Source of the DNA: a virus
DNA: 49,987 nt
Reading direction: 5' to 3' (one strand)
IMG/VR virus record: IMGVR_UViG_3300005253_000289
Location: 1 to 49,987 of that record
Positions 1 to 49,987 of this stretch are shown in pieces (positions within the stretch are counted from its first letter, which is position 1; the number at the start of each line of letters is the position of its first letter). The notes below the pieces were generated by a model. The model worked only from the letters and a program-made list of their open reading frames with translations. It ran no database searches and was not told where the DNA came from. The position numbers and the translations under genes are program-made.

Positions 1-338
1 CAAGTGGTGGCTGGCAACCAGGTGGATTACCTTCAACTACTGGTGCTGGTGCTGCCACTTATGGTGTCGGTGGTGGTATGGGAACAGGAAATTTAATATC
101 AGACGCAGAATGGGCAGATATACAAACTAAAGCTGGTACAATGTCTGGACCTACACGTAACATACCAGCGATAACAGATCCTACTAAGATGGATGAATTT
201 CAAAAAACTTATACACCGCAAACTGGTGATGTTTCAGCAGTTCCTGCTGGTGGTGGTGGTTTCGCAGCATGGCTTAAAGCACAGGGCAAAGGTGCGACTG
301 CATCTACTATAATGCAATGGGAACGACAAAATGCCTAA
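1..338 (+). CDS. Glycine-rich virion-associated protein, 5' end cut off
   Basis: The reading frame is open from the first complete codon at position 3, so the gene probably starts before the window; an internal ATG lies at 78. The visible part is rich in Gly, Ala and Thr, with runs of glycine near its middle and end. Its stop overlaps the start of the tail-fibre-like gene by 8 bases, so the two are translationally coupled. Composition and position suggest a structural or fibre-associated protein. The family is not recognised. Confidence 0.6.
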   Translation, partial: SGGWQPGGLPSTTGAGAATYGVGGGMGTGNLISDAEWADIQTKAGTMSGPTRNIPAITDPTKMDEFQKTYTPQTGDVSAVPAGGGGFAAWLKAQGKGATASTIMQWERQNA

Positions 339-1854
339 ACTAATACCACATATTCCAGATGGTGACTGGGTAGCTCTAAGACGAGGATTGAATAAACTTG
401 CCTCAGTAAAACTTGGACCCGGTGCGTCACCAACTTATGCTGAATTAACCCTTAATGGTTTAACTGCATCTACACTCATCGGTGCTAATGCAAGTAAGTT
501 ATTAGAGTCAGTGACAATCGGTACAAGTCTTGATTATACCAGACCGACACTTAATACAATTCAAGATATACGAACAACAGCAAGTCCAACGTGGTTGGGA
601 TTGACACTTTCTGATCTTACTCAAGGTTCAGTTGTGTTTGCTGGTGCAAGTGGTGTAATTTCACAGGATAATTCTAATTTCTTTTGGGATAACACCAATA
701 AGAGGTTGGAGATTGGAACTGGAAATCGAGTAATGTTGGCTCCACTTGGTATAACTGGTGATGCAACAACCATTGAGGATAGACATGAAGGTATATGGAT
801 ACGTGCAAAAACTGCGAGTTATATTGTTCAAATAAATGTAAGAGGAAGTAGGTTGGAAATAGGTGGTGGGGTTGCTTTAGATACAGACCCTGCTATGTCT
901 GTTGATTATCTAACAGGCAACTTAACTGTAGCAGGTGACATTGAACTGGGACATGATTCAGACACGACAATAACCAGGGCATCCGCTGGTGATTTGAATA
1001 TTGAAAGTAATATTATTTATCGGGCAGGTGGAACAGATGTGCCGATAGCAGATGGCGGTACTGGACAAGGAACAGCACAGGCGGCTATTGATGCCTTATC
1101 TGCTGTATCTGGTGCTACTAATGAGCACGTGTTGACAAAGGATACTGCGACAGGTAATGCTATATTCAAAGCTGCTGCTGGTGGTGCTGATGAAAAAGTC
1201 AAAATAGACGCTGCTGCTACAGCCGGATATATAGGTGCGGCAAATAGTGATGGAGTGTTGAGAACAGGCACTTCATTAAGTTATGCTGATGGTGGTAACT
1301 TCGTAACACTAAACACTGTTCAAGATATACAAACATCGGCTACTCCGACATTCGCTGGACTTATAGTAGCTGATGGCGGAACAATCGGCCAAGCAGCGGG
1401 GCCGCTTCTTACATTCGATGATACCAATGATTTTCTTGAAATCACGGGATGTAAGGTTGGTTTGGGTATATCAGTTCCTTTAGCTTCTATGCATATAGTG
1501 GGTACGGCTGCAACGGGTGCGGCTGCTCCAGGGGTAGAGGCTGTCCTTATTGTTGATAGTACTGATACTACATATATAAATCTTCGTGTTGGTACAGGGG
1601 ATAATACGGAAGGTGGTATCCAATTTTCTGATGACTTTAATGGGCGAGGGAATCTATCTTATATACATAAAGCAGGGGGTGTAGATGTTGATTTCTTTCA
1701 ATTCACTGTTTTGGGTGCTGCTCGGATGAAACTCTATGCTGATGGGTCTTTTCTTTACAATCTTAAATCCGGAGCAAATCAAGGAGCAGCAGGAGCAGGT
1801 ACGGATGAACTATGGGTTGATACGGCAGACCAATCTATAAAATTAGGAACATAA
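331..1854 (+). CDS. Tail fibre / receptor-binding-like virion protein
   Basis: A 507-residue protein low in Cys and rich in Gly, Thr and Ala, typical of beta-rich phage fibres. A module of the form LNT-[IV]-QDI followed by SPTW or TPTF and GL occurs near residue 74 and again near residue 327, each ahead of a DNTN-type segment, so the protein contains an internal repeat. The C-terminal region has the low-complexity GAAGAG stretch and an ELWVDTADQSIKLGT ending common in tail appendage proteins. It overlaps the preceding gene by 8 bases. The likely role is host recognition at the virion surface; the receptor is unknown. Confidence 0.65.
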   Translation: MPKLIPHIPDGDWVALRRGLNKLASVKLGPGASPTYAELTLNGLTASTLIGANASKLLESVTIGTSLDYTRPTLNTIQDIRTTASPTWLGLTLSDLTQGSVVFAGASGVISQDNSNFFWDNTNKRLEIGTGNRVMLAPLGITGDATTIEDRHEGIWIRAKTASYIVQINVRGSRLEIGGGVALDTDPAMSVDYLTGNLTVAGDIELGHDSDTTITRASAGDLNIESNIIYRAGGTDVPIADGGTGQGTAQAAIDALSAVSGATNEHVLTKDTATGNAIFKAAAGGADEKVKIDAAATAGYIGAANSDGVLRTGTSLSYADGGNFVTLNTVQDIQTSATPTFAGLIVADGGTIGQAAGPLLTFDDTNDFLEITGCKVGLGISVPLASMHIVGTAATGAAAPGVEAVLIVDSTDTTYINLRVGTGDNTEGGIQFSDDFNGRGNLSYIHKAGGVDVDFFQFTVLGAARMKLYADGSFLYNLKSGANQGAAGAGTDELWVDTADQSIKLGT

Positions 1855-1900
1855 TTGAAGTTGTGTAAATTTAACAGATAGTATAGGTGTAGGAGACAAA

Positions 1901-1942
1901 ATGCCAAGAATATATGAACTACCAATAGGAAGGGCGGTGTAA
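1901..1942 (+). CDS. 13-codon leader, likely 5' part of a frameshifted gene
   Basis: An ATG at 1901 has a good SD (AGGAGA at 1891-1896) and encodes MPRIYELPIGRAV before TAA at 1940-1942. The downstream long frame has no ATG, GTG or TTG before 2049 but is open back to 1929 and codes for plausible protein from 1941. The sequence GGA AGG GCG GTG TAA T places an SD-like GGAAGG three bases before the last sense codon, the layout of the bacterial prfB +1 frameshift site. A +1 shift here would give a 300-residue product. A sequencing error or true mutation is the alternative. Confidence 0.5.
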   Translation: MPRIYELPIGRAV

Positions 1943-2804
1943 TATCGGAATTAAAATAAAACATGGCGAACCTGCTACCTTATTAACGGCTGCTCAAATA
2001 TCTGGTGAAGTTCGTGCTGCACAACAAAAGGCAGAACTTGACGCCAAGTTGAAAGCAGCACAAATGGAGATAGACTACCGCACTAATCTAAAGCAACAGG
2101 ATATGGCTTTAGATTTAGAGATGCAACAGCGAGCAAGAATGTGGGAAGTGGATAAAATGGAACTCCGCTCCCAGATAGACTTTCAGCGTGAGGAGCAGTT
2201 ACGTCAACGCAAATTAGATAGTTACGATAATGTAGATACACAATTAGACAAGGAAGTTCAGTCGGGTCGAATGACAGAGAAAGATGCTGAACCCTATCGA
2301 CTCAAGAATGATTTGGCCAGACAAGGTATGAATATTTCTGTTAGTGAAATTACACGACAACAGAAAGGGGATGAACAATTTGGTATACCCCCATATTGGG
2401 AGGAGTATTTTGGTGAAGATTATGAGGGTACAACAGAGCGGCAGTTTGCAGAAGCCAAAAGGCGGGATGTTATAGAGGGTAGAACAGGTACTATTCCTAT
2501 CCACTTAGACCCAAATTGGTTACGTGCTAATAGAAGTATAGCTATGCAGGTCTTGGAATCACGTGGAATACTACTTGAGGAAGATGAGATTGATACTTGG
2601 ATTGAATCTGCGAGTAGAGGGGAAACAGAACTTCCTTTGGGCGATAAACAGTTGGATATAGGGGTTCGAGTACAACCAGAAAATCAACTGTCAGGGACAG
2701 AAGAGACAACAGGATTACCTGAGCCTTCTACATTAGCAGAAGCTAACGCCCTACCAAAAGGTACTCGTTTCAAAGCCCCAGATGGTACTATAAGGATTAG
2801 ATAA
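1941..2804 (+). CDS. Coiled-coil virion protein (main part, reached by +1 shift)
   Basis: The frame is open from 1929 to 2804; the first conventional start is TTG at 2049. Upstream of it the translation (NIGIKIKHGEPATLL...) still looks like coding sequence, supporting entry by frameshift from the 1901 ATG. The N-terminal third is a highly charged Gln/Glu/Lys/Arg helix (AELDAKLKAAQMEIDY and onward) that should form a coiled coil. The C-terminal part is acidic and Pro-rich, ending APDGTIRIR. It sits one base before the 1147-residue virion protein, so it is probably another virion or ejection component. No family is recognised. Confidence 0.6.
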   Translation, partial: NIGIKIKHGEPATLLTAAQISGEVRAAQQKAELDAKLKAAQMEIDYRTNLKQQDMALDLEMQQRARMWEVDKMELRSQIDFQREEQLRQRKLDSYDNVDTQLDKEVQSGRMTEKDAEPYRLKNDLARQGMNISVSEITRQQKGDEQFGIPPYWEEYFGEDYEGTTERQFAEAKRRDVIEGRTGTIPIHLDPNWLRANRSIAMQVLESRGILLEEDEIDTWIESASRGETELPLGDKQLDIGVRVQPENQLSGTEETTGLPEPSTLAEANALPKGTRFKAPDGTIRIR

Positions 2805-2805
2805 T

Positions 2806-5800
2806 ATGGCTAATTGGTGGAAGCAATATAGAATATCATCAGAATCAAATGCCACAGAGGGCGATAAATGGTGGGAGGGTAGCCCGTTGGTATCATCGGA
2901 GGGAGAACGTCCACTACAGCGACCGTCAGGGGCAGGAATAGGTAGATGGGGAGAAATGCCTACGGAGGGTATAGGCGGTGGTTTGGGTTTACGGGGGCTA
3001 AAGCAGGCTATTAATATAGTACCTAATATAGCTAAGAAGATTGTTAGTCCCGAAGGTATACCCAACAGGTTTGTTATTAAAGGATTATCTCGTATATACA
3101 GTAGGGTGTTAGGTTTAGATATGTCGCCAAAAGAGTTGGAGGCCGACTTAATAAAGAAGTGGAAGAAGGTTCAAGGTAAAGTACCTGCACTTATGATTGA
3201 CCCGCCAGAGGGTTTGGGTGAAAAGATAGTCGATATAGGTGCAAATATAGGGCAGTTTGTTACTGAACTTGCTGTACTTAAAAAGATTGCACCTGTTGGT
3301 ACTTCTGAATCAGTAGTCTGGGAGATGCAGAATCTTATGTCCGGTGGTACACCTGGAACTGGTGCATTGATGTATGGTGCTTTTACCGCTCCTGGTAAGG
3401 TAATAAAAGGTGTTACGTTGCCAGCAAAGGCTGGTAGGTTAGCTGCTGAATCTGCTGCGTTAGCAAGTGTATCTGCGTTAGAACAGAAGATAGATACTGG
3501 TGAGATAGATTATACTCAGGTGGGTATTGCTGCTGCGTTACCAGTTGCCCTGAGAACACCAAAAGTTATTAAAGGGCTTATAAGAAAACGTAGTCCAAAG
3601 ATTGTTAAGGCTATAGCCACAACAAGGGTGAGAAAGTATACACCAGAAGAGGCCAAACATTATAAGGTTTTGTCAGAAGGTATAAAGGATGATAGAATTG
3701 TAAATTTGTTATTAACTAAATATCCAAAACTATTTGATATTCCAGCGGAAATTAAATTTAGTAGTTCTCGACCTTCGAGTGGTTGGTTTAATGCTGAAAC
3801 TAATATAGTATATGTTAATCCTAACTATGCAACCAACCCTACCAAAGCCGCTAAAATACTTATTCACGAAATAATACATGCCCATCAATTAAAAAGGGGT
3901 AAGTGGGGAGAAATATGGAATTTAGTAAAAATCCAATATAATTTACACGGGAAGTCAAGTAAACAAATTAATGATTTTCTGCGGAAACTTTCCAAAGAAG
4001 AGTATATGAAATTACCTACAGAGGAAATGGCCTATCGTGCAGAGGCATTAATCTTTCAGAAAATAAAAAGTCTTAAACCTGTAACTATAGAAACTTCTAA
4101 TAAAGCAATCATCGCCTGGTCTGATAAAGCCAAGTTGCTAAATGTAACTGTGCGTAAGGTAGCAGTACATAAGCTCCATCAACGACAAGCAGGTATAGCC
4201 AAAGAATCTTATAAACGATTAAGAGCAGAAGGTGTACCACGATTAACGGCGGGAGTAAGGGCAATTAAAGCAGGCAAGGGACTAAAGGCCAAGAACCCTG
4301 AAATAGAACCCTTGAAACTATCTGAGGCACAAAGAGACGTATATGGCAGAAAAATAGATGAAGTTTATGGGGCAGGGTTAGAGATGCAACACGGGGGTGC
4401 AGCAAATGCTATCTTGAAAATGACAGAAGGTAAAATACCTACTAATTATGAGTTTGGATTACTTGAGCCTATATTCGGTAGAGATGCTACAAAGAAATTA
4501 TTTGGTGAGTTAATTAAGAAACGGCAATTTAGCAGTTGGGAATTACCGGCATTAGTCATACAGGCTTTCAAATCTAAGTTTGGGTTAGATATTCAGATGT
4601 TTAGACAGGGAAGGAGTTTGGCTGCTAGGCATCCCATTCTTTACTTACAATCATCTTGGGTAAATGCAAGGGCAATGGTTCAGAATAAATATGCAGAACG
4701 AATGTATACACAAGTTAGGAATAGTGAAGGCTACGCTCATTCTGAGAAGATTGGGTATAATTATGTAGGCGAAGCTGGTTATTCTTCTAAGCGATTGGAA
4801 TACTATAGTTTGGGACTTACAGAAAGATTAATTACCATTAAATTCAAGTCCCCCAAACTTGATAAAACCATAGGTAAAAGTTTAAGGGGTTGGGGTAGAT
4901 TACTTGCTGCTGGTGAGCGTGGTGCAGTAGCCGGTATCAATAATATGCAAAAGGGTTTATATGATAACTCTATGAAGCAAGTACGCAACCTTAATCTTAC
5001 CCCAGCCCAACAAAAACTATGGTTAAAAAATAGGGCTAAAACACATAATACTTTTATGAAGATTCTTAGAGTCCCAGCAGATACATATAAAGACCAATAT
5101 AAAGGACTTCGCCGATTAAAGCAAGCAGCTAATTATATTTTATTCTCCCCATCTATGACAGTGGGTAGGCCATTATCTATAAAAGCAATGATATTTAACA
5201 AAGGGAGTAGAAAGTATGCAGCGGGGGTCATTGCTTCCAATATAGCCAGTATATTTGCACTTACGGCCATACCAGCCATAATCGGGCATCAGATGAGATT
5301 ACAAAATCCAGAGGAAGAGCCTGATGTAAATGGTGAACTTAATGTATTAGACGGTAATTGGGGTAAGATAAGATATGGAGATACTGTATTTGACCCTGGT
5401 GGTGGAGATGCCCCATTTTATAGAACGATTGCCCGTATAGGTGTTTCAACTTATATGTATGGTAGAGAAAAAGTTACTGGTGAAGTAGTTACAGAATTTG
5501 CTGGTAAGCGAATACCGTCTGCTGGTGAAACAGCGAAACAGTACTTTACAACACGTGAGACGGCTGCGTTAGGGTATTCTAATACTATGCTTACTGGTAA
5601 AAATTGGTTAGGTGAACCTATCCCCAGACTTGAGGCAACGATTCGTGCATTAAGCCCAGAAATTCTTGAGGCCACCATTGAAACTGGTATGGCTGATGGT
5701 TTGTGGGAGAGTTTGGCTACTATGGTAATGACTACTACATCTGTAGGTGTATCCACATATCCTGTTCACGCAACGGCTACTCGTTCTAAGTTTAGAGATA

Positions 5801-6249
5801 TTGTATCACAAACAAAGCACAGTAAGGATTGGGATGAGTTATCTATATCTGAACAGAATAGATTGCGGTCTGACCATAAAACACAGTTTGCTGTTTTGTC
5901 TGAAAGAGTAAGGAAGGAGAAAGTAGGTAAACCATCTTATCGTGAAAAGAGTGAGGAAGAAGAGCTAAGGGCTGAGAAGCGAATCAAGGATACTATATCT
6001 GAGTTAAACCGTCAGTATGTAGATGATATAAGTTTAAGGGTAAGTAGGTGGCCTAAGAATTGGTATCTTAATGATAGGCGGTATAACAGGTATCAGGAAT
6101 TGGTTGCGGAGGATATTGATAAGAGGTTGTCTAAAATAGATTTTACTGGTGTAGAGGATAAGAGACGGGTTGCACGGGTACAGTTGATTGTTAAATTAGC
6201 AAAGAATAAAGCATTGGGAATACTAAGGAGGGAGACACGTGGACGTTAA
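2806..6249 (+). CDS. Large virion protein with embedded HEXXH metallopeptidase-like domain
   Basis: An 1147-residue protein, the largest in the window. A zinc-metallopeptidase-like signature HEIIH lies at residues 354-358, with Glu406/Glu407 about 50 residues on as possible third ligands. A hydrophobic Ala/Ile-rich segment lies near residues 805-830, and the C-terminal 150 residues are highly charged and helical. Large multi-domain proteins at the end of podovirus late operons are commonly internal virion (DNA ejection) proteins, which would suit a membrane-active segment and a peptidase domain. This role is inferred from size, position and motifs; the rest of the protein was not recognised. 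Confidence 0.6.
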   Translation: MANWWKQYRISSESNATEGDKWWEGSPLVSSEGERPLQRPSGAGIGRWGEMPTEGIGGGLGLRGLKQAINIVPNIAKKIVSPEGIPNRFVIKGLSRIYSRVLGLDMSPKELEADLIKKWKKVQGKVPALMIDPPEGLGEKIVDIGANIGQFVTELAVLKKIAPVGTSESVVWEMQNLMSGGTPGTGALMYGAFTAPGKVIKGVTLPAKAGRLAAESAALASVSALEQKIDTGEIDYTQVGIAAALPVALRTPKVIKGLIRKRSPKIVKAIATTRVRKYTPEEAKHYKVLSEGIKDDRIVNLLLTKYPKLFDIPAEIKFSSSRPSSGWFNAETNIVYVNPNYATNPTKAAKILIHEIIHAHQLKRGKWGEIWNLVKIQYNLHGKSSKQINDFLRKLSKEEYMKLPTEEMAYRAEALIFQKIKSLKPVTIETSNKAIIAWSDKAKLLNVTVRKVAVHKLHQRQAGIAKESYKRLRAEGVPRLTAGVRAIKAGKGLKAKNPEIEPLKLSEAQRDVYGRKIDEVYGAGLEMQHGGAANAILKMTEGKIPTNYEFGLLEPIFGRDATKKLFGELIKKRQFSSWELPALVIQAFKSKFGLDIQMFRQGRSLAARHPILYLQSSWVNARAMVQNKYAERMYTQVRNSEGYAHSEKIGYNYVGEAGYSSKRLEYYSLGLTERLITIKFKSPKLDKTIGKSLRGWGRLLAAGERGAVAGINNMQKGLYDNSMKQVRNLNLTPAQQKLWLKNRAKTHNTFMKILRVPADTYKDQYKGLRRLKQAANYILFSPSMTVGRPLSIKAMIFNKGSRKYAAGVIASNIASIFALTAIPAIIGHQMRLQNPEEEPDVNGELNVLDGNWGKIRYGDTVFDPGGGDAPFYRTIARIGVSTYMYGREKVTGEVVTEFAGKRIPSAGETAKQYFTTRETAALGYSNTMLTGKNWLGEPIPRLEATIRALSPEILEATIETGMADGLWESLATMVMTTTSVGVSTYPVHATATRSKFRDIVSQTKHSKDWDELSISEQNRLRSDHKTQFAVLSERVRKEKVGKPSYREKSEEEELRAEKRIKDTISELNRQYVDDISLRVSRWPKNWYLNDRRYNRYQELVAEDIDKRLSKIDFTGVEDKRRVARVQLIVKLAKNKALGILRRETRGR

Positions 6250-6412
6250 AGAACAAGATGAATTACTTATACGCCTTGATGAGAGAGTTGAACGAATAGA
6301 TAAGTGGTGTAATAATCACGATGTCCACCATTTTAGATATACTATATTAGCCTGTGGTATTGCTTTAAGTGCCATCATAACTCTTGCTATCGCCTTAATT
6401 AAAGTCATTTAA
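6239..6412 (+). CDS. Small membrane protein, holin-like (XhlA-type layout)
   Basis: A GTG at 6239 has a strong SD (AAGGAGGGA at 6224-6232) and lies inside the end of the preceding gene. The 57-residue product has a charged N-terminal helix (ELLIRLDERVERIDKW) followed by one C-terminal membrane helix (residues about 36-54). This helix-then-TM order is the layout of XhlA-like and related small holins. It is the last plus-strand gene before the strand switch and overlaps the convergent gene by 4 bases. A holin role is inference. Confidence 0.6.
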   Translation: MDVKEQDELLIRLDERVERIDKWCNNHDVHHFRYTILACGIALSAIITLAIALIKVI

Positions 6413-6531
6413 CTTAACATAAGGTATGCAAAACTCACAAAGTATAATAACCAAAAGAATAGAATAACATATACGACTAAAGGTGTAGTTTCATCAGTAC
6501 TGTCCCAGTTTATTTTTCTTTTCTTTTTCAT
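6409..6531 (-). CDS. 40-residue single-TM protein
   Basis: The ORF starts with a basic cluster (MKKKRK), then a polar stretch, then a strongly hydrophobic segment (LVVYVILFFWLLYFVSFAYL) reaching the C-terminus. AAGGG lies about 7 bases before the ATG. It is the last gene of the long minus-strand region and overlaps the convergent holin-like gene by 4 bases, leaving no room for a separate terminator. It is probably a lysis-related or host-membrane peptide; function unknown. Confidence 0.5.
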   Translation of the reverse strand: MKKKRKINWDSTDETTPLVVYVILFFWLLYFVSFAYLMLS

Positions 6532-6543
6532 TCTAAACCCTTT

Positions 6544-6894
6544 CTAAAAATATACTATAAACGTAGGTTTCTTTGCTTTCTTGGCCTTATTAATAGTATC
6601 TTGAGTACCTTTAGACCTGCCATCCCAGAAAGCCAACACCATATCACAGTTGTCAACTATCGTTTGGTTGCGGATGAATCCTGCTGGCTTACCATATTTG
6701 TCCCACTCTGGTGGATACACAGTACATCTCAAATTCCAATTTTCAGCAAAATCTGCACCAAAAGAATCAGCACCTTTTGCCCCACCAGAAACTATTTCAA
6801 GTTTATCCTTACAAATCGAAAAATGTTGCCAAATTGTTTCTCCTAATAATCCATAATCGTTAAATGTTCTGCTACCTACTATTGCAAGTTTCAT
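6544..6894 (-). CDS. SLOG-fold (YspA/DUF2493-like) protein
   Basis: The start is placed at the ATG at 6894 (MKLAIVGSRTFND), not the upstream in-frame ATG, because the 116-residue product then matches the DUF2493 / YspA-related SLOG family. Family marks are the N-terminal VGSR-F, the central GGAKGAD nucleotide-binding loop, PEWDKYGKPAGFIRN, and the DMVLAFWDG segment. SLOG proteins bind nucleotide-like ligands; this subfamily is widespread in phages without a proven reaction. It overlaps the upstream DUF4326-like gene by 4 bases. Confidence 0.85.
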   Translation of the reverse strand: MKLAIVGSRTFNDYGLLGETIWQHFSICKDKLEIVSGGAKGADSFGADFAENWNLRCTVYPPEWDKYGKPAGFIRNQTIVDNCDMVLAFWDGRSKGTQDTINKAKKAKKPTFIVYF

Positions 6895-7211
6895 TCTAAA
6901 CCCTCCAAGTATTCTATAATAACATCCCCGTGACACGGTAGTGGTGTACACCAGCATCCAAGAGTTTTACCCATAAGTTCCCGTACTCTTTTCTTAAAGT
7001 CTGGGTCAGTACGTATTCTTATTCTAAAGTCTTGTCTATATAATTCAATAACTTCTTCTCGATTACCGTGCTTACCTATTATAAAATGATTACCAAAGAT
7101 ACTCCTCCTATCAATAGGGGTAATCTTAGATTTATCTAAATTATATGTTCTGTAATTTATTAATTTAGTCTGCGAAGCAGACGCTTGTTTCTCTGAAACA
7201 TTGGTTTTCAT
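6891..7211 (-). CDS. DUF4326-like protein
   Basis: A 106-residue protein. The C-terminal half has the DUF4326 pattern: IDRRSIFGNHF, an FRIRI/R-rich stretch, then LGCWCTPLPCHGD with clustered Cys and His that may bind metal. Members are common in phages and have no established activity. It overlaps both neighbours by 4 bases (ATGA), so it is cotranslated with the SLOG-fold gene. The pairing suggests related roles around nucleotide-like ligands, but this is inference. Confidence 0.8.
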   Translation of the reverse strand: MKTNVSEKQASASQTKLINYRTYNLDKSKITPIDRRSIFGNHFIIGKHGNREEVIELYRQDFRIRIRTDPDFKKRVRELMGKTLGCWCTPLPCHGDVIIEYLEGLE

Positions 7212-7549
7212 CTTCCCTCCCCAGCTTTCAACGCTTTGATTAGTTTTAGTAGTGGCTCATCGCAACTAACAATTCCCCAATCTTCAATGTCACTGATTAT
7301 TTTATTCAATCGTTTATTCTCTTCTCCTTCATCCTCCCAATGACCTCTAAACAACTCAACCTCAGTATTCAAACTACAACAATCCCCTGCGTGGAGTTTC
7401 ATTGTTGCTATAACTGTATCCAAACAATCACATAGTTTTTTAATTTCATATAAATCCTTTTCATTTTCATTTATCTTATATCCTGGGCATTGAAGAACAG
7501 CAGCAATTATATTTCGTACTTTTTTAGTTGGGTTTTCTGGTAGTTTCAT
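7208..7549 (-). CDS. Hypothetical protein, helical
   Basis: A 113-residue, mostly helical, charged protein with four Cys in the first two thirds. The ATG at 7549 abuts the stop of the 58-residue gene upstream. No recognised domain; the mix of charged and Leu/Ile residues suggests a small soluble protein. Confidence 0.6.
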   Translation of the reverse strand: MKLPENPTKKVRNIIAAVLQCPGYKINENEKDLYEIKKLCDCLDTVIATMKLHAGDCCSLNTEVELFRGHWEDEGEENKRLNKIISDIEDWGIVSCDEPLLKLIKALKAGEGR

Positions 7550-7726
7550 TTATTTATTCCCCAAAACTTGTTTAATTTTTTTCTGTAAATTTTTATTTTC
7601 TATTACCCACTCACCTCCCCACTCATAAGATACCTCATCATAAAGCTCACCAAGTAATTCCTCAAGTTCTTTGTTCTCAGCTTTAAGTTTAACAATCTTA
7701 TCTGTATGTACATCAAATAAACACAT
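7550..7726 (-). CDS. 58-residue coiled-coil-like protein
   Basis: The ATG at 7726 follows a strong SD (AAGGGGGG) and overlaps the stop of the upstream small gene as TAATG. The sequence has a Lys/Glu/Leu heptad-like stretch (KIVKLKAENKELEELLGEL) suggesting a short coiled coil. Function unknown. Confidence 0.55.
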   Translation of the reverse strand: MCLFDVHTDKIVKLKAENKELEELLGELYDEVSYEWGGEWVIENKNLQKKIKQVLGNK

Positions 7727-7839
7727 TATATACCCCCCTTTTTACCCCATCCGTTTACTATATTTTTAGTTAATAGGAATACCCTGTACACAACCCAGAT
7801 TGTGAGGATTAGTACCAGAAAGCTTTTAAGGGTTTCCAC
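7726..7839 (-). CDS. 37-residue single-TM protein, GTG start
   Basis: A GTG at 7839 lies inside the end of the preceding gene, with AAGGAG about 7 bases upstream. Residues 6-22 form a membrane helix (SFLVLILTIWVVYRVFL), followed by a basic Gly/Lys tail. It is coupled to the next gene through TAATG. One of about ten tiny membrane proteins in this phage; role unknown. Confidence 0.5.
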   Translation of the reverse strand: METLKSFLVLILTIWVVYRVFLLTKNIVNGWGKKGGI

Positions 7840-7999
7840 TTGTTAGCTCCTTCCAGTAAAACAAAGGGTACTTCCTTCTATCTTCTCTTAACTCTTCCTC
7901 TGCTTGCATCTGTGCTTCAATTATACGGTCTTGTCTATCACACTCTTGTTGGTGTTCCTCCCACATTTGTCGTATAAGCACAGAAGAAAAAGTAGGCAT
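7826..7999 (-). CDS. Small charged protein ending in PLFYWKE motif
   Basis: ATG at 7999 is preferred because a GGGGGG run lies just upstream; a GTG at 8020 is in frame but has no SD. The 57-residue product is Glu/Gln/Arg-rich and helical, and ends YPLFYWKELTSGNP. The PLFYWKE string recurs at the end of the next upstream gene with different codons at nearly every position. A one-base shift in the G run would join this frame to the SD-bearing ATG at 8066, giving a longer protein. Confidence 0.5.
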   Translation of the reverse strand: MPTFSSVLIRQMWEEHQQECDRQDRIIEAQMQAEEELREDRRKYPLFYWKELTSGNP

Positions 8000-8066
8000 A
8001 GAATACCCCCCAACTTCCACTTGTAGGGTCTGAATCTGTATAAATATAATTATCAGAATCAGGCAT
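7938..8066 (-). CDS. 42-residue overlapping ORF or 5' end of a frameshifted gene
   Basis: An ATG at 8066 has a good SD (AAGAAGGTG) and overlaps the upstream stop as TAATG, the usual join in this region. The frame overlaps the gene ending at 7826 in another register. It may be a real 42-residue protein with a hydrophobic middle. Alternatively its first 20 codons belong to the downstream gene, split by one extra base in a run of six G. Confidence 0.3.
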   Translation of the reverse strand: MPDSDNYIYTDSDPTSGSWGVFYAYFFFCAYTTNVGGTPTRV

Positions 8067-8317
8067 TATACACCTTCTTTCCAATAGAACAACGGGTTGT
8101 TTACTTTATCCATTGCTGTTTTATAATCGGAGTGTTTCAGACATCGTTTGCAAATAACTTTCTTGGGGTTAAATATACCAAGAGAATAGTAACTACTCAC
8201 ACGTCTTTTAATAATATTTTTATCAACAGGTATAACACTCACACCCCAATCACATACAGCCCTACAGACACAATTACTCATTATTATTAAATGTATTGGT
8301 TTATTTAGCTTCGCCAT
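8066..8317 (-). CDS. Small Cys-containing protein ending in PLFYWKE motif
   Basis: Start at ATG 8317 with GGAG about 7 bases upstream, overlapping the end of the polymerase gene. The 83-residue product has CVCRAVC near the start and CKRC in the middle, a possible zinc site, and ends NPLFYWKEGV. The shared C-terminal heptapeptide with the next gene is the main reason to regard both as real. Function unknown. Confidence 0.55.
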   Translation of the reverse strand: MAKLNKPIHLIIMSNCVCRAVCDWGVSVIPVDKNIIKRRVSSYYSLGIFNPKKVICKRCLKHSDYKTAMDKVNNPLFYWKEGV

Positions 8318-9830
8318 AACGAACTCCATATCCTATATCAATATCCCAGGGTATAAATATTGGAAGTGCTTTAACCATACACTCACGAATATACCTTATC
8401 CCCTCTTCTACATATTCTTTCTTACACTCTATGACAATTTCATCGTGCACTAAATTGATTATTTTCAAATTAATATCTTTAACAATATCAGAAGCGGCTT
8501 TCTTAACGACATCCGCTCCGTAGCTTTGTATTTTCATGTTGAAAGCTTGGCGGTAGCATCTCTCTTTACCCCACTTGTTTAACTTATGGAAGTCAGGGAA
8601 TCTTCTTCTACGCCCTGACATATTCGTAACATACCCGTACTTGTATACTTCCTCTCTGGTTTTCTCAATAGCTCGTCTAAGCCCTGGGTATGTTTTGAAA
8701 AATTTATCAATGAATTTTTGGGCTTCTTCTTCACTACAATTAAAATCCTTAGAGAACCCAAAACTACTTTTTCCATAAGCTGTACCAAATACTACACACT
8801 TACAATCATCACGTAATTTATTGTGCTTTGTCTTTGCTGCCTTATGTTCGGGGGTCTTATCAGTTAGACCAAGAGTAGGTATATTTAATCCGTGTATCTC
8901 ATTTGCCGTAGCTAAATGGACATCATACCCTTTTCGTAGTGCACTCTTTAGGTTAGAGTCACCACTCTCCTGAGCCATTATCCTTACTTCTTGACCAGAG
9001 TAATCTGCTACTATCAACACATTACCTGGCTCAACTATGAACAGATTTCTGATATTGGCGATATTGTTCTGCTTTGGCAACTGCTCTATATTAGGTTTAC
9101 TACAAGAGAGGCGACCCGTCACGCAGACGGTATTATGGAAGGATGGTCTGATTCGACCGTCACGCTCAACAAAAGATTCAAATGGCCGTAGGAACCCATT
9201 AACTAATTTCTCGACTTTACCAAGTTTTATTAGCAGGTCTATTGCATAATGCTTTCCCTTTAATCTATTCTTACTTTGTTTGTTCCAAGACTTCTTCTTC
9301 TCCTTTTTACTTCTTTCATATATTTCAAAACCTAACTCTTCTATTAGGGGAACTACCTGTTGGGAACTATTAAAGTTTATACTCGGAGTACAAGACACCA
9401 CTCTACTACGGGGTGTAATGCTAGTGACATATTTGCCACCGAATATATTTAATAGCTCATTTTCTATCTCGTAAAATAAATGCTGTACTTCATATCTCAT
9501 TGTCTGAGCAGCACTTATGTCTGCGGCTATACCATTGATTGCAAGGTACATCAACGCTTTCTGAAAGGGGAACTCAATGTCGTATGCAAGATGGTGCAGC
9601 CCCTCTTTTTCTATTTGTGGGCTATACTTTTTATATAGTTGGTAAGTCCATATCGCATCATTCATCCCATACTCAAAGAACTCCTCCGTCCCTGGTATCA
9701 CTTCGGTATACTTTTTTATCTGTTCTTTAGGTATACCCAACTCGTGTTCTGCAAGATACTTCAATCCATTCTCAGGAAGGTTCTCATTGAGCAAGTGTGA
9801 TGAAGTCAATGTGTCGAAGATTTTAGGCAT
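8301..9830 (-). CDS. polA-like: DNA polymerase I family, C-terminal part (exo III motif plus polymerase)
   Basis: A 509-residue family A polymerase fragment. It opens with IFDTLTSSHLL and YGMNDAIWTY, the latter the Exo III motif of the 3'-5' proofreading domain, then the full polymerase domain. Motif A ADYSGQEVR has Asp276; motif B runs from Arg340 through Lys344 and Phe348 to Tyr352; motif C is VHDE at 461-464. The catalytic Asp pair (276, 463) is present. Exo motifs I and II are missing here and are encoded by the separate gene at 10596-10886, with a methyltransferase gene between. ATG at 9830 overlaps the methyltransferase stop by 8 bases. The two parts probably reassemble into one replicative enzyme. 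Confidence 0.92.
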   Translation of the reverse strand: MPKIFDTLTSSHLLNENLPENGLKYLAEHELGIPKEQIKKYTEVIPGTEEFFEYGMNDAIWTYQLYKKYSPQIEKEGLHHLAYDIEFPFQKALMYLAINGIAADISAAQTMRYEVQHLFYEIENELLNIFGGKYVTSITPRSRVVSCTPSINFNSSQQVVPLIEELGFEIYERSKKEKKKSWNKQSKNRLKGKHYAIDLLIKLGKVEKLVNGFLRPFESFVERDGRIRPSFHNTVCVTGRLSCSKPNIEQLPKQNNIANIRNLFIVEPGNVLIVADYSGQEVRIMAQESGDSNLKSALRKGYDVHLATANEIHGLNIPTLGLTDKTPEHKAAKTKHNKLRDDCKCVVFGTAYGKSSFGFSKDFNCSEEEAQKFIDKFFKTYPGLRRAIEKTREEVYKYGYVTNMSGRRRRFPDFHKLNKWGKERCYRQAFNMKIQSYGADVVKKAASDIVKDINLKIINLVHDEIVIECKKEYVEEGIRYIRECMVKALPIFIPWDIDIGYGVRYGEAK

Positions 9831-10599
9831 TTATATTATTTATTCTTTCTTGAGAAATACTACAATATTCTGCTGATGTATCTATACCAATAAATTGTCT
9901 ATTTAACTTTACTGCTTCTTTAAGTGTAGTACCACTACCGCACATTGGGTCTAAAACTATATCTCCTTCATTGCTCCAACTAACAATATGGTCATGTGCT
10001 AATTTTTCAGGGAACATAGCAGGGTGTTTATATGCAAATTTATCTAATGTATGTTTCATATATCCAACATTATAAAACCATATATTTGATATGATTTTTT
10101 CTTCTTTAACTATTGAATTTCTTTTTTCTGTTTGTCCATTTCTTTTCCGAAACGTCCTTCCAGTTTTAAGACCACCCCAAATACTTTTTTCTTTTATGGG
10201 GATAAATGTTTTAGGTTGGTCTTTGCTGAATACGAACATATATTCAAAGCCACTTGCGTATCTTTTATGTTTTATTTGACCTGGCAAATAATTATTCTTT
10301 GCATATATCATAGTATCGTGTAGTCTAAAACCATAATCTGTGAAACAAATAGCCTGCTTAAAAGAACTACAAGTTTCACTTCCTTTTATTGTAGCGTCAC
10401 CAACAACCCACACAACAACACCCCCTGGTTTTGTAATTCTCCATAGTTGGGAAGCCACACCAAGAAAATCAAATTTGAATCCCTTATAATCACGGAGATT
10501 ATCGTATGGTGGGGATGTCACAGTCAAGTCAATTATATTATCATCCCATTGTCCCATCACATCTATGCAATCACCACAATATATACTATTTAATTTCAT
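9823..10599 (-). CDS. DNA methyltransferase (N4-cytosine/N6-adenine, beta-class layout)
   Basis: Start at ATG 10599 (MKLNSIYCGD), overlapping the upstream TGA as ATGA. The 258-residue enzyme has the catalytic TSPPY at residues 28-32 and the AdoMet-binding DPMCGSGTT near the C-terminus followed by FIGID. This motif order is the PF01555 beta-class arrangement. It should methylate cytosine N4 or adenine N6 in a specific site; no restriction partner is nearby, so host-restriction evasion is plausible. The gene lies exactly between the two parts of the DNA polymerase, with overlaps at both ends, so it appears to have been inserted into it. Confidence 0.9.
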   Translation of the reverse strand: MKLNSIYCGDCIDVMGQWDDNIIDLTVTSPPYDNLRDYKGFKFDFLGVASQLWRITKPGGVVVWVVGDATIKGSETCSSFKQAICFTDYGFRLHDTMIYAKNNYLPGQIKHKRYASGFEYMFVFSKDQPKTFIPIKEKSIWGGLKTGRTFRKRNGQTEKRNSIVKEEKIISNIWFYNVGYMKHTLDKFAYKHPAMFPEKLAHDHIVSWSNEGDIVLDPMCGSGTTLKEAVKLNRQFIGIDTSAEYCSISQERINNINA

Positions 10600-10886
10600 A
10601 TCTCTATCCCCTCTTTTAATAATACCATACAATCAAAACTTGCGTTGTGCATAATCACCATCTTCGCCTCTGATAAGTAGAAGTCAAGAATCATTAGTAA
10701 CTCCTTCTTATATTTCCTGTGTATATCCACATAACACGCTTGAGTACCATCACACAAAGAGAAACCTATTATCTCAAGGTCTAACCAGTTCAAAGACGTA
10801 CACTCTGTGTCCAGTGAGAAGATGTCTTTACAATTAATCATCCAATCCTTGAAGTCATTAGGGGTTTTTATTACAGAGGTTTTCAT
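10596..10886 (-). CDS. DNA polymerase I family, N-terminal exonuclease part
   Basis: Start at ATG 10886 (MKTSVIK). The 96-residue product carries Exo I (FSLDTECTSL, with Asp and Glu) and Exo II (MHNASFDCMVL) of a DEDDy proofreading domain and stops after KEGIEI. In intact polymerases this point is followed directly by an IFDT segment, exactly how the C-terminal part begins at 9830. The two genes are therefore one exonuclease-polymerase broken between Exo II and Exo III. Activity would need association of the two chains. Confidence 0.85.
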   Translation of the reverse strand: MKTSVIKTPNDFKDWMINCKDIFSLDTECTSLNWLDLEIIGFSLCDGTQACYVDIHRKYKKELLMILDFYLSEAKMVIMHNASFDCMVLLKEGIEI

Positions 10887-10890
10887 TGAC

Positions 10891-11058
10891 CTAAAACCAA
10901 TCATCATAAAGACCTTTGGCTATCCAAACCCAGAACAACATCGCACAAATAGGAAGTGTGATATAAAAATAACGTATACCTAATATGACTACCACAGCCG
11001 CTAAGATAATAAAACAAGGAACACATAAAAAACACAATAACAATTTTAATAAATTCAT
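10891..11058 (-). CDS. 55-residue membrane protein
   Basis: ATG at 11058 with the SD AGGTAAGAAG. Two hydrophobic segments (about residues 3-28 and 31-48) fill nearly the whole protein, and the C-terminus is KGLYDDWF. It ends five bases before the start of the split polymerase's first part. Role unknown. Confidence 0.55.
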   Translation of the reverse strand: MNLLKLLLCFLCVPCFIILAAVVVILGIRYFYITLPICAMLFWVWIAKGLYDDWF

Positions 11059-11067
11059 CTTCTTACC

Positions 11068-11241
11068 TCATAATTCTATATCACTATATGGGTCTACCCC
11101 TACTTCAAAATGTAAACATAAGAAACTTACGTAGTAAGGTCGTGTTATATTATTGTGCCTCCAATCAACAAATAGAGGCAAAGCCCACGATTCCCAATCA
11201 ATAACTATTTTAATATATTTTGTGTTAAGTAATGTTTTCAT
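11068..11241 (-). CDS. WALP-motif small protein, copy 1
   Basis: ATG at 11241 with GAGGTAAAAAAG upstream. The 57-residue protein contains VIDWESWALPLFVDW and a later FLCLHFEV. The protein at 13962-14177 has the matching pattern HWDYWALPACVYWW then ILCFSFHFEW, so the two are paralogues. Aromatic-rich and not clearly membrane-spanning; function unknown. Confidence 0.6.
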   Translation of the reverse strand: MKTLLNTKYIKIVIDWESWALPLFVDWRHNNITRPYYVSFLCLHFEVGVDPYSDIEL

Positions 11242-11246
11242 CTTTT

Positions 11247-11672
11247 TTACCTCAGCATACTTGTTAAGTGACAGTTAATCCCATAACATATTCGGGTAAA
11301 GTATTCTTTATCGTCCCCATCTACAGCAGCAATTACAGGAATATTATTAAATACACAGTGGTCTACTTCTATCTGCATACCCTTAGATATATAATCATCG
11401 GGGGCAAATACAACAAGAAAATTACATCGAGATACAATTTCACAATCAATATCAAGAATCTGTTTCTCTGTTAAAACACCCCAACGATATGCGATAAGTA
11501 CAAACTCATCGTGTTCTCCTGGTACATAGAAATCTACATTAGAAAACTCTTTAGCGAGTAACCTGCCAAACTTGATAGCTTTTTGGTTATTAGCTTGCAT
11601 TTGTGCTTCTGTAGCCCCGTCACCAAATTTACCTCTGATGCTGTGGCTCATATATGCTCTAATCTTACTCAT
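11247..11672 (-). CDS. Nucleoside deoxyribosyltransferase-like protein (DUF4406-type), copy 1
   Basis: A 141-residue protein starting MSKIRAYMSHSIRG. Features of the deoxyribosyltransferase/SLOG-like Rossmann fold are the N-terminal strand with YMSHSIRG, DFYVPGEHDEF, a central IDCEIVSRCNFLVVFAP strand, and SKGMQIEVDHC with a Glu that could be the catalytic nucleophile. It is paralogous to the protein at 15594-16058. Possible roles are nucleoside cleavage or nucleotide sensing; the reaction is not established for this subfamily. It overlaps the upstream gene by 8 bases. Confidence 0.7.
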   Translation of the reverse strand: MSKIRAYMSHSIRGKFGDGATEAQMQANNQKAIKFGRLLAKEFSNVDFYVPGEHDEFVLIAYRWGVLTEKQILDIDCEIVSRCNFLVVFAPDDYISKGMQIEVDHCVFNNIPVIAAVDGDDKEYFTRICYGINCHLTSMLR

Positions 11673-12159
11673 TTTTCTTCTCCTTATCTATTTCTAAAAA
11701 CGGTTTAACACAATTAGGATACTTCTCAATTATAGCGGCGGCCTTTTCATTTAACTTCTCCATATTAATAGGGTTTCGTATTGGTCTATCATCTACCCAA
11801 TTACCCATCAGCATTGAGTCACGGAGTACCATCAAAGCTGTTAAAGCTTTTGTAATATGGTTCAACCCACTATCGGGGTCTATATCCTCTCCTTCCCACC
11901 AACCCATAATATGACGAAGGGTAGCATCATAATACACAGTAGCACTAACCCCCATTGCTCTATAATTATGCCGCCCATATTTTCTTGCCCCCTCTAACAT
12001 ACCCAATCCCATTTCATATAACACAGGACAAGATAAGGTAGATAGAGGAGCTTTCTTTATACCTATTATATCTTTAGGGTTTGTATCTTTGCTCAAAGCT
12101 TTTCCACGTTCAGGAAACCCACACTGTATTTTGCCGTCAACTATTATTCCGTTACTCAT
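11665..12159 (-). CDS. dATP/dGTP diphosphohydrolase-like protein (DUF5664)
   Basis: A 164-residue protein with the family signature: TNPKDIIGIKKAPLS, LGMLEGARKYGRHNYRA, then LRHIMGWWEGEDIDPDSGLNHITKALTAL with the acidic metal-binding cluster, and VDDR. In phages this all-alpha family is annotated as a dATP/dGTP diphosphohydrolase N-terminal domain and acts on purine dNTPs. It overlaps the MazG-like gene by 8 bases, giving a two-gene dNTP-pool unit close to the polymerase. No purZ-like gene is visible in the window. Confidence 0.8.
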   Translation of the reverse strand: MSNGIIVDGKIQCGFPERGKALSKDTNPKDIIGIKKAPLSTLSCPVLYEMGLGMLEGARKYGRHNYRAMGVSATVYYDATLRHIMGWWEGEDIDPDSGLNHITKALTALMVLRDSMLMGNWVDDRPIRNPINMEKLNEKAAAIIEKYPNCVKPFLEIDKEKKNE

Positions 12160-12514
12160 TTCTATTTATACTCCTCTCTTTATCAAATACACCCTCTGGA
12201 TAACGCTTGGTAAGTTTCTCTATATTTTGTTTACGTACTTCATCTATATTAGTACCAATTAAATTACACATAGAAGTAAAGTAATATAGTATATCTCCAA
12301 GTTCTTTAATAATATAGTTACAATTTATACAGTGCCCTTGCCATATAACCTTTTTAATATGACCAAGTATTTCCCCCGTTTCACTGGACATACCAACAGC
12401 AGAATGTAGAATACCCCCCGATAGACTCTCTCCTGATAATGTATCTGGGGTAGTTGCTCTAAGGCAATCTACAAACTTAGTGTAATCAAAATCTTTGTAT
12501 TCTTCTTCTGTCAT
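12152..12514 (-). CDS. MazG-like nucleotide pyrophosphohydrolase
   Basis: A 120-residue all-alpha protein. The metal-binding pattern is visible as SSETGEILGHIKK (a variant of the EXXE helix) and ELGDILYYF (EXXD), followed by the usual C-terminal KLTKRYPEGVFDKERSINR of phage MazG-like proteins. These enzymes hydrolyse (d)NTPs to monophosphates. It is coupled to the diphosphohydrolase-like gene downstream. Confidence 0.85.
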   Translation of the reverse strand: MTEEEYKDFDYTKFVDCLRATTPDTLSGESLSGGILHSAVGMSSETGEILGHIKKVIWQGHCINCNYIIKELGDILYYFTSMCNLIGTNIDEVRKQNIEKLTKRYPEGVFDKERSINRNE

Positions 12515-12515
12515 A

Positions 12516-12695
12516 TTAATCTCCTCTGGTTAAAACTTCTGTAACTATTTTCTGACATATTTCCTTCTCTACTTCTGGCTCTAACCCACCGTGACGAAAT
12601 GAATAGAAAGGGCAAGCCCTGTCCTCACACTCACGAATATCTTTGACTTTATTGCCAACACAATACAAGCAAAAGTCGTTCCAGTTTCTTGACAT
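12516..12695 (-). CDS. Small Cys-rich zinc-binding-like protein
   Basis: ATG at 12695 with SD AGGAG eight bases upstream. The 59-residue protein has CLYCVGNKVKDIREC followed by C-x4-C and FYSFRHGG, a pattern common in small phage proteins that probably bind zinc. Function unknown. Confidence 0.6.
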   Translation of the reverse strand: MSRNWNDFCLYCVGNKVKDIRECEDRACPFYSFRHGGLEPEVEKEICQKIVTEVLTRGD

Positions 12696-12699
12696 AATA

Positions 12700-12894
12700 C
12701 TACTCCTCTAATTCTTTATATATAATATCTGAATCTGTAGCCACAACTTTCTTATCCTCTAAATCATAATATGGTAATCTGTTTTTTAATACCCACTCCA
12801 ATGCTTTTTTCCACCAAAACTCTGCAATCTTATCCTGTGACCACAGGTGAAAATCTACTGGTTCGTTTTGGTACTGTTTTCTAAACTCAATCAT
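12700..12894 (-). CDS. Small hypothetical protein
   Basis: Start placed at ATG 12894 (MIEFRKQYQ), which has GGAGAG upstream and follows the preceding stop directly. The 64-residue product is Trp-rich and charged (FHLWSQDKIAEFWWKKALEW), probably a compact helical fold. Function unknown. Confidence 0.55.
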   Translation of the reverse strand: MIEFRKQYQNEPVDFHLWSQDKIAEFWWKKALEWVLKNRLPYYDLEDKKVVATDSDIIYKELEE

Positions 12895-12895
12895 T

Positions 12896-13069
12896 TTACT
12901 CTCCATATATTTCATCTTTTATCTTATTAAATAAGGTGTCATCATCACTTCCCCACAGGAGGACTTGTTCCATAGCTGCTTTCCAACCTGTTCTATAATC
13001 GGCACTATACATAGGTGCACCAGAACGTCTTTTTCTTTCTTCTATATACCACTTCTCAAATTCTTTCAT
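12896..13069 (-). CDS. Small hypothetical protein
   Basis: Start at ATG 13069 (MKEFEKWYIEERKRR) with AGGAGATTAATT upstream; the longer in-frame extension overlaps the exonuclease gene and lacks support. The 57-residue protein contains YRTGWKAAMEQVL, a pattern seen in many small phage proteins of unknown role. Confidence 0.6.
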   Translation of the reverse strand: MKEFEKWYIEERKRRSGAPMYSADYRTGWKAAMEQVLLWGSDDDTLFNKIKDEIYGE

Positions 13070-13079
13070 AATTAATCTC

Positions 13080-13769
13080 CTAAATAGAACTCTTGGTAAC
13101 TCTGCAATACGGCAACAGTGCCTCATAATTTTTCTTCAAATCCACCACATCTTTATTGCAATGGTCAACCACCTCAGCACAAGCAACCTCATCCCCCATC
13201 ATAGCCTTACGCCAGGCAGGATGAGATATACGGGTCTTAACCGTTTTACCCTGTAGGGACTCAGCTATTACATCCTGTCTGTTAGAGTGCAGACATAGTT
13301 TGGTCTTGGCCATACGCCATACATCAGTATGCAGAAGGGTACCAAACTCAGGGTACGGTATTCCGTGTATAAGAGCACGGGTTCTCAAGAAGGGAATATC
13401 AAAGTAAGTGCTGTAATGTCCTACTACCCTATCGAAAGTTTCCATAGTATCTATACAGGTACTAATCACCCTCTTATCCTCTGTACCAGATAGGACATCC
13501 TTCTTAGTAAGCCAATCCTGGTACAGTATACCATCCTCAGCAAGTATACACCAGCACAAGACAATACCAAAGTTGGCCTTTAGGTTACTCGTTTCAATGT
13601 CAAGGAAGCCTACTCTCTCTTTAATATTATAATCTTTTATCAAACAGTTAAAATGCCGGACATAATTATGTCTATGGCTACACTTGTGTGTCAGTAGCCA
13701 ATGTAACTGTTGTGAGTTAGCTAACTTTATGTTTGTTAGCCCTTTCATAATCTGCGGTAAATTCTTCAT
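13080..13769 (-). CDS. DEDD-family 3'-5' exonuclease (YprB / RNase H-like)
   Basis: Start at ATG 13769 (MKNLPQIMKG) with SD AAAGGAAATAGT. The 229-residue protein has three exonuclease motifs in order: FLDIETSNL (Exo I, DxE), VVGHYSTYFDIPFL (Exo II), and HCNKDVVDLK (Exo III). This is the predicted RNase H-like YprB family, acting on nucleic acid with two metal ions. It sits between nucleotide-pool genes and a Cas4/RecB-like nuclease, suggesting a role in recombination or DNA processing. Confidence 0.8.
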   Translation of the reverse strand: MKNLPQIMKGLTNIKLANSQQLHWLLTHKCSHRHNYVRHFNCLIKDYNIKERVGFLDIETSNLKANFGIVLCWCILAEDGILYQDWLTKKDVLSGTEDKRVISTCIDTMETFDRVVGHYSTYFDIPFLRTRALIHGIPYPEFGTLLHTDVWRMAKTKLCLHSNRQDVIAESLQGKTVKTRISHPAWRKAMMGDEVACAEVVDHCNKDVVDLKKNYEALLPYCRVTKSSI

Positions 13770-13785
13770 ACTATTTCCTTTCTCT

Positions 13786-13965
13786 TTATATATTATCATA
13801 ATGGTCGTGTAACCACTGTTCCAATGAACTATCTCCCGTGTAATAAAAATCTGTATCAGATAAACACACATTTAGTAATAGTTGTAACAACCTCATATCA
13901 GGATGTTTATGCCATATCTCAGATATTAATTTAAGCATCTCATCAATTCTCTTTGGGTCTTTCAT
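13786..13965 (-). CDS. DUF1040-like small protein
   Basis: Start at ATG 13965 (MKDPKRIDEML), overlapping the previous stop by 4 bases. The 59-residue product follows the DUF1040 pattern: KDPKRID-x2-L, IWHKHPDMRLLQLLLN, then FYYTGDSSLEQWL. Members occur in phages and bacteria with no known activity. Confidence 0.7.
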   Translation of the reverse strand: MKDPKRIDEMLKLISEIWHKHPDMRLLQLLLNVCLSDTDFYYTGDSSLEQWLHDHYDNI

Positions 13966-14177
13966 TTTATTTCCCATTCCTTACCCCACTTCCACCACTC
14001 AAAATGAAAACTAAAACATAGTATATGAACGGATATATCCAAGCAAGAATTATATAATCCGTCTGCGTGTGTCCACCAATATACACAAGCGGGTAGTGCC
14101 CAATAATCCCAATGGAAACAAGCATCTAATTCGTACTCGTTACCAGATGTTTTTGAGTGGTCAATTACATACTTCAT
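13962..14177 (-). CDS. WALP-motif small protein, copy 2
   Basis: A 71-residue aromatic-rich protein with HWDYWALPACVYWW and ILCFSFHFEWWKWG, paralogous to the protein at 11068-11241. Two copies about 3 kb apart in one operon suggest duplication and divergence. Function unknown. Confidence 0.6.
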   Translation of the reverse strand: MKYVIDHSKTSGNEYELDACFHWDYWALPACVYWWTHADGLYNSCLDISVHILCFSFHFEWWKWGKEWEIK

Positions 14178-14187
14178 TTTATTCCCC

Positions 14188-14343
14188 TTATTTCCAATCT
14201 TCTCGCTCTTGGTAGCATGGTTTCTTTTCTATAGCATCATAAGCATTGCTCCCGCAACTTGGACATGATTGTATGAAACAAGTACCAACATAAACATCGT
14301 GTATCATTCCACAATTTGCACACTTTACTCTTTTTCTTGTCAT
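14188..14343 (-). CDS. Zinc-ribbon protein
   Basis: Start at ATG 14343 (MTRKRVKCANCG). The 51-residue protein has CANC near the start and CPSC in the middle, a classic two-knuckle zinc ribbon. It follows another zinc-ribbon gene by one base. Probably a nucleic-acid- or protein-binding accessory. Confidence 0.65.
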   Translation of the reverse strand: MTRKRVKCANCGMIHDVYVGTCFIQSCPSCGSNAYDAIEKKPCYQEREDWK

Positions 14344-14344
14344 T

Positions 14345-14437
14345 TTATTCCTCTTCCTTTTTAAGTAGATTTGCACAGTTTGGGCATACCTCTAAATTTT
14401 TATCTAATATCCATAATCCACATCGTTTACATTTCAT
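14345..14437 (-). CDS. 30-residue zinc ribbon
   Basis: ATG at 14437, immediately after the stop of the PD-(D/E)XK nuclease gene. The product is MKCKRCGLWI, a short spacer, then VCPNCANLLKKEEE: two CxxC knuckles and almost nothing else. The minimal size and intact knuckles support a real peptide. Confidence 0.5.
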   Translation of the reverse strand: MKCKRCGLWILDKNLEVCPNCANLLKKEEE

Positions 14438-14438
14438 C

Positions 14439-15308
14439 TTATTCCCCTTTTACAAACGGACATATACTTCTACTGCGACAGTACCTAATACAGAAAATAG
14501 GTTCGCTCTGAACAATCTTAAAACTGTCTTTCTTCCCACCTAAGTTCCAACCAATACAATATTTATTTACCTCATCGTAGGTATCTCCTACCTTAGTTGG
14601 GGTCTTGTTCTTCCCTTTATAAGCCTCCCACCTAATACCTCTCTGTTTATCACTACAAGGCTTCTCATACTGATTGGGGTTATCAAATACAGGATGAGCT
14701 AAATGCTTCTGTACTTGACTATGTATATATTTATCTTGTGTTTCAAAGTCCCACAAGTTTAAGCGGATACACTCGTATGGTATCAACGGATAATCCTTCC
14801 AATGAATGTTACCCTGTTTCCAATCCCTGTACCATATATCTACTAACAGTTCGTTTACTACTTCTGGTGTAGTCACTCCCCCAAATTTACGTATCCTCCT
14901 TTGCCAAGCATAGCAGTTCATCTGTTTAGTCCATTTAGGAATACGATACTTCGGGCCATACACACCAGTTTGTTTTAGCTCAAGTACCGTCTGTGCCCAC
15001 GACATATCTGCTTTACCAACTACTATTATACCATCAACTACATCCTCGAACTTTCTTTCAGCATCTTCATCATCAGTTGCACATTTCTCATATCTACTGT
15101 GTAAGGATATTCCCTGTACCATAGTAATTAGGTCAGAGTAGTCCTGTACTATATCATCCCAATGATTGATGAATAATATACGAGGTAGTGGGTCGTCTAT
15201 TAAATCAGTAATAGATAATCTATTTAACTCTGGTTTTCTATCTTTATACTTTCCTTTCAAAACTCTAATTACCCTATCAGGTAAGTTATGGCGATTTTCC
15301 CATTTCAT
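14439..15308 (-). CDS. PD-(D/E)XK nuclease, Cas4/RecB-like with Fe-S-type cysteines
   Basis: A 289-residue protein. The nuclease core shows GKADMSW (Asp101), VLELKQTG (Glu110 and Lys112) and the helix YAWQ (Gln136), the standard PD-(D/E)XK set. One Cys lies before the core (Cys76) and three at the end (CIRYCRSRSIC), the arrangement that holds a 4Fe-4S cluster in Cas4 and AddB-type nucleases. The likely role is DNA end resection in recombination. It overlaps the DUF551-like gene by 4 bases. Confidence 0.8.
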   Translation of the reverse strand: MKWENRHNLPDRVIRVLKGKYKDRKPELNRLSITDLIDDPLPRILFINHWDDIVQDYSDLITMVQGISLHSRYEKCATDDEDAERKFEDVVDGIIVVGKADMSWAQTVLELKQTGVYGPKYRIPKWTKQMNCYAWQRRIRKFGGVTTPEVVNELLVDIWYRDWKQGNIHWKDYPLIPYECIRLNLWDFETQDKYIHSQVQKHLAHPVFDNPNQYEKPCSDKQRGIRWEAYKGKNKTPTKVGDTYDEVNKYCIGWNLGGKKDSFKIVQSEPIFCIRYCRSRSICPFVKGE

Positions 15309-15553
15309 TTAGTATCTCCTTTATGTGGATTCTTAGGTAATGGCATCCAGTGAGTAATTTTGTCTATCCAATTTAAGTACTTATACTTTTCGTTTTGAGT
15401 AGGCTCACCTGTGTACCAAACACCAATATTCCTGTTATAATAAGCTACAGTTACACAGCAAGAATTTGCGACTAATACCTCTTCTGAGAAATCTGGATGA
15501 AACTTATCCCAACATCCAGTTGGTTTCCCCTCCATTACACTTATCCATTTCAT
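15305..15553 (-). CDS. DUF551-like protein
   Basis: An 82-residue protein matching the DUF551 pattern: an N-terminal WISVMEGKP, EEVLVAN, VAYYN, then HWMPLPKNP. This small beta-rich family is frequent in phages and has no assigned function. Confidence 0.8.
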   Translation of the reverse strand: MKWISVMEGKPTGCWDKFHPDFSEEVLVANSCCVTVAYYNRNIGVWYTGEPTQNEKYKYLNWIDKITHWMPLPKNPHKGDTK

Positions 15554-15593
15554 ATTAATCCTCCGAATTGTCGTTATTCGTTAACAATCTCTG

Positions 15594-16058
15594 TTATTGT
15601 TCCGCTCGTATAATTAATTTAATTGCAAGGTTCAAACTCTCAATAGCCATAGGCGATAAATCCGGCATAGTATAAATAGGTATGCCTTCCTGCTTTACAA
15701 AATGTAACTCCGTAGCAATATTAGAATAACTCCCGTTAGACCCAAACAATATTAACAAATCGGATTCTTTAATAATCTTACAGTTTATAAAACTTATATC
15801 TTCCTTCGCTAAAAGGCGGTCTTTATAAGCATACTGTATAAATAGTTCGTGGTCTGCAGGTACATACAGACGACTCTTTGGGAAGGATGTATTATCATTA
15901 ATGTAATCCATCTTCTCCCAATCTATTAGATATGCCATAATCTCTACACCTATATTAGTATGGGTTTTTAACATCCTATAAAAGTTCCCCTCATCATCCC
16001 TGTTAGTAGGGTATAGTAAGTAGATATTAAATATGGTGTTTGATGCCGTGTCTTTCAT
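15594..16058 (-). CDS. Nucleoside deoxyribosyltransferase-like protein, copy 2
   Basis: A 154-residue paralogue of the protein at 11247-11672. Shared blocks are RLYVPADHELFIQYAYKDRL (compare FYVPGEHDEF...AYRWGVL), INCKIIKESDLLILFG, and a later IATELHFVKQEGIPIY with a Glu in the equivalent place. Such proteins adopt a Rossmann-like fold and may cleave or bind nucleosides. Confidence 0.65.
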   Translation of the reverse strand: MKDTASNTIFNIYLLYPTNRDDEGNFYRMLKTHTNIGVEIMAYLIDWEKMDYINDNTSFPKSRLYVPADHELFIQYAYKDRLLAKEDISFINCKIIKESDLLILFGSNGSYSNIATELHFVKQEGIPIYTMPDLSPMAIESLNLAIKLIIRAEQ

Positions 16059-16076
16059 AATGTATAACTACTCCTA

Positions 16077-16310
16077 TTATTTCATAAAATCAAACTGTAA
16101 TTGTTGGCCTACCTTTATTACTGGTTCTATATCCCTTCCTCTAACAACCCAAAACAAATATTTTTTTGTGACTGTATCTACACATATACTTTCTTGGTTA
16201 CGAACAGTAATTATTTTTCCCATTGCCCCTACCTCGCTTTCCGCCACATTAATATCAATAGCAGAAGGTAATATTCTTACCTTATCTCCAACCTTAAATT
16301 TAGTTTTCAT
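16077..16310 (-). CDS. SH3/KOW-like small protein with QLQFDFM tail
   Basis: A 77-residue protein of two parts. The N-terminus has the KFKVGDKVRILP opening and a beta-rich body with a central Gly, typical of SH3-like or KOW barrels. The last residues are IEPVIKVGQQLQFDFMK. Nine other proteins in the window end in the same QL-x-F-x-F peptide. The gene overlaps no coding sequence and abuts the lipoprotein gene. Function unknown; a peptide-docking tail is inferred. Confidence 0.75.
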   Translation of the reverse strand: MKTKFKVGDKVRILPSAIDINVAESEVGAMGKIITVRNQESICVDTVTKKYLFWVVRGRDIEPVIKVGQQLQFDFMK

Positions 16311-16757
16311 TTATACAGCCCCAACATTTTTATCTATGATTCCACGAATAGTGGATTCTGTTGCAGCAGACGGTTTATCCCAAACACCCTTAGCAGTTCC
16401 CTTCAAATAAGGTTTAAGTTGATTCCATAATTTCTTATTCCCTTTAACTACATCCAATACACTAACCGTATGCTCTAATGGCGTTTTATATTTAGTGACT
16501 TCCTTACCCATACGCCGCCATACATAAGTACCGGCGGCCCCAGCAGTAGCTATAGGGGCTAAAGCGGGTATAAAGAGTGACAACATTCCCAATATATCTG
16601 TAGTCGCTTGGGCGGCATCACCAATCTGGCTATGTGTAAAAGGGTTAAGGCGTATATGGGAACCTGTCTCATCCTCTACAATCTGACATCCCAACGCCCC
16701 CAAAATCAATATCAGCCCAATTAGTGTTATCATTACTGTTCGTAATAGCTTCTTCAT
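16311..16757 (-). CDS. Predicted lipoprotein with internal membrane segment
   Basis: A 148-residue protein. The N-terminus is MKKLLRT, a hydrophobic stretch, then LGALGC, a lipobox with Cys24 as the lipidated residue. A second hydrophobic Ala/Ile/Pro segment (residues about 60-80) is followed by YVWRRMGKEV and a soluble C-terminal part. It should be exported and membrane-anchored, where it could act in lysis or superinfection exclusion; neither is shown by sequence. Confidence 0.7.
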   Translation of the reverse strand: MKKLLRTVMITLIGLILILGALGCQIVEDETGSHIRLNPFTHSQIGDAAQATTDILGMLSLFIPALAPIATAGAAGTYVWRRMGKEVTKYKTPLEHTVSVLDVVKGNKKLWNQLKPYLKGTAKGVWDKPSAATESTIRGIIDKNVGAV

Positions 16758-16758
16758 C

Positions 16759-16989
16759 TTAATCCCCTTTCATAAAATCAAACTGTAATTGTTCACCAAC
16801 TTTTATTGCAGGTTCTATTTCAGTCGGCAGATATGGAAACCCTCCATAATCATTACCTTTATATTGCACTAATACATATAAGTTATCAAACCCTACTACC
16901 TTTCCAACCTTAGTTTTTTGTCCAAATCTATTTATAAACTCAGGTTTTAGTTTTACCTTATCCCCTTTTTTGAAACTGTGTTTAACCAT
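16759..16989 (-). CDS. SH3/KOW-like small protein with QLQFDFM tail
   Basis: A 76-residue member of the tail family: HSFKKGDKVKLKP opening, KVGKVVGFDNLYVLVQYKG barrel-like strands, and the end IEPAIKVGEQLQFDFMKGD. Next to the lipoprotein gene and overlapping the HNH gene upstream by 37 bases. Two further residues follow the tail, so the motif need not be at the exact C-terminus. Confidence 0.75.
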   Translation of the reverse strand: MVKHSFKKGDKVKLKPEFINRFGQKTKVGKVVGFDNLYVLVQYKGNDYGGFPYLPTEIEPAIKVGEQLQFDFMKGD

Positions 16990-17264
16990 TTCTTAAGATA
17001 CTCCATCAACCCTTTGGCTCTAATTAAATCATCCCCTAAGTACTTTAGCAAACGAGAGTTACAATAATTACACAGGATACCTCGCACGAGTTTTGTCTTA
17101 TGGCAATGGTCGATTGCAAAGTTCCTTTTCTCTTCCTTCTGATGTTTACCACATATAGCACAACACCCTTTTTGTTGTTTCAATAATTTGTTGTATTGGT
17201 AAATACTAATTCCGTACTTTTTTTTAAGGTATTTATCTCTGTCGTACTTTACTCTTTTACCCAT
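16953..17264 (-). CDS. HNH endonuclease, recombination endonuclease VII family
   Basis: A 103-residue protein with the endonuclease VII zinc/HNH layout: CCAICG, then NFAIDHCHKTKLVRGILCNYCN, which supplies the metal-binding Cys pairs and the catalytic His. A basic N-terminus (KRVKYDRDKYLKKKYG) and helical C-terminus flank it. Such proteins nick DNA as junction resolvases or free-standing homing endonucleases. Its 37-base overlap with the next gene suggests intrusion into an existing operon. Confidence 0.85.
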   Translation of the reverse strand: MGKRVKYDRDKYLKKKYGISIYQYNKLLKQQKGCCAICGKHQKEEKRNFAIDHCHKTKLVRGILCNYCNSRLLKYLGDDLIRAKGLMEYLKKWLNTVSKKGIR

Positions 17265-17272
17265 AGTAATAA

Positions 17273-17524
17273 TTACCCCATAAAACTAAACAGAAGTTGC
17301 TGCCCTACTTTAATTACTGGTTCTATATCCTTCGGAGAAACCGCCCAATCACGTCTGTGGCCTGTTATTTTACATCTCTCATCCATATAAACTTTAATAT
17401 ATTGCATCATATAACTACAGTCTGTAACTGTTCCTATTTTACCAATCCCTGCATCATTTACACCAATATTAGAAGCTGATGGTAGTATTTTTACTTTGTC
17501 TCCAACTTTGAATTTAGAATTCAT
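17273..17524 (-). CDS. SH3/KOW-like small protein with QLLFSFM tail
   Basis: An 83-residue member of the tail family: MNSKFKVGDKVKILPSA opening, a KIGTVTDCSYMMQYIKVYMD barrel-like centre, and the end IEPVIKVGQQLLFSFMG. It is closest in sequence to the protein at 16077-16310, with which it shares FKVGDKV, ILPSA and the IEPVIKVGQQL run. It overlaps the primase gene upstream by 4 bases. Confidence 0.75.
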   Translation of the reverse strand: MNSKFKVGDKVKILPSASNIGVNDAGIGKIGTVTDCSYMMQYIKVYMDERCKITGHRRDWAVSPKDIEPVIKVGQQLLFSFMG

Positions 17525-18369
17525 ATATACGTCCCCAAAGCCTGCCTAACATACCCTTTTCCTTTTATTTGGACTAATTCACGGATGTCTTTCGCTCCTG
17601 TCAACCTATAGATATAACATTCATACTCTTGATACAGCATACCCCTCAACTTCTTTGCACCTTCCATCCCCACAACATCATTATCCGGTATTATGACTAC
17701 AACCTCAACCCCGTCTAAAATATCCTCAAAGAACTCTTCAATTCCCTCCGTGTGCATACAGTGTGGACGTGCCAAACTTTGTAGCCCCAAATCCCATACA
17801 GAAATACCATCACTAAATCCTTCGCAAATAAATATGTAGTAATCACCAATATAATTTCGAGGATACATAAGCCCTAAATGGGAACCTGTAACACAGCGTT
17901 TACTCCCATCTGGAAACCTACGCTGTATACCACAAAAACCACCCTCTCTAAAGTACTCCAATAAATCCTCCCTAAACATTGGGATTGTAAAAGAAGAACC
18001 ATCATACCCAACTAACCATTCGTCTAAACTCTTTGTGCTTATATTTAATTGCTTGGCCAATCCTAACTTTAGCAACGGAAACTTCTGTAGATTATCATAA
18101 CAACTTTGATTAAACATTCTCCATCTTGTATCCAAATTCTTATTATCATTATATATAACATAGCCCGATAAATTTAATTCGTGTACCTGTTCCTTAGTTA
18201 GACTTCCATTTCTACCACACGCCCAGCATTTCCACCTTCCATAGTACTTATCTAACAGTGATATAGATAAATTGGGTCTAACAATATCCTTATGAAAAGG
18301 GCATAGTGACCACACCTTATCGTGTTCTGTAAGGAGGATATTTAATTGTTTGAAGTCAGAGTCTTTCAT
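17521..18369 (-). CDS. DnaG-like DNA primase
   Basis: A 282-residue primase. The N-terminal zinc-binding module has CPFHKD and CWACGRNG. The TOPRIM domain shows YIFICEGFSDG (conserved Glu) and VVVIIPDNDVVGMEGA (DxD) in the expected order. It is shorter than bacterial DnaG and lacks its C-terminal helicase-binding domain. It is four genes from the DnaB-like helicase with small tail-family genes between, and should make RNA primers for phage replication. Confidence 0.88.
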   Translation of the reverse strand: MKDSDFKQLNILLTEHDKVWSLCPFHKDIVRPNLSISLLDKYYGRWKCWACGRNGSLTKEQVHELNLSGYVIYNDNKNLDTRWRMFNQSCYDNLQKFPLLKLGLAKQLNISTKSLDEWLVGYDGSSFTIPMFREDLLEYFREGGFCGIQRRFPDGSKRCVTGSHLGLMYPRNYIGDYYIFICEGFSDGISVWDLGLQSLARPHCMHTEGIEEFFEDILDGVEVVVIIPDNDVVGMEGAKKLRGMLYQEYECYIYRLTGAKDIRELVQIKGKGYVRQALGTYI

Positions 18370-18596
18370 ACCGCATTATCCATAAACTCAAATAGCAACT
18401 GTTGGCATTTGGTTGGCATTTTTTCTATTTCTTTTCCATACATTAAAGGACTCCAACCTGTCTTTTCATCTATAACTCTGCAAGCAAATATAGAGTTTAG
18501 TGGCTGTACTTCCCCAACTTTATATACCTTTCCAACCATATCAGGAAAATCGAAGGATTTAATAATCCGAACTTTATCGCCTACTTTATATTTCAT
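18366..18596 (-). CDS. SH3/KOW-like small protein with QLLFEFM tail
   Basis: Start taken at ATG 18596 (MKYKVGDKVRII); a TTG at 18602 is in frame. The product has the KYKVGDKV opening, a VGKVYKVGEV strand pair and the end KCQQLLFEFMDNAV. The extra DNAV after the tail shows that small C-terminal additions are tolerated. It overlaps the primase start by 4 bases and lies next to a tail-only remnant. Confidence 0.72.
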   Translation of the reverse strand: MKYKVGDKVRIIKSFDFPDMVGKVYKVGEVQPLNSIFACRVIDEKTGWSPLMYGKEIEKMPTKCQQLLFEFMDNAV

Positions 18597-18598
18597 AA

Positions 18599-18649
18599 TC
18601 AAAACTCAAATAATAATTGCTCACCTAATTCTTCCTGTGTCTGTAACAC
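18599..18649 (-). pseudogene. Tail-only remnant of the QLLF family
   Basis: Upstream of the preceding gene, a short open stretch in one frame encodes TQEELGEQLLFEF followed by TGA. It keeps the family's C-terminal peptide but has no SH3-like body and no convincing start (a GTG at 18649 without a clear SD). It looks like what remains after deletion of a former tandem copy. A real 16-residue peptide cannot be excluded. Confidence 0.45.
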
Positions 18650-18675
18650 AATAGTGAGGATACTTAGTTATAATC

Positions 18676-19554
18676 TTAAAAATCATTTTCATATTCCTCT
18701 GGTTTGTTTCGGAAGCTCATCCAGGAGCTGATGAACGCACACTCCACATTACCACAAGCACCCGACCTATTCTTACAAACTATTAACTCAGCCTCTCCTG
18801 TATCCTCAGCATTAGGGTCTAACTGTCTATCAAAGTAACTCGGTCTATGTATTAATATAATCTTGGTAGAGTCGTTCTCCATAGCACCACTCTCCCGTAA
18901 ATCAGTCATACGTGGGCGTGGGTCTACACGGGACTCCACGTTTCTGTTAAGCTGAGAGAAAGCGATAACAGGTATATTAAACTCCCTGGCTATGGCCTTT
19001 AGCTCTCTGCTTATCTCCGATACTTCCTCTTGCCTGTTTGTTACCTGCTTTCTTAAAGACATAAGCTGTAGGTAGTCTACAATCAAACAAGCAATGGGTT
19101 CCTCCTTCTCAATAACTTTAAGAATCTCTCTTATAGAGTCTGGTACAACAAACGAATCATCATTGATTATAATACTATACTGAGATAGTTGTTCCAACGC
19201 AGTATGAAACTTAGTGAGTACTTTATCCCCTGCACACCCTCTTTTTATACTTTGGTAATCAACCTTTCCTAAGTTAGCCGCTAATAACTCCGTAACTTCG
19301 TTACAGGACATCTCTAAGGTACACAGTAGACACGCTCCTTCATTAACTGTGGGCTGCCCTATATTCAGGAGTATATCCCTTGCCATACTTGACTTGCCCA
19401 TACCAGGACGACCTGCTATAGTGGACATCTCACCTTTACCGAAACCAAGAATAAAATCATCTAACGCTTTAATCCCCGATGTTACCCCATCGAAAGGTTT
19501 CCCTATACTTTCTTTAATGTCTTTAAGGTCTTTGCGGAGGTCAAATACAGGCAT
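18676..19554 (-). CDS. DnaB-like replicative helicase (RecA-fold domain only)
   Basis: A 292-residue protein. Walker A is GRPGMGKSS, Walker B is CLIVDYLQLM, and SQLNRNVESR plus RPRMTDLRESGAMENDS match DnaB motifs H3 and H4. The N-terminal collar domain of bacterial DnaB is missing; the protein opens at the linker (ITSGIKALDD-like GVTSGIKALDDF). The neighbouring gene upstream could serve as a loader or adaptor. It should unwind the phage template as a ring. Confidence 0.92.
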   Translation of the reverse strand: MPVFDLRKDLKDIKESIGKPFDGVTSGIKALDDFILGFGKGEMSTIAGRPGMGKSSMARDILLNIGQPTVNEGACLLCTLEMSCNEVTELLAANLGKVDYQSIKRGCAGDKVLTKFHTALEQLSQYSIIINDDSFVVPDSIREILKVIEKEEPIACLIVDYLQLMSLRKQVTNRQEEVSEISRELKAIAREFNIPVIAFSQLNRNVESRVDPRPRMTDLRESGAMENDSTKIILIHRPSYFDRQLDPNAEDTGEAELIVCKNRSGACGNVECAFISSWMSFRNKPEEYENDF

Positions 19555-19563
19555 TGGTTAATC

Positions 19564-19794
19564 CTATTTATCCATAAAACTAAATAGCAGTTGTTGATTC
19601 TTTACAACTAAAGGTTTGAATTTACAGGTAGTATAATGACCACTCATTTGATAATTTACATCCCCTATCCATACTACTTTGAGAAAGCTATTATACCCCC
19701 CAACTATTTCTTTCACAATAGCGATTGCCCCTTTCGGTGCAGCCATACCACTATTGTTTACAAGTTCTACTTTTTGTCCAACCTTAAACTTCAT
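19564..19794 (-). CDS. SH3/KOW-like small protein with QLLFSFM tail
   Basis: Start at ATG 19794 (MKFKVGQKVELV) with GGAGCAGGAAA upstream, overlapping the end of the adaptor-like gene. The 76-residue product has a barrel-like GAIAIVKEIVGG segment and ends VVKNQQLLFSFMDK. It sits directly downstream of the adaptor-like gene and upstream of helicase, inside the replication cluster. Confidence 0.74.
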   Translation of the reverse strand: MKFKVGQKVELVNNSGMAAPKGAIAIVKEIVGGYNSFLKVVWIGDVNYQMSGHYTTCKFKPLVVKNQQLLFSFMDK

Positions 19795-20110
19795 TTTCCT
19801 GCTCCGTATTTTCACGTTCTATTATCTTACTACGAACCGACTGACCACGTGGCTTAGACTGTGGTTTATAAACCTTTTTGTACTGCTTATCCAAGTTATT
19901 CAATACCCACCGCATAGCTAAAGGAGGCCAGTAGGTTATCCCTTTCCATCCCTTGCTCTCATAACACAGGAAACAGCTTTGTGCTAAATAATCTAATTGG
20001 GTTTTACTAAAGGTATACCCCTTATCCGCACAATAACTCTGCATGACTTCAAGGACTTCTAAATCAGATTGAGGCTTGTTAGATTTTAAGGGTTTATCTT
20101 TCACAAGCAA
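19784..20110 (-). CDS. Replisome-organiser / helicase-loader-like protein
   Basis: A protein of about 108 residues just upstream of the helicase. The segment CYESKGWKGITYWPPLAMRWVLNNL resembles the YxxKGW...W...W pattern at the C-terminus of DnaD-like phage replication proteins, and the tail is basic. TTG at 20110 or GTG at 20104 are the possible starts; neither has a clear SD, so the start is uncertain. The role as helicase adaptor is inferred from position and this motif. Confidence 0.5.
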   Translation of the reverse strand: MLVKDKPLKSNKPQSDLEVLEVMQSYCADKGYTFSKTQLDYLAQSCFLCYESKGWKGITYWPPLAMRWVLNNLDKQYKKVYKPQSKPRGQSVRSKIIERENTEQENEV

Positions 20111-20339
20111 AGTCGAATAATAGTTGTTGATTAGGAATCGTTAATATTTCCAAACTTCCCATATTAGTACTCCACTTGTGCTCAGAATCCTCATATCTGT
20201 CAAATGCTAAATGTGAACCTGGTACTACAATCCATACGAGGCTACCTATATACCCAACAATCATCCCCTTTTTACCTACATCTGGGCGATGACAGCCCCG
20301 ATACTTAATCTTTGTACCTACTGGATACTTTTTAGCCAT
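20094..20339 (-). CDS. SH3/KOW-like small protein with QLLFDFA tail
   Basis: An 81-residue tail-family member: KKYPVGTKIKYRG opening, KKGMIVGYIGSLVWIVV strands, and the end TIPNQQLLFDFACER. It is the only copy with Ala instead of Met after the last Phe. SD AGGTGAAAG precedes the ATG. Its opening is matched by the chimeric protein at 20609-20887. Confidence 0.74.
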   Translation of the reverse strand: MAKKYPVGTKIKYRGCHRPDVGKKGMIVGYIGSLVWIVVPGSHLAFDRYEDSEHKWSTNMGSLEILTIPNQQLLFDFACER

Positions 20340-20349
20340 CTTTCACCTC

Positions 20350-20604
20350 TTAAAACTGTGGTTCATCGGTCTTAGGTACTATAACATCCTTGACATACAG
20401 GTACTTCAATACTTCGGTGATACCAAGCTGTACCTTCATTAAATCAGTGGGCTTAAACGATTTAGTACGCTTCCAAGTATCCCCATCCTTATATGATTTA
20501 TCAATAGTTACACTGTGGAATACGCCCTTACCTGTGTCATTCGCCCATATCGAAAGTTGTACGCCACCTACTTTTATAGTTTTTTCTGGTTTGCTACTAC
20601 TCAT
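20350..20604 (-). CDS. Hypothetical protein, possible ssDNA-binding-like
   Basis: Start at ATG 20604 (MSSSKPEKTIKVGG) with a strong SD (GGAGG). The 84-residue protein contains LSIWANDTGKGVFHSVTIDK, then DGDTWKRTKSFKPTDLMK and a C-terminal helix. This pattern is common in short phage and bacterial proteins of unknown function; the beta-strand-rich body and location among replication genes would suit an OB-like ssDNA-binding protein, but that is a guess. Confidence 0.55.
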   Translation of the reverse strand: MSSSKPEKTIKVGGVQLSIWANDTGKGVFHSVTIDKSYKDGDTWKRTKSFKPTDLMKVQLGITEVLKYLYVKDVIVPKTDEPQF

Positions 20605-20608
20605 AATA

Positions 20609-20887
20609 CTACCTCCAAATATGTTTCCATAATTTATTGTTGACAATTTTACTTATTGTAACATCTGTTACACCGTAAACTTTAGCTATTTCTTTTTGTG
20701 TAAACAGCCCAGTTTGATACTTACGAATAATTACCTTGACCGAATTTTCTGTTAGTTTTGCCATTCCATGTTTTTCTCCGTAATTAAAGCATTTTCCTTT
20801 AGTCGTAGTTTTGTGTTCTATTTTACCTTTGTCAGAGTTGTGAAAGGTAAATTTAATCTTAGTACCAATAGGGTATCTGTGTTTCAT
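20609..20887 (-). CDS. Chimera: SH3-like N-terminus joined to HNH-endonuclease C-terminal HTH
   Basis: A 92-residue protein. Residues 1-12 (MKHRYPIGTKIKF) match the opening of the tail-family protein at 20094-20339. From GEKHGMAKLTE onward it matches the C-terminal DNA-binding module of the NUMOD4-HNH protein at 21794-22300, including TQKEIAKVYGVTDVTISKI (helix-turn-helix) and NNKLWKHIW. No HNH motif is present and the QLLF tail is lost. It looks like a tail-family gene overrun by an endonuclease fragment, possibly now a small DNA-binding protein. Confidence 0.6.
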   Translation of the reverse strand: MKHRYPIGTKIKFTFHNSDKGKIEHKTTTKGKCFNYGEKHGMAKLTENSVKVIIRKYQTGLFTQKEIAKVYGVTDVTISKIVNNKLWKHIWR

Positions 20888-20904
20888 AATAATATGATTC
20901 CAAT

Positions 20905-20939
20905 AAAGGTATAGGATAAAACTTCTATCCTACACCTTT
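20905..20939 (-). terminator. Strong stem-loop, possible terminator
   Basis: A 14-bp stem with a single G-T pair (AAAGGTGTAGGATA against TATCCTATACCTTT, minus strand) and a 7-base loop lies just after the gene at 20969-21337. On the minus strand only a weak T stretch follows, so it may attenuate transcription or stabilise the upstream mRNA end rather than fully terminate. Confidence 0.5.
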
Positions 20940-20968
20940 TAACTCGTACACTTACTTACCGCCGATGC

Positions 20969-21337
20969 TTAGTCTCTACTGATATATTCGTAACCGTCCC
21001 CATCGGGGTCGACGAACTTATCCTTCTGGTCGGGTAAATCCTCAGTGTAAAGACCTTCCTCACTGTGGAAGTCACCCATAACAGGCACGACCTTTGTACT
21101 GTTCCTTGAACGTCCTGTGTCCGTGTTTACCAGATAGGCTCTCTTTGTACCGCCTGGAAACCGTACGATGCTTGCCAGTTGGTAATTACTGCCGTTTGCA
21201 TGCCTAAGAACCATCCCGATTGGGAATGTTCTGGTTGCACATGCTTCTACTAAGGCTGCAACTGCCTTTGCCACTTTCGGACGATTGGTGTCGATAGTGA
21301 CCTTTCTACCGTTCAACTTTACTTTAATCTTTGCCAT
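20969..21337 (-). CDS. Hypothetical basic/acidic protein, GC-richer than neighbours
   Basis: A 122-residue protein: a basic N-terminus (MAKIKVKLNGRKVTI), a helix with KAVAALVEAC, a barrel-like RHANGSNYQLASIV region, and an acidic end DPDGDGYEYISRD resembling a calcium-binding loop. The base composition is noticeably richer in G and C than flanking genes, and a strong stem-loop follows it, which may mark high expression or separate ancestry. No family recognised. Confidence 0.6.
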   Translation of the reverse strand: MAKIKVKLNGRKVTIDTNRPKVAKAVAALVEACATRTFPIGMVLRHANGSNYQLASIVRFPGGTKRAYLVNTDTGRSRNSTKVVPVMGDFHSEEGLYTEDLPDQKDKFVDPDGDGYEYISRD

Positions 21338-21338
21338 T

Positions 21339-21782
21339 TTAATCTCCTGTTAATGATTCGAGTACTTTTGTTATACTTTCTGTTTTGGTAGGATACTGAC
21401 CAAACGTATTGATAATATGGGTAAGAATATCCTTAGGATTAGCACTTGCTTTGTTTGCCTTGTTATACTTATCAATTAAATGATTAAGCATCTTTATGTT
21501 TTGGCTGTTAGGTATAGCAAGATTTAATCCACCGGCTATCTGTTCCCAATTAACCTTGTGTTCGGTACTACCGATTACACAATCGGTCTGACCCCTTTTT
21601 GTAGTCTCCTTACGTTCCTCATACACATAATCTATATACTTCTTTGTTAAGTCTGTAACCTTATTGACTTCATAAATGTCCTCCAATGGTAACTTTTCTA
21701 TCAGTGATTTTGTTATTGCAAGTTTAGATATTCGAAGGTCTTTATTCCGAAATTCTTGTATTTCTGCATCTGAATAACTCAT
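21339..21782 (-). CDS. Hypothetical helical protein
   Basis: Start at ATG 21782 (MSYSDAEIQEF), 12 bases after the HNH gene stop. The 147-residue protein is mostly helical and charged, with ASANPKDILTHIINTFGQYPTK near the C-terminus. The start resembles the tiny ORF on the far side of the HNH gene (MYSKEEVKAF), which hints that the HNH gene landed near this gene's 5' end. Function unknown. Confidence 0.55.
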   Translation of the reverse strand: MSYSDAEIQEFRNKDLRISKLAITKSLIEKLPLEDIYEVNKVTDLTKKYIDYVYEERKETTKRGQTDCVIGSTEHKVNWEQIAGGLNLAIPNSQNIKMLNHLIDKYNKANKASANPKDILTHIINTFGQYPTKTESITKVLESLTGD

Positions 21783-21793
21783 TTTATCTACCC

Positions 21794-22300
21794 CTAAATG
21801 TGCTTCCATATTCTACGATTTATAATACGGTTTATGGTGGAATAATGAACATTATAAAGTTTAGTTATGTCTTTCATCGTTTGCAGCATATCCCACCACA
21901 ATCTCCTAATCTCCAAAACATCTCGTTCAGTTAATTTATGATTGGTACTATCCTCACCACGCCTTAGACAGCTTGCAGTACTGTGTTTAATTGCGTCTTT
22001 AATATTACTACTCCTTGTACCCCACCGTAAGTTTTCTAATCTATTATCTAATCTATCACCATTATTGTGACAAGCCTCCATTCCTTTTGGACAGGAACTA
22101 ACAAATGCTTCTAATACTAATTTATGAACTTTTTTATCAATACCGCAAGAGTTTTTATACAACCTAACAGTTAAATAACCTTTTCCACTTATACCAGTAA
22201 GGTATTGTTTAAGAAATTTACCTGTTTTCCAACTCCACACCCTACCTAATGTAGTTATCTCGTAATCTGGTAAACCAACTATTTGTTTCCAATATGCCAT
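21794..22300 (-). CDS. NUMOD4-HNH homing-type endonuclease
   Basis: A 168-residue protein. The NUMOD4 module is WKQIVGLPDYEITTLGRVWSW; the HNH core has KVHKLVLEAFV and EACHNNGDRLDNRLENLRWGT, which carry the catalytic His and Asn; the C-terminal module is GEDSTNHKLTERDVLEIR followed by a helix-turn-helix and RRIWKHI. This is the complete form of free-standing HNH homing endonucleases in phages, which nick DNA near their own insertion site. No intron is evident around it. Confidence 0.92.
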   Translation of the reverse strand: MAYWKQIVGLPDYEITTLGRVWSWKTGKFLKQYLTGISGKGYLTVRLYKNSCGIDKKVHKLVLEAFVSSCPKGMEACHNNGDRLDNRLENLRWGTRSSNIKDAIKHSTASCLRRGEDSTNHKLTERDVLEIRRLWWDMLQTMKDITKLYNVHYSTINRIINRRIWKHI

Positions 22301-22344
22301 AGTATAACTCCTGTAAATGCTTTTACTTCCTCTTTACTATACAT
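22279..22344 (-). CDS. 21-codon ORF upstream of HNH gene, possibly a gene fragment
   Basis: An ATG at 22344 with GGAAGG upstream encodes MYSKEEVKAFTGVILWHIGNK and overlaps the HNH start in another frame. The opening (M-YSKEEVKAF) resembles MSYSDAEIQEF of the gene on the other side of the HNH gene. It could be the displaced 5' end of that gene or chance. Confidence 0.25.
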   Translation of the reverse strand: MYSKEEVKAFTGVILWHIGNK

Positions 22345-22348
22345 AATA

Positions 22349-22633
22349 TTATCCTTCCATAAAACTAAACAATAACTGTTGCCCAACTAATGTTCCTAAA
22401 GAATCTACTGGATACCAAAACATCTGCCCCACATCATTTACTGTATCCAACAAATACCCCAAATCTTTGTTTATTACTGATATTTTATAAACTCTCCCTA
22501 CTGTTCTATTCATATTCCGTCCAACAGAGCCACCATCAGAGTTCCACATTACCAATGAACCATAATTCCAACTAAAGACTATTTTTGTGACTCTAACTTC
22601 TTGTCCTACCTCAAACTTTTTATACCATTTCAT
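22349..22633 (-). CDS. SH3/KOW-like small protein with QLLFSFM tail (longest small member)
   Basis: A 94-residue tail-family member: KKFEVGQEVRVTKIV opening, a longer Gly/Asn-rich body with RTVGRVYKISVI strands, and the end SLGTLVGQQLLFSFMEG. The longer insert shows that bodies diverge while the tail is kept. It abuts the 163-residue hypothetical gene upstream. Confidence 0.74.
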   Translation of the reverse strand: MKWYKKFEVGQEVRVTKIVFSWNYGSLVMWNSDGGSVGRNMNRTVGRVYKISVINKDLGYLLDTVNDVGQMFWYPVDSLGTLVGQQLLFSFMEG

Positions 22634-22635
22634 AA

Positions 22636-23127
22636 CTAAATTCTACCTATTTTTATTACTTTAACTTTTCTATAACTTCCTTCATAATGTGGAGGTCTTG
22701 TATATTGCTTTCTAAGTGCCTTAGCTTGCTTGGTAGCGGCTGTTCTTGTCAAGTATAACTGTGGCGGCCCTGCGTAATCAAGCCAATATATCCAACCATC
22801 CTTATCTTTTTGACCTTTTCTAAGAAGTAGAATTGCGTACCAGGGGGAATTAGCAACAGCATCATATTCTGAACTGGTGGCAAATTCTATTTGACCGCCC
22901 CTCCAATTTATCATTCTTGTTTTTTGCGTAGCAGGATTTGTCTCATAACCTGCCCAAGAACTTTTATATGCTGGAGTATTCCTGAATTGTTCTGTTCGCA
23001 CAACCCTCATAACACGACACAGTAAACACTCACACCACCCACCGTCACCACAGCCATTTTTGGCAAGTCTACTTAATACCCTAAATGCTGTTTTACGAAG
23101 CAATCTTATTCTTTTTGTGTAAGCCAT
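22636..23127 (-). CDS. Hypothetical basic protein
   Basis: A 163-residue protein with an Arg/Lys-rich first 30 residues, a Cys cluster CGDGGWCECLLC that could bind metal, and an aromatic middle WYAILLLRKGQKDKDGWIYWLDYAGPP. Net charge is strongly positive, suggesting nucleic-acid contact. No family recognised. Confidence 0.55.
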   Translation of the reverse strand: MAYTKRIRLLRKTAFRVLSRLAKNGCGDGGWCECLLCRVMRVVRTEQFRNTPAYKSSWAGYETNPATQKTRMINWRGGQIEFATSSEYDAVANSPWYAILLLRKGQKDKDGWIYWLDYAGPPQLYLTRTAATKQAKALRKQYTRPPHYEGSYRKVKVIKIGRI

Positions 23128-23128
23128 T

Positions 23129-23206
23129 TTATTTCCCTTTCAAACTATAATGTAACTTTGCATGACAATTAGCACAAAGAACATCACATTTAGCTACTTC
23201 TTTCAT
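23129..23206 (-). pseudogene. HNH endonuclease remnant (C-terminal CxxCH part)
   Basis: The open stretch encodes GGSSGMKEVAKCDVLCANCH then AKLHYSLKGK. The KCDVLCANCHAKLHY string is the C-terminal metal-binding end of a large HNH family, but the catalytic first half is missing. It is therefore a broken endonuclease, or at most a 25-residue peptide from ATG 23206. Confidence 0.6.
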
Positions 23207-23234
23207 TCCCGAACTCCCACCTATTATATAGACG

Positions 23235-23396
23235 CTATATAGTATAAATACTTATATTTAGCACTATATATTGCGTCCCGCATATATTAGTGCTTAGGAT
23301 ATAATATATATAGCCCTTTTTACTTAGCACGAAAACGGTTGTAGTTTTGCGTCCTATAAATAATAAATCTGAAAATAATTTTAATTTTTGTAACAT
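23235..23396 (-). CDS. 53-residue ORF with good SD, uncertain
   Basis: ATG at 23396 has GGTGGAG seven bases upstream. The product is Ile/Tyr/Leu-rich with SKKGYIYYILSTNICGTQY and overlaps an AT-rich region of inverted repeats at 23231-23293. It may be real, or the region may be regulatory with a chance frame. Confidence 0.35.
   Translation of the reverse strand: MLQKLKLFSDLLFIGRKTTTVFVLSKKGYIYYILSTNICGTQYIVLNISIYTI
23261..23293. repeat. Imperfect inverted repeat, GCACTA...TAGTGC
   Basis: Outer arms GCACTA and TAGTGC and inner arms GCG and CGC surround a TCC loop, with slipped TATAT strings between. A second partial arm (GACGCTATATAGT at 23231) can pair with ACTATATATTGCGTC inside the repeat, giving alternative folds. 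TTGCGTCC recurs at 23347. Possibly an operator or RNA structure upstream of the HNH remnant. Confidence 0.4.
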
Positions 23397-23435
23397 TTCT
23401 GCTCCACCTGTAACGATTATAAGGGTTATATAGCA

Positions 23436-23585
23436 TCAACATTTATTATAGTCAAATTCTCTGTGGGCTAACCATTTTATATAACGAAAACACCAATGAA
23501 TTTCAAGTAAGCCGAATGTTAATACTCGCACAACTCCACTTGCAATCTGAATCCAACCAAAAACCCAAGTTTGATGCCAATTCAT
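23436..23585 (-). CDS. 49-residue amphipathic/TM-like protein
   Basis: ATG at 23585 follows a strong SD (ATAAGGAGAAGAAAA). The protein is Trp-rich with one moderately hydrophobic stretch (WVFGWIQIASGVVRVLTFGLL). It ends FDYNKC. The SD and tight packing argue for translation; function unknown. Confidence 0.5.
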   Translation of the reverse strand: MNWHQTWVFGWIQIASGVVRVLTFGLLEIHWCFRYIKWLAHREFDYNKC

Positions 23586-23602
23586 TTTTCTTCTCCTTAT
23601 AT

Positions 23603-23857
23603 CTAAAATTTATCTTTAATCGGTAAAATACTGGTGTCCAACAAATCTAACCGCTTTGTATTTCTAATTGACTCCCGATTTCTTTTATAAGTATTCCGCA
23701 ATGCTGTTGCGTTACAAAATTCTTTGGGGTGGTTCTTTAGTAGAGATTTAATACGTTGTCTAATTGTTGTTAGTGACACTTTTTGTTTCTTTGCTATTGT
23801 TTGTAACGGATAGTTTTGAGCGAATAATAGCAGGGTTGTTATTTGTTTATCTGTCAT
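23603..23857 (-). CDS. Helix-turn-helix DNA-binding protein
   Basis: An 84-residue basic protein. MTDKQITTLLLFAQNYPLQTIAKKQKVSLTTIRQRIKSLL has the pattern of a LuxR/sigma4-type helix-turn-helix, with IAKKQKVSLTTIRQRI as the HTH core. The rest is Arg/Lys/Asn-rich. It is a candidate phage transcription regulator, and the inverted repeats just downstream are possible targets. Confidence 0.65.
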   Translation of the reverse strand: MTDKQITTLLLFAQNYPLQTIAKKQKVSLTTIRQRIKSLLKNHPKEFCNATALRNTYKRNRESIRNTKRLDLLDTSILPIKDKF

Positions 23858-23899
23858 TGTAAGTCCTTTTGTAATATATACTTATACTAAACTGTAAGC

Positions 23900-24118
23900 C
23901 TACTGCATCATAAAATCAAATAGTAGTTGTTGATTTTTTATTAGTTCTAAGGCTTGGTTATTAAACCAAAATCCCGCACCATTTGAAAAGTTTACATGCG
24001 AATAAGTCTTTTCTTTGTGAGTTATCACCCCGTCACTACTAAACATTTTAACAAGATTGGGAGACATTTTTGATATAACTCTATCCTTAACCTTTACTCT
24101 GTTACCGGCTCTAAACAC
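23900..24118 (-). CDS. SH3/KOW-like small protein with QLLFDFM tail
   Basis: A 72-residue tail-family member: FRAGNRVKVKDRVI opening, an SDGVITHKEKTYSHVNF strand pair, and the end ELIKNQQLLFDFMMQ. Adjacent to another copy at 24136-24354, forming a tandem pair 17 bases apart with little body identity. Confidence 0.74.
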   Translation of the reverse strand: MFRAGNRVKVKDRVISKMSPNLVKMFSSDGVITHKEKTYSHVNFSNGAGFWFNNQALELIKNQQLLFDFMMQ

Positions 24119-24135
24119 TATTATTATCCTCCGAA

Positions 24136-24354
24136 TTATGTCATAAAGCTAAACAATAATTGTTGTCCTTTTACTAACTCTAAGTCTCTACTAAGTACAA
24201 CTACTTCTACTTTTGAATCCCCAAATTTAATATATAAACAACCCCTATCGACTCTTTGTGCAATTCCTATATAGGTAGTTAATTTATATGTATTAATATA
24301 AAATGTTCGCACCTGTAATTTTATTTGTATTTTATTACCTACCTTAAATCCCAT
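24136..24354 (-). CDS. SH3/KOW-like small protein with QLLFSFM tail
   Basis: A 72-residue tail-family member: MGFKVGNKIQIKL opening, TYIGIAQRVDRGCLYIKFGD strands, and the end DLELVKGQQLLFSFMT. It is the upstream half of a tandem pair. Its ATG lies just after an 80-base gap that separates it from the M20-type peptidase gene. Confidence 0.74.
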   Translation of the reverse strand: MGFKVGNKIQIKLQVRTFYINTYKLTTYIGIAQRVDRGCLYIKFGDSKVEVVVLSRDLELVKGQQLLFSFMT

Positions 24355-24434
24355 TTTTAACTCCTAAATCAGTATTAGTTAGATACTTACCTAACATTTA
24401 TTATGAGACTGTTCTTGTTATATATTTACTTAAC

Positions 24435-25823
24435 TTAATTAAGTCTGGTATCACTCGGACAGGCACAATCTTCACATACACGGGTTCCAAACCTTTCTAT
24501 AATCTTATGGTCTTTGGGTATTACTTTGTCACAAACCCAACATTTTTTAATAGTGTCTTTCCCTATATACTCTCTTAAAACATTAGCACACTCTCCACAA
24601 ACTAATAAACCTTGTACCATCGTAGAGTAATGATTTTCTGGAATTATCTCTTGGCACGATTCACACACAATGGGGGTATCCTCATCGTTAGATACTTCTA
24701 ACAATGCCCTACAACCCTTACAGTATAAATACTCTACTTTGCCCACCATAAAGGGCTTCAATGAATCACCTGGTTTTAAGTCAGTAGCTATTACACCACA
24801 TTCGTGACAAGCAAATTCTGTACCAGCAAATGGTACAATATTTTGCTTGTGACCTTCGGGGTTCCGAGGTCTTGAACCAGTAGGTTTCTTATTATCTTGC
24901 TTTTTATTATTTTTCTTGTCATATATCTTTTTCTTGCAAGGCCAGCACATTACTTCTTTCGGGTTACTCCCCCTGACTTCGTATAATAAAACGTCCTTTT
25001 TCCATTTTTTACACTTACAACATTGACTGTAAAGTGATTTATATACAACTGTAACTGGCGGCGGCGGTAATGAAGGATACCTTTTTATCTGCATAGTATT
25101 TATTACTTCTTCTGTAAACTTCATACTGTTCCATAAGTCAGCAACAGATATATGTTCATATTCAGAGTGCGGCCTATAATATCCGCAAGAGATATTTATA
25201 CAAGAGACACCAACATTGTTGTCCCATAACGTCATTACATCGGTTATAGTACCAATAGCATTTTTATACCTGTACTTTTTCTTTACTAACCCAATTTCAG
25301 AAGAGAACTCATGAGATACGGTTTTTTTACCCCAATAGGTTTGGATAAAATCTCTCTTACCCCTTCTATCTAACTGAATGATATACATACAATCTGTAAA
25401 GAACTTATGATTTATCTTTCTACTACCTTTACACCCACTTTCCTCTCCTGAAAAGAATACAACTTTTATTACAGGTAACACATTTAACATATATAAACAC
25501 GCAAGTATACCACATTTATCATCCCCACCAACACCTATTCTTTGCTTACCACTTATAGCGAATAGTATATCATTATCATCTCTGTCTACACATAGTTCGA
25601 AATTATCTACGAAGTCGTATACTGTATCCATGTGGGATACAACACAGGGGTATAGTTTAGCTTTACCTTTTGTAACCAGGATATTTCCAGCGGAGTCAAT
25701 AGTATAAGGTAACTTTAGTTTCCTAAGCTCTTTATCAAGGTACAATACCATCAGCTTTTCGTTCTCACTGTTGGTTTGTACTTTTAATAAAGGAAGTAGT
25801 TTGTTATACCAATATGTATCCAT
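24435..25823 (-). CDS. M20-type metallopeptidase fused to C-terminal zinc ribbons
   Basis: A 462-residue protein. Residues 1-245 match M20 peptidases (PepT/CPG2-like): SHMDTV (His64, Asp66), GGDDKCG (bridging Asp101 or 102), FFSGEESGCKGS (Glu127 and 128), QLDRRG (Asp152) and PHSEYEH (His219) supply the two-zinc site. The dimerisation domain usual in M20 enzymes seems to be absent. After a Pro run (LPPPPV) come at least four CxxC-type zinc ribbons, including QCCKCKKW, CHECG, CESC and CWVC. The fusion suggests targeting to a nucleic acid or protein partner. The substrate is unknown. Confidence 0.8.
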   Translation of the reverse strand: MDTYWYNKLLPLLKVQTNSENEKLMVLYLDKELRKLKLPYTIDSAGNILVTKGKAKLYPCVVSHMDTVYDFVDNFELCVDRDDNDILFAISGKQRIGVGGDDKCGILACLYMLNVLPVIKVVFFSGEESGCKGSRKINHKFFTDCMYIIQLDRRGKRDFIQTYWGKKTVSHEFSSEIGLVKKKYRYKNAIGTITDVMTLWDNNVGVSCINISCGYYRPHSEYEHISVADLWNSMKFTEEVINTMQIKRYPSLPPPPVTVVYKSLYSQCCKCKKWKKDVLLYEVRGSNPKEVMCWPCKKKIYDKKNNKKQDNKKPTGSRPRNPEGHKQNIVPFAGTEFACHECGVIATDLKPGDSLKPFMVGKVEYLYCKGCRALLEVSNDEDTPIVCESCQEIIPENHYSTMVQGLLVCGECANVLREYIGKDTIKKCWVCDKVIPKDHKIIERFGTRVCEDCACPSDTRLN

Positions 25824-25824
25824 A

Positions 25825-26304
25825 TTATTTTACCTCTTTTATTGCTCCTGACCACAATGTCCATATCAGGCAAATCTTGTTATATATTTTTTGTCTATCA
25901 TTCCACTCTAATCCTACAAAACATACACTATACTCATAGTCTAATCCACTAAACCCACTCCCACCCACAAGATAACAAACATTAGCTATACTTCTTATTG
26001 GTAGTCCAAATACAGGAGAACGGCCTATTACTACCCCGTTATTTTCTGTTATCAACCGATACTCTCTCCATATTTCTTTTTTTGTATTTTTGTGGAATCT
26101 TTCTTTTTTATATATTCCTTTTTCTTTATTTATATATTTCCATATTTTTCTATGTTTTCGTATTAAGTTTTTGAGGACTCTGGTTTCATGCCCCTTTCCT
26201 TTATTTAGTGTTACTATATTACCCTCTATAAACCTATGCTCAAGATAGTGTGGGTATCTATCTAAGGTTATAGTTTGAATAGGATGTCTTTTTTTCTTTG
26301 GCAT
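25825..26304 (-). CDS. Hypothetical basic protein
   Basis: A 159-residue, strongly basic protein (IRKHRKIWKYINKEKGIYKKERFHKN is spread over the middle) with a C-terminal aromatic region. ATG at 26304 overlaps the stop of the 528-residue gene by 1 base. No family recognised; basic charge suggests nucleic-acid contact. Confidence 0.55.
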   Translation of the reverse strand: MPKKKRHPIQTITLDRYPHYLEHRFIEGNIVTLNKGKGHETRVLKNLIRKHRKIWKYINKEKGIYKKERFHKNTKKEIWREYRLITENNGVVIGRSPVFGLPIRSIANVCYLVGGSGFSGLDYEYSVCFVGLEWNDRQKIYNKICLIWTLWSGAIKEVK

Positions 26305-27890
26305 TATTTCCCCATAAAACTAAATTGTAACTGCTTTTTATTTGGAGCTTCAAACTCCTGCTTAATATACCATTTACCATTAAACCTTTTTATATACTGT
26401 CTATTATTAGATGAATCTACAATAAGTTCACCAGTGATAAGTTTAATAAGACCTACTCCATTTGTACGGTATACTTCTTGATACTCAAGATTGTTTGCAA
26501 AGGAATTATGAATAAGATTATAGGCTATTACTGCGTGTTCTTTGGGTATAAGGTTACCTTCTCTTGTTACTACTGCACCAGGAGCTACTGATTGTATGAT
26601 TGTTTGAGACCTTATATAAGAATCTGGCAAATCTATATCAGAAAGTAAAGGCCGTTTTGTAAGTTCTCTATTTACTGCTTCTCTGTTATAGTTTATAAAA
26701 CATTCCGAGATATGATACCACTTACCATTAAAGCAGATAATGTCAGAATCTTTAGTGTGGTATATTTCATCTTTGATGTTTACAACATTCGTTTTATGTA
26801 TATATCCTTTGTGTTTTTCGGAATAAACGGCTTTGGTTTTGTCTATTAGCTCATTAGAAAAGTACTCATTTACTGAATTTTCTTTTAGTAAAAACCCGTC
26901 AATTTTTGATTCTACAAGTGCTTTATCGTATTTACTATAATAGTCTCCATTTATATTTACAATATTCTTTTTTAGTACATACCCATTATAGCGTTTTACC
27001 CTTACAGCGTCTTTTTTAGATATATGATTGTGAGTAAGCACTTCTTGTACTCTATCTGGGTCAAGAGCAGGGACGTAACCCCCTTCTGTTGTATGGGTTA
27101 GAGTTATACAGAAATCTTTGTCCTTTACTCTTTTAGTGATAGCGGAAGATGTACTTGCACCAATAAGACTATCTTTATAGTATAAATATCTAAATGTATC
27201 GGTGTAGGGTAGGTGACATATACCTTTTAAGTTTATGTTATCTATATAATGACTACCCCTCGCTTTCCCAGCAGAGGTTGAAGCATAGTGTTTCCATTTA
27301 TTCTTTTTAGCCAAATCATAGAATTGTGTTATAAAGCTGTCTGACCTTGCATATACCCTGTCAAGATATGTAAAGGTAAATGTATCCTTATGTTCTGTAC
27401 TTTTTACGTCTCCCCATAACAAAGCACGGGCGTGTATTTTATTATTATTATCTGTAATTACTACAATCCGTACATTGTTTTTAATATAGAAGTTCAATGA
27501 TTTCTGATTTTCTTTACTCCGCATACAAGAGCCTCCCAAAATACCCCCACCTGAGAAGTAATTAGTACGCAAATAAGCATATCTTATTTTATTTGAGGGA
27601 AGGATTTTTAGCTCTGTTGTTAATTTAGCATCTTCTTTTGCTCGTATCATATTTGCAATACACCTAGAAAGAGATTCACGGGAAGGTTTGATATGATAAT
27701 AAGTAAAATCATATAAAGATTTTTTACGAGAAAGACTATAACCTTTTTGACTGTAAGTAACACTAAATATATCAGTTTCAAAATATGTTATTCTAGGAGC
27801 AGTTATTTTTGGTGATATAAAATACTTTGTTCCGTTTAGTTTATTGTATTCGGCGAGTATTTTATAAAAGTCGTATTTTTTATTAGGCAT
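26304..27890 (-). CDS. 528-residue phage protein with SCMR/ARALLW signature and QLQFSFM tail
   Basis: Residues about 110-165 contain GILGGSCMRSKE and then RIVVITDNNNKIHARALLWG, a signature of a widespread phage protein family of unknown function. The C-terminal half consists of four or so short repeats built on a [K/Y]-x-N-[IV]-VNI-x-[DG]-x-[IY]-Y pattern (NIVNINGDYYSKYD, NVVNIKDEIYHTKD and similar). The protein ends NKKQLQFSFMGK, the peptide shared with the small SH3-like proteins. It is the only large protein with that tail. Confidence 0.7.
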   Translation of the reverse strand: MPNKKYDFYKILAEYNKLNGTKYFISPKITAPRITYFETDIFSVTYSQKGYSLSRKKSLYDFTYYHIKPSRESLSRCIANMIRAKEDAKLTTELKILPSNKIRYAYLRTNYFSGGGILGGSCMRSKENQKSLNFYIKNNVRIVVITDNNNKIHARALLWGDVKSTEHKDTFTFTYLDRVYARSDSFITQFYDLAKKNKWKHYASTSAGKARGSHYIDNINLKGICHLPYTDTFRYLYYKDSLIGASTSSAITKRVKDKDFCITLTHTTEGGYVPALDPDRVQEVLTHNHISKKDAVRVKRYNGYVLKKNIVNINGDYYSKYDKALVESKIDGFLLKENSVNEYFSNELIDKTKAVYSEKHKGYIHKTNVVNIKDEIYHTKDSDIICFNGKWYHISECFINYNREAVNRELTKRPLLSDIDLPDSYIRSQTIIQSVAPGAVVTREGNLIPKEHAVIAYNLIHNSFANNLEYQEVYRTNGVGLIKLITGELIVDSSNNRQYIKRFNGKWYIKQEFEAPNKKQLQFSFMGK

Positions 27891-27933
27891 AAATTTTACC
27901 CTTTGTAACTTCTTATTTAGTAAGTGTTTATAA

Positions 27934-28008
27934 TGGCCCCAATGCGATTCGGACGCATTTCTCTCCCCTGAGAAGGGAGTATCCTTCCAACATATAGACG
28001 ATGGGGCC
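27934..28008 (-). tRNA. tRNA-Glu (CUC)
   Basis: The minus strand folds as a 75-base tRNA. The acceptor stem is GGCCCCA with UGGGGCC plus discriminator A; the anticodon stem is CUCCC/GGGAG with loop UUCUCAG, giving anticodon CUC at 27970-27972; the T stem is AUGCG/CGCAU. CCA is not encoded. The T loop reads UCCGAAU rather than the usual UUCGAAU. It reads GAG and could supplement the host in an AT-rich phage. It is the only tRNA seen. Confidence 0.88.
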
Positions 28009-28009
28009 G

Positions 28010-28080
28010 ACCAGTAATCATAGGATATATTACTACCCTTATCACTGGTTAAACTATAACACCCATTGATATTATAGTGT
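28010..28080 (-). other. Two stem-loops between a CDS and tRNA-Glu
   Basis: On the minus strand, ACTATAA pairs with TTATAGT around a 12-base loop, then ACCAGT pairs with ACTGGT around a longer loop, just 5' of the tRNA. No T-run follows either. They may be RNA-processing structures that separate the tRNA from the polycistronic mRNA. Confidence 0.4.
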
Positions 28081-28081
28081 G

Positions 28082-28351
28082 TTACTTCTTTTTCCAGGTG
28101 ATGGAGATGTCGACTGGCTCTACCATAGCTTCACACATACAGGATTCTATGTTTCCGTTATCGATGTTTATGGCTTCTTGGTCATAAAGTTCACACCTCA
28201 TCCACAGCCCACCGTTGTACAGAAAAGTGTCCCCATTAGTCAAGCTTTCATAGTCCACAAATTTTGGAAGTGTGGTTATAGAAGGGGATACTCTACTTTT
28301 CTTCTTTTTTGCTAAATGTTTTGGCATTTTTCTTGTGTGAGTAGTGTTCAC
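28082..28351 (-). CDS. Hypothetical protein, GTG start
   Basis: GTG at 28351 has AAGGAG six bases upstream. The 89-residue product has a Lys-rich N-terminus (HLAKKKKSRVS) and a beta-like body with LYNGGLWMRCELYD and VDISITWKKK. The first 20-odd bases also match the start of the gene at 29245-29427 in another frame. Function unknown. Confidence 0.55.
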   Translation of the reverse strand: MNTTHTRKMPKHLAKKKKSRVSPSITTLPKFVDYESLTNGDTFLYNGGLWMRCELYDQEAINIDNGNIESCMCEAMVEPVDISITWKKK

Positions 28352-28396
28352 GTTGTTCTCCTTAAATTAAATTGGTTTAGTGTTACAAAGTAATAC

Positions 28397-28648
28397 TTAC
28401 TTAAATGTCTTATAAAATAATTGCATGGCTCCGTGTAATTCTTTACCTCTTTCCCCAAGAGTATGTTTCATATCTCTAAGTAATAAGTATACATAATACT
28501 CTTTGTGTATAGATATGTCATTGGGGGATAGTTTAGTAAATTGGATAGGTATCTTGTCGTTCCTCCGAGAGGACGGCATTGGTTTGCTGTTTTTATCCAT
28601 TGGAATTTCCCCATAGTTCTTTTTGTACCAATCATTAAATGGTTTCAT
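28397..28648 (-). CDS. Hypothetical protein
   Basis: An 83-residue protein with FNDWYKKNYGEIPMD at the start and a C-terminal helix (YYVYLLLRDMKHTLGERGKEL). It overlaps the Cys-rich gene upstream by 14 bases. No family recognised. Confidence 0.55.
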   Translation of the reverse strand: MKPFNDWYKKNYGEIPMDKNSKPMPSSRRNDKIPIQFTKLSPNDISIHKEYYVYLLLRDMKHTLGERGKELHGAMQLFYKTFK

Positions 28649-28973
28649 GGTTATTTTCTTCCCCGAATATTTCTTTTTTACTACATCTAATACGATACAA
28701 GTTATACTTATATGCTACCTTTCTTAACTTATATAATTTAAGGTATATCGAACCTGTACCAACACATAAGCATAATTTACAGGCGACACATCTCACAGTA
28801 CAACCATTTTTTGACAAGTGTTCACAACCAGTACAACAGAGTTTTGTACTTAATGTATTTCTACAACAAATCTCTCCAAATATATTTTTACCTATTTCAC
28901 AGGGATTATATTGTTTGAATAGTTTATCGGCTTTATTATAAATTAAATCATATAGCTTTTCTCTGTTTATCAT
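28635..28973 (-). CDS. Cys-rich, probable metal-binding protein
   Basis: A 112-residue protein with about a dozen Cys in the middle (ICCRNTL, LCCTGCEHL, NGCTVRCVACKLCLC). The spacing CCTGC-x2-L-x4-GC-x3-C-x2-C resembles the small zinc clusters of several phage proteins. A basic C-terminal part follows. Function unknown. Confidence 0.6.
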   Translation of the reverse strand: MINREKLYDLIYNKADKLFKQYNPCEIGKNIFGEICCRNTLSTKLCCTGCEHLSKNGCTVRCVACKLCLCVGTGSIYLKLYKLRKVAYKYNLYRIRCSKKEIFGEENNHETI

Positions 28974-28974
28974 A

Positions 28975-29142
28975 TTATCCTTTCACTATTTTATTTGCTT
29001 TGTCTTGTATTTTACAATTACCATCAATCCCACAATCAGAGAATACTGCACAGTGAGATATACAGGTTAATTCTTCCGGTGATAATTTTTCTGCTAACAG
29101 TAAATATGTTGTACTACTATAATCTTTACGCTCTTTTACCAT
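28975..29142 (-). CDS. Small Cys-containing protein
   Basis: Start at ATG 29142 (MVKERKDYSST) with GGAGAAATAAT upstream. The 55-residue protein has four Cys in its last half (CISHCAVFSDCGIDGNC), a possible metal site. It is one base upstream of the Cys-rich gene. Confidence 0.55.
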   Translation of the reverse strand: MVKERKDYSSTTYLLLAEKLSPEELTCISHCAVFSDCGIDGNCKIQDKANKIVKG

Positions 29143-29161
29143 ATTATTTCTCCGATACTTT

Positions 29162-29248
29162 CTACTTTTGGATATACCAATCTTCTCCAAACCACATTGC
29201 TATTATTATTAGTATAACTATTCCTAATAATATTATTACATCCTTCAT
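29162..29248 (-). CDS. 28-residue single-TM peptide
   Basis: ATG at 29248 overlaps the preceding stop as ATGA. After MKD comes a pure Ile/Leu/Val helix (VIILLGIVILIIIAMWF) and a short polar end. The size and translational coupling are typical of phage membrane micropeptides. Confidence 0.5.
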   Translation of the reverse strand: MKDVIILLGIVILIIIAMWFGEDWYIQK

Positions 29249-29427
29249 ATTAGTTTTCCCAATTTAACACGTTCCTTTTTAGCTATTCTACCTTCAATAT
29301 CCAGTTTCTTTAGCTGTTGTGTAGCTGTACGTTGTTTACGGGATTTTTGCCGTACCCCTGCTTCTTCTCGTTTTCTCTTGGTGTTACTATCAGCTTTCTT
29401 GTGTGAATAGTGTTCACGGATTGTCAT
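29245..29427 (-). CDS. Small very basic protein
   Basis: A 60-residue protein, about one third Lys and Arg, helical (REHYSHKK, KRKREEAGVRQKSRKQR). It is likely to bind nucleic acid. The 24-base sequence CGTGAACACTA-T/C-TCACACAAGAAA near its start recurs at 28351 in another reading frame. Confidence 0.5.
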   Translation of the reverse strand: MTIREHYSHKKADSNTKRKREEAGVRQKSRKQRTATQQLKKLDIEGRIAKKERVKLGKLI

Positions 29428-29442
29428 ATATTCTCCTTTATT

Positions 29443-29544
29443 TTATGGCTTATGTTTGGTAAAAATACATTGGAACATATCAACAATACCCCATCCAGCA
29501 CAAAGCCATACGAGACACCTTACAATAAACCATATTGTTTCCAT
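29443..29544 (-). CDS. 33-residue single-TM protein
   Basis: ATG at 29544 follows the SD AAGGGGG. The product METIWFIVRCLVWLCAGWGIVDMF... is hydrophobic with two Cys and a basic end. One of several membrane micropeptides; role unknown. Confidence 0.5.
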   Translation of the reverse strand: METIWFIVRCLVWLCAGWGIVDMFQCIFTKHKP

Positions 29545-29553
29545 TATACCCCC

Positions 29554-29739
29554 TTAATGTTTACCTTTGTATACTTTGGATAATCTGTACTCCTCTACCC
29601 ATACTTTAGCTGATTTATCCATTGACGCTGTGGCGTTAGCTATCTTATCTGCTCTTGATTTATCAATATGGATACCTACGTCAAACTTCGGTGTACTTTT
29701 GTTTAGTTTACACCATACAATATATACTTTGTTTACCAT
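29554..29739 (-). CDS. Hypothetical protein
   Basis: A 61-residue basic protein with an N-terminal strand (MVNKVYIVWCKL), GIHIDKSRADKIANATAS, and VWVEEYRLSKVY. The strand-helix-strand order is a common small phage fold. Function unknown. Confidence 0.55.
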   Translation of the reverse strand: MVNKVYIVWCKLNKSTPKFDVGIHIDKSRADKIANATASMDKSAKVWVEEYRLSKVYKGKH

Positions 29740-29748
29740 AATTTCCCC

Positions 29749-29943
29749 CTAAGTTATACCACAAGCATTTATAAAAGTACCCCGATTAAACCATTTGTTT
29801 TTTGAATAAAAGTATTCGGATATATTAAAAGCAATAGTAGTCATAGCACCTTTTGCATCTATACTATCTTCAACATTATCGAACCGTGTCCATTCCTGCT
29901 TGATAATACCCGCTATTGCTTTATAGTCTTTTTGTATTGCCAT
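29749..29943 (-). CDS. Hypothetical protein
   Basis: A 64-residue protein beginning MAIQKDYKAIAGIIKQEW with AMTTIAFNISEYF later. Similar short helical proteins occur in other phages. No known role; one base separates it from the gene upstream. Confidence 0.55.
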   Translation of the reverse strand: MAIQKDYKAIAGIIKQEWTRFDNVEDSIDAKGAMTTIAFNISEYFYSKNKWFNRGTFINACGIT

Positions 29944-29944
29944 A

Positions 29945-30196
29945 TTATTCTCCTCTACCTTTATTTTCAGGGTCTATTTTATACATGCCTTTGGCATAAC
30001 TATACCCCATCCCGTCAAACTTAAACCCAATAGCTTTTTCAAGTTTTTTAAGAGGGCATTTTTTGCTTCTGCAAATATCAAATACTATAAGCGTATCTTC
30101 ATCTGGATGGTTGTTAATTATACATCTTTTACAAATATCCTCCATTAGCATCATTGATGCCATACCTGGAGTAATGTAATCTGCTATACTATACAT
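29945..30196 (-). CDS. Small Cys-containing protein
   Basis: An 83-residue protein with Cys pairs CKRC and CRSKKC separated by an acidic stretch, possibly a zinc site. ADYITPGMASMM is at the N-terminus. No family recognised. Confidence 0.55.
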   Translation of the reverse strand: MYSIADYITPGMASMMLMEDICKRCIINNHPDEDTLIVFDICRSKKCPLKKLEKAIGFKFDGMGYSYAKGMYKIDPENKGRGE

Positions 30197-30257
30197 TTTA
30201 TATCTCCTAATATATAGAATATATATCTCTGGGGTTTTCTGGTTTACTCCAACGGAG

Positions 30258-30452
30258 TTAGCCGGATACGCTGATACTGCAAAAATCTTGTTTACTCTTG
30301 TTTTTTATTTCGTTTACTATTTTTTTGTTAGCAAATTGATGCGTCCATACAGGGCGTTGTAGTAATTTTTCAGTATAATCTTGTAAGTCTGAAAAATGAC
30401 CTAACATTATCCCTGTATATGCTGACACTATTGCAGCTTCTCTTTTAGTCAT
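30258..30452 (-). CDS. Conserved small phage protein, DUF7736-like
   Basis: A 64-residue protein opening MTKREAAIVSAYTGIMLGHF and later LLQRPVWTHQFA. This opening and the RPVWTH string are found in many short phage and bacterial proteins; the exact family name is from memory. Function unknown. Confidence 0.6.
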   Translation of the reverse strand: MTKREAAIVSAYTGIMLGHFSDLQDYTEKLLQRPVWTHQFANKKIVNEIKNKSKQDFCSISVSG

Positions 30453-30724
30453 AATTTCCTTTCTGTAATTGTACAGCCAGCGTATCCGCCACCAGGTCTA
30501 TGATATTGTCCTTTGCGTCTTGATAACCGCCTACCAAATCCTTTGGAGTAATTCTTAAACCGTCTTTTTATATACCCATGTTCACAGGTAGCTTTATCAT
30601 CAAATAACGTACCGTCTATATGAAATACATTAGCGTCATACTGTTTTGGTCTATCTGGCAGACCGTGTGTATGGTCGTATTTTCGTTGTTTAAGGTTCTT
30701 TACCGCTGTATTTATATTGAACAT
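30449..30724 (-). CDS. Hypothetical basic protein
   Basis: A 91-residue protein with a central FHIDGTLFDDKATCEHGY and an Arg/Lys/Gly-rich C-terminal (RRFKNYSKGFGRRLSRRKG). Probably nucleic-acid-binding. It overlaps the next gene by 4 bases. Confidence 0.5.
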   Translation of the reverse strand: MFNINTAVKNLKQRKYDHTHGLPDRPKQYDANVFHIDGTLFDDKATCEHGYIKRRFKNYSKGFGRRLSRRKGQYHRPGGGYAGCTITERKL

Positions 30725-30727
30725 AGT

Positions 30728-30871
30728 TTATATCCTTGTAAGTTTTATAGGTATATTATCATAATCAACATAGTAAATACATTTACCAGTATCGTAAACC
30801 TGTTTACCCATACTTATTAAAAACCGTTTAACGTCATTTACAATACCAGTATTTATGGTTTGTTTTCTCAT
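30728..30871 (-). CDS. 47-residue hypothetical protein
   Basis: ATG at 30871 follows the strong SD GGGAGGATATA. The product has a helix (IVNDVKRFLISMGKQ) then a beta-like YDTGKCIYYVDYDNIPIKL. Close to the genes on both sides; function unknown. Confidence 0.55.
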   Translation of the reverse strand: MRKQTINTGIVNDVKRFLISMGKQVYDTGKCIYYVDYDNIPIKLTRI

Positions 30872-30881
30872 TATATCCTCC

Positions 30882-31064
30882 CTATATTCTTATTATATTG
30901 TCAGGACTACAGCCGAACAACGATAACGCTTTACACTTTACATCCTGCAAGGATATGCTATGCAGTATACGGGTTTTCTTTACATAATATCTTTTGCCGT
31001 TATACGCTTTCCATTGTAGTTTATAACGCTTTACAATACTATTTCCTATTGTTATTGTATACAT
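30882..31064 (-). CDS. 60-residue hypothetical protein
   Basis: ATG at 31064 follows AAGGATAATC. A Lys/Tyr-rich, beta-like start (MYTITIGNSIVKRYKLQWKA) leads to an end with LFGCSPDNIIRI. Downstream of a large palindrome. Function unknown. Confidence 0.5.
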   Translation of the reverse strand: MYTITIGNSIVKRYKLQWKAYNGKRYYVKKTRILHSISLQDVKCKALSLFGCSPDNIIRI

Positions 31065-31096
31065 GATTATCCTTATTAGTTTAATAGTCTGTAAGT

Positions 31097-31148
31097 CTGC
31101 ACTATACAGTATATCAGATATACTTCGATATAGTGCAGTATTACTGGC
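31097..31148. repeat. Large nested palindrome
   Basis: Arms CTGCACTATA and TATAGTGCAG (10 bp, perfect) enclose an inner palindrome AGTATATC-A-GATATACT (8 bp, perfect). It sits in the gap between the genes at 30882 and 31152. The symmetry suits an operator for a dimeric repressor, a cruciform, or an mRNA stem that separates two transcript segments. No T-run follows on either strand. Confidence 0.6.
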
Positions 31149-31151
31149 TAT

Positions 31152-31508
31152 TTATGCCGATACGCTTTTCAGATTAAAGCTCACGGCTGATACCGCCGTC
31201 CCTGCAAACCTGTCGAGCAGTACTTGTAACTCATTGCCTATGGCTGTCGATACCGCTTCTCGCTGTTCTGCCGTCAATCTGCCCTTAAGATTCCCCAGGA
31301 GCTGTATGTCTTTGATTGTGTGGTTTACACGCAAGTTTGTCAGATACGCCGTTTGGCAAGGTTTACAGCGTGGTGGTGATATGACAATATCACCGTTTGT
31401 CCAGGTCGTTTTCATAGCTTCGTGCTTTTCGCTACAGTCTTTACAGATATTATCCGTAATATCCACAGTGGACACTTTTGCTCCTCTGTTCATTTTCTGT
31501 TTTGGCAT
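31152..31508 (-). CDS. Hypothetical Cys-containing protein, first gene after promoter 1
   Basis: Start at ATG 31508 (MPKQKMNRG). The 118-residue protein has CKDC and CKPC pairs about 30 residues apart, a likely zinc ribbon, followed by a helical C-terminal region (LTAEQREAVSTAIGNELQVLL). G+C is above the local level. It is the first gene after the promoter at 31569-31596, and a large palindrome follows it. Function unknown. Confidence 0.6.
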   Translation of the reverse strand: MPKQKMNRGAKVSTVDITDNICKDCSEKHEAMKTTWTNGDIVISPPRCKPCQTAYLTNLRVNHTIKDIQLLGNLKGRLTAEQREAVSTAIGNELQVLLDRFAGTAVSAVSFNLKSVSA

Positions 31509-31568
31509 TTTCAAACCCTTTCAAAAAACACTATTAACTTGTAAAATACGCTTTACTTAACTATACAA

Positions 31569-31596
31569 AGTATACACCATATTTGCGGTTATGCAA
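31569..31596 (-). promoter_or_regulatory. Sigma70-like promoter 1 (leftward)
   Basis: On the minus strand, -35 TTGCAT (31591-31596) and -10 TATACT (31569-31574) with a 16-base spacer. The same elements, spacer length and flanks (ATTTGCAT ... GTGTATACTTT, AT-rich upstream) recur at 32292-32319. The transcript would start around 31562 and lead into the gene at 31508. Confidence 0.7.
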
Positions 31597-31606
31597 ATAA
31601 AATCTT

Positions 31607-31795
31607 TTATTTTCTGTTAAATTCTTTAGGCTGTTTTATCTCGTATTGTTTGGCTGTTATGCCAACAGTTTCACAGCACATGGGACACTCACAATTCTGA
31701 GGACCTATCCATACATAACCGCATGGACACTCAAACTCATATTGCTTACATTCGATACCAATTCTCATGGCTTTGTTGGAACATTCCATTTTCAT
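31607..31795 (-). CDS. Zinc-ribbon-like small protein
   Basis: A 62-residue protein with CSN, then FECPCGYVW and CECPMC, a metal-binding knuckle pattern. SD GGTGAAAAA precedes the ATG. It ends just upstream of promoter 1, so it belongs to the transcript from promoter 2. Confidence 0.6.
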   Translation of the reverse strand: MKMECSNKAMRIGIECKQYEFECPCGYVWIGPQNCECPMCCETVGITAKQYEIKQPKEFNRK

Positions 31796-31932
31796 TTTTT
31801 CACCTTGTCATATAATCTACAATAACCAGCATATAGCTTGTTAGCTTGTATTACTGTCAAACTACCTTGTTTAACCAGCATAATCAATCGCTGGCGTTTT
31901 TCTTCTTTGTTAGTCGGTAGTGATATTGACAT
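31792..31932 (-). CDS. 46-residue HTH-like protein
   Basis: ATG at 31932 overlaps the neighbouring stop by 1 base. A basic start (NKEEKRQRLIMLVKQG) and SLTVIQANKLYAGYCRLY look like a short helix-turn-helix. It lies in the leftmost promoter-2 transcript and could be a regulator. Not proven. Confidence 0.45.
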   Translation of the reverse strand: MSISLPTNKEEKRQRLIMLVKQGSLTVIQANKLYAGYCRLYDKVKK

Positions 31933-32075
31933 TATTTTACTTTCCCATTACAAGGTTGCGATAATTCACAGCACTGCTTACAGCAATTCTCGATACAATG
32001 GCATTGTTGCCTGGTATCTGTATATGCTGTCTGATTGTATTGTCTGCCACATTGTTGGCATTGTTTACGTTTCAC
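31932..32075 (-). CDS. 47-residue Cys-rich protein, GTG start
   Basis: GTG at 32075 has AAGGG upstream and lies just after the 35-residue membrane gene. The product VKRKQCQQCGRQYN then QQCHCIENCCKQCCEL has ten Cys and one His in 47 residues, strongly suggesting one or two zinc clusters. A longer frame to 32180 exists but overlaps the membrane gene and has no better start. Confidence 0.55.
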   Translation of the reverse strand: MKRKQCQQCGRQYNQTAYTDTRQQCHCIENCCKQCCELSQPCNGKVK

Positions 32076-32085
32076 TGTCAAACCC

Positions 32086-32193
32086 TTAACATAAAGACAG
32101 ATACGATAATATGACCAGCAGTAACATCTGGCTGGCTGGAATGTTATTGAACAGATACCACGTCCGATTATCATTTTCATTATATTGTTTCAT
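32086..32193 (-). CDS. 35-residue single-TM protein
   Basis: ATG at 32193 follows GGAGAGTAAA and overlaps the preceding gene by 4 bases. A polar start (MKQYNENDNRTWYLF) is followed by a membrane helix (QMLLLVILSYLSLC). Second gene of the promoter-2 transcript. Confidence 0.5.
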   Translation of the reverse strand: MKQYNENDNRTWYLFNNIPASQMLLLVILSYLSLC

Positions 32194-32285
32194 TTTACTC
32201 TCCGAAGACAAGCGGTACAATACCCATTAGCTGTCAACCGCTTATGCTCACAATGCCATATTGATTTTTTCTTTTTGGTCTTCAT
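32190..32285 (-). CDS. 31-residue zinc-finger-like protein, possibly leaderless
   Basis: ATG at 32285 is followed by MKTKKKKSIWHCEHKRLTAN then GYCTACLRRVK, with a CxH and CxxC knuckle. No SD can exist upstream because promoter 2's -10 ends seven bases before the ATG. The transcript probably starts at or next to the A of the ATG, so translation would be leaderless. Confidence 0.5.
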   Translation of the reverse strand: MKTKKKKSIWHCEHKRLTANGYCTACLRRVK

Positions 32286-32291
32286 ACCTAA

Positions 32292-32319
32292 AGTATACAC
32301 TGTAATCGGGGAAATGCAA
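32292..32319 (-). promoter_or_regulatory. Sigma70-like promoter 2 (leftward, at start of early region)
   Basis: Minus strand -35 TTGCAT (32314-32319), 16-base spacer, -10 TATACT (32292-32297). The sequence GTGTATACTTT and the ATTTGCAT upstream block are shared with promoter 1. It is the first promoter of the 26 kb minus-strand region and lies at the edge of the large non-coding control region. Confidence 0.7.
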
Positions 32320-32340
32320 ATGAAAAACTTTATTTATATT

Positions 32341-32616
32341 AAGTGATTATCTAACTTGCAAGGGGTATATATAAAGGATAGAGTAGGTGTTATAAAGTGC
32401 ATAGCACTTGCGATTGTCATAATCACTTTAATTGTTATAGCTGTTGTGATTAGTATTGACAATCTAATCATCATAATCAGACTATTGGGGGATATAACGG
32501 TTATAGCAAGTGGGAGGATAGTAGTAGTGGTATCGACTCACTCCCAATAGTATCGATTATAGGGGTTAAGTTATATATCTAACTAACACGATATAGGACT
32601 CTGTGTTAAGTGATTA
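32341..32616. repeat. AAGTGATTA repeat, three copies
   Basis: Direct copies at 32341-32349 and 32608-32616, and one inverted copy at 32420-32428. The first is preceded by TT and the third by TGTT. Spacing is not uniform, so protein-binding sites are more likely than classic iterons. Confidence 0.45.
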
Positions 32617-32674
32617 GTGAACAAGATTAGGGTTACGCAGAGCAGGGCACTTGTAGTAGTTATAACGATTGTAA

Positions 32675-32693
32675 GGGTAGGGGGGGGGTAGGG
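32675..32693 (+). other. G-rich tract, possible G-quadruplex
   Basis: GGG-TA-GGGGGGGGG-TA-GGG is the only long G tract in the window and is nearly symmetric. Nine central G can supply two of four stacks with short loops. Flanked by AT-rich DNA inside the control region. Confidence 0.5.
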
Positions 32694-32776
32694 CGACTGT
32701 AAATTGAAGAGCAAGGGGAGGTGTATAGGCTACAAAAACTATAACATATTTTTTCAAATATAACTCTATAACGTCC

Positions 32777-33013
32777 GATTTCGTTAAAAGATTATATAAG
32801 TAAACCCTATAATACTGTACCTTATTGTACCGTACCTTGCCATAATATAGGACTCAAATTTATGGCTGATGTGTAGCTACAGTATCTTCCCTAATAATAT
32901 AATTAAGAGTAAATTAAAATTTACTCACGTATCACAAAGTGATACTTAATACCAAATCAAAATATAGTAATATACTCAGTGGTATACTATACACAATGTC
33001 CGATAACGAAATC
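32777..33013. repeat. Inverted TAACGAAATC pair
   Basis: GATTTCGTTA at 32777-32786 and TAACGAAATC at 33004-33013 are exact reverse complements. Both are directly preceded by GTCCGA or GTCC. They flank the tandem palindromes at 32907-32945. Confidence 0.4.
32907..32945. repeat. Two adjacent perfect palindromes
   Basis: GAGTAAATT-AA-AATTTACTC (32907-32926) and GTATCAC-AAA-GTGATAC (32929-32945) are perfect inverted repeats two bases apart. The second contains ATCACAAAGTGAT, which recurs as ATCGCAAAGCGAT at 33237-33249, with two complementary changes that keep the symmetry. This covariation supports a binding site for a dimeric protein. Confidence 0.6.
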
Positions 33014-33236
33014 ATATACCCCCAGTATAAAATAGTTATAGGACTAAGTACCAATAAAAATAAAATTTATTGAAAATTTTTTATTACTTATCTAACAAAC
33101 ACTTGTGTAATCATAGTCCGATTTATATTTATTTTATTTTCCAAAAACACTCCCTATTTCGTAGTAAGTATAGAGGGCTATATAATAATACTATATAACA
33201 CAACAAGAGGTCGTGGCTAATCATAGCCGCCACGAA

Positions 33237-33249
33237 ATCGCAAAGCGAT
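33237..33249. promoter_or_regulatory. Second copy of the ATCRCAAAGYGAT operator-like palindrome
   Basis: ATCGC-AAA-GCGAT matches the core at 32931-32943 except for one base change in each arm, which preserve pairing. It lies about 75 bases before the rightward promoter-like element. Confidence 0.45.
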
Positions 33250-33287
33250 ATATTAAATAGAATTGATATAATAATATCTACAACCTA

Positions 33288-33329
33288 AGTGTCTTAATAA
33301 GCGTAGCAATATATGACACTAAGTATAAT
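33288..33329 (+). promoter_or_regulatory. Possible rightward (late) promoter with inverted repeat
   Basis: A consensus -10 TATAAT lies at 33324-33329, 25 bases before the first rightward gene. No good -35 is present. Upstream an inverted repeat AGTGTC (33288-33293) and GACACT (33315-33320) spans the -35 position, suggesting an activator-dependent promoter. Confidence 0.4.
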
Positions 33330-33353
33330 GGGGTTAAGGGGAGATAGGGTAAG

Positions 33354-33530
33354 ATGTCAATAATAGAGGTTATTTTAATATTGGTATTTGGTATATTAAT
33401 CTTGACAGGGGTAGGGGTTTTAATTGAAAAGTGGGAAGAACGAGATAATATGAAAAGAATGAAGATTAAATATCCCCCCGACCACCCATTTTGGGGAGTA
33501 GTAAAGGATGCAGAAAATGACAGAATTTGA
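33354..33530 (+). CDS. 58-residue N-terminal-TM protein
   Basis: ATG at 33354 follows AAGGGGAGATAGGG. The first 24 residues are a membrane helix (IIEVILILVFGILILTGVGVL); a charged segment and PPDHPFWGVVKDAENDRI follow. It is the first rightward gene. The layout (one TM, then a soluble tail) could fit a small spanin-like or membrane-tethered protein; no proof. Confidence 0.55.
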   Translation: MSIIEVILILVFGILILTGVGVLIEKWEERDNMKRMKIKYPPDHPFWGVVKDAENDRI

Positions 33531-33663
33531 TAAATGGAACACAAAGCAACCAAGAGAGTTACCATCCTCAGAGGAGAGGAAACATTCATCCTCTCTCATT
33601 GATGCAGTAAGAAAGCAGGGTTGGGTAGGGGCGTTGGAGTGGGCAGAACACCTCTTTGTTTAA
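33508..33663 (+). CDS. 51-residue hypothetical protein
   Basis: ATG at 33508, or 33517 with AAGGATGCAG upstream. It overlaps the preceding gene by 23 bases in another frame. The product is charged with Ser-rich ELPSSEERKHSSS and a Trp-rich end (GWVGALEWAEHLFV). Function unknown. Confidence 0.5.
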   Translation: MQKMTEFDKWNTKQPRELPSSEERKHSSSLIDAVRKQGWVGALEWAEHLFV

Positions 33664-33709
33664 TTCAATAGTTTTGAAGTAGAGGAAACGATAAATAAGG
33701 AACTTAGAA

Positions 33710-34243
33710 ATGCCACGTCCAAAAAAAGACTTAGGAGCGGCCTTAACTCTCGTAGCTAAGGATTTGCTCGATAATAACCAAAATATCGCCGATGTCGGCG
33801 TAATCATAGGAGCACTTGGGGAGGACTCATTAAAGTGGCTTCAAGACCTCAAGAAAGAATGTTCCACTGTAGATGAGTTTTTAGACATTGCTCGGCAACG
33901 TGCTGATATAGCATTGATAGCAGCAGCAGTTAAATCGGCTTTAGGGTTTGAATACGAGGAATTCTATCAGAATTACCTTAAAGTGCCTGATGGTTATAAT
34001 ACTGATGGTAGCCCCAGGATGCGGGATGTCCCAGGGAATCGGCAGGTTAAGACTAAGCAATCCTTACCTAACGAGTCATTATTGAGGTTTATCTTGAAAT
34101 GTCGCCTACCAGAGTATTTCCAGGATACCCAACGAATTGAAATTAATAAAAAGACGATTGAAATCAAAGATTTTGCTGAGAAACAAATTAAAGAGTTTGG
34201 GCGTAAGCTTTTGGAATCGTTTGAAAATAAGGGGACAGGATAA
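33710..34243 (+). CDS. Terminase small subunit-like protein
   Basis: A 177-residue protein directly before the large terminase. It opens MPRPKKDLGAALTLV, has an acidic helical middle (SLKWLQDLKKECSTVDEFLDIARQ region), then a segment NESLLRFILKCRLPEYFQD typical of phage small terminases, and a Lys/Glu-rich C-terminal helix. It would recognise phage DNA and recruit the motor. SD AAGGAA precedes the ATG. Assignment rests on position and these features. Confidence 0.65.
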   Translation: MPRPKKDLGAALTLVAKDLLDNNQNIADVGVIIGALGEDSLKWLQDLKKECSTVDEFLDIARQRADIALIAAAVKSALGFEYEEFYQNYLKVPDGYNTDGSPRMRDVPGNRQVKTKQSLPNESLLRFILKCRLPEYFQDTQRIEINKKTIEIKDFAEKQIKEFGRKLLESFENKGTG

Positions 34244-34404
34244 TGAGAAAAAATGAATTTGTAAAAGAGGTAGAAAAATATTTTATAAACATTATTAAAC
34301 TGTGTGATAACTCTACATATACAAAGTCTAATATTAGACAAGTTGCTAATGATGCTTGTTCTTTTTTGTATCTAAAACAGAATGAAAATCAAAATCCCAG
34401 ATAA
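34243..34404 (+). CDS. 53-residue hypothetical protein
   Basis: ATG at 34243 overlaps the preceding stop as TAATG. A helical, Lys/Asn-rich protein that overlaps the terminase start by 23 bases in another frame. It lies between the two terminase genes; function unknown. Confidence 0.5.
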   Translation: MRKNEFVKEVEKYFINIIKLCDNSTYTKSNIRQVANDACSFLYLKQNENQNPR

Positions 34405-35293
34405 CCCAAAAGACTTCTATAAGCTGATACCCCTTGACCCAAAGGAGAATATAGATTTTAGGGTTAATCTTCATAAGATGTTATCTACTGACCCACAGGC
34501 TCAGGCGGTATTTATGGAGCTTTGCCGTCAGTATATGCCTATTTTCTTCTCGGCGGTGGCTTGGACGTTTAATCCCTGGACACGATTAAACCATCCATTT
34601 ATCCTTAGACCCAAGCAAATACCGGCTGTAGAGGTTCTTGATTGGTGTATTGAGAATGGGCACGATGCTGGTATCAATAAGAGTAGGGAAGAGGGGGCAT
34701 CTGAGATATGTTGCAAGTTGTTCGCAGCAAAGACGTTGTTATATGAATATGTGAACTTCATCGTAGGTTCACGAAAAAAGGAGTTAGTAGACAATAAAGG
34801 GGACTACTACACCTTATTTGCTAAAGTAGACAATGTATTTGATTGTTTACCCTCCTGGTGGTTAGACATTTCCGGTTATAACTGTAAGAATAACCGTAAA
34901 GATATGTTACTGACAATACCGTTAAACAGTTCTTCAATAGTAGGAGAGACTACAAATGAGAGTTTTTCTGCTGGAAGCCGTGCTACGGCATTGTTATTAG
35001 ATGAGTTTGGCCGTGTGGATGCAGCCACAGCTACAGCAATCGAGGGGTCAGTACACGATGTATCCCCCTGTATAATTTATAGTAGCACTCATTGGCTTGG
35101 TTCAGGGCATTGCTTTAATCAGGCACTTGGCAAAGAAACCACTAAAGTGGTTGAACTCATCTGGCATCAAAATCCTACCAAGAATCAGGGTTTATATACG
35201 AGTTCTGAACCTGGTAAGATTGAGTTGATAGACGTGGATTGGTATAAAAAGAATTACCCAGAAGTATTAGAGTATGCAATGGAGACAGAATAA
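34382..35293 (+). CDS. Terminase large subunit, ATPase part
   Basis: A 303-residue protein with the N-terminal half of a large terminase. A variant Walker A-type loop (KSREEGASE, about residues 100-108) and Walker B LLLDEFGR (Asp207, Glu208) are followed by a coupling-like SSTHWLGSG. The chain ends after IDVDWYKKNYPEVLEYAMETE, where intact terminases continue to the nuclease domain. That domain is encoded separately at 35504-36589, with a 73-codon gene between. Confidence 0.85.
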   Translation: MKIKIPDNPKDFYKLIPLDPKENIDFRVNLHKMLSTDPQAQAVFMELCRQYMPIFFSAVAWTFNPWTRLNHPFILRPKQIPAVEVLDWCIENGHDAGINKSREEGASEICCKLFAAKTLLYEYVNFIVGSRKKELVDNKGDYYTLFAKVDNVFDCLPSWWLDISGYNCKNNRKDMLLTIPLNSSSIVGETTNESFSAGSRATALLLDEFGRVDAATATAIEGSVHDVSPCIIYSSTHWLGSGHCFNQALGKETTKVVELIWHQNPTKNQGLYTSSEPGKIELIDVDWYKKNYPEVLEYAMETE

Positions 35294-35514
35294 TGGAAAG
35301 AAAACAAGAACAAGAAATTAGAGATTTTTTAGAAAAAATAGGGTTAGCATACAGTAGTATTGATTATGATGCACATAGACGAGGTTTACAAATTAGGTCT
35401 CTATTTTTTATAGTGGCTTATGCAGAAGGGGATTTTAAGACCCACCTTAAAAATTCATTAACAGATTTAGTTATCCTCTGTGAAGATTACATCCGAAAGA
35501 TAGATGAAAATTAA
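35293..35514 (+). CDS. 73-residue intervening protein between terminase parts
   Basis: Its ATG overlaps the ATPase-part stop by 1 base (TAATG), and its end overlaps the nuclease-part start by 11 bases. The protein is helical and charged, with a more hydrophobic centre (LQIRSLFFIVAYAEG). It has no HNH or GIY-YIG motif, so it is not an obvious homing endonuclease. Function unknown. Confidence 0.6.
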   Translation: MERKQEQEIRDFLEKIGLAYSSIDYDAHRRGLQIRSLFFIVAYAEGDFKTHLKNSLTDLVILCEDYIRKIDEN

Positions 35515-36589
35515 AATAAATTACGAGGCTTTGCCAGACGAATTAAAGAAACTCTTTATTGCTGATGGTTGTAAGAATTTACCTAAGCCCCTCAGGAGTA
35601 AGTGGCACGATTACCAGGAACTACGAAGGAAAGGTAATAGACGGGACTTTATCTCTAATGTATGGGCCACACCTATGGGGGCTTCTGATACCCCATTTGA
35701 CCATACAATTCTTGAGGAGATTAAGAAAAAAGATATTCGTGACCCTGACTATAAAGGGGAACTATATATAACCCAATACTCTAACGGTATAATGAATACT
35801 GAGAATATACGGTATATGCCAGGGGTTATGGGTAGGTTACAATGGTGGGGTAAACTGCCATTTGGTAGACCGGAGCAGCGACATAACTATATTATTGCTA
35901 TTGACCCCTCATACGGGTTGGGTTCTGCTAATTCTGCTATAATGATATATGACAGAAATACTTATGAACAAGTAGGAATGTGGGCAGACGCAAACACTAA
36001 GCCAGAGAAATTGGCTGATATAGTTGTAGGTATGGCCTATTGGTGTGGTGGTATACGGCCAGCTTATATTATTTGGGATGCTGGTGGTGGGTGCGGAACT
36101 ATGTTTACTAACAGATTGGTATTTCATAGGTATCCATATATCTATACTCAACGGAGAGAGGATTCCAAAACCCGAAAACAAATGAAAAAATGGGGGTGGA
36201 TTGGGAACGCAAAGAAGAAAGATGATTTGTTGGGTGAACTTGCAATAGCATTAAGCGGTGGTCTTACTGAGGATATAGGTGAGTATAAATCAATTATAAT
36301 TCACGATAAAGACCTATTAGATGAGTTGTTGGATTATGTGTTTAGAGATAGTGGGGTTGGAGCAGTTGTTTCTAAGAAGGCTGATTTGAGTACTGGTGCT
36401 TTGGAAAGACATGGGGATAGGGTTATAACTGCTGGATTGGCGGTGTTGGCTTGTAAAGAACAACTCAAAGGTAATTGGGAAACAGCAGAGAATCCGCCAC
36501 CTAATTCATTTCAAGCCCGTTTTAATTGTGAAGAAGAAAAACAAAAGAAAGAGAATCGGGGATTTGAAATTCGTAGGTATCTATACTAA
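35504..36589 (+). CDS. Terminase large subunit, nuclease part
   Basis: A 361-residue protein. After an opening with KWHDYQELRRKGNRRDF and MGASDTPFD, typical of the linker region of terminases, the RNase H-like nuclease shows AIDPSYG (first Asp), IIWDAGGG (second acidic) and HGDRVITAGLAVL (third Asp). It should cut the concatemer during headful or site-specific packaging. Activity presumably needs the ATPase part expressed from the adjacent gene. Confidence 0.85.
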   Translation: MKIKINYEALPDELKKLFIADGCKNLPKPLRSKWHDYQELRRKGNRRDFISNVWATPMGASDTPFDHTILEEIKKKDIRDPDYKGELYITQYSNGIMNTENIRYMPGVMGRLQWWGKLPFGRPEQRHNYIIAIDPSYGLGSANSAIMIYDRNTYEQVGMWADANTKPEKLADIVVGMAYWCGGIRPAYIIWDAGGGCGTMFTNRLVFHRYPYIYTQRREDSKTRKQMKKWGWIGNAKKKDDLLGELAIALSGGLTEDIGEYKSIIIHDKDLLDELLDYVFRDSGVGAVVSKKADLSTGALERHGDRVITAGLAVLACKEQLKGNWETAENPPPNSFQARFNCEEEKQKKENRGFEIRRYLY

Positions 36590-36598
36590 GAGAGAATA

Positions 36599-38380
36599 AT
36601 GGCTAAGGGTACTAAGAAATATCTTGAGACAAATGGTACGGGTGAAGATAGGAATTTTGAAGTCCGTATACAGAAATTGGTACGGGCGTGGCAGAAGCGA
36701 CAGGAGATACCGTTAAAAAAGAGACAGAAACTTCTTGCTCTTTGGGCTTCTGGTTTCTTTGATGGTGGGTATGATAGAAGCCACCTTATAAATTTAATAG
36801 ACCGAGGGGTGTTTACAATCGTGCCTTATTTGGTAGAGGGTAATCCTAAAATCCTGGTTGAGACAAAGATACCGACATATAGACCCTGGGCGTTTACCAC
36901 TCAGTTAGCACTAAACTTCATTCTTGATAAGATTAACTTTGCAGAGAGAACATTAATCCCTGCGGCTATAAACTCTATGTTTGGTGCTGGTATTACAAGA
37001 ACCTTTACTGAATATGATAGAGTTATAAATCTTGATGATAATGCCATTAAATATGGCAGAAATGTTATACGGGTTATTGATGATGCAGATTATATAGGAG
37101 ACGTTGCAGCTAAGACCCGTGATGATTTTATTATAGAGGGTGATATTTATAAACTTCCTACTGAGTATGCCAAAGACTTATACTCTAAATATGCAGATGA
37201 TATATCTTCGGATTGTAGGTTATCAAGTGATTACCACCCTGATAAGATTTCAAGCGGGGAGTGGGATATAAATAGATTATCCCTAAGAGAGTATACTTCT
37301 TTCATAGATTTATACTTATATGATGAAGGTATTACTATTACTATAATGCCTTATGGTAAAGCTGCTAAGATTCTCCATACTGTTGAAGAGGATGGGCCAG
37401 GGGGCACACCATACGATTTCTTGGGGTATAAGTTCTTTCCAGGTACTACATACCCAATCCCGCCTGCGTGGGCGTGGCACGATTTGGATGTTACAATGAA
37501 TATAATGGCTCGAACTGCAAGAGAACAAGCTGAGAGTCAAAAAGATATAATTGCGGTTACACCACAGAATAGGGAATTTGGTAAAAAGGTTACAACTGCT
37601 AAAAATCTTGATGTTTTAGAAGCTGATAGCCCAAAAGAGAATATTGCTAAACTCTCGTTTGGTGGGGTAAATCCAGAGAATTATAACTGGATGATATTTG
37701 CCGAACAAATGTTTACTAAAACAGGGGCTAACCCAGATGTTCTTGCCGGACGTGGTGCTCAAGCACCAACATTAGGTCAAGAGCAGATGGTATTTCAAAA
37801 TGCCTCTCGTATTGTGAATAATATGAATACTCGTTTTCAAGGATTTATGACGAGTATTGTAAATAAGTTGGCTTGGAAAGTTCTCCAAGACCCGTCTGAG
37901 TATATCCCGCTAATACACCAAATACCAGGTGTGGGAGATTTACCTAAAGTATTTTCTTCTGCTGATAGAGTTGGAGACTTCTATGACTTTGTGTTTAAGA
38001 TAACTCCATATTCAGCACAGAGAACATCACCCGAAGTATTAGGACAGAAACTTATGGGCTTTATGACTCAGTGGGTATTACCAACATATCAGTTTGCTGC
38101 ACAACAAGGTGCGGAACTTGATGTACCTGCTGTTACAAGAATACTCAGCGACTATATGGGATTTGAAAACTTCAATCAATTCTACAGAACGGCGATACCA
38201 CACGAACTTGAGGGTGTTGGATATGCGATGCAGCCTCTTGGACAAGGACAGCGACCTAAAGGCCCAAATGTAGGGAGTAAATCCCCAGGCCAACAGAATG
38301 ATACTTTCGGTAGCTCTGAGCCATCGAGAACAGCTAATATGAATCAGCAGCAAAAGCGAACTGGTGGAGGGACAAAATGA
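36599..38380 (+). CDS. Portal protein
   Basis: A 593-residue protein after the terminase, the size and position of portals. Recognised features are a charged N-terminal region, the wing-like strands in the centre (SEDVAA-type DADYIGDVAAKTR), and a helical crown region with TGANPDVLAGRGAQAPTLGQE. The C-terminal 70 residues are Gly/Gln/Ser-rich. It forms the dodecameric entry channel of the head. Confidence 0.85.
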   Translation: MAKGTKKYLETNGTGEDRNFEVRIQKLVRAWQKRQEIPLKKRQKLLALWASGFFDGGYDRSHLINLIDRGVFTIVPYLVEGNPKILVETKIPTYRPWAFTTQLALNFILDKINFAERTLIPAAINSMFGAGITRTFTEYDRVINLDDNAIKYGRNVIRVIDDADYIGDVAAKTRDDFIIEGDIYKLPTEYAKDLYSKYADDISSDCRLSSDYHPDKISSGEWDINRLSLREYTSFIDLYLYDEGITITIMPYGKAAKILHTVEEDGPGGTPYDFLGYKFFPGTTYPIPPAWAWHDLDVTMNIMARTAREQAESQKDIIAVTPQNREFGKKVTTAKNLDVLEADSPKENIAKLSFGGVNPENYNWMIFAEQMFTKTGANPDVLAGRGAQAPTLGQEQMVFQNASRIVNNMNTRFQGFMTSIVNKLAWKVLQDPSEYIPLIHQIPGVGDLPKVFSSADRVGDFYDFVFKITPYSAQRTSPEVLGQKLMGFMTQWVLPTYQFAAQQGAELDVPAVTRILSDYMGFENFNQFYRTAIPHELEGVGYAMQPLGQGQRPKGPNVGSKSPGQQNDTFGSSEPSRTANMNQQQKRTGGGTK

Positions 38381-39393
38381 AAAAGAGGTTGAATAGAGTA
38401 ATATTAGGTTTATCAATTTTTTGTATGTTAGTAATTGTTGGTACATTTGCATTACCACAACCAGCAGTAACTATACAGTTCCCTAATAGAATACAGGAAG
38501 TATTACCAAGTGTTGTCCATATTATGTGTGATAATTGGCAGGGGTCGGGGGTGGCTCTTACTGAGGATATAGTCGTTACTGCACGTCACGTTATAGACGG
38601 TGTTAATTATGCTATAACTTGGCAAGATACTCCAAATAGGACTATTGAAGTCGCCGGTGTTCAGGCCATTTCGCATAAGGATTACGATATTGGTTTTATT
38701 AAAATAGACAGCCCTATGTTAAAACCTGCTAAATTCGGGAGTATTAGAGATTGTGTTTTAGGGCAACCTGTGTTTATAATCGGAAGTCCTTATGGCAAGA
38801 TAAATTTCAACAACGTGACGTTGGGGATTATCAGTGGTCTCAACCGTGATTGGGATAGAATACCTTATTCAGGAGAACCTTATGGTTGGAAAATTGCTTT
38901 CACTTCTGATAGTAGTGCTCATCCAGGTAATTCTGGCGGCCCTGTGTTTACTATGGATGGGATTGTGCGTGGTCTTTTGGTGGGGGGTTACAGCCCCGTA
39001 TTGAATTGCAGTATGCCATCTGATTTGTTCCTCAATGACATTGAAACTATCAAGCTAATGTTCACTTTCAATAAGTACAAACAAGAGAAACCCGTTACTT
39101 CTGAGTATCACTATGGCCTTAAAAAATCTGGTCGTTGTGCTAAATGCCATAGTGTAAGCTCAGAAGTCACTATATCTGTCGATATGGTGAAACGAGATGT
39201 TAAACGTATTTATTATAGGGTATCTGGTTCCTCAAATAATTCTGATGAACAAGGTTGGGCGGTATATAATAAAAAGAAGTTAATTGTTAAAGGCTCTGGT
39301 GAAGGTGAGTTTGATTTACTAATAGACGGTAAAACATATCGAGTTTATTGGGTTGATAAGAAGAGTGCGTTTGTAGAGATTAAGGTAGAGTAA
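38377..39393 (+). CDS. HtrA/trypsin-like serine protease with signal anchor and CXXCH motif
   Basis: A 338-residue protein overlapping the portal gene by 4 bases. The N-terminus (KKRLNRVILGLSIFCMLVIVGTF split by charge) is a signal peptide or anchor. The catalytic triad is TARHV (His71), DYDIG (Asp104) and HPGNSGGP (Ser186), all in family spacing. A C-terminal 80-residue domain follows CAKCH (Cys254, Cys257, His258), a c-type heme-binding-like motif. HtrA proteases act outside the cytoplasm; a role in head maturation would be unusual. Whether it is exported or packaged is unknown. Confidence 0.8.
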   Translation: MKKRLNRVILGLSIFCMLVIVGTFALPQPAVTIQFPNRIQEVLPSVVHIMCDNWQGSGVALTEDIVVTARHVIDGVNYAITWQDTPNRTIEVAGVQAISHKDYDIGFIKIDSPMLKPAKFGSIRDCVLGQPVFIIGSPYGKINFNNVTLGIISGLNRDWDRIPYSGEPYGWKIAFTSDSSAHPGNSGGPVFTMDGIVRGLLVGGYSPVLNCSMPSDLFLNDIETIKLMFTFNKYKQEKPVTSEYHYGLKKSGRCAKCHSVSSEVTISVDMVKRDVKRIYYRVSGSSNNSDEQGWAVYNKKKLIVKGSGEGEFDLLIDGKTYRVYWVDKKSAFVEIKVE

Positions 39394-39521
39394 TGCCAGC
39401 AGAAGAGCATAGGAAATTAAAGCGGTCAGCTAAAAAAGCAGGATTGACAGGTGAGCGTAAGGCCGCATACATTTATGGTACGTTACACAAGATAGAACAG
39501 CGTAGAAAGAAAAAGTATTAA
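39393..39521 (+). CDS. 42-residue basic protein
   Basis: ATG at 39393 and stop at 39521 overlap both neighbours as TAATG. Strongly basic (KLKRSAKKAGLTGERKAAYIYGTLHK then EQRRKKKY). Small basic proteins with YIYGTL-like cores occur in many phages. Function unknown. Confidence 0.55.
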   Translation: MPAEEHRKLKRSAKKAGLTGERKAAYIYGTLHKIEQRRKKKY

Positions 39522-39769
39522 TGAAAACTTGTACGTTTAATGATATAAAATACCATCTTATACTTGATAGTTTAGACGGTAATTGTGACACAGATACTAA
39601 GTTCTGGATAATTATTGAGCGTGACTTAAGCAAAAGAGTTGGATTGGAAACGTCCATACACGAAGCGTTGCACGCTTGTAGTTGGGGAACTTCCGAAGAA
39701 AAGGTAACAAAAACCGCAAAAGATATTGCAAGATTTTTGTGGGGTTTAGGGTATAGAAAGGTTAAATAA
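39521..39769 (+). CDS. Small HEXXH metallopeptidase-like protein
   Basis: An 82-residue protein with SIHEALHACSW, a zinc-binding HEXXH, followed by SEEKVTKTAKDIARFLWGLGY where a downstream Glu may be the third ligand. This short family is common in phage head regions and has no assigned substrate. ATG overlaps the upstream stop. Confidence 0.7.
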   Translation: MKTCTFNDIKYHLILDSLDGNCDTDTKFWIIIERDLSKRVGLETSIHEALHACSWGTSEEKVTKTAKDIARFLWGLGYRKVK

Positions 39770-40162
39770 ATGGCAGCAACGGTAGATATAGTACAAATGA
39801 TAGAAGTACTTGCGTTAGCGGGCGGGGATGAGTGGAGAAATGTTAAATTTACTTCCAGCACTACTCCAACTGAGACGGTTCAAGGTAAACCAATAATTGC
39901 TAATTCAGCAGTTACTTTAGATTTAGGAGATATTGCTGCTGGAAGTGGTTATCTTTTATACCTGGAAGCCCTTGTTGGTAATGTGTATGTATTGCTTGGG
40001 GCTACAGCAGGAACTCCTGTATCCACTACCGCCGAACTTTATATTAAAGAAGGAGAGGGGTATATTATTCCTTTGAATCCGAATGCGACAGCAATTCCTG
40101 GCATACGCCTAATCTCCGACTCGGCCACAGGACAGATAAAATATATTTTAGTGGGGAAATAA
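39770..40162 (+). CDS. Small structural-like protein
   Basis: A 130-residue, beta-rich, Gly/Ala/Thr-rich protein without Cys, starting directly after the preceding stop. Segments such as SGYLLYLEALVGNVYVLLG suggest a compact beta-sandwich. The position between portal and scaffold suits a head decoration or connector protein, but it is not recognised. Confidence 0.55.
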   Translation: MAATVDIVQMIEVLALAGGDEWRNVKFTSSTTPTETVQGKPIIANSAVTLDLGDIAAGSGYLLYLEALVGNVYVLLGATAGTPVSTTAELYIKEGEGYIIPLNPNATAIPGIRLISDSATGQIKYILVGK

Positions 40163-40164
40163 TT

Positions 40165-40521
40165 GTGGTAGAGAAATTTGATTGTAAGATGTGTGACTTC
40201 TTGGAGTTTTATATTAAAGGTTCTCCTGATGAATGTCCTCAATGTGGTAGCAGGCGGTATATATGGGGATTGGTTAAAGAGCCAACAGTTAAACCTAAGT
40301 TTGTTAATATAGGGTACAAAGATACTCCTCGCTATTCCGCTACCCTCGGAGTATCTGAGACACAGATTGAAGATGCAAAGAGATTGCACCCCTGGGTCGA
40401 TTGGAAAAAATTTGGGCACAGTTATCGTCCTCTAATTAAAAATCGAACTGACAAAAAAAGATTAATGCGAGAAGCAAATTATGAAGAATACTCCCCTAAA
40501 GATTTCAAGGGGAGACAATAA
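40165..40521 (+). CDS. Zinc-ribbon protein with basic C-terminus
   Basis: GTG start at 40165. The N-terminus has CKMC and CPQCGSRRYIWG, a zinc-ribbon knuckle pair, then an extended region with KDTPRYSATLGVSETQ and a basic tail. The pattern recalls phage zinc-ribbon proteins such as those near capsid genes. It may bind nucleic acid or protein. Confidence 0.6.
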   Translation: MVEKFDCKMCDFLEFYIKGSPDECPQCGSRRYIWGLVKEPTVKPKFVNIGYKDTPRYSATLGVSETQIEDAKRLHPWVDWKKFGHSYRPLIKNRTDKKRLMREANYEEYSPKDFKGRQ

Positions 40522-40543
40522 AATTTTTTAGGAGGCAGGTTAG

Positions 40544-40804
40544 ATGAAAATATTACATAAGGGTTTGTTAGTTGAAAAATTAACACGTCAACAACTTGGA
40601 AAGGTTGTGTTACCTGATTCAGTTGAGGATGATTGGTTTAGAGGCAAAGTCATAAGTATTGGCCCTGATATAGAACAGGATATTAAGGTGGGTGATATTG
40701 TGATATTCCCGCCACCGCCACCGCATTTGGGTAATTACCCAACTATAGGTGATGGAGGTTACATAATACTTTCGGAAAATATGATTTTGGCACTTGAAGA
40801 TTAA
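40544..40804 (+). CDS. GroES-like co-chaperonin
   Basis: An 86-residue protein with the Cpn10 fold signature: LLVEKL, a short mobile-loop-like stretch RQQLGKVVLP, DDWFRGKVISIGP, DIKVGDIVIF and GGYIILSENMILAL. It is shorter than bacterial GroES (about 97 residues) and has a Pro-rich roof (FPPPPPHLG). As with T4 gp31 it probably pairs with host GroEL to fold the capsid protein encoded just downstream. SD TTAGGAGG is strong. Confidence 0.85.
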   Translation: MKILHKGLLVEKLTRQQLGKVVLPDSVEDDWFRGKVISIGPDIEQDIKVGDIVIFPPPPPHLGNYPTIGDGGYIILSENMILALED

Positions 40805-40816
40805 AGGAGATAGAAA

Positions 40817-41122
40817 ATGGAAAATGATAAATGTACAGTATGTCTTTCTGCGGGGTTTAAGTCGGGGACTTTAGACAGCGACAACGTATGTACAACGTGT
40901 AATAAGTTATGGCCTGGGGCTAAGAAACCAGAAGATAGAAATAAAAAGAAGAAACCAGAAGTGGAAAGTCACGAAGTCGAAATTAAAGAATTGGTTACTA
41001 ATGAGATTAATAACTTATTAGAGGGTTTTGGAATTTTGCATAGATGCTTAATTTGTAGTAATTTATATTTTAAGCGTTCCCCAGCACAGAAAAGTTGTGG
41101 GTGTGATAAGGAGACTAAATAA
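40817..41122 (+). CDS. Cys-rich zinc-binding-like protein
   Basis: A 101-residue protein. An N-terminal cluster (KCTVCLSAGFKS, VCTTC) and a C-terminal cluster (CLICSNLYF, CGCD) flank a Lys/Glu-rich linker. Two zinc ribbons are likely. Between the co-chaperonin and scaffold genes; function unknown. Confidence 0.6.
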   Translation: MENDKCTVCLSAGFKSGTLDSDNVCTTCNKLWPGAKKPEDRNKKKKPEVESHEVEIKELVTNEINNLLEGFGILHRCLICSNLYFKRSPAQKSCGCDKETK

Positions 41123-42102
41123 TGGCAGAAAAAGAGACAGAGTTTAACTCCTATTTAGATAACGCCTCCGACCCTGCTGAGAAATTAGAGGGTGATGTTA
41201 AGGAGACAAACAAACAAGATACAAGTGAAAAACTTGAAGTCAAAGTAGATGATGTTCCTAACTCTTCTGGTGAGAAGGAGGAAAGCGGAGCAGACGTTGT
41301 TGCAAAAATACAGAAGGAAGTATTAGGAGAAACTGACTCTGGTAATAAGGGGACAGACGAAGGTAATGATATACCAGATGAGTTTACTAATGCTTGCTTA
41401 AAACAAGGTTGGACGGAAGGTGAAATCAAAGAGTTTGCAACTGACCTTGATGATGCTGCATTACTTAGTTTAATACCAGAAATATTGGAGAAAGAAGAAG
41501 GGCAGGAAAAGTCGGAACCTGGTAAAGACCAGGCTAAGCAAGAGGCTAAAGCCAAAGCTGCCGAGGAAGCTGCTAAAGAAGAACCTACTAACAAAGAGTT
41601 AGCTGCATTAAAGAAGGAACTTACAGAGATTAAAGAGAGTATAAGTGCATCGAAGAAGGATAGAGATGTCAAAGATGAGGTGGCTATGGTAGAGACGGTC
41701 AATCAGGTATTTGATGAGGTAGGTAAGGAATTTGAGATATTCGGGAAAACCGAAGAACTCTTAAAGTACCCTGCTGGCCCTAAGAAGGGCGAAGTTGTAC
41801 CTACATCTCCCGCTATGATTGCCCGTGCTGATGTGTGGGATAAGGCGGTTCCATTCATTCAGAGTGGGATACCAGTCAAAGATGCTATGGATATTGCTTT
41901 GACGTGGTACAAAGGAGCGAATTTAGAAAAGGATGTCAAACGTAATTTGGTAAAGGATTTGAAGAAGCACTCAACCAAGTTATCAGCGAAGCGTTCTGGC
42001 AAAGAAACTGTGAGGACATTTGAAAGTGAGGAGGAACGACAAGCTGAGGTTGTGCGAGACGGAGCCAGGAAGGCGGGAATAAAAGGAAAGTATGGTATAT
42101 AA
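41122..42102 (+). CDS. Scaffold-like protein
   Basis: A 326-residue, very charged helical protein rich in Glu, Lys and Ala, directly before the major capsid gene. A long acidic N-terminal half (EGDVKETNKQD, EESGADVV) leads to a coiled-coil-like stretch (ELAALKKELTEIKESISASK) and a basic end (RKAGIKGKYGI). This composition and position match phage scaffolds, which direct procapsid assembly. Confidence 0.75.
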   Translation: MAEKETEFNSYLDNASDPAEKLEGDVKETNKQDTSEKLEVKVDDVPNSSGEKEESGADVVAKIQKEVLGETDSGNKGTDEGNDIPDEFTNACLKQGWTEGEIKEFATDLDDAALLSLIPEILEKEEGQEKSEPGKDQAKQEAKAKAAEEAAKEEPTNKELAALKKELTEIKESISASKKDRDVKDEVAMVETVNQVFDEVGKEFEIFGKTEELLKYPAGPKKGEVVPTSPAMIARADVWDKAVPFIQSGIPVKDAMDIALTWYKGANLEKDVKRNLVKDLKKHSTKLSAKRSGKETVRTFESEEERQAEVVRDGARKAGIKGKYGI

Positions 42103-42114
42103 TGGAGAATTAAA

Positions 42115-43209
42115 ATGAGTGAAGTGACATTTGCACAGAATCTTGATGTAGCATACGCTACCCTGTGGGATATTCGTAGGAAGAATCCCCCTCTTGCTAC
42201 TTATGCTTATTCTAACTATCAGTTTTACAATACCTTTTTTAGAGGTAATGTCAAGACTGTAGGAAAGGCATTGGAGGGTCACGTGACTCTTAGTAGCGAG
42301 GGTAATGCTACGCATAGTGGTTTCTGGGCACAGGATAGTCTGATTAAGGATAATATTAATCAGAGATACCGTCTGGGTTGGGCTAAGGCCACTGGCGGTA
42401 TGATGTGGAATTTGATTGAGCAGGACATCAATCAGTCCCCCGCACAGATTTATGATGTGTGGAAACAACAGTATAATTCGTGCGTTAAGGATATGGTGGA
42501 GGAAGTATTGGATGCTATGATTAATGGCAGGAATAGTGCTTCCGATACCAACAGACCCTACTCTGTATTTCAATGGGTAGGTCAGGGTACTGCGGGACAA
42601 ACAGGTGGGTTTAATGGATATTACGGCTGCTATAACGATAGTACTACTACTACTGGTACTGTCTTTAACAAGGGTGGTATCAATGCTGTTACGTACACTG
42701 ATTGGGCAAATTATTTTGCTGACCACGATAACAACATTGACGATAGTTTGCTGACCATTCTTGATACAGCTACGAGGAAGTTGAACTTCCAACCTCCGGT
42801 AATTCCTGAGAAGTTACCGATGGAGAAGGTAAACTACGCAATGTATACGAATGATACAGTTATCAAAAACCTCAATGCTTTCTATGCAAAGAGTGATGAT
42901 AATATGGGTTATCGTCCTGACGCTCATTATGGGACACCTGGTTTCAATCGTATACCTATGGTTTACACTCCCCCACTGGATACGGCTAACTTAGCTGTTT
43001 ATGGTACTAATCCGATTCTTGGATTGAACCATAACTTTATATATCCAGTTATCTTGAGGAATTGGGATTTCCGTATTACAAGGCAGGTTGCAAATCTTAG
43101 ACATACAGTTATGGAACTGTACATGGATTTAGTTTATCAAATTTGGTGTAACAGTTCACCTAAGTATTGTGGGTTCTTGATTACAGAGCCGGAGCAAACT
43201 CCGTCTTAA
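42115..43209 (+). CDS. Major capsid protein
   Basis: A 364-residue protein directly after the scaffold, in the size range of HK97-fold capsids. It has Gly/Asn-rich loops, a helical centre (IYDVWKQQYNSCVKDMVEEVLDAMINGRN) and a C-terminal beta-rich region with YPVILRNWDFRITRQV. Low Lys/Arg in the middle and its strong SD (GGAGA) fit an abundant protein. The assignment rests on gene order, size and composition; the fold itself was not compared. Confidence 0.8.
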   Translation: MSEVTFAQNLDVAYATLWDIRRKNPPLATYAYSNYQFYNTFFRGNVKTVGKALEGHVTLSSEGNATHSGFWAQDSLIKDNINQRYRLGWAKATGGMMWNLIEQDINQSPAQIYDVWKQQYNSCVKDMVEEVLDAMINGRNSASDTNRPYSVFQWVGQGTAGQTGGFNGYYGCYNDSTTTTGTVFNKGGINAVTYTDWANYFADHDNNIDDSLLTILDTATRKLNFQPPVIPEKLPMEKVNYAMYTNDTVIKNLNAFYAKSDDNMGYRPDAHYGTPGFNRIPMVYTPPLDTANLAVYGTNPILGLNHNFIYPVILRNWDFRITRQVANLRHTVMELYMDLVYQIWCNSSPKYCGFLITEPEQTPS

Positions 43210-43226
43210 CAATAAATAATAAAAGG

Positions 43227-43289
43227 ATTGACTAAGGAGGCCCAATTAAAGGAAATTAATGGATAGGTTTGGGCAATCAATAACTTTTT
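43227..43289 (+). terminator. Stem-loop with T-run after the capsid gene
   Basis: GCCCAA (43240-43245) pairs with TTGGGC (43269-43274), extended by ATTGA with TCAAT on the outside, and five T follow at 43285-43289. It could partially end transcription after the capsid gene or adjust the level of the next gene. Confidence 0.35.
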
Positions 43290-43303
43290 AGAAAGGCAAA
43301 AAA

Positions 43304-44740
43304 ATGGATAATTTAACTGCGGGTAATCCTCGTGCACATCGAGTTAGACTGTACTACGATGGTACTGCTACTATTAATGAGGGTATGCCACTTTGTTACA
43401 ACTACCTTACTACCGAGAATTGGTTTGGAGGTAGTGTAAGTGAAGGTTTAGTAAGTGCAACAAATACTACAGTAGAAGGTTCTCAGAACGAAGGTAAGTA
43501 TATTCGTGTATGTAGTCCTGTGATTGTTGATACAGATGACGGAACTCCTGCGGATGGTAGCAAAATTATTACGAGTACTACTGCGGGAGACTATTCTGAG
43601 TTTAATGACTTAGAAGTAGGTATGTGGGTTGTTGTTACTGGCACAGATGTAACTAATGGGACTTATAAAGTTACTGCTGTTACTCAGGGGGAGGATAGTG
43701 TAACTGCCGGTACAATTACTTTGGATATGGCTAATGCTTCGGGTACTACTGCTGATGTTGCTATTTCTATAAATAACTACCCTCATCACGCTGGTGCTGT
43801 TACAAGAGGTGGTTGGTGCGGAAAGACTGGACCAAGAGCGTTGGACGTTTATGTACCTAATGGGGCTATAGTTCCTATTAGAACCAATAAGAGTTGTGTT
43901 ATTGGGGACGGTTTGAGTCTTGGTAATGATGCGTATGAGGCCATAACTGGTAATGGTGAGGCTGCTCCTTGTGCTACTTCTATGGAAGTAGTGAATAGGT
44001 CAAGTGTTGATGGCGTAGTATTGGCTAAATTATTTGAGACAGGGCAACAGATTACTGCCCAAAATGCTCGTTTTAATCCTGTACGTTCCTCCGCAACATC
44101 GGGGAGAGAATATGGTATTTTTGTTGAAGGAAGTAAATTCTTCACAGGTACTACTGCTGCTCAGACTTATTTAGTTATGATTGAAGCAGAGAAACCTGCT
44201 ACGGCGGATACTACAGGAGATGGTTATGGTGGCTTGCTTTATATCAAAGGCAATAACTATGCCCAGAACGATACCAATTATACTTTTAGGGGGTTGAATG
44301 TTTCGATAAATAATAGGGCTGGTGGTACTCTTGGGAATATTTATAATACTATTAGTCTTTCCCTAAAGCAGACAAGTGGAAATATTACCAATGCTGTTGC
44401 TTTGCAGGTTGATATTCAGGACTTGACTTCTGGTACTAAAACAGAATTTGGTGGTTTAGATGTTGCTATTAATAGAGAAGGAACAGCGGCTACCACTGAA
44501 TATGGTATTCAAATTCGTACACGTGGTACAATCAATACTGCAATGAATACAGTATTCCGTGTTTCTAAGAATGCAACTGACCATGGATTTGTTAATCTGT
44601 TTAGTATTGAAACTGATGGTGTTGACTATGTATCGTGTACAGGCACGATGACGGTCACTACGGCTGATTATGCAATTCCTATTCTACTTAATGATGTTAC
44701 ACATTATCTTATTGCAGTAGATGGTATTCCAGCGGGTTAA
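43304..44740 (+). CDS. Virion surface / head-fibre-like protein
   Basis: A 478-residue Thr/Gly/Asn-rich protein without obvious Lys-rich regions, with Ala/Gly loops and VTVSG-type strands. The C-terminal half has a repeated GLNVSINNRAGG / GLDVAINREGT pattern seen in beta-helical or fibre-like proteins. After the capsid gene this suits a head-decoration or fibre component. SD AAGG. A terminator follows it. Confidence 0.65.
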   Translation: MDNLTAGNPRAHRVRLYYDGTATINEGMPLCYNYLTTENWFGGSVSEGLVSATNTTVEGSQNEGKYIRVCSPVIVDTDDGTPADGSKIITSTTAGDYSEFNDLEVGMWVVVTGTDVTNGTYKVTAVTQGEDSVTAGTITLDMANASGTTADVAISINNYPHHAGAVTRGGWCGKTGPRALDVYVPNGAIVPIRTNKSCVIGDGLSLGNDAYEAITGNGEAAPCATSMEVVNRSSVDGVVLAKLFETGQQITAQNARFNPVRSSATSGREYGIFVEGSKFFTGTTAAQTYLVMIEAEKPATADTTGDGYGGLLYIKGNNYAQNDTNYTFRGLNVSINNRAGGTLGNIYNTISLSLKQTSGNITNAVALQVDIQDLTSGTKTEFGGLDVAINREGTAATTEYGIQIRTRGTINTAMNTVFRVSKNATDHGFVNLFSIETDGVDYVSCTGTMTVTTADYAIPILLNDVTHYLIAVDGIPAG

Positions 44741-44754
44741 TCGGTATTTGAATT

Positions 44755-44790
44755 AAGTGAGGGTCATTGTGGCCCTCACTTATTTTATTA
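44755..44790 (+). terminator. Rho-independent terminator
   Basis: A perfect 9-bp stem AAGTGAGGG/CCCTCACTT with a 9-base loop lies 15 bases after the stop codon, followed by TATTTTATTATT. It should end most transcription of the capsid and fibre genes. The next gene then depends on a weaker read-through or its own promoter. Confidence 0.75.
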
Positions 44791-44806
44791 TTAAAGGAGG
44801 CAGATT

Positions 44807-45106
44807 ATGTTAGTAAAAGTTAATGTACCCCTTGTAAATATGGATGGCACATCAATGAAAGACAGGAACGAGCAAGGAGAGGAAATAGATGCTACATTTA
44901 GATTGGCAATGGTAAATGCAGTTCTTAGTCCTGTACAAAAGGAATTAGGGGTTGATAAAGTTAAGAAGTATGAATTAGCTAAAAAGATTTATACTTCTGA
45001 TGAAGTAGATTTGAACGAGGATGATATTAAACTTATCAAGGATAGAGTTGGTGAGAACTTTGCACCAATTATTGTAGGTCAAATCTATGAATTGTTGAAA
45101 GTTTAA
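44807..45106 (+). CDS. Small tail-region protein
   Basis: A 99-residue helical protein after the terminator, with SD AAAGGAGG. The YELAKKIYTSDEVDLNEDDIKLIKDRVGENFAPIIVGQIYELL segment matches the C-terminal pattern of short phage proteins of unknown role that lie near neck and tail genes. Not assigned. Confidence 0.55.
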   Translation: MLVKVNVPLVNMDGTSMKDRNEQGEEIDATFRLAMVNAVLSPVQKELGVDKVKKYELAKKIYTSDEVDLNEDDIKLIKDRVGENFAPIIVGQIYELLKV

Positions 45107-45174
45107 GACAGAAGTACATGGAGGCATGAAGCTTCTGTCTCCTGGGGCGGGGGAGGAACTGAGAATCTTCCCCC
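45107..45174 (+). other. Two stem-loops in an intergenic segment
   Basis: GACAGAAG (45107-45114) pairs with CTTCTGTC (45132-45139), and GGGGGAGG (45149-45156) pairs with CTTCCCCC (45167-45174) with one G-T pair. GC-rich compared with neighbours. The segment precedes an HNH remnant and may be part of an invading element. Confidence 0.45.
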
Positions 45175-45205
45175 TAACCTCACTTGGGGAATAATATGGC
45201 ACGTT

Positions 45206-45310
45206 TAACCAAAGTTTGAAAAAGAATTAGATAAGTGTATTTTATTGTGTTCAAATTGTCATCGAGAATTACATAATGATTTGAACATCTCAGAGGATTA
45301 TAATGGGTAG
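45206..45310 (+). pseudogene. HNH endonuclease remnant (C-terminal CxxCH part)
   Basis: The frame open from 45206 encodes KFEKELDKCILLCSNCHREL and then HNDLNISEDYNG before TAG. The CxLLCxNCHxxLH string is the C-terminal end of an HNH family, as in the remnant at 23129-23206. No start codon or catalytic core is present. A tiny ORF (MARLTKV) ends just before it in another frame, which may be a piece of the same broken gene. Confidence 0.6.
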
Positions 45311-46082
45311 ATTGACTTTAAGCTACAATGATTTAAGAGTTCAAGTATCTAATTTCTTAGGTTTAACTTCTACTGGGACTGTCCCGACAGGTACGGACTT
45401 GACGCTTGTCAACGGCATCATAGACCGAGGATTGAGACAGTTCTTGTACCCTGTGGATATGCAGACTGGTCAACCCCACGACTGGGAGTTCCTAAAAGTC
45501 TATTGGGATTTTACTACTACGTCTGGACAATGGAAGTACGCCTTACCGATAGACTTCTCAGATTTGTATTCTACTTTGTATTTTGATATAGCAAACGCTA
45601 ATCCACCTCTTGTGAAACGTAGTGCTGAACAAATACTGAGTATGCGGACAGGTGGTACTATCTCAGGTAATCCTGAGTATTTTGCTATTAATCCATTGCG
45701 GTACGATATTGAAATAGGAACTCTGTACGAATTGTGGGTGTATCCTACACCATCACAATCTGAAACTCTTTCTGGATTTTATAGAGCAGACCCAGTTCAG
45801 TTATCAGCAACTACAGATTTAGTGATTGGTGGGATTCGTGCTATTGAGGCTATCTTGGAAAGCGTCTTAGCTGTGGCCGAGCATCAAGAGGATGATATGA
45901 CGAGCAGCCACCATACAGCAAAGGCAGCCGAATTAATACAGAAACTTATTAAATTTGATACAGTAACTGCCTCTGACCATATAGGTAATTTGTATTACGA
46001 CAGAGATAAGTTAGATGGGCCACTGTGGCCCCCAGGTAGGAAATATTTTACCTATCCAGATATGAACAATGTATACCCCTAA
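45303..46082 (+). CDS. Head-tail adaptor / connector-like protein
   Basis: A 259-residue protein. It opens MGRLTLSYNDLRVQVSNFLG with a helical DxxxVxxxL start, then RGLRQFLYPVD, WEFLKVYWDFTT and WVYPTPS typical of tail-completion or adaptor proteins of podoviruses. It lies between capsid genes and the tail tube-like gene. The assignment is by pattern and place. Confidence 0.65.
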   Translation: MGRLTLSYNDLRVQVSNFLGLTSTGTVPTGTDLTLVNGIIDRGLRQFLYPVDMQTGQPHDWEFLKVYWDFTTTSGQWKYALPIDFSDLYSTLYFDIANANPPLVKRSAEQILSMRTGGTISGNPEYFAINPLRYDIEIGTLYELWVYPTPSQSETLSGFYRADPVQLSATTDLVIGGIRAIEAILESVLAVAEHQEDDMTSSHHTAKAAELIQKLIKFDTVTASDHIGNLYYDRDKLDGPLWPPGRKYFTYPDMNNVYP

Positions 46083-46159
46083 TGTAGGGATAATAATTTA
46101 GGATGAAAGGCTCACGGAAGGGGAATGTAAACTTTAACCCAAAATAGAAAGGGAATTAA

Positions 46160-46522
46160 ATGAGTAAAGGTAATTGGTTCGAGACTCGAAGAGGGGCTTA
46201 TGATTTGCGAACTGTAGCAGTTACGGCCAACTATACAGTAAGAACAGGTGGTAGTACTTATAATTTTATTGAGGATAGGGTATTAAAGGTAACAACTACT
46301 TCTGGAACTAATATTGCTATTACGTTGTCAGACGGTACATATTCTGGCCAACGAATATTAATTATTTTTGATACAGAAGGTAATAATGAAACTGTTACAG
46401 TCACTCCTGATACCGCCGTTACGACAGCAAACTATTCTCTAAGTCAAGAGAATGATTATTGTTCTCTTGAGTGGATAGATAGTACTATTGGTTGGGTATT
46501 TTTGAAAGAACTTACCACATAA
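46160..46522 (+). CDS. Small beta-rich structural protein
   Basis: A 120-residue Thr/Gly/Asn-rich, Cys-poor protein with strand patterns (VLKVTTTSGTNIAITLSDG). Similar proteins occur in phage tail or head-surface positions. SD AAGGGAATTAA upstream. Not assigned. Confidence 0.55.
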   Translation: MSKGNWFETRRGAYDLRTVAVTANYTVRTGGSTYNFIEDRVLKVTTTSGTNIAITLSDGTYSGQRILIIFDTEGNNETVTVTPDTAVTTANYSLSQENDYCSLEWIDSTIGWVFLKELTT

Positions 46523-46538
46523 TAGGAGATAGATAATT

Positions 46539-46874
46539 ATGTCAAAATTTTATAATACAAGTTTAGACAAAGTCCCCAATTCTGGTGGTTCAAATAGAGT
46601 AACTATACCTGCAACCCCATATCAGATAAGAGGGGGTACTGGTACAGGTGGTGCTGATAGTGTACCTTGTAAAGAATGTTGGATTGAGGCTGCAAATGGT
46701 GATAGTTCAGTTAGAATTAATATCGGTTCGGCTTGTACCACAACCACAGGAATACACGTACCGGAAGAAGGGGTAGATTACAGGGCTTTACATATACCAA
46801 TAGATGATTTGAACAAACTTTATTTTATTGGTGCAGCAGGTACAGATAGGGTGGACATCCTCTATCGTGAATGA
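46539..46874 (+). CDS. Small beta-rich structural protein
   Basis: A 111-residue protein of beta-type composition (Thr, Gly, Asp, Ile), starting MSKFYNTSLDKVPNSGG. Resembles short decoration-like proteins in phage structural clusters. SD TAGGAGATAG. Function unknown. Confidence 0.55.
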   Translation: MSKFYNTSLDKVPNSGGSNRVTIPATPYQIRGGTGTGGADSVPCKECWIEAANGDSSVRINIGSACTTTTGIHVPEEGVDYRALHIPIDDLNKLYFIGAAGTDRVDILYRE

Positions 46875-46888
46875 CAAGGGGAATAATT

Positions 46889-47095
46889 ATGGCAAAACTA
46901 AGTAGAAAAGAGAGAGAAATTCTTTATGGTAAACATAGTCCTGCTGGGTATGCTTATCTTCAAAGTAAGAAACCTAAGAAGCTAAAACGTGTTAAGAAAA
47001 TACAGAAACCAACAGAGTATAAAAAGATTGCATATTATGGTCAGGGAAGAGAAACAGCAGATGCTCAGTTACGTAGAATAAAACGAGGGAAATAA
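46889..47095 (+). CDS. Small basic protein
   Basis: Start at ATG 46889 (MAKLSRKEREILYGKHS) with AAGGGGAATAATT upstream. The 68-residue protein is Lys/Arg-rich (KKPKKLKRVKKIQK) and may bind DNA or RNA. It lies 1 base before the next gene. Confidence 0.55.
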   Translation: MAKLSRKEREILYGKHSPAGYAYLQSKKPKKLKRVKKIQKPTEYKKIAYYGQGRETADAQLRRIKRGK

Positions 47096-47096
47096 T

Positions 47097-47327
47097 GTGG
47101 CAAATATCGAGTTTACGCCTCCAATTCAGGGTATCCACAAAGGCTTACCTGCTGATAAGCCAGCCCCTAATACTTCCGAGTATATGAATAATGTACGAGC
47201 TAAGGGATTTGGTGGAAGAATTATAATTGTTCAACGCCCTGGACTTGGCAGGTGGGGTGCTCCTACACAGGTAGGTCTGGCAGAACAGCCAGTAGTGGCA
47301 ATGTGTACTGTGGCAGCGGTAGTATAA
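47097..47327 (+). CDS. Tail tube-like protein, N-terminal part
   Basis: GTG start at 47097. The 76-residue product MANIEFTPPIQGIHKGLPAD, then TSEYMNNVRAKG and IVQRPGLGRWG, is the conserved opening of T7 gp12-like tail tubular/nozzle proteins, which normally run on for 500 or more residues. Here it stops after VAMCTVAAVV. The continuing part appears in the gene at 48267-49892, with a separate Ig-like protein between. It looks like the first piece of a broken gene. Confidence 0.65.
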   Translation: MANIEFTPPIQGIHKGLPADKPAPNTSEYMNNVRAKGFGGRIIIVQRPGLGRWGAPTQVGLAEQPVVAMCTVAAVV

Positions 47328-47328
47328 T

Positions 47329-48267
47329 ATGGCATTACAGGAATTTTATACTGCATCGAGTGGTAATAATAGTATAACCAGTTCTACATTCTGGGTTGCT
47401 ATGACCTATACTACTGTTTCCGCTTATGATATAACGGGAGTTAATTTAGGCTTTTCTCGTCTTGGCCCTTTTGTTGGTAATGTAACAGTAAGTATTAGAG
47501 CTACAGACGAGAATGACAAACCCACTGATGGAGATTTGGCTTCTTTCACTTTTGATGGAAGTACATTAACTACCAGTAATAGTGGTGAGTGGACTACAAG
47601 AAACTTTGATAGCCCATATTCATTAAGTTCTGGTGTAATATACGCTATTGTTATCCGTCATGATGGAAGCAGCCATTTACGTTATAGAAGGCAATCTAAT
47701 GGAGCATATGGGGGCGGTGGCCTTCATACCAGTTCAAATAGTGGTGGTACTTGGGGGGATATTTCAACATCAGATGTCAAATTTGCAGTATATGGGGACG
47801 TAGCATTACCAGGTAAGCCTACAACCCCATCACCTACTGATGCCGTATCAGATATAACATTAGATGAGACTCCGTTAAGTTGGGTGAGTGGAGGTAATAC
47901 TGATACTTACAATGTTTATTTTCGTCTACAGGGGGAAGATTGGGTAGAAGTTAGTAGTGCCCAGGCTGCTTTAGAGTGGGCTATTGTTTTTGGTACGTTA
48001 GGATATGAAGCTACTTATGAGTGGCGAGTAGACGCTACAAATATTGCTGGTACAACAACAGGCGATACTTGGAGTTTTGACTCCCTTGTATTTGACCAGT
48101 TACGAGTAAGTTATGTACTTATTTCAGGTGGTAGTGGGGCTGGCCCTTATGACGACCCAGCAGGAACGGAAGGGACTGATTGGCGTTGGACTGGTATTAA
48201 CTTTATGACAGCAATTAGAAGATTAGTAGTAGCTGCTAATTCAAAGATATGGTATGAGTCAATATAA
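47329..48267 (+). CDS. Beta-sandwich/Fn3-like protein inserted in the tail gene
   Basis: A 312-residue protein. Residues about 1-160 resemble a jelly-roll adhesion domain (NVTVSIRATDENDKPTDGDL), and about 165-255 a fibronectin III-like domain (KPTTPSPTD to YEWRVDATNIAGTT). The C-terminus ends TAIRRLVVAANSKIWYESI, closely matched by AAIRRLVAAGNDTIFYEDL at the start of the next gene. It starts one base after the N-terminal tail part and overlaps the next gene by 1 base. It may be a receptor-binding or surface-adhesion protein. Confidence 0.6.
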   Translation: MALQEFYTASSGNNSITSSTFWVAMTYTTVSAYDITGVNLGFSRLGPFVGNVTVSIRATDENDKPTDGDLASFTFDGSTLTTSNSGEWTTRNFDSPYSLSSGVIYAIVIRHDGSSHLRYRRQSNGAYGGGGLHTSSNSGGTWGDISTSDVKFAVYGDVALPGKPTTPSPTDAVSDITLDETPLSWVSGGNTDTYNVYFRLQGEDWVEVSSAQAALEWAIVFGTLGYEATYEWRVDATNIAGTTTGDTWSFDSLVFDQLRVSYVLISGGSGAGPYDDPAGTEGTDWRWTGINFMTAIRRLVVAANSKIWYESI

Positions 48268-49892
48268 TGGTAGTATCAATTAATGAAAGAGCGGCTATTA
48301 GAAGGTTGGTTGCTGCTGGAAATGATACAATTTTCTACGAGGATTTAGACGTGGCGGCGGGAACTTTAACAGAGTTAGATACAAGTGGTTATGCTATCGA
48401 CACTTCCGACAACCTCAATATGTATGAGGCTTTCCAAAAGGTTTTTGTGGTTAATGGTGGAGTACTTGGGGTAGCTGATTTTGTAAATACAAAAATAACT
48501 GATGATAATGGTTTTACTACTAAACCATCAAGAGGAGATATTGTTTATCAAGCTGGGACGAGTGCAGCTACAATGGTAGTAGATTATATCAATAGCACTG
48601 ATAAGGTTATGTATGGTTATGTCACATCAGGGACATTTGAGATTACTACTGCTATCACATCTGCTGTTGGGGGTGGAGGTAATGTGATATTTCCATCTCC
48701 AGTTGCAGGTCTACCTAAACCACGATGGTATGCTTGGACTCCTTATGATAATGATACAAGTACTTATGGGAGTATGCCAGCCAAAGCATACCTTGGGTGC
48801 TTATATCGTGGTAGGTGCGTTTTAGCAGGAAACCCTAATTATCCTCATCAATGGTATATGTCTAAAACCGCTGACCCTTGGAATTGGGTTTACACATCTA
48901 CTGACCCACTGACAGCGGCAGCAGGACAAAATGCTGATGCAGGTGAGGTAGGTGATATTATACGAGCGTTAATTCCCTATAAGGATGATTACCTAATCTT
49001 TGGTTGTGCCTCAACTATATGGGTATTAACAGGTGACCCTGCTGCTGGCGGTGAGATAGATGAGGTTGATTTAACCGTAGGGATGTTTGGTGCTAATAGT
49101 TGGTGTTTTGATGGAGATGGCAACCTCTATTTCTGGGGAACAGCAGGAATCTACAAGATACCACTTGGATTTCGTTCAGTTGAGAATCTAACCGAAATAT
49201 CGTTACCTGATTTAGTTGCGGAACAAGTAGGGGCTATAAATGTTACCCCTGCAACACATCGCATCACAATGGGATATGATAGAAAGAGACACGGAATACT
49301 GATTTGCATTACTACATTGGAGACTGGGAGTAACTCTAATTATTGGTATGACTTAAAACTTGGGGGTTTCTTCCCTGAGAGCTACCCTAATGAGTGTGGC
49401 CCATACTCATTATTTTATTATGCTGCAAATGATAATGATTATGCAGATTTGCTTGTAGGTTGTAAGGATGGGTATATTCGTAAGTTTGATGAAACAGCTA
49501 AAGATGATAATATTGGCGGTTCAACTGACCCAATATCGAGCTATGCTGTTTGGCCCATTCAACATTTAACAGAAGATAATGATAAAGAAGGTAAACTAAC
49601 ATCACTCACTATTGAGTTATCCGGTGGGGCATCGGGTGGTGCTTTCCCCGATACTAATGGCGTTAGTTATGAAATACATATTGGAGATGATGCGGAGACA
49701 GTTATTGAAGATATTAGGGATGGGGCTACAGCCTTTAGTTCTGGTACATTATCTGGTACAGGAAGAAAGAAACGTATTCGTAAAAGGATAAGAGGACATT
49801 ATTTAGGAATAAAATTTTTAAATTCTACTGCATCTGAAACCTTTGCAATAGAAAAAGTAACGGGCGAGATAAAGCCTACAGGAAAGGATTAA
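48267..49892 (+). CDS. Tail tube / nozzle-like protein, main part
   Basis: A 541-residue protein with beta-propeller-like repeats of the T7 gp12 type: GCLYRGRCVLAGNPNYPHQWYMS, then IRALIPYKDDYLIFGCASTIWVLTGDPAAGG split by loops, and LYFWGTAGIYKI. Beginning at INERAAIRRLVAAGN it lacks the conserved KGLP...RPG opening, which is found at 47097-47327. It forms the distal part of a short tail. The C-terminal domain has KKRIRKRIRGHYLGIKF. Confidence 0.7.
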   Translation: MVVSINERAAIRRLVAAGNDTIFYEDLDVAAGTLTELDTSGYAIDTSDNLNMYEAFQKVFVVNGGVLGVADFVNTKITDDNGFTTKPSRGDIVYQAGTSAATMVVDYINSTDKVMYGYVTSGTFEITTAITSAVGGGGNVIFPSPVAGLPKPRWYAWTPYDNDTSTYGSMPAKAYLGCLYRGRCVLAGNPNYPHQWYMSKTADPWNWVYTSTDPLTAAAGQNADAGEVGDIIRALIPYKDDYLIFGCASTIWVLTGDPAAGGEIDEVDLTVGMFGANSWCFDGDGNLYFWGTAGIYKIPLGFRSVENLTEISLPDLVAEQVGAINVTPATHRITMGYDRKRHGILICITTLETGSNSNYWYDLKLGGFFPESYPNECGPYSLFYYAANDNDYADLLVGCKDGYIRKFDETAKDDNIGGSTDPISSYAVWPIQHLTEDNDKEGKLTSLTIELSGGASGGAFPDTNGVSYEIHIGDDAETVIEDIRDGATAFSSGTLSGTGRKKRIRKRIRGHYLGIKFLNSTASETFAIEKVTGEIKPTGKD

Positions 49893-49895
49893 AAT

Positions 49896-49987
49896 ATGGC
49901 AAAGATGTATCCAGTGTCTTTTAGTCGTTCTGAGAAAACTTATTATGGTCAAGGTATGAATTATGTGAGTCCAAATAAACCTTATAT
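49896..49987 (+). CDS. Partial gene at window end
   Basis: ATG at 49896 with AAGGATTAAA before it starts MAKMYPVSFSRSEKTYYGQG and runs past the window end without a stop. It follows the tail gene by 3 bases, so is probably another tail gene. The visible 30 residues do not identify it. Confidence 0.6.
   Translation, partial: MAKMYPVSFSRSEKTYYGQGMNYVSPNKPY

Follow-up and report, generated by a model that had tools for sequence, protein, structure and literature searches.

The clamp-binding motif (CBM) of bacteria is a pentamer or a hexamer with Gln at the first position, an aliphatic residue at the second, a free third position, Leu or Met at the fourth and Phe or Leu at position 5 or 6 (PMC11139829). 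In the polymerases of E. coli the motif takes either the pentameric form QLxLF or the hexameric form QLxLxL (PMC4564189), and CBMs are usually terminal (PMC3716654). The C-terminus of E. coli Pol III alpha, for example, reads SEQVELEFD. Only Leu or Met occupies position 4 in the surveyed E. coli motifs, Phe at this position weakened inhibitory peptides, and overexpression of a CBM peptide inhibits the growth of E. coli (PMC11139829). Clamps are also bound by phage proteins. Phage T4 carries interchangeable, flexibly linked C-terminal clamp epitopes on different proteins, where they serve late transcription (PMC2988020), and Gp168 of Staphylococcus phage Twort binds the DNA channel of the clamp and blocks its loading without using the CBM pocket (PMC11139829).

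The window analysed here is one dsDNA phage record of IMG/VR, 49,987 bases in full (G000). On its minus strand, ten proteins (nine small ones, 72-94 aa long, and a 528-aa one) end in QL[LQ]F[SDE]F, with 2-6 further residues before the stop, the first of which is nearly always Met. Phage tails reading [GN]EQLLFEFMD may be compared with the SEQVELEFD of Pol III alpha. More generally, the tails resemble the CBM (QL[SD]LF or QLxLxL, as in Pol II, Pol III alpha, Pol IV, Hda, MutL and IS transposases) in Q1, L2, the free position 3 and the hydrophobic pair, as well as in their disordered terminal location, the existence of both forms and the presence on unrelated carriers. They differ in that the phage hexamers have Phe at position 4 and usually Met plus a few residues after the motif, and in that the carriers are about ten small, partly paralogous barrels per genome. 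With the epitopes of T4 gp55, gp33 and gp43, which bind the gp45 clamp, they have in common a single C-terminal epitope on different phage proteins; T4, however, uses its own clamp and three carriers of known role, whereas here the clamp is predicted to be that of the host and the carriers number about ten. The small Gp168 of phage Twort also targets a host clamp, as predicted for the tailed proteins, but differs in its mode of binding. We consider it probable (about 0.7) that disordered C-terminal tags on diversified SH3/KOW-like bodies dock at the host clamp.

Tailed proteins of the window and their gene neighbourhood

The stops assigned to the ten proteins in the initial annotation (the first coordinate of each tailed protein below) all hold, and the peptide-only copy that it placed near 18599-18649 is present at 18602-18619 without a body. 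Features of the region are as follows.

8301-9830, minus strand: family-A DNA polymerase of the replication region, downstream of the tailed genes
14439-15308: exonuclease, assigned by PHROG
16077..16310, minus strand: SH3/KOW-like small protein, 77 aa; tail QLQFDF (16086-16103); orthologues in sister phages
16759..16989, minus strand: small protein, 76 aa; tail QLQFDF (16774-16791); orthologue in G004 ends in QLMLFEL
17273..17524, minus strand: small protein, 83 aa; tail QLLFSF (17282-17299); orthologue in G006 ends in QLLLWDDV
17521-18369, minus strand: Toprim/zinc-ribbon primase of the replication region
18366..18602, minus strand: small protein, 78 aa, ATG at 18596; tail QLLFEF (18384-18401)
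18602..18667, minus strand: orphan tail ending in EELGEQLLFEF before the stop, without body or ATG; eleventh copy of the peptide (18602-18619)
18676-19554, minus strand: DnaB-type helicase of the replication region
19564..19815, minus strand: small protein, 83 aa; tail QLLFSF (19576-19593); an internal ATG about 7 residues in is the likelier start
20094..20339, minus strand: small protein, 81 aa, 'YPVGTKI' body group; tail QLLFDF (20109-20126)
20609..20887, minus strand: chimeric ORF without tail; SH3-type opening YPIGTKIKF fused with the C-terminus of an HNH-type homing endonuclease
22349..22633, minus strand: small protein, 94 aa; tail QLLFSF (22361-22378); orthologue in G005 ends in QLMLFEL
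23900..24118, minus strand: small protein, 72 aa; tail QLLFDF (23912-23929); weak match to PHROG 2827
24136..24354, minus strand: small protein, 72 aa, singleton body; tail QLLFSF (24145-24162)
26304..27890, minus strand: 528-aa protein of different fold; tail QLQFSF (26316-26333); N-terminal part weakly GNAT-like

Shuffling of the window proteins produced QL[LQ]F[SDE]F C-termini at a mean of 0.003 per window, with a maximum of 1 in 2000 shuffles; the observed count set against these was 9, the protein list used there lacking the one that ends at 18366. As a control, the reversed DNA pattern of the peptide had 0 matches. The orphan tail is probably a relic of a deleted paralogue, because its open frame has no ATG and comes after the helicase stop. 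A frameshift fusion of this tail to the helicase was considered and rejected, as the two frames are separated by a stop. The chimeric ORF is homologous to proteins of the 21794-22300 type and evidently represents a broken member of the family.

Replication genes occupy the minus strand over about 6.5-31 kb of the window, while the structural genes are on the plus strand. The genes for the tailed proteins are interleaved with those for the helicase and primase, and the polymerase and nucleases lie downstream. No phage-encoded sliding clamp was recognised. Pattern searches of the phage PolA, MTase, exonuclease, nuclease and helicase found no clamp motif, so that PolA, helicase and MTase lend no independent support to a use of the tails in the replisome; weak motif-like strings are present in the primase (QLNIL) and in an SSB-like protein (QLSIW).

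The opening of the bodies is looser than the K-[VIA]-G-x-K/R-[VI] given in the initial annotation. With tails removed, 25 bodies group as 'KVGDKV' and 14 as 'YPIGTKI', beside several small groups and the unrelated 528-aa family. In the AlphaFold2 model of the 17273-17524 protein (mean pLDDT 74.7), the body is SH3-like; its best matches from the PDB in Foldseek are L21e (TM 0.62), Mind bomb, DSIF KOW and NusG, all with E >= 5.7e-3. In predicted fold, the small phage bodies resemble the SH3-like/KOW barrels of ribosomal L21e, NusG (KOW) and Mind bomb (SH3_15), from which they differ in that they match Pfam (weakly, to SH3_15) only below the curated cut-off, as is the case for all Pfam matches obtained. 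The model of the 528-aa protein is of low confidence (pLDDT 59) and has weak GNAT-like matches only. Residues 73-83 of the 83 in the 17273-17524 model, which include the peptide, have pLDDT <50 and fall outside the SH3-like fold. According to this model, the peptide sits in a disordered C-terminal segment beyond the SH3-like body and is not a strand of it.

Tail conservation and motif forms across the clade

Because the small bodies are too divergent, relatives were collected with the helicase, the capsid and the 528-aa protein as queries; a search of viral contigs with one small body returned no relatives. Core proteins of the related uncultured records are mostly 48-91% identical to those of the window. 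Proteins ending in QxxFxF were counted in the following records.

G000 (the window): 10
G001, IMGVR_UViG_3300022538_000217: 13
G002, 3300022538_000248: 11
G003 and G004, 3300008516_000904 and 3300005820_000004, overlapping: 5 in G004
G005, 3300009034_000068, a contig that begins within the array: 5
G006, 3300022540_000325: 8

In addition, record 3300022542_000566 has a helicase identical to that of G006 and the same tails. Six independent records (G000, G001, G002, G004, G005 and G006) yield a set of 52 tailed proteins. G002 has 11 tails of the same type as the window, although the two capsids are only 48% identical. In G012 and G013, more distant relatives with a capsid 60% identical, no QxxFxF tails were found, and exact tail scans of all IMG/VR contigs gave, outside the clade, internal or antisense chance matches only. 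Among named phages, the window has no relatives by DNA or by capsid, the best helicase match is 38.6% with no close phage, and the small bodies retrieved only matches with E 0.08-1, none of them convincing. Judged from these searches, the tails are a trait defining one phage clade without named relatives.

Across the 52 tails, Q1, F4 and F6 are invariant (52/52 each), L2 is replaced once, by Ile (51/52), and Met directly follows the hexamer in 49. Position 3 may be L, Q, T, V, M or A, and position 5 may be S, D, E, N, A, G, Q or L; Q1 is preceded by Q in 23 tails, E in 17 and K in 7. Past the hexamer, the tails of the clade continue for 1-6 residues of variable sequence; as regards the acidic flank associated with CBMs, 38 acidic and 17 basic residues were counted there in the whole set. 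The register is therefore the hexamer Q1-L2-x-F4-x-F6 and not the pentamer QQLLF suggested initially, which was rejected since neither Q at −1 nor L at 3 is conserved. The free choice of codons reported for Gln (CAA/CAG) and Leu (TTA, CTA, CTT, CTG, TTG) was confirmed and extends to Phe (TTT/TTC). At Q1, L2, F4 and F6, respectively, synonymous differences per pair amount to 0.47, 0.54, 0.28 and 0.12, against 0, 0.04, 0 and 0 non-synonymous ones; at position 5 there are 0.83 non-synonymous differences per pair. With synonymous change common and non-synonymous change nearly absent at the four fixed positions, the codon comparison indicates, in agreement with the initial annotation, that selection acts on the peptide. 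Tails stay fixed while the bodies of orthologues are mostly 40-55% identical. Since the bodies split into several groups and the 528-aa family has a different fold, the carriers of the peptide are unrelated.

Members lacking the hexamer in sister phages were sought by body similarity or by the opening motif, with nothing presumed as to the sequence standing in place of the tail. At orthologous or paralogous sites, the hexamer turned out to be replaced by QLMLF (twice in G004 and once in G005), QLLLF (G005), QSLLF (G004), QLLLL and QLLLW (both G006). Thus, the orthologues of the proteins at 16759, 22349 and 17273 end in RKQLMLFEL (G004), QQLMLFEL (G005) and QQLLLWDDV (G006), respectively, and one more small member of G004 ends in RRQLMLFEL. 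The 528-aa family ends in KKQLQFSFMGK in G000, KKQLAFDFGGIK in G001, KKQLLFEFMEK in G002, KNQSLLFDAKGQ in G004, KNQLLLFT in G005 and KNQLLLLEDKK in G006, so that the motif in the orthologues of the window protein is QLAFDF, QLLFEF, QSLLF, QLLLF or QLLLL. A further G004 member, ending in RQQLFSFME, has a near-hexamer with Gln at position 2. All seven pentamers fit Q-x-x-L-[FLW], although they are not all independent events, two of the G004 tails being near-identical; as background, Q-x-x-[LM]-[FLW] fits 1.1% of Q-initiated 5-mers in these phages.

Set against the CBM definition, Gln at position 1 is found in 52/52 hexamers and 7/7 pentamers, and position 2 is aliphatic in the hexamers (51 Leu and 1 Ile of 52) and Leu in the variants save QSLLF and RQQLFSF. 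Position 4 is Leu in 7/7 pentamers but Phe in 52/52 hexamers. The hydrophobic residue at position 5 or 6 is Phe6 in 52/52 hexamers and F, L or W at position 5 in the pentamers. The two forms interchange at orthologous sites, and the location in a disordered terminal tail or loop agrees with the pLDDT of <50 over residues 73-83. Most pentamer variants thus conform to the strict definition in every respect, whereas the hexamer departs from it at one position; because of its Phe at position 4, we describe the hexamer as working like a CBM and not as a strict member. The swap between pentamer and hexamer at one site is expected of a clamp-docking tag and is predicted by none of the alternatives considered below, which favours the clamp. 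The initial annotation proposed adaptors that dock at a single hub, the clamp being its first candidate. Both the codon comparison and the modelled disorder of the tail leave this proposal standing, and it is strengthened by orthologous tails that switch to QLMLF, QLLLF and QSLLF.

Candidate host clamp and alternative readings

In the genome collection, the capsid matched only two contigs, both from a single Cloacimonadota MAG (98% and 92% identity across the portions present). Cloacimonadota is thus the probable host phylum, an assignment that is suggestive because phage contigs can be mis-binned. The same MAG encodes a beta clamp and a DnaE with an internal QTNLF. Motifs of the QxxLF type are present in most of 30 sampled Cloacimonadota DnaE loci, and many DinB proteins of the phylum carry QLNLF, QLTLF, QLHLF or QLDLF and, once, GEQMKLDFY, which resembles the phage tails. 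Phe at position 4 occurs in only one of the surveyed DnaE (QTSFF, L150). In 80 Cloacimonadota genomes, QLxFxFM is at chance level (41 matches versus a similar number in reversed controls), and hence the hexamer in this form is not a common host motif.

Each tail, being a hexamer like QVELEF of E. coli Pol III alpha or, in sister phages, a pentamer QLxLF, would attach its body to the beta clamp of the host (DnaN) by docking in the hydrophobic cleft. We infer this binding to DnaN from the sequence of the motif. The SH3/KOW-like barrels would have diversified strongly with the docking tag kept fixed, which suggests a set of about ten adaptors, encoded in the replication region of the phage, that share one hub.

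Alternatively, the tail might dock on a phage-encoded hub, such as a conserved early protein of 122 or 156 aa or a virion or replication protein. The phage has several conserved early proteins that could serve, confinement of the tag to the clade would suit an interaction private to these phages, and clamp motifs seldom have Phe at position 4. Textbook clamp pentamers at the same sites would then be a coincidence, however, and we regard such a hub as unlikely. Very improbable is a degradation or localisation signal read by a host protease or membrane, which the initial annotation had offered as its alternative. Although the tail is C-terminal, hydrophobic and disordered in the AlphaFold2 model, the invariant Gln and spaced aromatics, together with the free positions 3 and 5, imply a specific pocket; because variable residues come after the motif, it is not a free-carboxylate degron. 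We give scarcely any credence to a virion-cargo tag, by which internal proteins would enter the capsid in the manner of encapsulin cargo. A short C-terminal peptide common to unrelated proteins would fit, but the tailed genes lie in the replication region and not beside the capsid genes, G012 and G013 lack tails despite their related capsid, G002 has them despite its divergent one, and the interchange of pentamer and hexamer is unpredicted; linkage to and co-variation with the capsid shell, as in encapsulin-type systems, are not observed. Finally, the reading that the tail is a normal strand of the SH3 fold, or a remnant of common ancestry in that family, and has no part in docking is largely refuted. 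Descent could account for some of the similarity between tails, most carriers being related small barrels; yet the tail is modelled as disordered, the unrelated 528-aa protein has it too, and it does not change where the bodies are down to about 40-55% identity.

Possible roles of the putative clamp tethering

If the tails dock at the host clamp, the tailed set may occupy host clamps and displace host partners, for which the growth inhibition of E. coli by an overexpressed CBM peptide is a parallel, or the different bodies may be carried to phage replication forks, much as T4 uses its interchangeable epitopes in late transcription. The two outcomes, displacement and delivery, are not exclusive, and the choice between them is uncertain: recruitment is favoured by the diversity of the bodies and competition by the number of carriers. 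More tentatively, and less likely than not, the phage clade may have built a modular tethering in which a fixed tag parks varied, fast-evolving SH3/KOW-like bodies on the host sliding clamp. The tethered bodies may bind DNA, RNA, RNA polymerase or the replisome, or may be anti-defence proteins; tethering may redirect the host clamp to phage replication or couple replication to transcription, by analogy with T4 gp33/gp55 but on the clamp of the host.

The docking principle itself is known, and limited literature searches found no precedent for such an array; to our knowledge, the phage proteins that target the host clamp are few and single. The small uncharacterised phage proteins are directly testable, because the predicted partner, DnaN, is a standard reagent, and their tails are possible leads for clamp inhibitors. 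If the clamp reading is true, the accepted motif would extend to Phe at position 4, the sister phages would offer a natural series of pentamer/hexamer interchange at one site, and about ten diversified tagged proteins per genome would show the clamp as a phage-controlled platform.

Homing endonucleases and other neighbours of the tail genes

At 20609-20887 (-), an HNH-type homing endonuclease end (compare the HNH-type protein at 21794-22300 (-)) is joined to an SH3-type opening like those of the tail genes, mostly small and SH3/KOW-like, whose products end in a candidate clamp-docking peptide. Because the two parts are fused, this chimera suggests that homing genes use tail genes as insertion or recombination targets. 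Besides the chimera, other HNH genes (16953-17264) adjoin tail genes, as does an open frame in a related contig:

L131 (contig 3300022542_000566), about 329-1200 (+): 24-residue start like glutamyl-tRNA synthetase

Split DNA polymerase and proteases

The family-A DNA polymerase (8301-10907, (-)) lies in two pieces with a methyltransferase gene in between. Proteases are also encoded.

10596-10907 (-): N-terminal 3'-5' exonuclease part
9823-10632 (-): N6/N4 DNA methyltransferase
8301-9830 (-): remainder of the polymerase
24435-25823 (-): peptidase of M28/M42-like type (PHROG 4191 peptidase), kept across the clade; zinc-ribbon repeats at its C-terminus
38377-39393 (+): trypsin-like protease with signal-like N-terminus, within the structural region

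Further conserved C-termini

7826-8020 (-) and
8066-8329 (-): small proteins ending in [KN][YN]PL[FL][FY][WL]K[ED]
23603-23857 (-): conserved helix-turn-helix protein, weakly sigma-region-4-like
20350-20646 (-): small protein with SSB-like C-terminus, kept in 6/6 phages

The first two proteins are unrelated apart from their common peptide; most sister phages have carriers of it, and some have both genes. The helix-turn-helix family (KDKF, HTKF, IKQIF, IREKF) always ends in Phe, usually preceded by a basic or polar residue.

C-termini of the 20350-20646 protein across the six phages (DEPQF, NDGIPF, GDVPF, GDTPF, NVPF, DDDNIPF) resemble the acidic tip of bacterial SSB, DDDIPF. Pfam and PHROG gave no significant match for this protein, which we regard as a candidate phage SSB; its C-terminus is a candidate second case, after the tails, of a host hub-docking peptide in use.
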